DNA from: an uncultured Saprospiraceae bacterium
GTDB lineage: Bacteria > Bacteroidota > Bacteroidia > Chitinophagales > Saprospiraceae
Reading direction: 5' to 3'
Length of the DNA stretch: 43,266 nt
NCBI GenBank assembly: GCA_937921595.1
Contig: CAKZTD010000082.1
Location: 1-43,266, forward strand
A model generated the notes under the pieces. It saw nothing but the letters and a program-made list of their open reading frames with translations, was not told the DNA's origin and ran no database searches. Position numbers and translations under genes: made by a program. This document shows positions 1 through 43,266 of this stretch, piece after piece. Within the stretch, counting starts at the first letter, position 1, and every line of letters begins with the position of its first letter.

Positions 1-1517
1 TCATTGCTTTCATTATTACTACTTCCGTCATCACAAACTTGTATTTCCGGTAGATTTCGTTCTGCTGCTAGGTCTGTTGAAGAAATAAATCCAGGTAAAA
101 CATCTAGTCCTTGAGAGATCGCGTATACCTCTCCTGCATAAATTTCTCTATCAGTATTGACCGCAACATTCGCAAACTCGACATTGATATATGTGTTTAT
201 CCAAGGTATAAGAACGGAACCTTCACCTGACCATAAGCCATTAGATTCTTCGATACTATCAATATAGATTTTAAAATCTGCGATCGTAATAATCATATCT
301 TGTTCAAGAGAATCAATCGCATCTTGATTAGTAATTTCCGGAATAGAATTGGGTTCATCACAGTCAATAAAAACAGGAATCGTATCCGTTGTAAAAGTAT
401 CAATCACAGAATATATACCGGGTGTACTTCCACCACAAAGCGTATACATTTGATATTCGTAAGTCGTATTTTCTTTGAGGTCTTTGATGTCCCAAGAAGT
501 GGAAGTTGTCTCATCTTCGTACCATTGAGCATTGGGTTTGTTTTTATTTCGATATTTTAAAACATAGCTATTATTAAATCCTCCGGGAACGCCATCCCAG
601 GAAATCGTTGCAGTATTTATATCTATATTTTCTGCTTTAATATTAAACGGTGATGGGCATTCTTCGCTACCATAGGTAAAGACTTCAAAATCACTCCATC
701 CATTATTTTTAAATCCATTTTGTTGTGTAATGTCTTCGGCCTGAACACGGACGATATAACTTCTTCCTGGTATCAATTGAGGATCGGAGATATCAACAAT
801 ACTACTGCTCATTGACATCACTTCTTTTGAAATAAAAGGTTGATCAAATTCAACAATCAGGTCTGGTGTCATTCCTCCATTGATGTCGTATTCGTAAATT
901 TCTACTTGGTATTGAGTAGGGAAAGAAGCATTATGTCTGGCTTGCCATTGAACTGGAACGAACTGCGGATATAGTGGATTGATTTCTCCAATCGGAGAGA
1001 GTATAACTGGCGTTTTGTGTAAGGTTGCAAAAACGGTTACACAGCTTTCTATACTTGCAGGTTTATCTTCTCGGCGATTATAATCATAGACTTCAAAACA
1101 GACTTGATACATGCCATCTGGTAACCCTCCATTATCTTCGTATTGTTGGATAGAATAATTTTCAAAAACCAAATTTTCGTAGTGCAAAATGGAAGCGAGG
1201 TCAGGGCCATTTAATTGAGTCGGTGCTCCGTATCGCAGTTCAATTGGCGACAATGAATAATCCTCTCTCGAACGCAGAGTAATCCCCTGACCTTCAATTC
1301 TTACCTTGAGTCTAGCTTGGTAATTGACTTCATTGACATCTTGTAAAAGGATATTGACACTCAATCTATTGGTTCCGGGAGCGGTCCAATCGGAGATATT
1401 CCCTGTGTGAGGAGGAATGCTCTGTGTTGCCAACATAACAGGGTAAATCTGAGCTGAAACTTGGCTAACAACGCTTAAGCTTACGATTAAAAATAGGAAT
1501 GCTTTTATTGTTTTCAT
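1..1517 (-). CDS. Secreted fibronectin-type-III-like surface protein, C-terminus cut by window edge
   Basis: A frame without stops runs from an ATG at 1517 off the left edge, giving 505 codons. It opens with a clear signal peptide (MKTIKAFLFLIVSLSVVSQ, cleavage probably after SAQ near residue 23). Residues about 170-275 form a beta-rich domain. Residues about 287-375 look like a fibronectin III domain, with the order TISWD, YVLKYR, TSTSWDIKDL, TTYEYQMYTLCG. The visible end is Asn/Ser-rich. It follows the outer-membrane barrel gene with a 165-bp gap on the same strand, so the two are probably co-transcribed and may act together at the cell surface. T9SS export is likely but unproven because the C-terminus is missing. 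Function is unknown; the FN3 call comes from pattern reading only. Confidence 0.8.
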   Translation of the reverse strand, partial: MKTIKAFLFLIVSLSVVSQVSAQIYPVMLATQSIPPHTGNISDWTAPGTNRLSVNILLQDVNEVNYQARLKVRIEGQGITLRSREDYSLSPIELRYGAPTQLNGPDLASILHYENLVFENYSIQQYEDNGGLPDGMYQVCFEVYDYNRREDKPASIESCVTVFATLHKTPVILSPIGEINPLYPQFVPVQWQARHNASFPTQYQVEIYEYDINGGMTPDLIVEFDQPFISKEVMSMSSSIVDISDPQLIPGRSYIVRVQAEDITQQNGFKNNGWSDFEVFTYGSEECPSPFNIKAENIDINTATISWDGVPGGFNNSYVLKYRNKNKPNAQWYEDETTSTSWDIKDLKENTTYEYQMYTLCGGSTPGIYSVIDTFTTDTIPVFIDCDEPNSIPEITNQDAIDSLEQDMIITIADFKIYIDSIEESNGLWSGEGSVLIPWINTYINVEFANVAVNTDREIYAGEVYAISQGLDVLPGFISSTDLAAERNLPEIQVCDDGSSNNESN

Positions 1518-1569
1518 TGGAGTTGGTGTCTTTCTAAATTTTGTCTTTTTGATATCTGACTTAAGCAAA

Positions 1570-1673
1570 TTAGAAACTTGCTATTATACTTTACTTTCAT
1601 TTACAGCTTCCTTTTCCTGCCTGTTCCTTTGATCCACTGCATCAAGCTCACGCTATAGCTTAAACTTGAAAGA
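1570..1673. repeat. Diverged intergenic repeat, copy 1
   Basis: This spacer segment starts with TTAGAAACTTGC and ends with TTAAACTTGAAAGA. The same two blocks, in the same order and orientation, bound a segment at 3870-3958. Weaker similarity between them includes a TTACTT(T/C)CA block. It fills most of the gap between the barrel and the FN3 genes. It is probably a small non-autonomous dispersed element; its role is unknown. Confidence 0.5.
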
Positions 1674-1682
1674 ATTCTTTCG

Positions 1683-3419
1683 CTAACGTTTAAATCTATA
1701 GCCGTAAGTCACATTGAAATAAGATTCAAAGAATTGCTTAATTGCATCGCCGGAACCAAATTGCTGAATAATATTTGCAGAAAATCCAAGGTCATTGTCC
1801 TTGTTTATTTTGTATCTGGCACCTAATCCTAGATTGAATAAGACGGTTTTGTTTTCCAGTTGAGTGATATAATTCAAACTCACTCTTGCATCAGTACTTA
1901 GTTTTTCATCGAGGAATGTTCGGTCAGCTAAAAAGCTTGGCGTGATATAAGTCGAGACAATATCTGAGAAAGAAGATCGATTGACACTCAAGCTTGTTCC
2001 CCATCCAAAGTCGCCAGTCCGAGGTGCACGATAAATTAGACTTCCATACCAAAAATCAGAACGTTGATCTTCTGAGATTTCATCTTCGATAATACTATTG
2101 GCATTTTGAAAACTAAGCAACCCTGTCAATGATCCTTTGTCTGCATTGGCTCCCATAAGATGCGTTACAGTGAAGGAGGCGTTTTGGGTAACCTGAGCTA
2201 AGAAGATAGAATCCACAAATAGTTCTTGTGTATTGACTGCTCTGAGTTTTGTAGAATTTTGAAAATTAGAATATTGAGCGGAGTAGTTCCAATTATTTGA
2301 AGGTTTGTAATTTAGGTTTGTAGAAGCAATAATTCTTGTTGTTTTTTCAGCAACAAACTCGTCTAGATTGGTTCGTTCAATTCCGCCATTGAGGCTTAGA
2401 TTGAGCTTACCTTTCATCATGACTTTATTAAAACCCGCAGTTATATTTTCTAAATCATTATTAAAAAATATCGCTCCCAATGTTCTAAAACCTCTGGTGA
2501 TTCTTTCGTAACCGAAATTTAATCCAAAACCATTTCCTGCATAATTCAATTTAGAATTAAAAGCATCACCTGCTTGAAAAGAAGCATTAGGTTCGAAAAT
2601 ACCACCATAAGTATTTGAAAAATTTTGAGATCCAGCCAGGCCTAATGCCCGAGTATCTTTATTAAATAAACTGTGTGCCCATTCAACATTTACATTGATT
2701 GAATTGGTTATTTTTTGATAGGCTTGGATACTCGCGACTACATTTGAATTGGGAGAAATTGGTCGGCTAATTGGATTTTCGATAGAACCTTCATCATCGT
2801 TTGCACCAAAAAGAATCAAGGTCATTTTCGTGTTTTGTCCTTGGTAACCCGTTTTGATTCCATAGCCCATTCTTTTATAAGAAGGATCGAGATCTTGTCT
2901 TCCATCTAAGTCTTCCGCTACAGCTCTACGTAATCTTCCATACATTCCTCCAATATAAAACTTCCCTGGTCTCAGCTCTAAACCGGCTCCACGAAAGGTA
3001 ATATTTCCTAAAGTATATCGAGAAAAAAACAGCGATCGATCACCAAGGTGAAGTGTCGCGATTTTATATTTAGGGCTAATCCCTGCGAAAGTATAGGAGG
3101 GTAATCTGAAATTTTTATTGCCGTCTGAGAAGTTAAAAGTGAATGGTGCATTGATACCAAAAAGATTAAGATTTAATTTGGCTTGTGCTCTAAATTGGTA
3201 GCCATCTCGACGAGGGTCAATTCCAGAATAAGCATAAAAATCATTCATTAGCCGAATTCCGCCATTGATTTTTAAGGATCGATAATCTTTTCCAAATTTA
3301 GGGATTACATTCTGACTCTGCATTAAGTTGACAAAGCCTATTTGAAAGAAAAAGCTCATCAAGCTCAGATAAACAATTTTCTTTCTGGTTCTTTGAAAAA
3401 GATATAACAATGTTTTCAT
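1683..3419 (-). CDS. Outer-membrane beta-barrel protein of unknown function
   Basis: The 578-residue product has a basic, hydrophobic N-terminus (MKTLLYLFQRTRKKIVYLSL, then a hydrophobic stretch ending near MQSQN at about 36). The rest alternates polar and aromatic residues as expected for many transmembrane beta-strands: repeated short strands rich in Phe, Tyr, Asn and Gly (FGLNFGYERI, WNYSAQYSNF, LSLNGGIERT). It ends in YFNVTYGYRFKR. There is no plug domain, TonB box or PorP-like signature. It probably sits in the outer membrane and, from its position just upstream of the secreted FN3 protein, may anchor or export it (inference). The 834-bp gap upstream makes this the first gene of its transcript. 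A specific family was not recognised. Confidence 0.8.
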   Translation of the reverse strand: MKTLLYLFQRTRKKIVYLSLMSFFFQIGFVNLMQSQNVIPKFGKDYRSLKINGGIRLMNDFYAYSGIDPRRDGYQFRAQAKLNLNLFGINAPFTFNFSDGNKNFRLPSYTFAGISPKYKIATLHLGDRSLFFSRYTLGNITFRGAGLELRPGKFYIGGMYGRLRRAVAEDLDGRQDLDPSYKRMGYGIKTGYQGQNTKMTLILFGANDDEGSIENPISRPISPNSNVVASIQAYQKITNSINVNVEWAHSLFNKDTRALGLAGSQNFSNTYGGIFEPNASFQAGDAFNSKLNYAGNGFGLNFGYERITRGFRTLGAIFFNNDLENITAGFNKVMMKGKLNLSLNGGIERTNLDEFVAEKTTRIIASTNLNYKPSNNWNYSAQYSNFQNSTKLRAVNTQELFVDSIFLAQVTQNASFTVTHLMGANADKGSLTGLLSFQNANSIIEDEISEDQRSDFWYGSLIYRAPRTGDFGWGTSLSVNRSSFSDIVSTYITPSFLADRTFLDEKLSTDARVSLNYITQLENKTVLFNLGLGARYKINKDNDLGFSANIIQQFGSGDAIKQFFESYFNVTYGYRFKR

Positions 3420-3869
3420 AAATAGATTAATATACTTTGCAATAATGGATATGACTATAGCTATCTGATATTTACATGTTTAATTCTTTAAGAGGAAGAA
3501 AGCATGATTGTTTATGGTAAAATATTACGCCAGAATAGCTAAGAAAGATACAGGGATTTGGTGAGGTAAAAGATTTAGACTAGCTTCTATTAGTAGTAAA
3601 AAAATGGACAAATTTCACTAAAACTCAATAGATATAGGGGCTTTTAAAAGGGAGCAGTAAGTAGATCACCGACTTTAATTTGATTTCTTTTCTCTCGAGA
3701 ATGTCTAGTTTTTTGAGGTCGATGTCCAGTTTTTTAAGTAAAAAAAACGCCCTTATACCAACTTAGAACTCAGAATTATTAATAGTTCATGAAAATAAAC
3801 TACTCCACAGCAAGCTGACGAAGTATTGGTTAATTAATTAAAGTTGCGGATGACATCTGAGCATGTAAG

Positions 3870-3958
3870 TTAGAAACTTGCACTATCCCTTACTTCCAAG
3901 TTACAACCTCCCTTCGACTTCGTCCAGGAGGACATTCGTCGATTTTAAACTTGAAAGA
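3870..3958. repeat. Diverged intergenic repeat, copy 2
   Basis: Bounded by TTAGAAACTTGC (3870-3881) and TTAAACTTGAAAGA (3945-3958), exactly as at 1570-1673 but 15 bp shorter inside. The interior differs from copy 1 and forms a hairpin around 3916-3941 (CGAC..GTCC / GGAC..GTCG). Conserved ends with a variable middle suggest a mobile or recombining spacer element. Confidence 0.5.
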
Positions 3959-4069
3959 GTGTTCTCTTTTAATTGTTCGCAAATGGATTAATTAGTTAAA
4001 AGTAAATGGTTAATGGTCGGTTCGGCGAGTCTTTTAACATGGACACCCGATGCAAGCATCGGAGAATTC

Positions 4070-4232
4070 TTTAGATTAAAAGCATGTTTAAATTTCTATT
4101 GTCTGAAAACCCAATACTTTATGAATCTGACCTCCTAAAAAAGAACTCATTTAGTCTGCTAAACTTATTATTTTTAGTTTGTCAGAACTACAAATTCTTG
4201 ATTTTTAATCTAAAACAAATTTTAAACATGCT
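4070..4232. repeat. Two interlaced inverted repeats downstream of HTCS
   Basis: TTTAGATTAAAA (4070-4081) is the exact complement of TTTTAATCTAAA (4203-4214). AGCATGTTTAAA (4081-4092) is the exact complement of TTTAAACATGCT (4221-4232). The right-hand arms are in swapped order, so the two pairings cross rather than nest. They lie just after the HTCS stop and may form alternative 3'-end structures or mark a rearrangement. They are AT-rich, so chance cannot be excluded. Confidence 0.4.
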
Positions 4233-4253
4233 CTAAAAAGAGAAATGGGAAAA

Positions 4254-7200
4254 TCATTTTTTCAATAATTCCGTTGGAGATATTCCAAAACGTTTTTGAT
4301 ACTGTTTAGAAAAATAGAAAGGGGATTTGATACCTACTTCAAAGCAAACTTCTTTGATTGATCTAAAGGAGCGAGATTCTATTAAGTTTCGAGCCTCTTC
4401 TAAGCGTGTTTCTCGAATATACTCACCCGTTGTCAAGCCAGTCAAGACTTTAAGGCGTCGATCCAATTGGCGACGGCTGAGAAAAAGTTTTTTGGCTAGA
4501 AAGTCAGCATTGAATTCGAAATTTGAAATATTTGAACGTACTTGTTTTTCTACTTGAATAAGCCAATCCTGGTCTTCACTTGATTGTTCAAATTTCGGTT
4601 CTTCCTCTGGTTCTCCTCCCACAACCTCAAGGACTGTTTCGTTTTGATAAACCTTTCTTGCTACTGCATTTTTCTGTAAATTCTGAATACGAACCAGTAG
4701 TTCTTCCTTTTGAAATGGTTTTAAAATATAGTCATCTACTCCAATACGCAAGGCTTTTAGTTTATCTTGTAACTCGACTCTGGCGGTTAACATGACCACA
4801 GGTATCGAAGCCAACTTTGGATCTGATTTTAAGTTTTCCAATAGCTGAAAACCATCCATTACCGGCATCATTAAATCGGAAACAATGAGGTCTATCGTTT
4901 TATTTCCCTGAATGATTTGCCAAGCTTCTGCTCCATTTTCTGCACTTAAAACCTTGTATTCTGTTTGTAGAATCAATTCTAGAAATTCGCGTAAATCTAT
5001 ATTGTCTTCTACAACTAAGATCGTGGGCAAGTCTTTGTTCGACAGATTTTGTGTTCCTACTTTTGACCTAAATTTAATATCAAATTCTGTATTTATTTCT
5101 TGAAAGGCCAGTTGCTCATCTTGCCCTCTATGCTTAATTTGATCTATAGTTTTTTCGACTTCTTTTTTAGGAAACTCAAAATAGAAAGTACTCCCTTTCT
5201 TTAGGGGATCTCCAGCTGGACCAGATGCTGCCCATATCCTTCCCTTGAAAAGCTTAGCAAATTCCAAACATAAAGCTAAACCAATCCCTGTACCTCCTTC
5301 AATTAGTGCATTGTTTTCTTTACTTTGGTAAAAACGTTCAAAGACGTGTGGCAAATCTGCGGGTGAAATTCCCTTTCCTGTATCCTGGATTTCTATTCTA
5401 ATATTTTGTTCTTGCTCTTCTAATTTAAGAAGCACTTCCTCCCCCTGGTCCGTAAACTTCAAAGCGTTTGACAGGAGGTTATTGATTACTTTTTCAAATT
5501 TATTTAGATCTAATTGTATCTCTAATGCTGGATTGACTTCATTTACAAATTGAAATTTAATTCCTTTTTGGTAAGCTTCTGTTTCGAACAAAGAAAATAT
5601 TCGACGTGTTTCTTCCAGAATAAAAACAGGACTTTCTTCCAACTCCATTTTACTGACCTCTAATTTTGTTAGGTCCAATATTTCATTAGTCAGTTTAAGT
5701 AAGTTTTTGGCATTACGATTCGCCGTAGCAATAAATTTAGCATCTTCTGCTTGAATCCTGTTTCGTTTCAGCACCTCATTCAAAGGGCCTAAAATCAGTG
5801 TCAATGGAGTTCTTAATTCATGAGAAACATTTGCAAAAAATCGAGATTTTATTTTATCGAGATGACGTAATTCTTTTGACTGTTCTTCGATGGTTTTTGT
5901 TCGAGCACTGACTTCTGTCTCTAATAATTTTTTCTGCTGTATTAAGTTGCGCGTTCGTCTTTTATATGCCCAGAAGATTAAAGCTCCTAAAAGAACAATG
6001 CTCAAAAGACCAAACCATAATTGCAAGTAAAAAGGTCGCAATACATGGATAGGGATTCGCAATTCTTGTTTTGAGTAGGCTCCTTTTCCCGTTCTTGCCC
6101 GAATCGTTAATTCATGTTTTCCATAAGCTAAGCCACTTATCAAGAGTGTGTTGTCTTTTCGGGAAGTCCAATTTTCATTTAGCCCTTTTATCCGATATTC
6201 ATAGCGAATGTCCTTAGGATTAGTATAATCCAACAATGCAAATTCAAGGTTCAAAGATTGGTCGCCAGGATATATTACGATCTTTTTATTTTCTTCAAAA
6301 TCAGGTTTAAGCTCGTCAATTTCATTTGTTTTTTTTCTAAAAATTTCAGCCTTTAGCAAGACAATTGGTATCTCGATTTTTTTATCAAATTGTTCTACAA
6401 AATCTTTTGGATGAAAAGCGGTGAGGCCATTTAAACCACCAAAATAAATCATTCCATTTTGCGATAAATCTTGGGAATTCTTGATTTGATGGTGAGCAAT
6501 CCGATTGAATTCGTGATGTGTGACACCATCTAAAGGCAAGTAAGTCTTAATTTTTTGGGTGCTTTTTTGAAACTGATTGAGTCCATAGTCACTGCTCATC
6601 CAAAGGAATCCAAAATCATCTTCATAAACAGCATGCAAATTATTGTGGGACAGGCCATCTATAGTTGTAAACCGCTGAAAACTGTGCTCCTCTCGATTCC
6701 AACGAAGCAAGCCTTGAGAAGTTGCCAGCCAAATAATGCCTTCTTCATCTTCGTACAAATGTTTTAGTTCATCAACCGGAAAGTAGTATTCTGCTTTTTC
6801 CTGAGTAGAGAAATGAGCTTGAATGCCCTTGGTCTCATCTAAAGTAAAAAGTCCTTTATTGGTCACCAGCCATAGCAAGCTGTCGCCTTTTAATTTCTGT
6901 ATGGCGTAAATAGTACTCTTTCTCAAACGCTCAAATCCATTATACTGATCGAAAGCAAGAAGTTCATCCGTTTGTAAGTCAATATACTTCAGTTGTTCTT
7001 TTGTTTCTTTATTGTATTCATCCCCTATCCATAATTTCCGCTCTCCTTCAAACAAAGACCAGACAAGTCCTGGAGTCTTAGTCCAGGTTTTTTCTAATTG
7101 ATGTTGTTGAAATCGATGAATGCCCTTTGAAGAGCTTGTCCAAAGATTATTTTTAGTATCTACCAAATTAGCTAAAGAAAAAAAATCTCCTCCTTTTATT

Positions 7201-8402
7201 TTTTGGCTGTTGATTATTCGATCACCTGTTTTAGTCTTTTTATTTTCTATTAAGAAAACACCTTGCTCAGTGCTTACATACAAATCTCCATTAATACTAT
7301 TATCAATTTTCCGGCAGCTGATACTTTCTTTACCTTTTTCATTTGGTTGGGTATATAGATACTTTTTAAAATCATTGGTCAATGGTCTAAGTTTATACAA
7401 GCCCCCAGATGTTGCTACCCAATTGATACCTTCCTCATCAATAAAAAAATCATTAAATGCTTTTTCCTCCATTAAATCAAGCTCCTCCAGCCTAGCCACT
7501 TTTCCATTTTTCGGGTCGAAAATAGTGAAGTTTTGCCCCTCCCTAAAATGCCAAAATTGTTTTCCGTTTGGATCATACTTAATCCAATGAAACCCTATAG
7601 CGTCTTTATCTAAGATTGGTCGATTGCCAAAACTGGAAAGAGGATACTTCTGTAAAGATCTGTTTTTATCTACGATATAAAAGTCGTCATGGCTGGAGAA
7701 AGAAAATTGATTGTGATCTATTTTATCGGGCGTGAATACGATTTGGTCGAAGTAAAATTGATGAATGATTTTGCCTTTTTTGTCCACTCCTACTACCTTA
7801 CTACTGCCTTTGTATCTTGACGTGTGGGACATGATTTCGGCCCAGATGATGCCTTCCGAATCTTCAAAAAAAGGGAACACTCTTGTTTTTTCATCAAACT
7901 GAATGTGGCTTAAGGTTTCAGTCTCTGGATCATATCGAAGTAATTCACTTGATTTAGTTCCAAAAAAAAATTGCCCTGAGTTTCCTGGGAAATAAAATTC
8001 AATTCCTTTATAATTTTCTAAGGGTGTATTTTCAAATTTTTGAACAAAGGTTTTATAGGTCTCTTTTTCTGTGTTAAAAAAAAGGAGTTCATATTTTTCA
8101 TAGCCATTTCTGATCCAAAGATCTCCAGTAGCGTCTTCCCCAATAATTCTCGCTAAAGGACTAAAATTTCGGCTATTATTAATCACCTTAAATTCCCTTC
8201 CATCAAATCGATTCATCTTGTCGAGCGCCAGTATCCACATCATCCCATTCTGATCTTTGTAGGCACTTAAGATTTGATTATGAGACAATCCATCTTCAAT
8301 GGAATAAAACTGAACATTAGGACGTGCAGTTTGTCCGTCACAATACAATACAGTATAAACAACGAATAAAAAGAAAAGAAGAAATTTCTTTTGAGTTTTC
8401 AT
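4254..8402 (-). CDS. Hybrid two-component system (HTCS) with propeller sensor and AraC output
   Basis: The frame opens at 8426 (1390 codons). The better start is the ATG at 8402, which puts MKTQKKFLLFFLFVVYTVLY first as the signal sequence. In full-frame numbering: beta-propeller repeats to about 670 (for example EEGIIWLATSQGLLRW, DDFGFLWMSSDYGL); Y_Y_Y domain about 726-795; membrane helix 803-822; histidine kinase with acceptor H869 in SHELRTP; intact ATPase boxes (NNLLSNALKF, DTGKGI, GGTGIGL); receiver about 1134-1250 with D1184 in SDLMMP; AraC-type helix-turn-helix about 1300-1390. Known HTCS sense a periplasmic ligand and regulate adjacent genes. Neighbours are a T9SS repeat protein upstream and a barrel downstream, with no SusC/D or glycoside hydrolase, so the ligand is unclear. 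All catalytic residues appear intact. Confidence 0.95.
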   Translation of the reverse strand: MKTQKKFLLFFLFVVYTVLYCDGQTARPNVQFYSIEDGLSHNQILSAYKDQNGMMWILALDKMNRFDGREFKVINNSRNFSPLARIIGEDATGDLWIRNGYEKYELLFFNTEKETYKTFVQKFENTPLENYKGIEFYFPGNSGQFFFGTKSSELLRYDPETETLSHIQFDEKTRVFPFFEDSEGIIWAEIMSHTSRYKGSSKVVGVDKKGKIIHQFYFDQIVFTPDKIDHNQFSFSSHDDFYIVDKNRSLQKYPLSSFGNRPILDKDAIGFHWIKYDPNGKQFWHFREGQNFTIFDPKNGKVARLEELDLMEEKAFNDFFIDEEGINWVATSGGLYKLRPLTNDFKKYLYTQPNEKGKESISCRKIDNSINGDLYVSTEQGVFLIENKKTKTGDRIINSQKIKGGDFFSLANLVDTKNNLWTSSSKGIHRFQQHQLEKTWTKTPGLVWSLFEGERKLWIGDEYNKETKEQLKYIDLQTDELLAFDQYNGFERLRKSTIYAIQKLKGDSLLWLVTNKGLFTLDETKGIQAHFSTQEKAEYYFPVDELKHLYEDEEGIIWLATSQGLLRWNREEHSFQRFTTIDGLSHNNLHAVYEDDFGFLWMSSDYGLNQFQKSTQKIKTYLPLDGVTHHEFNRIAHHQIKNSQDLSQNGMIYFGGLNGLTAFHPKDFVEQFDKKIEIPIVLLKAEIFRKKTNEIDELKPDFEENKKIVIYPGDQSLNLEFALLDYTNPKDIRYEYRIKGLNENWTSRKDNTLLISGLAYGKHELTIRARTGKGAYSKQELRIPIHVLRPFYLQLWFGLLSIVLLGALIFWAYKRRTRNLIQQKKLLETEVSARTKTIEEQSKELRHLDKIKSRFFANVSHELRTPLTLILGPLNEVLKRNRIQAEDAKFIATANRNAKNLLKLTNEILDLTKLEVSKMELEESPVFILEETRRIFSLFETEAYQKGIKFQFVNEVNPALEIQLDLNKFEKVINNLLSNALKFTDQGEEVLLKLEEQEQNIRIEIQDTGKGISPADLPHVFERFYQSKENNALIEGGTGIGLALCLEFAKLFKGRIWAASGPAGDPLKKGSTFYFEFPKKEVEKTIDQIKHRGQDEQLAFQEINTEFDIKFRSKVGTQNLSNKDLPTILVVEDNIDLREFLELILQTEYKVLSAENGAEAWQIIQGNKTIDLIVSDLMMPVMDGFQLLENLKSDPKLASIPVVMLTARVELQDKLKALRIGVDDYILKPFQKEELLVRIQNLQKNAVARKVYQNETVLEVVGGEPEEEPKFEQSSEDQDWLIQVEKQVRSNISNFEFNADFLAKKLFLSRRQLDRRLKVLTGLTTGEYIRETRLEEARNLIESRSFRSIKEVCFEVGIKSPFYFSKQYQKRFGISPTELLKK

Positions 8403-8426
8403 GGTTTTGAAGGCTAAAATAGTCAA

Positions 8427-8774
8427 GCCATTTCTACGTAAACTGAGTTATAAATGTTTCATGTCGTAAATAATCGAAATAGCTTTGTGGTTTATAAGTT
8501 AATCACAAATAAATAACCAATCATCTTAAATGGATGGTCATAAAACTTCTAGCTTTGTAAGTGGAAATAATGATTTGAGTAAGTATAAATATAGTAAGTT
8601 ATTGGACTAAATTAAGTTAAATCATTTTTTTTTAAGATATCTCAAATTTTTCAACACAATCTCCTTACAGCGAATTGTTTATGAAAATTTCAGAATATCA
8701 AAACGATTTAACTTAATTCTTAACGTCTACTTACTTAATATAAAATTAAGTAATTCACGGAATTAAATATTAAG
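8427..8774. other. Intergenic region with AT-rich inverted repeats
   Basis: No gene was found. ATTAAGTTAAATC (8611-8623) is the exact complement of GATTTAACTTAAT (8705-8717). A perfect 9-bp hairpin, TTACTTAAT/ATTAAGTAA (8731-8753, 5-nt loop), lies about 20 bp downstream of the T9SS protein stop and may form its transcript end, though no T-run follows. The HTCS promoter must lie in the left part; none was confidently identified. Confidence 0.45.
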
Positions 8775-11700
8775 TTACCTTGATAAAATCGAAAATGCCA
8801 AAACAGTCAAATTATAGTTTATTTTGACACGTGCAAAATAAGTTCCTGGAGAGAAGTTATTTAAATCTAATGCGACAAATTCACGGCTTCCCTGAGCCAT
8901 TATATTCAGGGTCGACCAGATTCGACCATTGTTGTCTACGATTTGAATTTCAATCTCTTCTGATTCATTCGTGACCAAGTCGAGATAGATGATCGTATTT
9001 GCAGTCGGGTTAGGATATAATTTTGCTGCGTATGATTTTTCTTTTTCAAAATCCAAACTAATAACATTTGAATATTCAAAGGAGCCATCAAAATCAATCA
9101 TTTTTAAACGATAATAATTTTTTGTAAAAAAAGGTTGCTCGTCAATGAACTGATAAAACTCCTGATCCTCTTCATGTATGACGATGTCGATAGACTCCCA
9201 ACTTAAATCATTATTACCTGTTTGATCGACTGCTCTCTGGATTTCGTAAACCTGAATATTATCAGGACTAGCAATTTGCCAATCCAAAATAGATTTCTTT
9301 TCCTCCGTTTTTCCTGTAAAAGAAATCAAATCAACGGGCAGGTCTGGACCTGTTGCCTGCACTCTAAAAATAATCCTCGCCGTATCACGATATTGTTCAA
9401 AAGTTCCAAGCTCCGTTACAATCGCAAAAAGCGTATCAGATCCTAACCAATCCTGGTCAATTACCCCAGGTGTCAACAAGGCGTCTATCGGTTTTGGATC
9501 AACAAATCCAGCATGTAATTCAAAGGGAGTATTCACCGAACCTATTTGTTGTTGTGATATAAATTTCAAAGAATCATTGATTGCATAAACGGCATTCTGA
9601 TCTGGGTCATAATATTCAAAATATATCGAGTCCTGAGATACATTCGAATAGATATTCATAAAAAACATCCAGTCGCCATTCACTTCTTGTGCCGTTGCTA
9701 ATCCTCTTAATTGCCCTTCATAAAAAGCTGCAATTTGATGACCACTCGCTGCAGGAAAGTCTTCTCTGACTTTTACCTGAGTCGTCATGGTCATACTGTA
9801 TTGAAAACCTCCAGGATTGATGGACCAAGCAGGATTAGCAGTTTCTAAATTTTGGTTTTTAAAATAATACGTCCAAGTTACTGGATCGCCATTTGGTTCT
9901 GTAAGATAGTTCGCTAAGTCTAAGTCTGGAAAGGTATCCCCTATTCCAATAATCTGATCTGGCACCATGGCCATTTCTGGTGCTTGGTTTGGAGCACCAA
10001 TCGTATAAGTTACTTCTTGTTCCGTAAAAAGTCCACAGGTTGTCACGTCAGTAATTCGAACATTAACAGTCTCTTCACCAGTCCAACCGGGATCAATTGG
10101 AGTAACAACTAAAGCGCATTTTGTAGTTATAGAAAAATTGAGATTTTGATTTCCATTGACAGACCAAGTAACCGAATCACCATCCAATTCCGTATAGTGA
10201 GCTTTTAAATTAATACTTGTAAATGCGGTTCCTAACTCAACATATTGATCAGCGATCCCTGTAATTTCTGGTGCATACTCATTGACCACTGTAAAATCCG
10301 CATAGCTGGTATCCGCATTGATCAAGGGTTGAAAAGTATCATAAGCGATAAAAGCAATTTGCTGCGTTCCGATCCAACCGGATTCTTCAATGTTGACAAT
10401 CACATCTCCATCAGTATCTAAAACAACTTCCAAAGGAGCAGTATTAAAACTCATTGGATTATCTGGCGTTCCATTTTCTAAGCCGTTCTGAAAATTCAAT
10501 CCATCGACAATTTCGTAAAGTCTAGAATTCGCATCATCGTACAATTTAAAACTTACCGGAACATTGCTATCATCTGAGTAAACGGTTAAAAAGTAAAGTG
10601 TTTTTTCATTAACTATTGTAGGGCTTGCAATTCCAACTAATGCTCCCTCGATGAAAGCCAATAATCGGTCTGCACTTCCACCATGATCCGTAGAACCATA
10701 ACGAACATGAGTCGTTACATTCATGCTATATTGAAATTCTTTAGCTGTAAAAGACCAGTTTTCATCTGGATCAGATCCAACACTTTGGGGCATGAAGTAA
10801 TTATAGGCTAATGAATTTCCAGCATACGGAAAAATATATTCTTCTAAATCAAAACCTCTGAAAGTTTGATTTAATCCAATTTTCTGACCAGGCACTTGAT
10901 CCCAATCTGGTGCTCCATAATCGGGAACAACCGTAAAATTTATTTCTTGTGATGCACTATATGCATTGGGCGTTTGCTCTGTCGCAGTTATTGTAATTAC
11001 TTCCGTTCCTGCCCATCCTGAAGTAATCGATTCTACAATCAACCAATCCTGACTAATGCTAAATTGGAATTCTGTATTTCCAGAAAAACCCCAAAGAACA
11101 GGATCTAGATCTGTTTGAATTAAATAATCTGGTAAATAAATTGAATCAAATGCAAAGCCTTCCACCTCCGTTTGATCGGGAATAGATTCTAAACTTATTG
11201 GCTGATCCAAATCCAGGTAAGAATTTAATTCGTAGATCGTACCTGCATTGATTTCATTGTATGCCAACCTTTCTTCAATATCATAAACACCGTCTTCACT
11301 ATTGACATAAACTTTAAAATCAAAAGTATCCAAAGATGGTACGGAACTATAAACGGTCATAAAATAATAGACCTCATTCCCTAGTTCTGTCCCCGTTGCT
11401 ACTCCACGTAAGGTATCATTGACAAAAGCAGCAATGACATTTCCATTGGTATTATTTAAAGCATCATTGAGGTACAATTGAGCAGTGAGATTTGTACTAA
11501 AACTGTAGTCTCCAGTATTTACATTCCACTCCGGTGGTTCTCCAGTTCCACCTCCTGGCGGATTACTGTTTTCTAAAATGGTAAACAATACATCGGTGCT
11601 TGCAGTATAGGCATTTGTTGTTTGTTCTGTAGCTATGATTGTTAAAGTCTCTGCACCAATCCAGGTCGTATCGGCTGGAGTCATTTTTAGCCAATCGTTT

Positions 11701-12245
11701 GTTATTTCAATTTGCAAATTTGTATTTCCACTAACCGTCCAAACAATCGGATCAGTGTCTGTCTGCACCAAATAATCGGGTAAATAAATCGAATCGAAAT
11801 CCGTTCCTTGTTCTACGGTTTGGTCTGGGATATCATTTAGATTGATTGGAAAATCTTCATCGAGGTAAGTGTGAAAAATCTGAGTCGATCCACTATTGAT
11901 TTTTTTAAAAATAAAAGATTCTTCAACATCTAAAATCTGATCTTCATCAGCTAGATATACTTTGAACGTTACATTATCCGAGGATGGGTTAGAACTATAG
12001 ATGTTTAAAAAATAATAAACCTTGGGGCCAATAGCTTGTCCTTCTGCTACACCTCTTACTTCTCCATTTACGAAAGCAGCAATGATATTTCCGGTATTGC
12101 TATCTACTCCATCATTGACATACAATCGTCCTGTTATATTTACATTAAAATTATATGCAGACGGATCTACCTGCCAGTCGGGAGGACCAGCAAAGAGATT
12201 AAAAACGAGCATATGAAACAATGCCAGAAGTGTGGTTTTTTTCAA
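8775..12245 (-). CDS. Secreted multi-repeat protein with T9SS type A C-terminal domain
   Basis: The 1156-residue product starts with a signal peptide (MKKTTLLALFHMLVFNLFAG) and ends with a T9SS sorting domain (KLYPNPTANTIIYLDL at about 1075, GRIWS, PGTYFARVKI near the end). Between them two module types alternate. One is a roughly 105-residue unit with core AAFVNxxxRGVA...VYYFxxxYSS...FKVY, seen at about 24-130, 240-350, 495-610 and 835-945. The other is an Ig/cadherin-like unit beginning IPDQ and ending near WIGxExxxIxATEQT. The protein is expected to cross the outer membrane by T9SS and be released or anchored. The upstream neighbour, a T9SS giant, carries the same 105-residue unit. The gene lies directly upstream of an HTCS on the same strand. 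The precise function is unknown; an adhesin or matrix role is a guess. Confidence 0.9.
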   Translation of the reverse strand: MKKTTLLALFHMLVFNLFAGPPDWQVDPSAYNFNVNITGRLYVNDGVDSNTGNIIAAFVNGEVRGVAEGQAIGPKVYYFLNIYSSNPSSDNVTFKVYLADEDQILDVEESFIFKKINSGSTQIFHTYLDEDFPINLNDIPDQTVEQGTDFDSIYLPDYLVQTDTDPIVWTVSGNTNLQIEITNDWLKMTPADTTWIGAETLTIIATEQTTNAYTASTDVLFTILENSNPPGGGTGEPPEWNVNTGDYSFSTNLTAQLYLNDALNNTNGNVIAAFVNDTLRGVATGTELGNEVYYFMTVYSSVPSLDTFDFKVYVNSEDGVYDIEERLAYNEINAGTIYELNSYLDLDQPISLESIPDQTEVEGFAFDSIYLPDYLIQTDLDPVLWGFSGNTEFQFSISQDWLIVESITSGWAGTEVITITATEQTPNAYSASQEINFTVVPDYGAPDWDQVPGQKIGLNQTFRGFDLEEYIFPYAGNSLAYNYFMPQSVGSDPDENWSFTAKEFQYSMNVTTHVRYGSTDHGGSADRLLAFIEGALVGIASPTIVNEKTLYFLTVYSDDSNVPVSFKLYDDANSRLYEIVDGLNFQNGLENGTPDNPMSFNTAPLEVVLDTDGDVIVNIEESGWIGTQQIAFIAYDTFQPLINADTSYADFTVVNEYAPEITGIADQYVELGTAFTSINLKAHYTELDGDSVTWSVNGNQNLNFSITTKCALVVTPIDPGWTGEETVNVRITDVTTCGLFTEQEVTYTIGAPNQAPEMAMVPDQIIGIGDTFPDLDLANYLTEPNGDPVTWTYYFKNQNLETANPAWSINPGGFQYSMTMTTQVKVREDFPAASGHQIAAFYEGQLRGLATAQEVNGDWMFFMNIYSNVSQDSIYFEYYDPDQNAVYAINDSLKFISQQQIGSVNTPFELHAGFVDPKPIDALLTPGVIDQDWLGSDTLFAIVTELGTFEQYRDTARIIFRVQATGPDLPVDLISFTGKTEEKKSILDWQIASPDNIQVYEIQRAVDQTGNNDLSWESIDIVIHEEDQEFYQFIDEQPFFTKNYYRLKMIDFDGSFEYSNVISLDFEKEKSYAAKLYPNPTANTIIYLDLVTNESEEIEIQIVDNNGRIWSTLNIMAQGSREFVALDLNNFSPGTYFARVKINYNLTVLAFSILSR

Positions 12246-12280
12246 CGTTATTGTTTTAGTCTTTTCTTATGAGAGAGAGT

Positions 12281-12330
12281 CTTCAGATTCAAGCGACAAC
12301 GTTAAGTTATCGCTTGATTTTAATCTGAAG
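12281..12330 (-). promoter_or_regulatory. Hairpin in leader of the T9SS repeat gene
   Basis: Outer arms CTTCAGATT (12281-12289) and AATCTGAAG (12322-12330) and inner arms CAAGCGA (12290-12296) and TCGCTTG (12310-12316) form one long stem with a small one-sided bulge. It lies 36-85 bp before the start codon of the 1156-residue protein, so it is probably in the 5' leader and may be an attenuator or mRNA stabiliser. No riboswitch class was recognised. Confidence 0.5.
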
Positions 12331-12391
12331 CATAGAGCGCTAAATAGAATTCAAGAAAGATGGGGGAATCCATTCCTTGAACTAATTAGAA

Positions 12392-12421
12392 TTCAAGAGG
12401 TGAATTTCCTCACCTCTTGAA
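12392..12421 (-). terminator. Terminator hairpin after the LamG giant gene
   Basis: Perfect 12-bp stem TTCAAGAGGTGA (12392-12403) and TCACCTCTTGAA (12410-12421) with a 6-nt loop, only 12 bp after the stop codon of the giant gene at 12434. The T-tract on the minus strand is short (AATTCTAATT). An AGAATTCAAGA direct repeat at 12346 and 12388 overlaps it. It likely separates the two T9SS protein transcripts. Confidence 0.65.
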
Positions 12422-12433
12422 CTAGTAAAATCC

Positions 12434-15400
12434 TTAATCGACTAATAAAATTTTCTCGGTTGCGTTCCCGAATTCTCCTTCGATGTTTACAAAGTATACA
12501 CCTGTAGGAAGCGGGCTGCCATTATCACTGGTCGCATCCAATTCAATCCAAGCACGCCCGGCAGGGACATTGATTTTGAGTTCTCTTACTTGGTTACCAA
12601 CAATGTCGGTCAATCGAATTGTCACTAAATCATCTTTCGCTAATACCAAAGAAATATTCGTAGATCCTCTAAAAGGATTTGGAATAACTTTGAGACTAAT
12701 ATCATCACTTAAATTATCAACAGCAGTCGGAGGATCGAAAGATAATACTTGAGGTTCATCTACCATTCCAACACTTCCATTGATTTCGAAATTGATTGTT
12801 TCTACAAGATCATAGATCTCTCCGGTTTCTGCATCCGCGAATTTAAACGATAGTGTTTCATCACCTTCATTCGAATAAATTGTCAAAAACAATAAATGAA
12901 TATCTAATGCTTCGATGTATAAACTAGAGGTAGTACCTCTGACCTCATCATCAACAAAAGCAGCTACTTCATCTCCTTCTTTCAACATAGATTCTCCACT
13001 CGCTTCTACCACTCCTATCAGTGTCATACTGTGTTCAAAATCACTTGGATTAATATCCCAAGTTGAAGATCGAGTTCCAGCTAATTGTTCTTCCGGACGA
13101 TTTACAAACAATGATTTTTCTGGTTCCGACTGAAACAAAACACCTTCGGTACTAGATTTTAAAAGGTAACCATTCGGTGCTTCCATATAAGTCAAACTTC
13201 CGATCCAACCTACTCCAGTTACATACTGGGCAAAGGACGTTTGGTTTTTCACAATATCTCCATTTAATGGTGACAAAGATCCTAAAGCAGTATCTACGGA
13301 AGCTCCATTTTGTGGCAAATATCCTATCCAGTTCCATCCAATATTAATCGGAATATCAACGGTGTCTGGATCAATCGGATAACCTAATAAAGTTATCGTA
13401 TCATTTTGAGTTCCTTTATATTGGTACATCGAAGTGTATCCTAAGTCCTGAAGCGAACCAGCCCACTCTCCTATCGCATTGAAGTATTGAGAAAAAGAAA
13501 CTTGATCTTTGATCAAGACATCTTGAGGATGATCTAAACTTTCCAAAACAACATTGATATCTTTATCTGGCATATTGAGATTAAAAGAAATCCAATTCCA
13601 TCCATTGTGTACTGGTATCTTTTTCAAGATCACATTTTGAGTATGTAATACATCAGGATTATCTGGTGTTCCTTCTAATCCGTCATTGATAAAAGTATAA
13701 TTTTCTAAAACAGAACCGTAGAGTAAACAATCAGAAGCATCCCAAATTCGGAAGCTCAATTCTTCGCCTTCGACCTGATTACTATACACGGTAAGGAAAG
13801 CCATGTACTCACCGATGGAAGGTACATATTCTACATTGGCAAAACCTCTAAGGTCATCTCCAACAAAAGCACCGACTCGATCAAAAGGATCATTAGATAA
13901 TTCTCCTTCGATATTTAACTCAACCGTAAAGGTCATATTGTAATCAAAAGCCGATGGATTAATTGTCCATTCTTCTGGTCGACAAAGTACTGCGAGATCT
14001 ATTCCTAAAGGTTCATCTCCCATGTTGTTATGCAACTGAATCGTCTCTTGATATTGACCATTAGAAATTTGATCTGGCACAGTAAAAACGATAAATGCCG
14101 TTCCACCTGGAGCAATCTCTCCTGAGGTCGCAGAAGGCGTTAACCAGTCTGGAATATTTTCTAAAGTAAAGGCTTCTGTCTGTCCTCCAAAATTTTTAAT
14201 GGAGCGAGTCACCGACCAACTTTCATCATCGTATTTGATATCTACGATATCGCTTTCTACCCACTTGAGCGGATTACGATCGACGAAGAATTCCCAGGTT
14301 ATTGGTTCAGGAGTCATATTCCCAACAAGGTCACTAATACCACGAACTTCAGCCCGAAGAATTTGATTTTCAATTTCTGTATTTGCAATAACTGGATCGA
14401 GATAGATTCGATTTTCGGTACAAGAAATATTGATATTAATTGGTTCATTTGTCTGAGCAAAATACAAGCCGACAAAGTTTTCCAAAGCACCAGGCAAAGA
14501 AGTCAAGCCATTGCAATTAATATCTTCAGTAAATTCTATATAGATCTGATCCGCAGCGTGTAACACACCATCTGAAGGAGAAGGTGTCCCTAAAAGTTGT
14601 GGCGGTTCTCTTTCCAAGCGACCAGTGACTACATCAGAATATCCACTAGGTAATCCTCCTGAACATGAAGACAAAGCTCTTATTTCAAAAGCCCCATCAG
14701 AAAGTGCAGACATATCCCAAGGCACCATTTCAAAAAGAGGACCTAATGAATCTTTAATGATTTCTGCAATATTAATCCATGCACCATTTCCTCCTACTTT
14801 TCTATACTGTAAACGTAACAGCTCCAAGTCCGTATCCTCAAGGTCGTAAGCGTTCAATGTGATATTCATGGTGTCTCCATCTTCAGGAACAACGACCCAG
14901 TTGGGGCCAGGAGAACCAATATTAACATTGCTACATGACTCTATAAAGTATGCATTGAATGTAACATCCTGCAAAAATAGAGAGTCTGTATCGATACCAA
15001 TATCTAGTGCACGCTCCCGTTCACAATCAGAATAAAATATTAATCTTAAATTTTCATAATCATATTCTACAGGACCTTTTTCAACGGTCACGGTTACTTG
15101 ACGAGACTCCAAATATTCTAAGTCAAATAAAATAGGAGAATTGGCTGATTGGCCATTAATTTTAATGACGGCACCACTTTCATTGGATGCTTGATCTACG
15201 CCTAACATATAAACTCTACGATGTTCAGCAGGATTTATATTTCCTACCGTTACATCAAAAACAGCAGCTTCCGTTTCTGGGACATTCACTTGAGTTGTTT
15301 GAGCCATTTGAATACTTACCTCATCTCTATGTTGTGTCACCGGTTCATGAGGACAAGAAGACTGACCAGCGACCGTATTGAATACTGGTGTTCCAAATAC

Positions 15401-18400
15401 TTTATCTTTTAAAATATTTATAGAAAAATTATCTCCTACATCATTATCTTCCAAGTGGTATCCAACAGTCGTGGTAGAAGTATTTGTTGTTTCCTCAGAA
15501 CCGCCATAAGTAAATCCTACTTTGAAAGAAGTTTCTACACCAGCACCAATACCTCCTGTTTTAAATCCTATTTCAGCGGCCACTTCTTTTACAATGCTAA
15601 CATCAAATTCTAATTCAGTAGATTCTGTTTTTTCAATTTCTGTTTCATATTCATAGATTACTCCAGCATCGAAAGATCGATTTTCATGAAAAACTGCATT
15701 CGTTTTTGTATCATTATTTTTATCGATTACTTGTTGCCACATCTCTGCAGATTTCAAACTATCTAGGTCGATTAGTTCTGGGATCAATACATCACGAATA
15801 TGTGCTTCAGAATAAACATAGTTTGTTGCAAAACCGTCAGGTCGGACAAAGACTTCTTCTGTTAAAGTATAATCACAAATTGAATCAACAAATGATAAAA
15901 CATCTGTACCTCCATAGATAAAATTAATCGCTCCTCCAACATATAAATCCCCTCCCATAGCACTCCCGGGATAAGTTTCATCGCTTTGTGTTTGAATAGT
16001 AGAAGTAGCGGTAATACACACCTCTTGTTCTGTCTCTGTATTAAAAGAACCAGATACGGTATATCCTGATGATAAATTTACATCCCAATCGTATTCAGTA
16101 CTAAAGAAAGGTGTTCCAGCAGTATATTCAGGTCCCAGAGATACTTTAGATTTGATAGAAGCTTCTGCATCTAACTGAAGACTTACGGAAAAGGAATTAC
16201 AAACCTGATCACCTTCTTCTAAGTAAGCATAACTCTGATCACCTGGAGGATCACGAAGAATCATCAAAGGTAATTCTGGAGAAGCACTAGTAAAATCTGC
16301 AACCCTTTCTCTTTTTCCAGTTATTACAGCTTCTGCGCTTACGGTTGCACTTCTATTTGTTAATTTATCAATTGCTGTTACTGTAATAGGATTTCGATAT
16401 GGCTCCAAGATATTTGGAGGTCCTGCATAGAACGTGTGTATATATTTATTCGCTTTATAAATAGAATCAATATCAGCTCCTATTGCAATATCATTATCAA
16501 TTTGAATCTGTATACTATCCAGTTTACAAATCGCTCCGAAATAATCTTCATATACTGTAACCTCTAAATCATATTCCTCGAACTGTTCTAACATATTATC
16601 CCCTTTACAGTTAAGTGCCATATCTGATAATTGAATCTGAACTGGCGACCGATAGATAAATTCTATAGCGGTATCTTTTTCTGATAAGTCAACTATAAAA
16701 CCTCCGAGATCGGTAAAGAAACTATCGATAGAAGCAACTGGATGACTTACTATAGTAACTTCAAAATCAATTGGTGGTATTTTTTTAAAATCAAACTCAC
16801 CAGTAGGGTCTGAAATTTCTAAAGTTCTTGTAAAACACTTTTCAGCATCGGTAGATTCCAAACTAATAATTACTGTTCCTCCTTCTGGTATAATAGTTTT
16901 TTGGCAAAGACCACCTGCAATAACGCCCTCAATGTTACGAGTTGTCTGGTCATTAAAGACAACACCAGCTTTAGGAACAATGATATTCGAAATATCCCAA
17001 AATGCTGGAATGAATTGATGCTCTTCAAATCTTGGAGATAATGTAAAACTTGCACCTGGTTCAAAGTCAGCAACAAAATAACCATCCTCATCGGTATAAA
17101 TCGGAGGTAAATGAGTGTGTCCATCGACTAAGATTTCCGTACCTGCTGCAAAACACTGAGTATTTGCATAACGAACATAACCAGAAACAGAAACGGTAGA
17201 AATATCTTCAAAGTTTACATTATCTACACCAGTACTTGAAGGGTTCAAAGTAACAATTCTTGAAATTGGACTGAACTCATGCGGTACTGTTTCTGGTCGA
17301 GCAGTTACACTCGTCCAGGAAGCTCCATTATAAATATTTCCGTTTCCAGTATTGTTAGGACTTTGGTCTTGGAATGTTGTTCCAACACTTTCGTTTAGGG
17401 AAAAGAAAGCCAATAAATTTAAATCTGTAATATTAACACCATCAGAAAGTACAGCTGCATTGAATTGTATTTCTTGTATTGTTCTAACACTATTATAAAA
17501 AACAACTTCATCAATAAGGCCAGTGTAATAATTAGCACTTTCAGCATTGCGTCCAATCCACCAATTGGTATTATCCCAAAGGACCGTCGAACCGCTAAAA
17601 CTAGATGTTGAAACACCGTTGACATAAACATTTATATCCGTGCTTCCTCCGTTTGGTAAATAAGTCAGAGATAGGTGTTGATAATCGGTATTCGAAATGG
17701 TTGTTATTGACTGCGCACTTCCACCGTTCCAACGAACTTGTAAATCTGAACCTATTAAGCTTAAATCAAAACTACTATTTGAAAGTATGGTTTGATTAGC
17801 TGTCAAGGAAGATGGTTTGAACCAGACTTCAACTGTTCCTGTATCTGAAGGCATGAAGGCACTAATGCTCGCATATTGTGAATTGGTCGCATTGAATTCT
17901 AGTCCATTATTGAATTCAAAATTCTTAGAAGGTCTAGCTGTGAAGTTTTGACCACCACCATAATTGATTCCATCGATGAGGTAATAACCTGATGCGTCGG
18001 TCACTCCCGCATTGAGAACATCCGGGCGATCATTAGAAAATGTAGCTCCAGTGATTTTACCATCCAATTGATTTTCGGCCAAGTCAAAAATCTTAGAACC
18101 TATTCCTTCATCTAATTTCCAATAAGCAACCAATCCTTCGGCATTGGAAGGAACGGTAGCATTCATGGTTCGAATAATTTCGGTTTGAGATAACTGCCGA
18201 TTATAAATTCTAAAGTCATCGAAGAATCCATTGAAATTGGAATCTGCAATATCATTTCCTTTTCCAATGAGTAAGTCCTGAACCCCTTTGGTCATTGTTG
18301 CAGGTATACTTCCTTGCAACTCTCCATCTAAGTAGACATTCAGATCTGAGCTATTGTAAGTAAAAGCGACATAGTGCCAATCATCTGGGTTTTCAGAAAA

Positions 18401-19222
18401 CACCACTGGAAACTCAGCTCCTCCAATTCCTATTTTTATTCCTTTGCCTGATCCATTTGCGGTGGTACTTACCCACCAGTTTTGTGATACATTTTTTCCT
18501 AAATCAAGGATCATATCTGAATCATTACCGGATCCAATTTTTGTCCAAAAAGAAATGGTATTAATAGCATCTGTATATAATGTATGATGAGGAAGAACTA
18601 CTTCATCATCAACACCATCAAAATTTAACGAATTTCCGATAGTTGGCTCCAGTGTAACCTGTACATCTGCTACAGGATTACCATTAATAGAGGTGATCTG
18701 TCCAGTAACGGAACCATTTGGGTTTACGAAACCTACTACTTGAGCAGGATAACCGTCTCCAAATATATTTACGCCACGAACTTCATAATTATAAAAATTA
18801 CCTGGAATCACATTGAAGTCAATAAACTCCAAAGTACTTGGATCGAGACTGGCTAAAAATGCACCATCTCTATATATTTTGAATCCCAAGTCTGATGCAG
18901 GACTTAGTGGATCGACGCCCCACTGGAGCAGTATCCGATCAGGATAATCTCCTTCCGATGCTGAAAGAATCGGTGGTGCCGGTGCAACTAAAAATCTTGA
19001 CCAGAAACCAAGCGCTCCTTGGTAATCTGCTCCAAAATAAGGCCCAACAACGGGTTGGCCAACTGTGAAACTGGAATAATAATATTGACTGACTCCTCCA
19101 GTTGTACTTCCATAATTGAAAAATACTTCACCACTGGCTGCTTCATTCTGAGCAGAGGATGAAAAAGGAAGTAGAAGACTAAAGGAAATTATAAAGAGTA
19201 AAAAGGTATATAATTTTTTCAC
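12434..19222 (-). CDS. Giant LamG/Ig-domain secreted protein with T9SS type A C-terminal domain
   Basis: The open frame starts at an ATG at 19366 (2310 codons). The signal peptide VKKLYTFLLFIISFSLLL begins only at codon 49, so the GTG at 19222 is the likely start (2262 residues). A strong hairpin covering 19364-19406 also argues against the upstream ATG. Full-frame domains: FN3-like about 130-215; two LamG/concanavalin-like folds at about 246-408 and 480-650 (SLNFDGVDDEVVLP, WHYVAFTYNSSDLNVYLDG, FNGFFDDFRIYNRQLS); carboxypeptidase-regulatory-like inserts (GSVTGQI, VSGYVRY); a long central region without recognised family; an SbsA-like Ig domain (GTPSPSDGVLHAADQIYIEF); paired GWNWIS/GWNWIG modules; two copies of the 105-residue AAFVxDxxRG unit; and a T9SS C-terminal domain (VIPNPFRGSTNISL ... 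LPTGVYFVNIEG). Probably a large surface adhesin or matrix protein. It follows an S74 protein and an HTCS on the same strand. Confidence 0.9.
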   Translation of the reverse strand: MKKLYTFLLFIISFSLLLPFSSSAQNEAASGEVFFNYGSTTGGVSQYYYSSFTVGQPVVGPYFGADYQGALGFWSRFLVAPAPPILSASEGDYPDRILLQWGVDPLSPASDLGFKIYRDGAFLASLDPSTLEFIDFNVIPGNFYNYEVRGVNIFGDGYPAQVVGFVNPNGSVTGQITSINGNPVADVQVTLEPTIGNSLNFDGVDDEVVLPHHTLYTDAINTISFWTKIGSGNDSDMILDLGKNVSQNWWVSTTANGSGKGIKIGIGGAEFPVVFSENPDDWHYVAFTYNSSDLNVYLDGELQGSIPATMTKGVQDLLIGKGNDIADSNFNGFFDDFRIYNRQLSQTEIIRTMNATVPSNAEGLVAYWKLDEGIGSKIFDLAENQLDGKITGATFSNDRPDVLNAGVTDASGYYLIDGINYGGGQNFTARPSKNFEFNNGLEFNATNSQYASISAFMPSDTGTVEVWFKPSSLTANQTILSNSSFDLSLIGSDLQVRWNGGSAQSITTISNTDYQHLSLTYLPNGGSTDINVYVNGVSTSSFSGSTVLWDNTNWWIGRNAESANYYTGLIDEVVFYNSVRTIQEIQFNAAVLSDGVNITDLNLLAFFSLNESVGTTFQDQSPNNTGNGNIYNGASWTSVTARPETVPHEFSPISRIVTLNPSSTGVDNVNFEDISTVSVSGYVRYANTQCFAAGTEILVDGHTHLPPIYTDEDGYFVADFEPGASFTLSPRFEEHQFIPAFWDISNIIVPKAGVVFNDQTTRNIEGVIAGGLCQKTIIPEGGTVIISLESTDAEKCFTRTLEISDPTGEFDFKKIPPIDFEVTIVSHPVASIDSFFTDLGGFIVDLSEKDTAIEFIYRSPVQIQLSDMALNCKGDNMLEQFEEYDLEVTVYEDYFGAICKLDSIQIQIDNDIAIGADIDSIYKANKYIHTFYAGPPNILEPYRNPITVTAIDKLTNRSATVSAEAVITGKRERVADFTSASPELPLMILRDPPGDQSYAYLEEGDQVCNSFSVSLQLDAEASIKSKVSLGPEYTAGTPFFSTEYDWDVNLSSGYTVSGSFNTETEQEVCITATSTIQTQSDETYPGSAMGGDLYVGGAINFIYGGTDVLSFVDSICDYTLTEEVFVRPDGFATNYVYSEAHIRDVLIPELIDLDSLKSAEMWQQVIDKNNDTKTNAVFHENRSFDAGVIYEYETEIEKTESTELEFDVSIVKEVAAEIGFKTGGIGAGVETSFKVGFTYGGSEETTNTSTTTVGYHLEDNDVGDNFSINILKDKVFGTPVFNTVAGQSSCPHEPVTQHRDEVSIQMAQTTQVNVPETEAAVFDVTVGNINPAEHRRVYMLGVDQASNESGAVIKINGQSANSPILFDLEYLESRQVTVTVEKGPVEYDYENLRLIFYSDCERERALDIGIDTDSLFLQDVTFNAYFIESCSNVNIGSPGPNWVVVPEDGDTMNITLNAYDLEDTDLELLRLQYRKVGGNGAWINIAEIIKDSLGPLFEMVPWDMSALSDGAFEIRALSSCSGGLPSGYSDVVTGRLEREPPQLLGTPSPSDGVLHAADQIYIEFTEDINCNGLTSLPGALENFVGLYFAQTNEPININISCTENRIYLDPVIANTEIENQILRAEVRGISDLVGNMTPEPITWEFFVDRNPLKWVESDIVDIKYDDESWSVTRSIKNFGGQTEAFTLENIPDWLTPSATSGEIAPGGTAFIVFTVPDQISNGQYQETIQLHNNMGDEPLGIDLAVLCRPEEWTINPSAFDYNMTFTVELNIEGELSNDPFDRVGAFVGDDLRGFANVEYVPSIGEYMAFLTVYSNQVEGEELSFRIWDASDCLLYGSVLENYTFINDGLEGTPDNPDVLHTQNVILKKIPVHNGWNWISFNLNMPDKDINVVLESLDHPQDVLIKDQVSFSQYFNAIGEWAGSLQDLGYTSMYQYKGTQNDTITLLGYPIDPDTVDIPINIGWNWIGYLPQNGASVDTALGSLSPLNGDIVKNQTSFAQYVTGVGWIGSLTYMEAPNGYLLKSSTEGVLFQSEPEKSLFVNRPEEQLAGTRSSTWDINPSDFEHSMTLIGVVEASGESMLKEGDEVAAFVDDEVRGTTSSLYIEALDIHLLFLTIYSNEGDETLSFKFADAETGEIYDLVETINFEINGSVGMVDEPQVLSFDPPTAVDNLSDDISLKVIPNPFRGSTNISLVLAKDDLVTIRLTDIVGNQVRELKINVPAGRAWIELDATSDNGSPLPTGVYFVNIEGEFGNATEKILLVD

Positions 19223-19363
19223 TTGTATGGTTTTTCGAATTAAAAAATGCGAGCGAACAATGCCAAAGAGTGTTGCTAAATACATTCCATTGACTATGTA
19301 TTCTCGTTGCGAATGACTATAAACTTGTTGCAAATGCTGGAAATAGTACATTTTCGGGGTGGT

Positions 19364-19406
19364 CAAAGAGGGTTAAGCGTTTTGTTTGAACACTCAACCC
19401 TCTTTG
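19364..19406 (-). terminator. Hairpin ending the S74 gene transcript
   Basis: CAAAGAGGGTT (19364-19374) pairs with AACCCTCTTTG (19396-19406), an 11-bp perfect stem 16 bp after the stop codon of the upstream S74 gene. The following T-run is weak, so termination may be partial, allowing read-through into the LamG giant gene. Its position over the ATG at 19366 makes that ATG an unlikely start for the giant gene. Confidence 0.6.
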
Positions 19407-19422
19407 CAAAAATTATTTCTAC

Positions 19423-21297
19423 CTAGTTATTACTGGTTGTACTAAATAAGTTTTCCATCGCTTTCATTCGGGTATTGAGGGTCTGAATTTCAGTTTGAAG
19501 CATGGAATCTTTTTTTGCGGAGAATGACTTTAATTGAGCATTTTCTTTTTCAAGTCTTTCTAATTTATCACTAAGTTCTTGAACTGCTGAAACACAAAGC
19601 GTAAAAATCTGATCATAATCTACGGTATGAAAGTCATTTACTTCCGTTCCAAAAAAGAATACCTCTTTGTTTATTTGCATGGTAGAATGATCAATTGCGA
19701 AAGTTTGATCGTCGATAATAGCGCTAACGATAATGCTGAATTCGGATTGATCATTTTCACATCTTATTAGATCACCAATTTTCAAACTATGTGCTTTTTC
19801 CATAGTAATTAAAAATTGATCTCCTTTTCTAGAAATAGCTTCTGGGTAAGCAAAAATATTGGGGATGAAATTTTTTGAATAAGAAACGGCTTCAGGAAAA
19901 ACGGTACTGACTTGTTGTGCCATCACCCCTTTTTTCACACTGGTACCATGACGAAAAGCATCTTTATATTTGTAATCAGCGATTTGAATTTTGTTTAAAC
20001 GTGCGAGATCTGATTTTTGGCTACTAGGTGTAATGTCCTTTTTGATTCTTTGATCAGAGTGAATCCAAAAACCTTTCGATCGAATATTATCAGTAGCGGT
20101 GATGTTAAATTTTACATTTGAGTTTATATAATTAGAATGATTACCACCAGCGAGGTATCTTCTGGTATTTCCATTGACATGAATTTGATCCCAACCTGAA
20201 ACATGTAAAGCATCCTGAACTTTCACTGATCCGTTGTTAGTGGTAAGAATAATATCTCCGTTAGAAGATTCATTATTAAGCTTAACATCATTTGAATTAT
20301 CACTTCCAAAACCGAGGAAAGCTTTTCTACCTTGACCGGTTTGAGGATAGAAGCCCAGGTAACTGGTACTTGTTCCTTTTAATTTTAATGCTTCACCATT
20401 CTTGATGATGTTTAATTCTCCTTCGACATTTGCGTCTGAATCTATGTTGGTTGCTCCGGTAGTAGGGTTTAAGTGGATTGAATTTCCTTTGATGTGAGTT
20501 TCGCCAATAGTATTATTTAAAACCAAGTGATTTCCGAAGTTTGGAACAAAACCAAGAGTTCCTTTCCCTGAATTATTTGTTGTTTTGTAAAAGCCAATAT
20601 TGGCATTGTTTGTACCTTCTACTTTGATTTGTTCATTATCTCCGACGACATGCAAATGATTTTGTGGATCGTCGGTACCGATTCCTACATTGCCATCAGT
20701 ATTGATGCGCATTGTTTCTCCATTATTATCATCTTCAAAAATGTAGGCATCGCTGGTTTTAAATTTTAAACCAGCACTCGCAGAAGTAATGACTGCATCA
20801 GGAGCGCCATCTTCAGCATTCAGCCCTAGTATCCCTGTTCCATTTTGGACGGTTAACTTATGTAATGGATCGGATGCACCAACACCTACGTTGCCGGAAT
20901 TTGGAAATACATTGTCACTACCAATCAAGGCTAAAGCATAAGGAGAAGAAGTCAAACTCGCTCTGGGGATCATTTCCGTTCCTCCTCCAATAGCAACTCC
21001 TAGATAATAAGGTTGATCAAAAGGTGCATCAAGCACTTTATCGCCATCTCCCAAAACAACGCTATAAATACCACCTTCGAGACGAATACTGTCTCTGGTT
21101 TCGTTCCAAATAAGATTCCCTCCGGTCGCTTCATCCCAAAGTTTGAAAACGATTCTGTAATGTCCATTTTCCACGGCCGTGCCATTGGAATTTCGAAGAA
21201 CGCCTTGAACGCTCAGTTTAGAAGTCTGAGCATAAAGATTTCCTGCCAGCATTGACAGTAATAATAAACCAATTGTTAAAAGTTGTTTTTTCATCAT
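19423..21297 (-). CDS. Tail-fiber-like secreted protein with S74 self-cleaving chaperone domain
   Basis: The 624-residue product has a signal peptide ending LYAQ (residue 24). A conserved N-terminal domain at about 25-120 (LSVQGVLRNSNGT, GGIYSVVLGDG, PRASLTSSPYAL) is followed by phage-tail-fibre-like repeats of the GNVGIGTDDPQNHLHVVGD type. The peptidase S74 intramolecular chaperone domain starts near 410 with H-SDQRIKKDI (S414-D415). In this family the domain trimerises the stalk and cleaves itself off at the Ser-Asp. KGVMAQQVSTVFPEA follows, then an inserted beta domain and a C-terminal coiled coil (about 585-615). In Bacteroidota such proteins are chromosomal and secreted; this one is not phage-linked. 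It lies between an HTCS (upstream) and the LamG giant, and has two full paralogues at 33.6-37.3 kb. Confidence 0.9.
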   Translation of the reverse strand: MMKKQLLTIGLLLLSMLAGNLYAQTSKLSVQGVLRNSNGTAVENGHYRIVFKLWDEATGGNLIWNETRDSIRLEGGIYSVVLGDGDKVLDAPFDQPYYLGVAIGGGTEMIPRASLTSSPYALALIGSDNVFPNSGNVGVGASDPLHKLTVQNGTGILGLNAEDGAPDAVITSASAGLKFKTSDAYIFEDDNNGETMRINTDGNVGIGTDDPQNHLHVVGDNEQIKVEGTNNANIGFYKTTNNSGKGTLGFVPNFGNHLVLNNTIGETHIKGNSIHLNPTTGATNIDSDANVEGELNIIKNGEALKLKGTSTSYLGFYPQTGQGRKAFLGFGSDNSNDVKLNNESSNGDIILTTNNGSVKVQDALHVSGWDQIHVNGNTRRYLAGGNHSNYINSNVKFNITATDNIRSKGFWIHSDQRIKKDITPSSQKSDLARLNKIQIADYKYKDAFRHGTSVKKGVMAQQVSTVFPEAVSYSKNFIPNIFAYPEAISRKGDQFLITMEKAHSLKIGDLIRCENDQSEFSIIVSAIIDDQTFAIDHSTMQINKEVFFFGTEVNDFHTVDYDQIFTLCVSAVQELSDKLERLEKENAQLKSFSAKKDSMLQTEIQTLNTRMKAMENLFSTTSNN

Positions 21298-21558
21298 TGA
21301 ATAATTTTAATTTAAATGAGAGAAGGCATAGCAATGGCTTTCATTCTCATGTCATTTGAAAATGTTTTTGAATTAGTAAAAATTTGACAAGGAGTATCTT
21401 TTGGATTCTGAAGGATACTCAAATGATTTATTCATTTGCGAATCGTGTTCCTAAGATGGTTAGACAGGTTGAAAAACAAGGAAATATGTTGCAGAAAGAA
21501 ATAGCGAAGGTAGATTTGAGACTGTTGGAGGTAGAGATGTTGAGATATAGTTATGTGG

Positions 21559-24500
21559 TTAATTAATTAACTCTGTTGGGGTTATTCCGTATTCTTTTTT
21601 AAAGCATTTGTAAAAATAGCTAGGACTACTAAAGCCTACCTGATAGGCAATTTCAGATGGATTCCCTTCAAAGTTTTGGAGTAATACTCTGGCCTTTTCT
21701 AAACGATATCGGCGAATAAAAATAGCGGGCGTTTCTCCAGTTAGTGCTTTTAGCTTTCGAAACAATTGGCTTCTGCTTAACCTCAGTATAAGCGCTAATT
21801 CCTCCACACCAAAATTTGAATTAGTAATATTGTCATCAATAATTTCAATGACTTTTGAGACAAAAGGACTTTGAGGAGGATTGAAACTTGAGTTGTTTAC
21901 TTGATCTTCATTTGTAAATTTATATTTCTTTTGAATGTTTTGAATCAGTTCTAATTTATTTTTAAGGTGAAGTGATAACTCTTTTTGATCATAAGGTTTG
22001 GTTAAGTAACTATCCGCACCGACAACTAAGCCTTCTAGTTTTTCTTCATGAGTTGCTTTTGCTGTTAATAAAATAATTGGAATGTGATCGGTTAATTCCT
22101 GTGTTTTTAAATCCTTACAAACTTCATAGCCGTCTTTACCTGGCATCATTACATCGCAGATAATTATATCAGGAATATGCTCAATTGCTAAATTAATTCC
22201 CTGGATTCCATTTTGGGCTATTAGTAAATTATATTCTTTTTGAAATAGTTTTTGTTGATGGTATAAAAGATCTTCATGGTCTTCAATAATCAAAAGAATA
22301 GGCTTTTCTTCTGTGCTTAATTCCTGATCATTTAGTGAATTACTTTGTTGTATTTCATTCTCTAATTTGAGCCGTTTTTGAGTTGAAATTATTTGATTTG
22401 GAACAATCATTTCTTCTGGCCTTAAATGTTGATGATCGATAGGAAGGCTTATTCGAAAGCAAGTTCCTTGTCCTGGTTCACTATCCACATCAATAGCCCC
22501 GTGATGCAGCAAGAGCATCTCTTTGACCATTGCCAGGCCTAAGCCTGTTCCCTCAAAAGCATAGGAATCTTTTCGTTTAACTTGATAGAACCGATTAAAA
22601 ATAAATGCTTGATCTTTTTTTGGAATACCAATTCCCGTATCATTTATACTGACAAAAACCTCTTGTTTCCTCTGTTCTAAATCGACCAAGATATTTCCAT
22701 TTGGTGGTGTAAACTTGATCGCATTTGACAAGAGATTATAAAGGATTTTATCCATTTTTTCACGATCAAAATATAATTCTAGCTGATCGGTATTAGCATC
22801 AAAATCTAATTCAATTTTCTTTTGCCGAGCTAATGGACCAAAAGAGTCTACTAAATCCCGGAGGTAACTAAAGAAGTCTTGTTTGCTTGCAGCTAAACTT
22901 AATCTTCCTGATTCTAATTTGGAAAGATCCAATAATTGTTCAATTAACCGATGTAGTCGGTTGGCATTACGCTGGATAATATGGATGTCTCTTTCATAAA
23001 AATGCCTAAGCCCTGGCTGCTCCAACTCCTTGGCGATTTTGACCGCATTTTCTTCACTCAGACTATTCATAATTAATGTGAGAGGCGTTCTAAGTTCATG
23101 AGAGATATTGGCTAAAAATCTGGATTTTGCATTATCTAATTCTAGTAATTCTTCTTTTTGAAGCTGTATGATTTCTGTACGTTCTGCTACGGTATATTCC
23201 AGTTCTTTTTGCCTTTTTTTCAATCGCTTAGTTTTCATTTTTTGATAAAAATAAACCATCACACAAAAGCCTATAAAAAGACAAGACATAAACCAATTTT
23301 TCAGATAAAAGGGCTTGAATACATGAATTGGGATGGTCAATTTTTTGCTGGAGTATTGTCCATTTGCTGTTTTTCCTTTGATCACTAATTGATGTTCACC
23401 ATAAGGAAGGAAATCAATATTTATTGAAGTTTCTTTTGTGACATTCCAACCTTTTTCGCCTTTTATATCCTCGGGATTTATTGCATAAGCGTATTGAATC
23501 TCCTTTGGGTTTGCATAATCTAAGAGTGCAAATTCAACTTCAAGATATTTATCTCCAGGATGCATGGTGATTTGTCCAAGCTCCTTAAAAGTGGATAACT
23601 GATCCTCTTTCCCATTTGTTGTTTCAGAAAAAAACTGACAAGCCGTAAGAGCCATTTTGATTTCCGGATGTTCGTTAAAAGATTTATAAAAATCTTTTGG
23701 ATGGAAATAAGTAACACCATTTAATCCTCCAAAGTAAATAGTTCCGTCGGCTATTTGGTGATGCGAAATCCGGTTAAATTCTCGATGAGTAATTCCATCT
23801 GGTGGTAGGAACGTTTTTACTCGATGACTTGATCTTTCAAATTGGATAATGCCATTATCAGAACTAATCCAAAGGAATCCATAATCATCTTCATAGACGG
23901 CATATAATTGATTATTTAAAAATCCATCCCCATCATTAAATAATTGAGTTTGCCCCTTTTTTTCATCCCAACGGATTAATCCGGCTTTCGTTGCAATCCA
24001 AAAAATACCGTCCTTATCCTGATACATATGTCTGAAGTCAGTAGCAGGAAGGAATTGTTCTCCTTCCGCCTTCTGCCAATACCTCCCGACAATCCCTTGT
24101 TCTAAATCTAATTGAAACAAGCCGCCGGAAGTCGTCAACCAAATCCGATTTTTTTGATCTTTAAAGAACGAATAGGTTAATATACTTTCTTTTTCGAAAT
24201 CCGCAAATCCATTAAACTTCTTGAATATTTTGATTTGATCAGATCCTTCATCTAAATACTGTAAACCAAATTTGGCAGCAATCCAAAGTCGTTGATTGCT
24301 ATCTTGGAATAAGGACCAAGCGCCATTCACATGCTCCAACTGATCAAGCTTAAATGTTTTTGAAGCTTTGGTTTGCAAATCAAGTTTACCAATTGTGTTA
24401 CCAGTTCCAAACCATAATTTATTTTTTTCATCATATAGCAATGCTCTTGCCACTCCTAAATCCATTGCTACTGAATTTTGTATTATAGGTTTTGATTGAT

Positions 24501-25647
24501 GAAGTTGATAGATGCTACTAGAGGAGACATAAATGTTGCCTTCATTGTCTGAAGTTATTCCTCTACAAGAATTAAATTCTTTTTGTGAAAAAACTGAAGG
24601 GCTTTTGTAAAGTGCCTGTTGAAACCGAGAAGCTTTTAGGTTTATTTTAAAGAGTCCATCTATTGATCCCACCCATAAAAAATCACCGCTGGCATACAGG
24701 TTATAAAAAGTAGAGACATCTAGTTTTTTATTTTCAATGAGTTTTTTAAAACTATTTTTTTTATTTTCAAAACAGGTAAAAACACTAGAATTGCTGATTA
24801 TCCAATATTGGTCACGGCTAAATGCAATAGCACTCCTCTGTGAATGACTATGCGTTAGATTGTTTTGAGAAAATCCTTTAATAGATTCTTTCGAAATCTC
24901 TCCATTGGGATATATATAATTTATGAAGGCCCCAGAACCTACAATAAGTTTGTTATCGTCAGAAACACCAAATCCGAAGGTCCAAAAATCAGGGAATGAT
25001 TTTAAATGCTTAAGCGGTTTATCTTTCTCGACATAGTATATTTCGGTCAATTTCGGATCACTACTATTTTGAACAGGTAATCCCTTTTTTGCTATCAACC
25101 AAAAATTATTATCATTGACAGAAGCAACACATCTAAAGCGACTAAGTTCCGTTTCAATTCTTCTTAATTCTTTTTTTTGAGTAAGATCATAAAAAATGAG
25201 ACTGCCTGTTTTTAAGCCAATCAATAAGGTTTCGTCTTTCAATAAAAGGCCATCAATAATCTCACTGGGGTCAAATGAAACTTCGCTTCCGAACTTCTCT
25301 TCTAAGGATTTAATTTTCTCAGAATGAATATTAAAAAGTATCGGCTTTTGATGGCCTTTACCGGATATTATCCAAAGGTCTCCATCTCTGTCTTCAAAAA
25401 CCTTTACTTCGATTACATTATAGAAATCGCATTTTTCTACTAATTTAAACTCCGATCCATCAAAGCGATTAATCCCGTTGATGGCTCCAATCCACATTAC
25501 ACCTCTACTGTCCTGAAACACCCAGTTTATTTGATGATGTGACAAACCATCCTCTAAGGTATATTTTGTAACTCGATTGACTTGAGCCTGAGCAAAGGAA
25601 AAGCCAGTGCAGAAAAGTACAAGCAAAAGGACTATTCGTCGATTCAT
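21559..25647 (-). CDS. Hybrid two-component system (HTCS) upstream of an S74 gene
   Basis: The 1362-residue product has a signal peptide (MNRRIVLLLVLFCTGFSFAQ). Periplasmic propeller repeats run to about 650 (DSRGVMWIGAINGINRFDG, DKDGIFWIATKAGLIRW, DDYGFLWISSDNGI). A Y_Y_Y domain spans about 700-775 and a membrane helix about 783-801. The kinase has H850 in SHELRTP and complete N, G1 and G2 boxes (NLLSNAIKF, DTGIGI, GTGLGL). The receiver, about 1115-1235, has D1165 in CDVMMPG. The AraC-type DNA-binding domain is about 1260-1362 (LSRSQLFRKLKALTG, IAYQVGFSSPSYFYKCFKKEYG). It is closely related to the 1299-residue HTCS at 37.8-41.7 kb, which also sits just upstream of S74 genes. It is separated from the peptide genes upstream by a strong terminator, so it has its own transcript. 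The ligand is unknown. Confidence 0.95.
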   Translation of the reverse strand: MNRRIVLLLVLFCTGFSFAQAQVNRVTKYTLEDGLSHHQINWVFQDSRGVMWIGAINGINRFDGSEFKLVEKCDFYNVIEVKVFEDRDGDLWIISGKGHQKPILFNIHSEKIKSLEEKFGSEVSFDPSEIIDGLLLKDETLLIGLKTGSLIFYDLTQKKELRRIETELSRFRCVASVNDNNFWLIAKKGLPVQNSSDPKLTEIYYVEKDKPLKHLKSFPDFWTFGFGVSDDNKLIVGSGAFINYIYPNGEISKESIKGFSQNNLTHSHSQRSAIAFSRDQYWIISNSSVFTCFENKKNSFKKLIENKKLDVSTFYNLYASGDFLWVGSIDGLFKINLKASRFQQALYKSPSVFSQKEFNSCRGITSDNEGNIYVSSSSIYQLHQSKPIIQNSVAMDLGVARALLYDEKNKLWFGTGNTIGKLDLQTKASKTFKLDQLEHVNGAWSLFQDSNQRLWIAAKFGLQYLDEGSDQIKIFKKFNGFADFEKESILTYSFFKDQKNRIWLTTSGGLFQLDLEQGIVGRYWQKAEGEQFLPATDFRHMYQDKDGIFWIATKAGLIRWDEKKGQTQLFNDGDGFLNNQLYAVYEDDYGFLWISSDNGIIQFERSSHRVKTFLPPDGITHREFNRISHHQIADGTIYFGGLNGVTYFHPKDFYKSFNEHPEIKMALTACQFFSETTNGKEDQLSTFKELGQITMHPGDKYLEVEFALLDYANPKEIQYAYAINPEDIKGEKGWNVTKETSINIDFLPYGEHQLVIKGKTANGQYSSKKLTIPIHVFKPFYLKNWFMSCLFIGFCVMVYFYQKMKTKRLKKRQKELEYTVAERTEIIQLQKEELLELDNAKSRFLANISHELRTPLTLIMNSLSEENAVKIAKELEQPGLRHFYERDIHIIQRNANRLHRLIEQLLDLSKLESGRLSLAASKQDFFSYLRDLVDSFGPLARQKKIELDFDANTDQLELYFDREKMDKILYNLLSNAIKFTPPNGNILVDLEQRKQEVFVSINDTGIGIPKKDQAFIFNRFYQVKRKDSYAFEGTGLGLAMVKEMLLLHHGAIDVDSEPGQGTCFRISLPIDHQHLRPEEMIVPNQIISTQKRLKLENEIQQSNSLNDQELSTEEKPILLIIEDHEDLLYHQQKLFQKEYNLLIAQNGIQGINLAIEHIPDIIICDVMMPGKDGYEVCKDLKTQELTDHIPIILLTAKATHEEKLEGLVVGADSYLTKPYDQKELSLHLKNKLELIQNIQKKYKFTNEDQVNNSSFNPPQSPFVSKVIEIIDDNITNSNFGVEELALILRLSRSQLFRKLKALTGETPAIFIRRYRLEKARVLLQNFEGNPSEIAYQVGFSSPSYFYKCFKKEYGITPTELIN

Positions 25648-25830
25648 AGAGGAGGTTTTAAAGCGTACTCTAAGATAATGTTTTTAGATAAATAGTAAAA
25701 ACATATAATACGAGTTATAAAACCTTGGGCTTCAATATTTTGAGGTAGATTTGTTGCAATTATAGCGGATTTGTTGAAAATCAGCGGGGAAGAATGATCA
25801 AAGCGGCATTTCTTGTGAGGAAAGAGTTGG

Positions 25831-25880
25831 TTCAAAACTTAAAAAGCCCCAGCAGAACTGGGGCCTTTTTAAGTTTTGAA
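25831..25880 (-). terminator. Very strong intrinsic terminator after the peptide operon
   Basis: A 50-bp palindrome: the arm 25831-25852 (ending AAAAAGCCCCAG) pairs with 25858-25880 (starting CTGGGGCC), with one bulged C and a 5-nt loop. The GC core is flanked by A and T runs on both sides, so it can act in both directions. It lies about 50 bp after the last peptide stop codon and before the HTCS gene, isolating the short, probably highly expressed peptide mRNA. Confidence 0.9.
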
Positions 25881-25902
25881 AAGCTTTCATTTTAAAGCTT
25901 TT
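25879..25902 (-). terminator. Second hairpin next to the peptide terminator
   Basis: AAAAGCTTT (25879-25887) and AAAGCTTTT (25894-25902) form a perfect 9-bp stem with a 6-nt loop, directly abutting the main terminator and lying between it and the last peptide gene. It may give two-step termination or protect the mRNA 3' end. Confidence 0.55.
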
Positions 25903-25928
25903 TTACTTTGAGGATTATTTGACTATTT

Positions 25929-26063
25929 TTAAAATGCTTCAATGTATGGTGGTGGATCACCTGTTCCTCCTTTTACACTCTTCAATACGGAAGTACTTAG
26001 GATTTCTGATTTGTTACTTGATAATTGGTCTAGGTTATTTTTGATCTCTTTTAAATTTTTCAT
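25929..26063 (-). CDS. Double-glycine-leader secreted peptide precursor 1
   Basis: A 44-residue gene too short for normal gene calling, and third in transcript order. The leader starts MKNLKEIKNN and ends ILSTSVLKSVKGG, matching the LSxxELxxVxGG export signal known from class II bacteriocins and competence pheromones, except that position -8 is Val. C39-type peptidase/ABC exporters cut such leaders after GG. The predicted core is TGDPPPYIEAF (11 residues), which lacks Cys and has one Thr. Its paralogues lie 49 and 229 bp upstream with near-identical leaders and cores, and even the AAAAAATAATAAG-type 5' flank is conserved. It is likely a secreted signal peptide; a RiPP precursor or bacteriocin is also possible. 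No exporter or modifying enzyme is in the window. Confidence 0.85.
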   Translation of the reverse strand: MKNLKEIKNNLDQLSSNKSEILSTSVLKSVKGGTGDPPPYIEAF

Positions 26064-26112
26064 CTTATTATTTTTTTTAGTTTGTTAATTAATTTTTGAT
26101 TTCCGTTAATTC

Positions 26113-26244
26113 TTAGTCAATGTATGGTGGTGGATCGCCTTTGTAACCACCTTTTAAACTCTTTAATTCTGAATCTCTTAGGATTTCTGATGTTTTACTT
26201 GATACTTGACGTAGTTGATTTTTGATCTCTTTTAAATTTTTCAT
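26113..26244 (-). CDS. Double-glycine-leader secreted peptide precursor 2
   Basis: A 43-residue gene in the middle of the trio. It starts MKNLKEIKNQLRQ, identical to copy 1 through the ninth residue. The leader ends ILRDSELKSLKGG (L at -12, E at -8, L at -7, L at -4, GG). The core YKGDPPPYID is 10 residues, with no Ser, Thr or Cys, so lanthionine or disulfide chemistry is excluded here. The spacers to the neighbouring copies are 48 and 49 bp and share an AACAAACTAAAAAA-like 5' flank. Conservation of the reading frame, the GG motif and the DPPPYI core among the three copies is the main evidence that they are real genes. Confidence 0.85.
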   Translation of the reverse strand: MKNLKEIKNQLRQVSSKTSEILRDSELKSLKGGYKGDPPPYID

Positions 26245-26292
26245 CTTATTTATTTTTTAGTTTGTTAGTTAATTTTTGGTCTCCTTAAAATC

Positions 26293-26427
26293 TTATGCTT
26301 CAATGTATGGTGGTGGATCTCCTTTATACCCTCCTTTTACACTCTTTAATTCTGTTCCGCTTAAGATTTCTGATTGTTTGTTTGATAATAAGTGTAGGTG
26401 CTTTTTGATGTCGTTTAAATTTTTCAT
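26293..26427 (-). CDS. Double-glycine-leader secreted peptide precursor 3 (first in operon)
   Basis: A 44-residue gene and the promoter-proximal copy. It starts MKNLNDIKKHLHL. The leader ends ILSGTELKSVKGG, a perfect match to LSxxELxxVxGG. The core is YKGDPPPYIEA (11 residues). Its 5' flank differs from that of copies 1 and 2, as expected if it carries the operon's own leader. The roughly 307-bp non-coding region upstream contains 21-bp-spaced GTTACAA repeats and separates it from the TPR kinase gene on the same strand. Probable function: a secreted signalling peptide sensed by the adjacent TPR kinases (inference). Confidence 0.85.
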   Translation of the reverse strand: MKNLNDIKKHLHLLSNKQSEILSGTELKSVKGGYKGDPPPYIEA

Positions 26428-26540
26428 GTTATAGTATTTTAAAGGTTTAAAAGAATATGTTATAAAGTATTGAATGTTGTGTTTGTCGTTGTTGTTGATA
26501 CAAATATGGGGGTATGTGGAGCATTTTTCCCTTTGGCCTG

Positions 26541-26568
26541 GTTACAAAAGTCTCCAATCTTGTTACAA
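26541..26568. promoter_or_regulatory. Direct repeat pair GTTACAA x2, 21-bp spacing (proximal)
   Basis: GTTACAA at 26541-26547 and again at 26562-26568, exactly 21 bp apart start to start (read TTGTAAC toward the peptides). Direct half-sites two helical turns apart are the known geometry of AraC-family operators. It lies about 115-140 bp upstream of the first peptide start. It is a candidate binding site for the AraC domains of the neighbouring kinases. Confidence 0.5.
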
Positions 26569-26652
26569 CACTACTAATTGCCTGACAATCAATAATTTAC
26601 CTTGCTGTTTTTTAATAAAAAAAATGCAAAAAAAGATAGCATCTTTGCAAAT

Positions 26653-26680
26653 GTTACCCCAATCTAAGGCCTCGTTACAA
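26653..26680. promoter_or_regulatory. Direct repeat pair GTTACCC/GTTACAA, 21-bp spacing (distal)
   Basis: GTTACCC at 26653-26659 and GTTACAA at 26674-26680, again exactly 21 bp apart. The pair lies 112 bp upstream of the proximal pair in the same orientation. AATCT also occurs between the half-sites in both pairs. The repeated geometry within one short spacer makes a regulatory role more likely than chance. Confidence 0.45.
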
Positions 26681-26734
26681 GCCATTTTTAGTATATTTTT
26701 GAAAAAGGAAAGAAAGGAAAAGAAAAGTCAATAT

Positions 26735-29413
26735 TTAAGTGCTTCGTTCAGCAGAAGGGCTGGTCTTAAAATGCTTTTTATAGGCTGTACTAAAATTATT
26801 TGGATCAGAATATCCAACAGAGTAGGCAATTTCGGCAATAGTTTGATCGGTACTTTGAAGTAAGAACCTTGATTTCTCAAATCGAGCTTCTTTTAAAAGT
26901 AAACTCGGGCTCTTTCCAGTAGTATTTTTTAATTTTCTAAATAGCTGAATCCGACTTATCATCAGTATTTCAGCCATTTTCTCTACTGTGAAATACTCGT
27001 CAGACAGGTTCTCCTGAATAATTTGCTGTATTTGCTCTGTAAAAGAAAGGGGTTTATCAACTGATAGGTTTGGCTGTTCCTCCGTTTGAGCCCACCGGAT
27101 TTTGATTTTTTCCTCTTGAAGGAGAATATTTTTGATTTGAAACAGTAGCGCATCTAGTTTAAAAGGCTTTTCCATTCTTGCAATCGCCCCTGCATCAAAT
27201 ACCTCCTGGAGGTGACCTGCATTAGAAAGCCCAGTCAAAATCATCACCGGAATGTGATTGGTCAAGGTATTTTGGTTTATCTGCTTACAAAGCCAAGCTC
27301 CTGTATGATCCGGTAAATTCCAATCGCTAAGAATCAAATCCGGTATATGTTGCTCTGCGAGCGCAAAACCCTCTTCCGTATTTTGAGCGATCAATATTTC
27401 GTATTTTTTGGAAAGCTCTGATTTTAGAAAATTCAATAAATCCGCTTCATCTTCGACCAAAAGGAGAATTGGTTTATCCGATGTAGGTTGTTGGATTTTC
27501 GAAATAGCGACTCTTGATTTGATCTTTTGGGTAGGTATCTCAACATAAAAGGAGGTTCCTTTTCCTAAGCTCGACTCAAAGGAAATCTTGCCTTTCATTA
27601 ATTCCACCATTTCTTTTACTGTAGCAAGACCAATCCCCGTACCTCCTTTGATTTGTCCTTGTTCTCCTTGAAAATGTTGATCGAATAATTTTGTTTGATC
27701 ATCCCTTGAAATTCCTGGGCCATTATCTTGGATTGTAAATTTCAGATCAGATCCATTATTGATTTCGTCTACTAAGAATTCAACTTTCTGAAGTGGCTCA
27801 CAAAATTTCACTGCATTGCTGAGCAGATTGGATATAATGCGATTCACTTTTTCAAAATCCATTTCATAGTTCGTCTTTTCGATATTCAGGATTGATTCGA
27901 AAACCAAACCTTTGTCTTCAGCTTGCGCCGCAAAACGCTGGGTGATGTTATTTAGTTTTTCGAATAGCAGGCCTTTTTCTAGATTAATCTTAAGCACTCT
28001 TGTTTCAAGATTATTCCAATCTTGAATCTGATCAATCAACTCCATTAGTCGCTGGCCATTTCGTTGTGCTAATTGAATGTCACCTATCGCTTCCTTATCT
28101 CCAATCGATTTAACGGCTCTTTCCATTGGGGCTATCATCATGTCCAAAGGTTTTTTTATTTCCGCAGAGATGGAAGAAAATAGTCGCCTGCGATCAACAT
28201 TAATTGCCTCATCCCGTTTTTTAAGCAATGCTAATTCTTGTCTTTTGCTCTTATTTTTTACAAACATAAAAAGCAAGAGACCAATCGGAAAACTACCAAT
28301 TCCAATGAGGTAAGCAATTTGTTTTATGTAACTGGCTTGACGTAATTCTTTTTCTTTCTTTGCGATATTGATTTGCTTGATTTTCTGACTGGTTTCAAAA
28401 GCATCTTTTTGTTCTTTAACTATTTGTGTCGTTTCTCTACTCCCTTCGTCCAGAATCACCGTCCTTAAAAGGCTAATCTGTTTTCTGGAATCTTTCAATC
28501 TCCCCATTTTGCTGAGGACTCTTGCATACGTTTTGTGATACGACTCTCGCAATAAATAGATATTAAACTTTTTTAATTCTTTATCTATTTTCAATAATAA
28601 AATTTCTGCTTTTTCAAATTGATTGTTGAGATAAAGATAGGAAGCTTGGCCTAAGTGAATCTTTAGATCAAGCAAAGAGTCTCTAGAAACGGGAGAAGCC
28701 AATAATAATAAATAATCTTCTTCTGTTACTTCTTGAAGACGGAGGTTGTTTTTGACAGAAAGTTCTAAAAAATCTATTTCTAATTGTTCTAATTCTGACA
28801 AATCCCATTGGCTTTCTTTTATTTTTTTGATAAAACTTTGAGCGTTTGAATATTTTTCGGAAGCAAGAAACATTTCTAACCCTTCTTTATAAAGTCGAAA
28901 ATTTAATTTGCCATCTTCGATTCCTGCATTGATATTTAAAGCTTGTTCAAAGTATACACTTGCACTGTCTGTTTTTTCATACTTTAAAAATTCATGCCCT
29001 CCTTTAGCAATTAGCCAGCTTTTTAGCAGCTCTTTTTTTAATAAAGTTTCTGGAGTATTTTTCTCAATTAATATTTTTGCTTTATTAAGTACATCGTTTG
29101 ATCTGTTACGCGAACCAATTAGAAAATATTTTTCCTGGAGATTCAAATGTAAATCCATACACCATCTTATCGCATCGTCTTTTGACAAAACCTCTTGTGC
29201 CGTGGCACATGCTTCGTCAAGGTTTATCCTCCACAATTTAGGTTCTTTATAAAAATAAGGGGCATACCATTCTTCCCATACTTGTAGCTTTTCTTTTCCT
29301 TTTGTTTGTTCTAATTTGGTTTTTAATTGTGTAGGGATATTTCCATTGGCCATAGAAAAGACAGGCCATAAAATAGCGAAAAGAAGGAGGAATATTTTGA
29401 ATGGTCTATTCAT
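26735..29413 (-). CDS. TPR-sensor hybrid histidine kinase with AraC output, acceptor His replaced by Ala
   Basis: 892 residues. Signal peptide 1-22; periplasmic helical repeat region about 25-320 resembling TPRs; coiled coil; membrane helix 364-386; DHp-like helix; ATPase domain with intact N529/N533 (ISNLLSNAVKF), DNGPGI (D563) and GGTGIGL; receiver 648-762 with D697 in SDWNLPD, T and K in place; AraC helix-turn-helix about 790-890. The H-box reads SISAEIKKP where SHELRTP is expected, so residue 417 is Ala (codon GCG at 28163-28165). His to GCG needs three base changes, so a sequencing error is unlikely. The protein cannot be a normal autokinase on itself but may bind ATP and phosphorylate a partner. 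The partner is probably the paralogue just upstream, whose ATP site is degenerate. The peptide operon follows downstream on the same strand. Confidence 0.92.
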   Translation of the reverse strand: MNRPFKIFLLLFAILWPVFSMANGNIPTQLKTKLEQTKGKEKLQVWEEWYAPYFYKEPKLWRINLDEACATAQEVLSKDDAIRWCMDLHLNLQEKYFLIGSRNRSNDVLNKAKILIEKNTPETLLKKELLKSWLIAKGGHEFLKYEKTDSASVYFEQALNINAGIEDGKLNFRLYKEGLEMFLASEKYSNAQSFIKKIKESQWDLSELEQLEIDFLELSVKNNLRLQEVTEEDYLLLLASPVSRDSLLDLKIHLGQASYLYLNNQFEKAEILLLKIDKELKKFNIYLLRESYHKTYARVLSKMGRLKDSRKQISLLRTVILDEGSRETTQIVKEQKDAFETSQKIKQINIAKKEKELRQASYIKQIAYLIGIGSFPIGLLLFMFVKNKSKRQELALLKKRDEAINVDRRRLFSSISAEIKKPLDMMIAPMERAVKSIGDKEAIGDIQLAQRNGQRLMELIDQIQDWNNLETRVLKINLEKGLLFEKLNNITQRFAAQAEDKGLVFESILNIEKTNYEMDFEKVNRIISNLLSNAVKFCEPLQKVEFLVDEINNGSDLKFTIQDNGPGISRDDQTKLFDQHFQGEQGQIKGGTGIGLATVKEMVELMKGKISFESSLGKGTSFYVEIPTQKIKSRVAISKIQQPTSDKPILLLVEDEADLLNFLKSELSKKYEILIAQNTEEGFALAEQHIPDLILSDWNLPDHTGAWLCKQINQNTLTNHIPVMILTGLSNAGHLQEVFDAGAIARMEKPFKLDALLFQIKNILLQEEKIKIRWAQTEEQPNLSVDKPLSFTEQIQQIIQENLSDEYFTVEKMAEILMISRIQLFRKLKNTTGKSPSLLLKEARFEKSRFLLQSTDQTIAEIAYSVGYSDPNNFSTAYKKHFKTSPSAERST

Positions 29414-29633
29414 TTTTTAACTGAATTCCAGATTAAATCTAATCGATTATCTTTTATTTTTCTCTTACTTTTTCCATTGCTGAAAAAGAAACAAAAAAGC
29501 TAGTTCAAATAAAGACTCAACACTCAGGCAGTCACCCGCTCCTACCTATTTTATCATTCCCACCCCGCAGAGGCAGCTAATCTTTAGATTTATTACTTTT
29601 TATCTTTTACTCAATTCATTTTCTAAAACCAGG
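29414..29633. other. Spacer between the two TPR kinases with repeat and GC-rich patch
   Basis: No gene was found. It holds a hairpin-forming repeat (29464-29503) followed by a stretch at about 29527-29581 that is visibly richer in G+C than the surroundings, with AGGCAG near both ends. No T-tailed terminator was seen, so the two kinases could still be co-transcribed despite the 220-bp gap. Confidence 0.5.
29464..29503. repeat. Dispersed hairpin repeat (GAAAAAGAAACAAAAAAG family), copy 1
   Basis: CTTTTTC (29468-29474) pairs with GAAAAAG (29482-29488). The 18-nt string GAAAAAGAAACAAAAAAG at 29482-29499 is identical to 37466-37483 in another spacer. Similar short hairpin repeats are common between genes in Bacteroidota (general recollection). 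Confidence 0.55.
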
Positions 29634-32366
29634 TTATTTCTTTTCTTCGGATGGGTTGATTCCGAATTCTTTTTTATAAACGGAACTAAAATAATTGGGG
29701 CTGGAAAAACCTACTGCAGAGGCAATTTCCGCAATTGTCATTTCGGTATTTTTTAAATAGTCTTTTGATTTTTCTAACCTAAAATCTTTAATCAAATTAC
29801 TAGGTGTTTTATCCAATATTTTTTTTGTCTTTCGATATAATTGAGTGCGGTTGATAGAAAGTTCTTCTGCCAGTTGATCAACAGAAAATTTTTCATCTTT
29901 ATAGTTTTTATTTAAATTTTCAAAAACCTTTTTAATAAAGGGATCCATTTCTTCTTCGACTCCTTGAGTTTCAGTTTTCGTTTCTAAGTGTTTAGTTATT
30001 TTGACTGTCTTCCAATAGCTCCGAGATCTTTCCTGTTGTTCTAAAATGGTTTCTAATTGGCGTGATAAGTTTTTTATTTGAAAAGGTTTACTCATCCAAG
30101 CGATTGCTCCAGTTTCAAAAGCCATTCGTTTATTTTCATCATTATCATTAGCGGTCAGCACCATTATTGGAGTATGTGTAAGTAAATCATTGCTTTTTAT
30201 TTTTTGGATTAGCCAATCACCATTATTATCTGGGAGATTCCAATCGGTAATGATAATATCCGGTAATTCACGTTCTGCGACGATAAAGCCATTGGTTGCT
30301 GAACTAGCCTTTTCAACATTAAATTTATTACTTAATGCTGATGCTAAAAACCGAAGTAGATCCGGCTCGTCTTCAATAATCAACAAAGTAGGAAGGTCAT
30401 CAGATTTCAGTTGAGTTGTACTATTCGTCTTTGTATTTCTATCTGCAACAAATTCTATGGGGATAAAAATTTCAAAAGTATTTTTTTGGTTAGTATCCGT
30501 ATAAAACTTTAAATCTCCATCCATTAAATCAGTCATATCTCTGACGATTGTAAGTCCAAGTCCGAGTCCTTCTTCTGATGGCGTATTTTCTCTTTTAAAA
30601 AATCGATCAACAATATCTGTTTCTTTAAATTGAGCAGGAATTATTCCAGTATCAGATATAATTAATTTTAAGTTTTTCCGATCTATGATTTGAGCTTCGG
30701 CGTAAATTTTATTTCCTGATTTACAATATTTTAAACTGTGGTCAAAAGTGTAGCTTATTATTTTTTCAAGTTTATCAAAATCGAGTCTAAATTGTGCTTT
30801 GTCGATATTGATATCTTTTTTAAAATCTACTTCTTTCTCAATCGCTTCTTGCTCTAAATTTTGCAACCACGCATTTAAGGAAATATCCAAATCTCCTATT
30901 TGAGGATTTAATTGTAGAACATTCGTTTCTACTTTATTCCAATCCAAAATCTGAGTAAATATTTTCATTAATTGAGTCCCACTTTTCTGTGCCAACTTAA
31001 GGTCAGCAATAATTTTGGGGTCTTGCGTTTTTCCTTCTGCTCGATCAAGCGGTGCAAGCATCAAAGCTAAAGGTGTTCGAATATCATGAGTGATGGAAGA
31101 AAATAATCGATCTCGATTACTTGTAATCGCTTGTCCGGATTCAAGTTCCAGTGACAGTTGTTTTTGTTTACTTCTATTTTTATACAAAAAGAATAAAAGG
31201 GTGGTAATACCCAGAACTAATAAAGCTCCAATTACTGCAATTTTACTTATAAAAGATGCTTGATTGACTGCTGCTGCTAATTGTAATTCTTCTAGTTCTG
31301 CTTGTTTTATATCCCGATCATGCTTAGTATGCCACATGAGCAATTCTTCATCACCTAAGCCTACATTGTCTTCCCGAATGAGGTCTTTATATTCTTTGTG
31401 CAAAAAAATAGATTCCTCAATATCTCCGGTCATAGCCAATACATAAGTATATTCTTCGAGAAAGTACATTCGGGTAAAGGGATCTGATCCTGAAGGAATT
31501 CTAGGTTTTATTTCATTGGAAATATTAATGGCTTTTTCAAACTGTCCAGCTTTACTCAAAAGATCAGCATAATCTGCTTTATAGGTAAGCTCCCAATCCT
31601 CAGGAAATGATGCTAAACTATCAAGATAAAGTTCAAAAGTTTTTTGTGCATCCTCATACAATTCCAGGTCATCTTGCATCAATGCTTTTCCCCAATAAAA
31701 ATGAATCCTTGACTTAAGGTTAACATTCCCCATTTTATTAAGATAAAATTCCGCTTTCTCATAAGCATGAAGTGCCTGTTGGTTTAAGATCGTATCTTCA
31801 TCTCCTGCTAATATATCACCATAAGAAATATAGGCGTTAAATGCCAAATTATATAGGTTGTTTTCCTCCGCTTCATCGCAAGCTTTTTTATAATATTCCA
31901 AAGCCATTTCTTTTTGCCCCATATACTTCAGTTTCAAAGCATAAACACCGGCCCATCTAATCTCCGGTCCTACAACATATTGGGGGCCTAGTTTTTTAAG
32001 TTCAACTAACAAGCCTTTTATATCTTCGAACACTTCATTATTTTCTTTAAAATAGACCACATTATTTATCGAATAGGCAATTGAATAGAGGATATCAAAA
32101 TGAAAAAGAAGAGTCGAATCCGCGGGATAAAATTTTGATACGTCATCCACAGCAATCGGGATAGTATTTATTCGTTCTTCTGGATTATCACTCCCCGAAA
32201 GATTATTAAACCAACGATGCCAAACGCTAAGCCGTTGACGCCCTTCTAAGGTATCTAATTGTGCTGCAAGCTCCTCAGGGATTTGATTAAATGACCACGC
32301 GGCTGTCGAGCTTGTGCAACAGCAGATTAGAGATAAAAATATGATCTTAATAAAAGAGGAGGTCAT
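29634..32366 (-). CDS. TPR-sensor hybrid histidine kinase with AraC output, degenerate ATP-binding site
   Basis: The open frame begins at 32444 (936 codons). The ATG at 32366 (codon 27) gives a proper signal peptide, MTSSFIKIIFLSLICCC, so 910 residues are likely. Full-frame numbering: periplasmic TPR-like helices about 55-375 (ALEYYKKACDEA, AQKTFELYLDSL); membrane helix 401-421; H-box THDIRTP with H453 (codon CAT); ATPase domain where NLLSNA is replaced by YTFDHS (565-570) and DxGxG by DTGII (598-602), while GLGLGL remains; receiver about 686-800 with D734 in TDWNLPD; AraC domain about 840-930. Both Mg/ATP-binding Asn positions are lost, so self-phosphorylation is doubtful. It is a paralogue of the downstream 892-residue kinase (shared N-terminal L.VW..W motif and SDWNLPD-type receiver) and divergent from the 317-residue T9SS gene. 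Confidence 0.92.
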   Translation of the reverse strand: MTSSFIKIIFLSLICCCTSSTAAWSFNQIPEELAAQLDTLEGRQRLSVWHRWFNNLSGSDNPEERINTIPIAVDDVSKFYPADSTLLFHFDILYSIAYSINNVVYFKENNEVFEDIKGLLVELKKLGPQYVVGPEIRWAGVYALKLKYMGQKEMALEYYKKACDEAEENNLYNLAFNAYISYGDILAGDEDTILNQQALHAYEKAEFYLNKMGNVNLKSRIHFYWGKALMQDDLELYEDAQKTFELYLDSLASFPEDWELTYKADYADLLSKAGQFEKAINISNEIKPRIPSGSDPFTRMYFLEEYTYVLAMTGDIEESIFLHKEYKDLIREDNVGLGDEELLMWHTKHDRDIKQAELEELQLAAAVNQASFISKIAVIGALLVLGITTLLFFLYKNRSKQKQLSLELESGQAITSNRDRLFSSITHDIRTPLALMLAPLDRAEGKTQDPKIIADLKLAQKSGTQLMKIFTQILDWNKVETNVLQLNPQIGDLDISLNAWLQNLEQEAIEKEVDFKKDINIDKAQFRLDFDKLEKIISYTFDHSLKYCKSGNKIYAEAQIIDRKNLKLIISDTGIIPAQFKETDIVDRFFKRENTPSEEGLGLGLTIVRDMTDLMDGDLKFYTDTNQKNTFEIFIPIEFVADRNTKTNSTTQLKSDDLPTLLIIEDEPDLLRFLASALSNKFNVEKASSATNGFIVAERELPDIIITDWNLPDNNGDWLIQKIKSNDLLTHTPIMVLTANDNDENKRMAFETGAIAWMSKPFQIKNLSRQLETILEQQERSRSYWKTVKITKHLETKTETQGVEEEMDPFIKKVFENLNKNYKDEKFSVDQLAEELSINRTQLYRKTKKILDKTPSNLIKDFRLEKSKDYLKNTEMTIAEIASAVGFSSPNYFSSVYKKEFGINPSEEKK

Positions 32367-32528
32367 TATAAAATGTTGGTCCCTCCAAAGATAAATTTTA
32401 AGCTTGAAAAAAAGAATTAATAGTAAAAGAGGAACTTCGCACATAATACCTTGTTTTACTTGCAGCGTTTTGTCCCTTGAAAGGATTTAACAATAGATAA
32501 CCCTTTTTTATAAAAAAAATTAAAAGTT

Positions 32529-33482
32529 ATGATTAAGAAATTTTACCCCTTTTCTTCAAGTCTTCCTACTTTATTTACTTTCTCACTGTTTTTATTATTT
32601 TCATTTTATAGTCAAACGGCAGAAGCTTGTGTCGATCCAGATACAATTGCTACTTTAGAAATTAATTATACCAGTGATTTTTCTGAGGTAGAAATTAGAA
32701 TTGGGAATTTAAAACTAGAGACTGAAGCACCTAACACTTTTTGTTCTTGTGGTCTGTCTTCTGAGACCGATGTGTTCACTTATGTCACTTACATCGCGAT
32801 CGTTTATCAAGGTACCAATGATGTGTATCCGAATTTTATTCCATTTGAACAAACGTCTCCTGCAGATGCTGCCTGGGATGGTAGTCAACCTGCGCTCCCG
32901 GATTGGAATGGGTATGTGGCAGAAGTTATCAATGGCTTAGTAGCTGATGATGCAGTGGAAATGATTATTCGTGCAGAAGCTCCTCCTGGAGTTTTAGTAG
33001 AAGTATCAGAAAGTCCCAACAATGATACCAGTGCGTTTTATTATCAAACGTATCTTGGAACTGACGCCTTCGACCCTGCTACGATGGATCTTATAGAAGA
33101 TCATCAGGCCATCCGAACTTTTGCGTTTATGAATAATATCACATCCAATGTACAGCCTCAGAGTTATTTTGATGATTTAGATGGCATGGTTACGAGTAGT
33201 TATGAAGTAGGTCGTACTCTGGTTCAGGCTGCAAAGTTATCTCCGAATCCAGTTTCTAATCATTTTGAACTCTCTTTTGAATTACTTGAATCTTCAGATT
33301 TGAATCTTGTCATTTACGATATTACAGGAAGGGTGGTTCATCGAATTCGGACTCAATATTTTCAATCGGGTCAACATTCAATGACTGTTTCCTTAGAAGG
33401 GATTTTGGAAGAATCTGGAATCTATATTGCTAGCTTGCAAAGCAATTCGGGGCAGAGTAATTTTAAGTTTTTTAAAGAGTAA
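32529..33482 (+). CDS. Small secreted protein with T9SS type A C-terminal domain
   Basis: 317 residues and the only plus-strand gene. Signal peptide at about 1-33 (hydrophobic LFTFSLFLLFSFYS, then AEAC). The mature part has a few cysteines near the N-terminus (C34, CSC near 72) and no recognised enzyme motif. Residues about 235-317 form a T9SS sorting domain: AAKLSPNPVSNHFELSF, LNLVIYDITGRVVHRI, ESGIYIASLQS, ending SNFKFFKE. It is therefore predicted to be exported through T9SS. It is divergent from the 936-codon kinase gene, with about 160 bp between the likely starts, so a shared regulatory region is possible. It converges on the S74 pair across a bidirectional terminator. The biological role is unknown. 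Confidence 0.9.
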   Translation: MIKKFYPFSSSLPTLFTFSLFLLFSFYSQTAEACVDPDTIATLEINYTSDFSEVEIRIGNLKLETEAPNTFCSCGLSSETDVFTYVTYIAIVYQGTNDVYPNFIPFEQTSPADAAWDGSQPALPDWNGYVAEVINGLVADDAVEMIIRAEAPPGVLVEVSESPNNDTSAFYYQTYLGTDAFDPATMDLIEDHQAIRTFAFMNNITSNVQPQSYFDDLDGMVTSSYEVGRTLVQAAKLSPNPVSNHFELSFELLESSDLNLVIYDITGRVVHRIRTQYFQSGQHSMTVSLEGILEESGIYIASLQSNSGQSNFKFFKE

Positions 33483-33523
33483 AAAATACACTTATTAAAA
33501 TATATCCTTCTCGGATATTTCAT

Positions 33524-33563
33524 AATTGGCCAAAGCATATGTAAAAATACGCTTTGGCCAATT
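33524..33563. terminator. Bidirectional terminator between convergent genes
   Basis: AATTGGCCAAAGC (33524-33536) and GCTTTGGCCAATT (33551-33563) form a perfect 13-bp stem with a 14-nt loop. TTTTC follows on the plus strand and an A/T-rich stretch on the minus strand. It lies 41 bp after the plus-strand T9SS gene and 15 bp after the stop of the minus-strand S74 gene, so it serves both. Confidence 0.85.
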
Positions 33564-33578
33564 TTCATTAGGGGTTCG

Positions 33579-35477
33579 CTAGTTACTTCCGGTCGAACTA
33601 AACATTGACTCTATCGATTCCAATCTAGCATTCATTGATCTTACTTCTGCTTTTAACGCATCATTACTTTTCTTAGAATCAGCATTAGTAGATTTCAATC
33701 GAGCATTTTCTTTTTCAAGTGCTTCGACTTTGCGAGCGAGCTCTTGAGTAGCGGAGACGTTGAGAGTAAAAATCCTATCGTAATCTACTGTGTGAAAATC
33801 ATCGATTTCTTTTCCGACGATAAAAAGCTCTTTTTCATTATCACTTCCTTCCCAGTTATCAATACTAAATTCTTGAGGAGAAATGATACTAGAAACGAGC
33901 ACTTCCTGACTTCCATTAAGTGTACCTACCTTAATTTTATCTCCGACTTCAAAGTCATGATTTTTACTTAGCCGAACCTTAAGGTTTCCATTTTCCAAAC
34001 TAAGCGCAGTTGGAGCTTCATAAACATTAGGAATAAAGTCAGGCCCCTTAGAGATAGCTTCTGGAAATACAGCGTCCACTTGCTGAGCAATGACTCCTTT
34101 TCTCATTGCTGCACCATTGGCTACTTCATCTATATGGCGATAGTCTGTCACTTCAATTTTTGATAAGGTCAATAAATCTTTCTGACCATTACTCAAGCTT
34201 AAATCTTTTTTGATTCTTTTATCTGAAGATATTACGAAGTGATCAGCACGGACTCCGTTATCGGCATAAATGGAAAGATGATAATGTCGAGCATTTTGTC
34301 TAATAGCATAAGAAGAACTAGTATAATGTTCCAAAATATGATTATTCTGACTAGTATAATGGTATTCATTACTACTTGCATGAAGCATCCCAATGGTTCT
34401 AACTCTTTTTCCAGCACCAGGACTAATTACGATATTTGAATTAGTTGAATTAACCAAAAGCTCACCATTTGACGCTACACCAACATCCGCTGTTTTGCCT
34501 CCTGCAATCCCCGTAGGATAGAAAGCCAATTGGGTATTATTCGTTGTACCAGCCAACTTAAGGGCTTCGCCTTCTTTTGTCACTTCAACAGTTCCATTAA
34601 TCACGGTATTTCCTTCAATAGTAGCGGTACCACTTGAAGTATTCAAGGTGATGTTACTTCCTTCAATCTTCGTCGCACCTAGTGGATTCGACAATTTCAA
34701 ATCATCTCCACCAGCCGCATCAAAACCCAAAGTGGCACTTCCTGAAGTTTTCGTAAAAACGATATTCGCATTATCTGTTCCTTCCACTTTGACTTGTTCG
34801 TTGTCGCCTACGATGTGTAAGGTATTTTGAGGATCATCTGTACCGATACCGACCTTGCCATCTTTTTTGATGCGCATGACCTCGGTCACTTCACCTGCGA
34901 AATAATAAGCATTGCTTGCCCCTTCTGTGGAGAATTCTAAGCCATCTGCTTTGGAGGTAATGATCGCTGTATTATTTGCATCCTCGACGGCTTCTAAGCC
35001 TAAAAATCCGTCACCTCTTTGTACGGTTAATTTATTTTGTGGATCAGCAGCTCCAACGCCAACATTACCAGAGTTGGGAAAAATATTATCATCGCCAATG
35101 AGCGAAAGTGCATAAGGCGAAGAAGTTAGCCGAGCTCTTGGCGTCAACTCTATTCCAATTGCGGGATCGCCTACCGTGACCCCTAAATAATAAGGTTCGT
35201 CAAAAGCTGCGGTTAAAGGGGTACCTCCTGCACCTAAAATAACGCTGTAAACGCCACCATTGACGGGTACATTATCCATGATCTCTTCCCATATTGGTTC
35301 ACCAGTATTAGCTTGTAGGTATAATTTAAAAGTAATTTGATAGCTACCATCCTCAACCGCTGTTCCATCAGCGGCTCGGAGTATTCCCTGAATACTCAGG
35401 TTGGAGGTTTGAGCTTGTAATTCTGCTGTAAAAAATACAGCTCCCAATAATGCAATGATTGTTAATATCTTTGACAT
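33579..35477 (-). CDS. Tail-fiber-like secreted protein with S74 self-cleaving chaperone domain
   Basis: The 632-residue product has a signal peptide ending LQAQ (residue 23). The shared N-terminal domain spans about 24-125 (LSIQGILRAADGT, GGVYSVILGAGG, PRARLTSSPYAL). Fibre repeats (GKVGIGTDDPQNTLHIVGD) follow. The S74 domain opens with SSDKRIKKDL (cleavage expected between S418 and D419) and KGVIAQQVDAVFPEA, with an inserted beta domain. A C-terminal coiled coil ends SSTGSN. It is the second gene of a pair, 54 bp after the 582-residue paralogue with no terminator between, so they form an operon. The DNA for the last coil and preceding strand is almost identical to that of the neighbour, suggesting recent duplication or gene conversion. 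Confidence 0.9.
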   Translation of the reverse strand: MSKILTIIALLGAVFFTAELQAQTSNLSIQGILRAADGTAVEDGSYQITFKLYLQANTGEPIWEEIMDNVPVNGGVYSVILGAGGTPLTAAFDEPYYLGVTVGDPAIGIELTPRARLTSSPYALSLIGDDNIFPNSGNVGVGAADPQNKLTVQRGDGFLGLEAVEDANNTAIITSKADGLEFSTEGASNAYYFAGEVTEVMRIKKDGKVGIGTDDPQNTLHIVGDNEQVKVEGTDNANIVFTKTSGSATLGFDAAGGDDLKLSNPLGATKIEGSNITLNTSSGTATIEGNTVINGTVEVTKEGEALKLAGTTNNTQLAFYPTGIAGGKTADVGVASNGELLVNSTNSNIVISPGAGKRVRTIGMLHASSNEYHYTSQNNHILEHYTSSSYAIRQNARHYHLSIYADNGVRADHFVISSDKRIKKDLSLSNGQKDLLTLSKIEVTDYRHIDEVANGAAMRKGVIAQQVDAVFPEAISKGPDFIPNVYEAPTALSLENGNLKVRLSKNHDFEVGDKIKVGTLNGSQEVLVSSIISPQEFSIDNWEGSDNEKELFIVGKEIDDFHTVDYDRIFTLNVSATQELARKVEALEKENARLKSTNADSKKSNDALKAEVRSMNARLESIESMFSSTGSN

Positions 35478-35531
35478 GATTTATTATTTTAAGTTTACAT
35501 TTCGTTTTATAAAAAGGGTAAAAATATACGT

Positions 35532-37280
35532 TTAGTTATGTCCAGTCATTTCGAGATTTTGCGAAATGGTTTCGAACTTTGCGCTGAGTGATTTTAAAAG
35601 ATCTTCACTCTTGGTGACCTTTGACTTTAGTTCAGCATTTTCTTTTTCCAGAGCTTCGACTTTGCGAGCGAGTTCTTGAGTAGCAGAGACGTTGAGTGTG
35701 AAGACTCGGTCGTAATCGACGGTGTGGAAATCATCTACTTCCTTTCCGTAAACGAATACGTCCTTTTTTATTTTTATATTTTTTGGAGAAACGGTAAAAG
35801 AAAAATCATTTTCCACTTGAAGTACAAGCATGTCTTCCTCTCCTTCTGGAATCACAATTTTTACATTATCATTTACTTTCAAGCCATGCGCTTTTTCCAA
35901 AGTAACTTTGACCATTTTATCTGTCGCATTTACCTGAGTAGCAAAAGCATAAATATTTGGAATATGCTCAGTTCTTAAAGTAACTGCTTCAGGAAATACT
36001 GCTTTTACTTGCTGTGCAATCAATCCTTTTTTAGAAGCATCACCATTATTAAGAAAATCAACGTGCCGATAATCTGTAACTTCGATTTGATTTAAAGTAT
36101 TCAAATCTTTTTGATGATTGGACAGGTTTAAATCCGTTTTTATTCGTTGGTCAGAATTTGCCCAAAAGGCATAAGCAAGTACATGATCATTTACTACAAG
36201 TCCAAAATTCCAGCTATGATTTCCAGTTCCAATTGAAAGCCAATTACCACTATGATTAGTTTGACGTGAATAACCTTGAGTCCATGACTTCCCAATAATA
36301 CTATTGCCTCCAACTTCCATTGCATTTGGGACAACTAAGTGTCCTCCTTTGGTGTCGATGACCATATTACCGCCATTCGTCGTAATACCAAATTGCTCTG
36401 GATTATCTGGGTCATTAAATCCAACTTTAGCATTCATAGTAGCACTCGTACCTTGTGGGTAAAAAGAAATAAAGCTAGAATCTGTTCCGATGAGCTTTAG
36501 GGCTTCCCCATTTTTATTGATTTCGACAGGGTTTGTCATGGGAGTCAAAGTAATTCCTCCTACTGGATTCGACAACTGTAAATCACCTCCATTCGCCGCA
36601 TCAAAACCTAAACTTGCACTACCAGTTGAATTGGTCAATACAAGATTTGCATCCGTGGTTCCTTCAATCGTCAATAACTCATGAGCTGTGGCTTGAATTT
36701 TACCATTTGAAAAAGCATAGGTCTTATCCGTTCCACCTGCATCGAAAGACATTCCGTCAGCAGTTGTGGTAATGGTAGCAGTATTGTTAGCATCTTCGAT
36801 AGCTTTCAATCCTAGAATTCCGTCGCCTTCTTGAACTGTCAACTTATGCTCGGGAACAGAAGCACCGACACCAACATTTCCAGAGTTTGGGAAAATATTA
36901 TCATCACCAATCAGAGAAAGCGCATAAGGCGAAGAAGTCAATCGAGCTCTGGGATATAAATCTATATCTCCATCTACTGATACGCCCAGATAGTATGGGA
37001 CATTGAAAGGAACATCTAAAGGTGTGCTACCTGCTCCTAAAATTACACTATAGATTCCCCCGTTAATTCTTACATCTTCTATGGTTTCTTCCCAGAGTAC
37101 CGTACCGGCAACTTCGACATCATATAGTTTGAAGGTCAAGTCATATTCGCCATTTTCTACGGCATTGCCTTCGATGGTTTTGACGATACCTTGAATACTA
37201 AGATTGGAAGTTTGGGCATTGCTTGTTAATGCTATGAATAGCATCATTCCCGTGATCATTGTTACCAGTTGGTTCTTCAT
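35532..37280 (-). CDS. Tail-fiber-like secreted protein with S74 self-cleaving chaperone domain
   Basis: The 582-residue product has a signal peptide ending SNAQ (residue 23). The N-terminal domain, about 24-125, is the one found in the other S74 proteins here. A shorter fibre region follows. The S74 chaperone opens with NSDQRIKTDL (S376-D377) and KGLIAQQVKAVFPEA; the C-terminal coiled coil ends LEMTGHN. In this family the chaperone folds trimeric stalks and then cuts itself off. It is the first gene of a two-gene S74 operon. Its upstream region has a GGGGTATGT box (37351-37359) and GTTACAA (37366-37372), both also found in front of the peptide operon. A 54-codon remnant closest to this C-terminus lies at 41938-42102. 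Confidence 0.9.
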   Translation of the reverse strand: MKNQLVTMITGMMLFIALTSNAQTSNLSIQGIVKTIEGNAVENGEYDLTFKLYDVEVAGTVLWEETIEDVRINGGIYSVILGAGSTPLDVPFNVPYYLGVSVDGDIDLYPRARLTSSPYALSLIGDDNIFPNSGNVGVGASVPEHKLTVQEGDGILGLKAIEDANNTATITTTADGMSFDAGGTDKTYAFSNGKIQATAHELLTIEGTTDANLVLTNSTGSASLGFDAANGGDLQLSNPVGGITLTPMTNPVEINKNGEALKLIGTDSSFISFYPQGTSATMNAKVGFNDPDNPEQFGITTNGGNMVIDTKGGHLVVPNAMEVGGNSIIGKSWTQGYSRQTNHSGNWLSIGTGNHSWNFGLVVNDHVLAYAFWANSDQRIKTDLNLSNHQKDLNTLNQIEVTDYRHVDFLNNGDASKKGLIAQQVKAVFPEAVTLRTEHIPNIYAFATQVNATDKMVKVTLEKAHGLKVNDNVKIVIPEGEEDMLVLQVENDFSFTVSPKNIKIKKDVFVYGKEVDDFHTVDYDRVFTLNVSATQELARKVEALEKENAELKSKVTKSEDLLKSLSAKFETISQNLEMTGHN

Positions 37281-37446
37281 CTTATTTACAATGTTTTTAA
37301 AAATTAGAGGTTTATAAATTCTGTAAATAGAGAGACCAATTTTGTTCCGAGGGGTATGTATTGTGGTTACAAATGGATGGAAAAATCGTACGGGGGTGTG
37401 TTTTTAGGACTTTTTTAAGTAAAAAACTGTTTAATTCTTAAATCAA

Positions 37447-37489
37447 GTTTCTTTTTTCCTTGACGGAAAAAGAAACAAAAAAGTCAAGG
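37447..37489. repeat. Dispersed hairpin repeat, copy 2, with two exclusive folds
   Basis: GTTTCTTTTTTCC (37447-37459) can pair with GGAAAAAGAAAC (37465-37476). Alternatively CCTTGAC (37458-37464) can pair with GTCAAGG (37483-37489). The two stems share bases and exclude each other. The string at 37466-37483 is identical to 29482-29499. Confidence 0.6.
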
Positions 37490-37660
37490 CTGTATACTTT
37501 TTTTAACGCAAGAATCTGTTCAAAATCCTTAATTCTAAAAACTCGCCTTTGAGTCCACGTCTTACTAATTAACTAGGAATTGCTTTAGTTAATCTCTTTT
37601 TATTAAGTACTGTTTTGGCTCAAACAGTTTAGAATTCTTAGCGAATTTTGACTTGATTTT

Positions 37661-37704
37661 CATTAAAAAATAAAAGGCCATGCACCAATCTTTTGGCATC
37701 ATGG
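37661..37704 (-). terminator. Probable terminator of the 1299-residue HTCS gene
   Basis: On the minus strand CCATG (37704-37700) pairs with CATGG (37682-37678), and CCAA (37696-37693) pairs with TTGG (37688-37685). The stem has a small asymmetric internal loop and a 4-nt apex loop, and is followed by CCTTTTATTTTTT. It lies about 48 bp after the HTCS stop codon. Confidence 0.65.
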
Positions 37705-37751
37705 ATGAATATAAAAAAGATACATTTTTCAATTAGTTGAGCTCCTCGAGT

Positions 37752-40700
37752 TTATTCTTTCTCTGTCATTTGGGATTCCAGGAATTGGCCAACGGTCATA
37801 CCGTATTCAGTTTTGAAGCATTTGTAGAAATAACTAGGTTCATTGAAACCAACCATATAGGAAATTTCTGAAGCGTTTCCGGCGGATTGTAATAACAGCG
37901 ATTTGGCTTTTTCCAAGCGATGGGTACGGATGAAAACGGAAGGTGTAATTCCGGTGATGGCTTTGAGTTTTCTAAACAAATTTACTCTAGACATACCTAA
38001 GGCGGCACTGAAGTCTTCTACTCCAAAGTTATAGTTATTGAGGTTCTCTTCGATGACTTCCGTACATTTTTTCACGAAGACTTGCTCCGGAGTAATGATT
38101 TCGATGGCAGGTGTTTCGATTTCTTGATTGGTAAGAAATTCTTTTTGATAACTTCTTTGCTGAGCCAATAGGTTATTTAGCCGAAGAGCTAGTTCATTTT
38201 GACTATATGGTTTGGTGAGGTATTCATTGGCACCTACGCTTAGACCGTTTATTTTTTCTTCTTGTCCTACTTTGGCTGTTAAGAGGACGATTGGGATATG
38301 ATTGGTTCGTTCATCTGATTTTAATTGTTCGCAAACTTCGTAGCCATTTTTTCCGGGCATCATGACATCGCAGATGATTAAATCGGGGATATGCTCGAAT
38401 GCTTTTTCTAGGCCAATGATTCCATCAGTTGCGGTGATTAGCTGATATTGACTAGCAAACATTTTTTGATGATGATAAAGCAAGTCTTCATTATCCTCGA
38501 TCACCAAAAGAATTGGATGATCTTCTTTTTCTGAAAGTATGGTGTCTTCTCCTATTTTTATATGAGACGGCTGATCTATTGCTTGATCAAAATTTGAAAC
38601 TTCAATCCCTGGGTCATTTGCGTTTTCTAATATTGGAGCGATGCTTAATGGAAGAGCAATTTTAAAATAAGTCCCCTCTCCTATTTTGCTTTCGAGTTGA
38701 ATACTTCCCTGGTGAATGTCAACCAATTCTTTTACTAATGCTAGCCCCAATCCTGTTCCTTCGTGTGTATAATCATCGGTTTGATTGACCTGATAAAAAC
38801 GATCAAAAATTCGAACCTGATCTACTTTAGTAATTCCAACTCCGGAATCCTGAACTTCGATGATGGTATCTTTTTGATTTTGAATCAAGCTGACCTTAAT
38901 CCTTCCATTGGCTGGTGTAAACTTAACCGCATTCGACAATAGATTATAAATGATTTTATCCAATTTGTCTCGATCGAAGTTCAAATTAGGATTTGCTAAA
39001 TTAGCATTAAAAGATATTTCTATATTTTTATTTTTTGCCAGAAGTTCAAAAGACCTTACTAGTTCTTTTATATAAAATTGAAAATCGCCTGCGCTCTCCT
39101 TAAGTTTCATCTTCCCAGCTTCAAGGGTAGACAAATCCAATAATTGCTCAATGAGCTGGGATAATCTTCGAGCATTACGCCCCATGATATCTACTTCAAT
39201 TTCAGAGAAATTTAGTTTTCTATCGGCTTGATCAGCCTTCGTAATTTTGTCTATAGCTTTCTGATCCAGCGTATTTAGAATCAAGGTAAGCGGCGTTCGA
39301 AACTCGTGAGAAATATTGGCTAAGAATCTAGATTTAGATTTATCTAATTGGCGTAACTCTTCCGCTTGAGACTGAATCGTTTGGGTTCTTTCGACAACAG
39401 TGAGTTCCAATTCTTGCTGTCTTTGGATCAAGACTCGGGTCCGGATTTCCTGGATTACAATCGCAGCGAATAATAAAAATAATCCGCTTAATAGTATGAA
39501 CCACCATTGCAAATAAAAAGGCTTGAGTACTTCGATTGGGATGCTTAATTCTTGTTTTGAAAAAAGGCCATTTCCCGCTCGACCTCGAACCGTTAAGGTA
39601 TGCTTACCGTATGGTAAACCACTAATATTGAGTGTACTTTCTTTTCCGGCATTCCAGGTTTCGCCGTCGATATCAAAGACATATTGAACGCTGTTGGGAT
39701 TGGAATAATCAAGTAAAGCAAATTGGAGTTTCAAATATCGATCTCCAGGTCGCATGACTATTTTTTTATTTTTTAAAAACGTAGCCATCTTATCTTCCAA
39801 AGCTTCCTTTTCTTCTGAGAATAATACACAATCCATCAATAATAAAGGAATATTATGCTGTTCATCTTTAAAATCTACAAAATCTTTTGGGTGGAAATGA
39901 GTGACTCCATTGAGGCTGCCGAAATAGAGGTTGCCCAAGGAGTCTTTTAAATGTGCGGCTCTATTGAACTCCCGATGAGTGATGCCGTCTTCGGGCAAAT
40001 ATACTTTTACTCTTTCCGTGCTTTTTTCGAATTGCATGAGACCATTATCGCTGCTCATCCAGAGAAAACCAAAATCATCTTCATAGACCGCCATGATGTG
40101 ATTATTGGATAAACCATCTTTGGTGGTAAACAACCGATGTTGATTGTTTTTTTTATCCCAACGCATCAAGCCGTTGAATGTACCGATCCAAAAGATTCCC
40201 TCCTGATCTTGATACATGTGTCGCATATCTTTCGAAGGGAGATAATGGAGGGAATCATCTGATGCATATCTTTCCGTGAGACTTTTCTTTTCAATATCCA
40301 ACTGATAAATCCCATTATCTGAAAGTACCCAATGCTGTCCATCTTGATCTTTATAAAATTGATATACTCTTCCTGTTGCTTCTTTGAAAGCAGTCGTATC
40401 TGTTTTTAGTATTTCGACTTTTTTCGCTCCGGGATCGAGGTAAGAAATTCCGAAAAAATTTCCAAACCAATGTCGACCATTTTCATCTTTATAGCTGGTC
40501 CAAGAATCAGTATAATGTCTACGAAGGTGGACTGGCCAGTTGGATTTTAAATGTTCAAAATGATTATCAACAAATCGAACACTCCTAAATTCTGGTCGAG
40601 TAAAAAACTCAGGATCGTGGTAATCGGTTCTTTTGAATGGGCTCGATTTTATACCCACTTCTGTTAGGCCATAAAAACCACCAATCCAAAAGATGTTGTC

Positions 40701-41651
40701 TTTGTAGAATTCAAAATTAACTTGTTTTGCGATGAGATCATTATATACATTTGAGGTAAAAATGCCTGTCGTGTCTCCTCTGGGCATCACACTGACTTGG
40801 CCATCCAATAGCATTAAAAAATTATCCTGCTTTTCATCATAGGCAATACTTGGAAAATAAGCGTCAGAAACCCGGTGAGGAAAAGGAAAAGTACTTTGCC
40901 TGCCTTTGGTATCTAGGACAGTATAGCTTTGTTGATGATCCTCTTTATTCCAAAATAATAAACCCTGATCTTTTGTCGTCCAAATGTTCCGCTCTGTATT
41001 TTTAATGGCGAGCGATACTTGCTTTTTATAGGTATTGTCCAGCTGATGCTTGAAAAAATTAAAGACACTCTTCGTTTTATCTTGAGGAGCAGGGCTTTCT
41101 AACCAAAAATCTGGAGCATTAGGTATACTGATCATTCCTCGTATGGAATCCAAGTCAACATTAAAGGACCTAAATTTTTTATGAGTATCATAGCTGATTA
41201 ATTTCTGGTCTTTTGTTTTGACAATCATTGTACTGTCTCCCAGCATGATGGCATCAGAATAACTTGTCTCTGAGAATGGGCATTGATCACCAAACTTTTC
41301 TTCGAAGCTTTTGACTCGCTCTGTTCGGGTATTAAAAAACACTAAAATATCCTTTGGATAATTTGTTCTTAGCCAAAGATCTCCTTCATGATCTTCTAAT
41401 ATTTTTCGGTTACCAACTTTAAAAAAATTAAGCTCCGCAGCCAGCTTAAATGATTTTCCATCATAACGATTGATTCCGTTGGCGGTACCTATCCACATCA
41501 TCCCACGGCTATCTTTATGTAACCAACGTATCTGATTATGAGAAAGCCCATCTTCGAGATTGTATGAATTGACCTTGATGTTATAGGATTGCTGCGAAAA
41601 GAGCAAAGCGGTGGCCTGGAGTAATATTATAGTAATGAGAAGTCGGAGCAT
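37752..41651 (-). CDS. Hybrid two-component system (HTCS) upstream of the S74 pair
   Basis: 1299 residues. Signal peptide MLRLLITIILLQATALLFSQ; periplasmic propeller repeats to about 590 (DSRGMMWIGTANGINRYDG, DQEGIFWIGTFNGLMRW, DDFGFLWMSSDNGL); Y_Y_Y domain about 640-710; membrane helix about 716-734; kinase with H782 in SHEFRTP and intact NLLSNAVKF, DSGVGI and GTGLGL boxes; receiver with the acceptor Asp in CDVMMPGKNGYEV; AraC-type domain at the end (MSRVNLFRKLKAITG, ISYMVGFNEPSYFYKCFKTEYG). It is a close paralogue of the 1362-residue HTCS at 21.6-25.6 kb. Both are followed on the same strand by S74 tail-fiber-like genes, their likely targets (inference from repeated context). The sensed ligand is unknown. 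Confidence 0.95.
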   Translation of the reverse strand: MLRLLITIILLQATALLFSQQSYNIKVNSYNLEDGLSHNQIRWLHKDSRGMMWIGTANGINRYDGKSFKLAAELNFFKVGNRKILEDHEGDLWLRTNYPKDILVFFNTRTERVKSFEEKFGDQCPFSETSYSDAIMLGDSTMIVKTKDQKLISYDTHKKFRSFNVDLDSIRGMISIPNAPDFWLESPAPQDKTKSVFNFFKHQLDNTYKKQVSLAIKNTERNIWTTKDQGLLFWNKEDHQQSYTVLDTKGRQSTFPFPHRVSDAYFPSIAYDEKQDNFLMLLDGQVSVMPRGDTTGIFTSNVYNDLIAKQVNFEFYKDNIFWIGGFYGLTEVGIKSSPFKRTDYHDPEFFTRPEFRSVRFVDNHFEHLKSNWPVHLRRHYTDSWTSYKDENGRHWFGNFFGISYLDPGAKKVEILKTDTTAFKEATGRVYQFYKDQDGQHWVLSDNGIYQLDIEKKSLTERYASDDSLHYLPSKDMRHMYQDQEGIFWIGTFNGLMRWDKKNNQHRLFTTKDGLSNNHIMAVYEDDFGFLWMSSDNGLMQFEKSTERVKVYLPEDGITHREFNRAAHLKDSLGNLYFGSLNGVTHFHPKDFVDFKDEQHNIPLLLMDCVLFSEEKEALEDKMATFLKNKKIVMRPGDRYLKLQFALLDYSNPNSVQYVFDIDGETWNAGKESTLNISGLPYGKHTLTVRGRAGNGLFSKQELSIPIEVLKPFYLQWWFILLSGLFLLFAAIVIQEIRTRVLIQRQQELELTVVERTQTIQSQAEELRQLDKSKSRFLANISHEFRTPLTLILNTLDQKAIDKITKADQADRKLNFSEIEVDIMGRNARRLSQLIEQLLDLSTLEAGKMKLKESAGDFQFYIKELVRSFELLAKNKNIEISFNANLANPNLNFDRDKLDKIIYNLLSNAVKFTPANGRIKVSLIQNQKDTIIEVQDSGVGITKVDQVRIFDRFYQVNQTDDYTHEGTGLGLALVKELVDIHQGSIQLESKIGEGTYFKIALPLSIAPILENANDPGIEVSNFDQAIDQPSHIKIGEDTILSEKEDHPILLVIEDNEDLLYHHQKMFASQYQLITATDGIIGLEKAFEHIPDLIICDVMMPGKNGYEVCEQLKSDERTNHIPIVLLTAKVGQEEKINGLSVGANEYLTKPYSQNELALRLNNLLAQQRSYQKEFLTNQEIETPAIEIITPEQVFVKKCTEVIEENLNNYNFGVEDFSAALGMSRVNLFRKLKAITGITPSVFIRTHRLEKAKSLLLQSAGNASEISYMVGFNEPSYFYKCFKTEYGMTVGQFLESQMTEKE

Positions 41652-41937
41652 TGTATTTATTTAGAATCTGTTCTAAGTACAAACACAATATATATTTTTT
41701 TAATATAACAAAAAGAAGGAAGCTTGTCCTTTTGAGGCTAAAACAGCATTTTGCAACATTTGAATAGTTATTTGAGACGGGAAGTGAGCTTAGAACATTG
41801 TAGATTCTATTATTCGGCCTAGACAAAGAAAAAATAACATGCCTATTCGTTGGGTTTAGAAAATAATATCCCCCCAAAAGGAAGACAGGAATTCTTTTGA
41901 TTGAGATGGGATTGATAATTTTCTAATTTAAACTAAT

Positions 41938-42102
41938 TTACTTTTGGCCTGTCATTTCAAAGGTTTGCTCTAAGGATTCGACCTTTGCACTAAGGGTTTT
42001 TAAAACATCATTGACATTGGTGACTTTTGACTTTAGCTCGGCATTTTCCTTTTTGAGTGTATCGGATTGTCGAACGAGTTCTTGAGTGGCGGAGACGCTA
42101 AG
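41938..42102 (-). pseudogene. C-terminal remnant of an S74 tail-fiber-like gene
   Basis: A 54-codon in-frame piece ends in a stop at 41938-41940. It reads LSVSATQEL at its start, AELKSKVT in the middle and LSAK..EM-TGQK at its end. It aligns without gaps to the last 54 residues of the 582-residue S74 protein (about 34 identities). Above 42102 similarity stops abruptly and there is no start codon, signal peptide or S74 domain. It is therefore a truncated relic, probably left by recombination between tandem S74 genes; the breakpoint abuts AGGAC-GTCT-GTCCT, a small palindrome. Confidence 0.85.
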
Positions 42103-42136
42103 AAAAGGAGGACGTCTGTCCTTTATTACTTATGTA

Positions 42137-42156
42137 TTTCTTTTCGCTGAAAGAAA
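42137..42156. repeat. Degenerate copy of the hairpin repeat
   Basis: TTTCTTTTC, a 3-nt loop (GCT) and GAAAGAAA resemble the CTTTTTC...GAAAAAGAAAC hairpins at 29464 and 37447, but the downstream AAAAAAG is replaced. It is followed by CG-rich simple sequence (CTTCGTTCGCTTCGCTCGCT, 42182-42201). Confidence 0.35.
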
Positions 42157-42208
42157 CTAACGAGGTGATCGAATCCATCGCCTTCGTTCGCTTCGCTCGC
42201 TCTAATAA

Positions 42209-42246
42209 AAAATGACTCTTCCGATCCATATCAAAAGAGCCATTTT
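42209..42246 (-). terminator. Terminator of the Lys/Ala-rich protein gene
   Basis: AAAATGACTCTT (42209-42220) pairs with AAGAGCCATTTT (42235-42246) except for one mismatch. On the minus strand it is followed by TTTTTTATT. It lies 19 bp after the stop codon at 42266. Confidence 0.8.
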
Positions 42247-42265
42247 ACTAAACAAGCAAGAATGC

Positions 42266-42907
42266 TTAGTTATTTTTCTTCTTTGCTTTAGCAGCTTCTC
42301 GCTCCGCTTTACGAGCTTTTTGTTCTGCTTTAGCAGCCTGCTTATCAGCTTTACGAATTTGCTTATCTATTTTAGCTTCTGCTTTTTCTGCTTTAATGGC
42401 AGCTTTCTCAGCTTTTTTAGCTGCTCGTTCTGCTTTTTTCTCTGCTTTCTTTTGAGCTTTCGCTTCTTTTGCTGCTTTCTTAAGAGCTTTTTTCTCTGCT
42501 CGTTCTGCTTTCTTTATCGCCTTAGCTGCTTTCTTTTCTTCTTTGGCTAATTTTTTAGCAGCCTTAGCTTCTGCTTTTGCAGCTTTTGCCTCTGCCTTCA
42601 TAGCTTTAGCCTCCGCCTTTTCTGCTTTTACTCGCTCCTTTTTTTCTTTTTCCGCTTGCCTTGTTGCTTCTTTTGCTTCCTTTTCAGCCTTCTTTGCAGC
42701 TGTTTTCGCTTCTTTCTCCGCCTTCATTGCAGCAACTTTTGCCTCTTTTGCTGCTTCCATTGCAGCAGCTTTTTCAGCCATTTCAGCTTCCATTTGTTCT
42801 ACATTTACAGGCATATCTACTTGAGTTACAAGTGAATCTACTGTTTGGGCTGTTAATGTTGACAAGCTAATACTCAATGTTAGTAATGCTAATATTAATT
42901 TTTTCAT
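42266..42907 (-). CDS. Secreted Lys/Ala/Glu-rich coiled-coil protein
   Basis: The 213-residue product has a clear signal peptide (MKKLILALLTLSISLSTLTA, cleavage near TAQ). After a short acidic linker (about 24-45) the rest, about 46-213, is built almost wholly from Ala, Lys, Glu and a few Arg and Gln in AEKKAEK- and KAEAKAAK-like steps, predicting one very long charged helix. It resembles the periplasmic spacer of TolA-type proteins in composition but lacks a membrane anchor and TolA C-terminal domain. It is probably periplasmic or envelope-associated; possible roles include a spacer or nucleic-acid/polyanion binding because it is strongly basic overall. It has its own leader and terminator. 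The long plus-strand frames opposite are artefacts of the biased codons. Confidence 0.8.
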   Translation of the reverse strand: MKKLILALLTLSISLSTLTAQTVDSLVTQVDMPVNVEQMEAEMAEKAAAMEAAKEAKVAAMKAEKEAKTAAKKAEKEAKEATRQAEKEKKERVKAEKAEAKAMKAEAKAAKAEAKAAKKLAKEEKKAAKAIKKAERAEKKALKKAAKEAKAQKKAEKKAERAAKKAEKAAIKAEKAEAKIDKQIRKADKQAAKAEQKARKAEREAAKAKKKNN

Positions 42908-43075
42908 GTCCGGATTTTTTAGTTTTAAAATTAAGAACCTGTTTAAGATTTATGCTTTTTAGACTAATAATTTATCCGGAAGTATCAATTTTAACATTTT
43001 TTTAAGGATATACTTCTTTCATTTTTTTGTCCCTAAAGATCAGAATCTAAGATTTGGAATGAACAGTACCTTAAA

Positions 43076-43129
43076 AATCAAGAAGAATTTAGAGCCACCT
43101 AGTTGTTGACCTCTTAACCCTTCTTGATT
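43076..43129 (-). terminator. Terminator of the right-edge S74 gene
   Basis: AATCAAGAAG (43076-43085) and CTTCTTGATT (43120-43129) form a 10-bp stem with a 34-nt loop. On the minus strand the stem is followed by TTT. It lies 24 bp after the stop codon at 43153. Confidence 0.7.
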
Positions 43130-43152
43130 ACTTGACGATTTACAAAAAACAC

Positions 43153-43266
43153 TTAGTTACTTCCAGTAGCATTGAACACTTCTTCCAAAGCTCTCATCCT
43201 ACTACTCAAAGATCCCATCTCTGCTTTCAGTACATTGTTTGATGCTCTTAACGCATCATTGGTTTT
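43153..43266 (-). CDS. C-terminal end of a further S74 tail-fiber-like gene (cut by window edge)
   Basis: 37 in-frame codons and a stop remain (KTNDALRASNNVLKAEM ... MRALEEVFNATGSN). The pattern matches the coiled-coil tail of the 632-residue S74 protein (SNDALKAEVRSMNARLESIE...SSTGSN), so this is very probably the end of another member of the family. The S74 domain itself is outside the window. It is the nearest upstream gene to the Lys/Ala-rich protein and is closed by its own terminator. Confidence 0.75.
   Translation of the reverse strand, partial: KTNDALRASNNVLKAEMGSLSSRMRALEEVFNATGSN

Follow-up and report, generated by a model that had tools for sequence, protein, structure and literature searches.

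The double-glycine pheromone circuits of Gram-positive bacteria, such as ComC-ComDE and BlpC-BlpHR, place a GG precursor beside a membrane histidine kinase, a likeness that the locus described here shares together with its putative autoregulation. However, in circuits of this type the kinase is HPK10-type and the LytTR regulator is a protein of its own, whereas the present locus belongs to a Gram-negative host and its kinase is a TPR-sensor hybrid that carries a receiver and an AraC domain in the same chain. The RRNPP receptors (Rap, PlcR, PrgX) also use a TPR-like solenoid as the sensor, and Rap-Phr is among the best structural matches of the sensor model of kinase B reported below, but these receptors work in the cytosol and depend on import of the peptide, whereas the TPR part of our kinases lies at the N-terminus, before a membrane segment recognized by eye. 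The HTCS proteins of Bacteroidota, typically linked to sugar-use genes, have the same single-chain layout of sensor, kinase, receiver, and AraC domain. The kinases described here differ from them by a TPR-like sensor in place of the Reg_prop beta-propeller found in a neighbouring gene (21559-25647), and by their linkage to peptides. Finally, the Bacteroidota GG-leader RiPP precursors of TIGR04149/PF14406 (rSAM-modified, grasp-with-spasm) likewise have an MK-rich leader ending in GG, whereas the peptides in question have a PPP core, score below the curated cut-off, and have no recognizable rSAM or ATP-grasp gene nearby.

To our knowledge, no peptide autoinducer has been established in Bacteroidota. 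In the open-access papers searched, we found no description of a PPP peptide family or of a comparable peptide-kinase circuit in this phylum. The accessible part of a mining study of Bacteroidales RiPPs (PMC10352776) notes that some of its candidate clusters have kinases and TPR proteins close by, and proposes a signalling role; neither this part nor that of a graspetide survey (PMC8939145) describes a PPP family.

Peptide genes and their family

The window, the whole stretch of 43,266 nucleotides analysed from an uncultured Saprospiraceae bacterium, contains three tandem frames of 43-44 residues, which the first-pass annotation had located without giving a strand. All three are there, on the minus strand, so transcription proceeds from 26427 to 25929. 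Peptide gene 1 (26293-26427, minus strand; 44 aa) encodes MKNLNDIKKHLHLLSNKQSEILSGTELKSVKGG followed by the core YKGDPPPYIEA, its leader ending in ELKSVKGG; gene 2 (26113-26244, minus strand; 43 aa) encodes MKNLKEIKNQLRQVSSKTSEILRDSELKSLKGG followed by YKGDPPPYID, and gene 3 (25929-26063, minus strand; 44 aa) encodes MKNLKEIKNNLDQLSSNKSEILSTSVLKSVKGG followed by TGDPPPYIEAF. The intergenic gaps are 48-49 bp. Measured against copy 3, copy 2 has 74% and copy 1 has 70% identity; 25 columns of the peptide alignment are invariant, and the aligned DNA of the three copies including flanks has 82% mean column identity. A terminator-like stem-loop (25846-25864) occupies part of the 282 bp that separate gene 3 from the following gene (start at 25647); the search found one such structure against 0.7 expected in shuffles, which is weak taken alone. 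A sigma-70 promoter scan was uninformative (seven found, 4.3 expected).

The leader consensus for C39 peptidases is a GG preceded by hydrophobic residues at -4, -7, and -12. All three window leaders have V or L at -4, L at -7, L at -12, and GG at -2/-1, and two of the three have Glu at -8. The leaders thus appear to fit the C39 double-glycine pattern, in agreement with the first-pass annotation.

The window peptides are part of an apparently undescribed Saprospiraceae family. A strict leader-and-core expression, which misses members with other starts such as L218 9419-9556, retrieved 51 ORFs (49 distinct) in 28 of 62 examined stretches, from 17 genomes, so that the predicted conservation of frame and core in relatives was found. 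Because leader and core recur in these 51 ORFs and the prolines show synonymous codon variation (first-proline codon CCA in 26, CCT in 20, and CCG in three of the 49 distinct peptides), the three-frame pattern is beyond chance. Peptide gene 1 matched at E 1.5e-29 a profile built from the three window peptides themselves. Profile matches at E<=0.01 occurred in 26 of 299 genomes of the same family, covering 16 of 112 genera, although several of the weakest among these 26 genomes, for example G188, have leader-only look-alikes. With the profile extended by relatives, the window's own genome has 15 members: the three in the window (contig C82), 11 on C32, and one on C143.

The core consensus of the family is mostly (D/C/E)PPP(F/W/I/Y), with one to three motif copies per peptide. 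Among the 49 distinct peptides, the residue preceding PPP is D in 24, C in 19, and E in six; the residue following is F in 16, W in 14, I in seven, Y in three, and another in nine, with G next in 32. Two motif copies are found in 15 peptides and three in one. Members occurred in three of 348 genomes of an order sample, all within the same family, and in one of 395 genomes of a phylum sample, namely the own genome. No member was thus seen outside Saprospiraceae in these two samples, in which distant members were perhaps missed because about 20 candidates were scored per genome. A loose DNA pattern retrieved at least 113 stretches from named genomes, most of them apparently chance matches in unrelated taxa, and the in-frame members among the matches listed come from records titled Saprospiraceae or Saprospirales. 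One further in-frame match, an arginine-rich gammaproteobacterial ORF of 74 aa (L145), was discarded as an apparent chance hit.

The view that this core family lacks a described model held for the curated models scanned, none of which reached its cut-off. Pfam matched none of 15 family members, and ten further NCBIfam scans, eight of them with family peptides, gave nothing above cut-off. TIGR04149 matched one of 15 scanned members at E<=0.01. Of the window peptides, copy 2 matched it at E 8e-4 (19.2 bits against a curated cut-off of 25 bits); a second window copy reached 13.6 bits against the same cut-off, and the remaining copy was unmatched. Membership of the window peptides in the rSAM-modified RiPPs of TIGR04149 was therefore rejected on a score under the curated cut-off. 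Scanning of the large ORFs within 5 kb of the window peptides identified three hybrid kinases and the end of a Peptidase_S74 protein; in these and in the other window ORFs, which were read, no radical SAM/SPASM gene was seen beside the precursors, and TIGR04192 and TIGR04193 genes were absent among the scanned neighbours.

Adjacent hybrid kinases

Just upstream of the window peptides lie two tandem genes for kinases of about 900 aa each, kinase B (26735-29413, minus strand) and kinase A (29634-32444, minus strand). Both have an N-terminal TPR-like sensor followed by histidine kinase, receiver, and AraC domains, with HATPase, receiver, and AraC domains identified in each. A sensor-region search of the own genome returned the two window kinases and five kinases on C32 as strong matches, seven in all, and then three weak generic TPR matches at E 3e-8 or worse. 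All seven strong kinases stand in peptide clusters; six of the seven had built the sensor profile. Across the family the subfamily was found in six of 299 genomes from four genera, a small and related sample, and kinase counts are lower bounds because the family-wide search was limited to scoring seven candidates in each genome. Five of these six genomes have strict-core peptides, while the sixth, G188, has leader-like matches only. Over the six genomes, 12 of the 14 kinases are in peptide clusters, ten of them no more than 500 bp from a peptide and two about 3 kb off, behind the partner kinase; for the other two (G098:C50 and G188:C491) no recognizable peptide was found in the neighbourhood. 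As in peptide/two-component quorum sensing, the precursor is therefore linked to a dedicated sensor kinase, and this linkage was seen in three genera (g1, g78, g95).

The 14 kinases are least alike in the sensor, with a mean identity of 21% compared to 47% for the kinase, 51% for the AraC, and 57% for the receiver part. The sensor of kinase B was modelled as a helical TPR-like solenoid (pLDDT 76), whose best PDB matches were LGN at the top, Rap of pLS20 with Phr, MalT, and Rap of phi3T with its pheromone, at E 6e-4 to 9e-4 and a TM of about 0.4-0.5. The two Rap pheromone receptors, 6t46 (E 6.8e-4) and 8rsv (E 9.0e-4), both had a TM of about 0.5. These model-based matches support a TPR fold and would permit peptide binding, nothing beyond, and the Rap match is unspecific since TPR folds take many ligands and LGN was the top match. 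By eye, the N-termini of kinases A and B are signal-sequence-like, and a membrane-helix-like stretch precedes the kinase domain. A cytosolic receptor of the RRNPP kind was accordingly rejected for the window kinases.

The two window kinases have complementary defects. In kinase B, the H-box histidine is replaced (ISAEIKKPL) and the N-box and G1 box are intact, whereas kinase A has the H-box histidine (ITHDIRTPL) together with a degenerate N-box (IISYTFDHSLKY) and G1 box (SDTGIIPA). In Pfam, kinase B matched HisKA at E 0.064 and HATPase at 1.4e-24, compared to 1.2e-5 and 1.3e-10 for kinase A. A tandem pair from a second genus, G098:C188, has the same reciprocal losses, and its kinase A has Glu where the receiver Asp is expected. 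In the tree, the two A kinases group at 97/97 and the two B kinases at 100/100, although the A of G098 sits on a long branch, which makes its position less certain. In the remaining ten kinases of the comparison, the H-box histidine is retained and the N-box and G1 motifs are recognizable. Judged by residues, both pairs show the complementary loss of the histidine and of ATP-binding residues that would be expected of a split kinase. In CheA3/CheA4 of Rhodobacter sphaeroides, as described in the accessible text of PMC6829392 and PMC3591291, the kinase domain is similarly in one partner and the phospho-accepting histidine in the other. The window partners differ from that pair in that each is a complete hybrid kinase of the membrane, and in that their reciprocal losses, as read from the sequences, are losses of residues.

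Other genomes have other neighbours: their peptides adjoin TPR-HisKA kinases of about 670 aa (L061, L065, L206, L234) or a protein termed P166, and several peptide loci of the family have no TPR-HisKA, LytS/LytTR, or P166 neighbour. The single own-genome member on C143 (L019; 9635-9760, with a CPPPL core) lies 1-2.4 kb from LytS/LytTR-like genes at 6094-7257 and 7917-8615, reminiscent of the LytTR regulators of the Gram-positive circuits. Since it follows this pair and lacks the operator described below, it may represent a second regulatory type in the same genome.

The window also encodes three larger hybrid kinases of 1299-1390 aa (4254-8426, 21559-25647, 37752-41651). Reg_prop beta-propeller repeats were found by scanning in the one at 21559-25647, and the other two were assigned by similarity only. 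Three similar-looking proteins of about 580-630 aa (19423-21297, 33579-35477, 35532-37280) include a Peptidase_S74 domain in the first, the others being alike by eye.

Promoter elements and export candidates

A promoter-proximal box of 36 bp, AAGGGAAAAATGCTCCACATACCCCCATATTTGTAT (26498-26533, minus strand), stands about 70 bp before peptide gene 1. With up to three mismatches allowed, a search of the 8.04-Mb genome found four sites, each a perfect match lying ahead of a peptide operon, compared to none with the reversed pattern; the pattern was derived from the same four sites. The locus L069 from another genus retains TTACCCCCATATTTGTATCA of this box. The upstream regions of five own-genome peptide operons on two contigs have 62% mean column identity.

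Upstream of the box in the own genome stand direct repeats, which in the window take the form GTAAC-N16-GTAAC with a 21-bp spacing, at a proximal (26541-26566, minus strand) and a distal (26653-26678, minus strand) operator candidate. The window alone holds these two sites against 0.21 expected, a number reached in three of 100 shuffles. The motif was first defined on the own genome as GTWAC-N16-GWAAC. Inspection of the upstream DNA of relatives then led us to relax its last half-site, GWAAC, to GHAAC, which added L064 and L069. The test set comprised 32 operon-first peptides, 17 of them in kinase-bearing genomes. Three of the latter were set aside, L015:39 and L068:72 for having 38 and 71 nt of upstream DNA and L062:242 for another match (G170:C93:3-107) just before it, leaving 14 testable operons. 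Eleven of the 14 carry the widened motif (five of six in the own genome, six of eight elsewhere) and nine the first motif (four of the eight elsewhere, all of genus g78), whereas none of the 15 operon-first peptides in genomes without the kinase carries either. The operator was missing in L019, L063, and L067, and it was present at the peptide operons L055 and L059 on contigs where no kinase was seen. The widened motif gave 15 matches against 0.08 expected and the first motif 12 against 0.04; with either motif, no alternative gap from 8 to 27 exceeded two matches.

AraC-type activators use direct repeats two helical turns apart. The GTWAC repeats at 21-bp spacing accompany the presence of the kinase and are candidate operators of the AraC type. 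Genome-wide, the operator search gave 19 matches at 17 places, seven of them in peptide promoters, against 29 for the reversed control; a gap of 17, in effect a spacing control, gave six matches against ten in its control. Outside peptide promoters the motif is therefore at chance level, and no further regulon targets can be claimed. A near-identical element, GTTACAAACTT..CATTATTTG(A/T)AAC, occurs at G000:C83:9832, C221:528, and C227:14525 and may be a repeat family that has nothing to do with the peptides.

A C39 exporter, which the first reading of the window had proposed to look for elsewhere in the genome, has candidates: three PF03412 matches in the own genome exceed the cut-off, none of them beside the window's peptides. 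Two of these, on C326 and C29 (L224, L225), are frames of about 730 aa, each followed by a frame of about 430 aa that looks HlyD-like. The frame pairs resemble a pair in G094 (L207) that precedes P166, with E 7e-146 to a peptidase-containing ABC exporter model and 2e-29 to an HlyD model, both below the curated cut-offs.

Readings of the locus

The suggestion of a secreted signal or a novel RiPP stands in part: a secreted-signal role is plausible, but the dedicated TPR hybrid kinases, the AraC-type operator candidates, and the complementary kinases had been overlooked. The kinase link, the shared operator candidates, and the complementary kinases together tilt this choice between signal and novel RiPP in favour of a signalling circuit. 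It is somewhat probable that the peptides are autoinducers that leave the cell through a C39 transporter, whose gene lies elsewhere in the genome, and are perceived by the paired hybrid kinases. In such a circuit, the precursors would be made from one operon, and a C39-ABC exporter with its HlyD-like partner would cut behind the GG and export the core of 10-11 residues. The core would then reach the extracytoplasmic TPR-like sensors of the adjacent kinases A and B. Within the pair, ATP would be bound by the kinase domain of B, and the histidine that accepts the phosphate would come from A. Once phosphorylated, the AraC-type output domain would bind the 21-bp-spaced GTWAC repeats and raise expression of the peptide operon by positive feedback.

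A bolder version, which we advance tentatively and regard as rather doubtful, is that the circuit represents a Gram-negative class of peptide quorum sensing in which, in the window and in the second genus, an obligate heterodimer of half-dead kinases acts as a coincidence detector for self-made peptides. If the heterodimer were obligate, the promoter would fire only with two different, highly divergent sensors both engaged.

The main rival to the autoinducer reading, possible though on the unlikely side, is that the peptides are effectors, either bacteriocin-like or modified RiPPs, and that the kinases control their production upon sensing envelope stress, a competitor, or another cue. Bacteriocins likewise have GG leaders, and the many paralogous precursors per genome, with one to three core motifs each, would suit a secreted product. 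This reading also draws on P166, which stands beside several members of the family and, in relatives, beside grasp-with-spasm maturases or the C39-ABC and HlyD-like pair. P166 is a protein of about 166 aa, predicted to be all-helical, with a WHxF...Y..FC...G motif, and is found mostly beside CPPP-type peptides (L017 9402-9878; L056 5547-6053; L058 7879-8382; L061 10086-10583; L063 9427-9957; L068 1869-2366; L206 7711-8277; L207 6686-7150; L212 3303-3809; L216 5487-5984). It occurs in 22 of 299 genomes, 14 of which are among the 26 peptide genomes, and as a fragment in the own genome (C99:3-437). No family scored above cut-off in Pfam (four proteins) or NCBIfam (two proteins); of five helical models the best had a pLDDT of 86 and the other four 46-70, and no PDB match to the model was better than E 1.8. 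A possible resemblance to GRDP-like proteins found no support in Pfam. In two genomes (L212, L216), P166 adjoins grasp-with-spasm maturases that pass the NCBIfam cut-offs (TIGR04192 with 286 and 254 bits against 230; TIGR04193 with 359 and 324 against 175), and the GG peptides there are without PPP. Some relatives may therefore be RiPP-like, and P166 might serve the GG-leader peptides of Saprospiraceae as an accessory factor; as it is not near the window's peptides, we left it out of the mechanism. Another neighbour, a PF07992 (pyridine-nucleotide-disulphide-oxidoreductase-like) protein, is convergent to the peptide cluster in two genera (L015 648-1583, L068 874-1818). For the window, however, the effector reading has against it that no modifying enzyme or immunity gene was recognized within about 5 kb of the peptides and that the cores of 10-11 aa are nearly invariant. 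Moreover, members of the kinase subfamily seldom occur outside peptide clusters in the sampled genomes, and the sensors are their most divergent part.

It is very unlikely that kinases and peptides are adjacent by common descent of the cluster only, without a functional link. The kinase-bearing genomes come from just four genera, and duplication can take neighbours along, but the linkage holds across the three genera named above and the operators track the presence of the kinase, even at L055 and L059. Most improbable of all, cis-acting arrest or leader peptides, in which the PPP run would stall ribosomes (X-PPP-X runs are EF-P-dependent stalling motifs) and control downstream expression, were set aside for want of a close downstream gene, the next one lying 282 bp off behind the weak stem-loop, and tandem copies, GG leaders, and two or three motifs in 16 of 49 distinct peptides are unexpected for an attenuator.

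Returning to the autoinducer reading, the PPP peptides of Saprospiraceae and the dedicated membrane sensors often encoded next to them look like an undescribed Gram-negative peptide signalling system, and in some species the sensors appear to switch on the peptide genes. The complementary kinase pairs are candidates for naturally occurring split hybrid kinases in the membrane. The cores of 10-11 residues are exact candidate signals, open to synthesis, and with exact candidates for the signals, receptors, operator, and exporters in hand, the question of whether Bacteroidota use peptide pheromones becomes directly testable.
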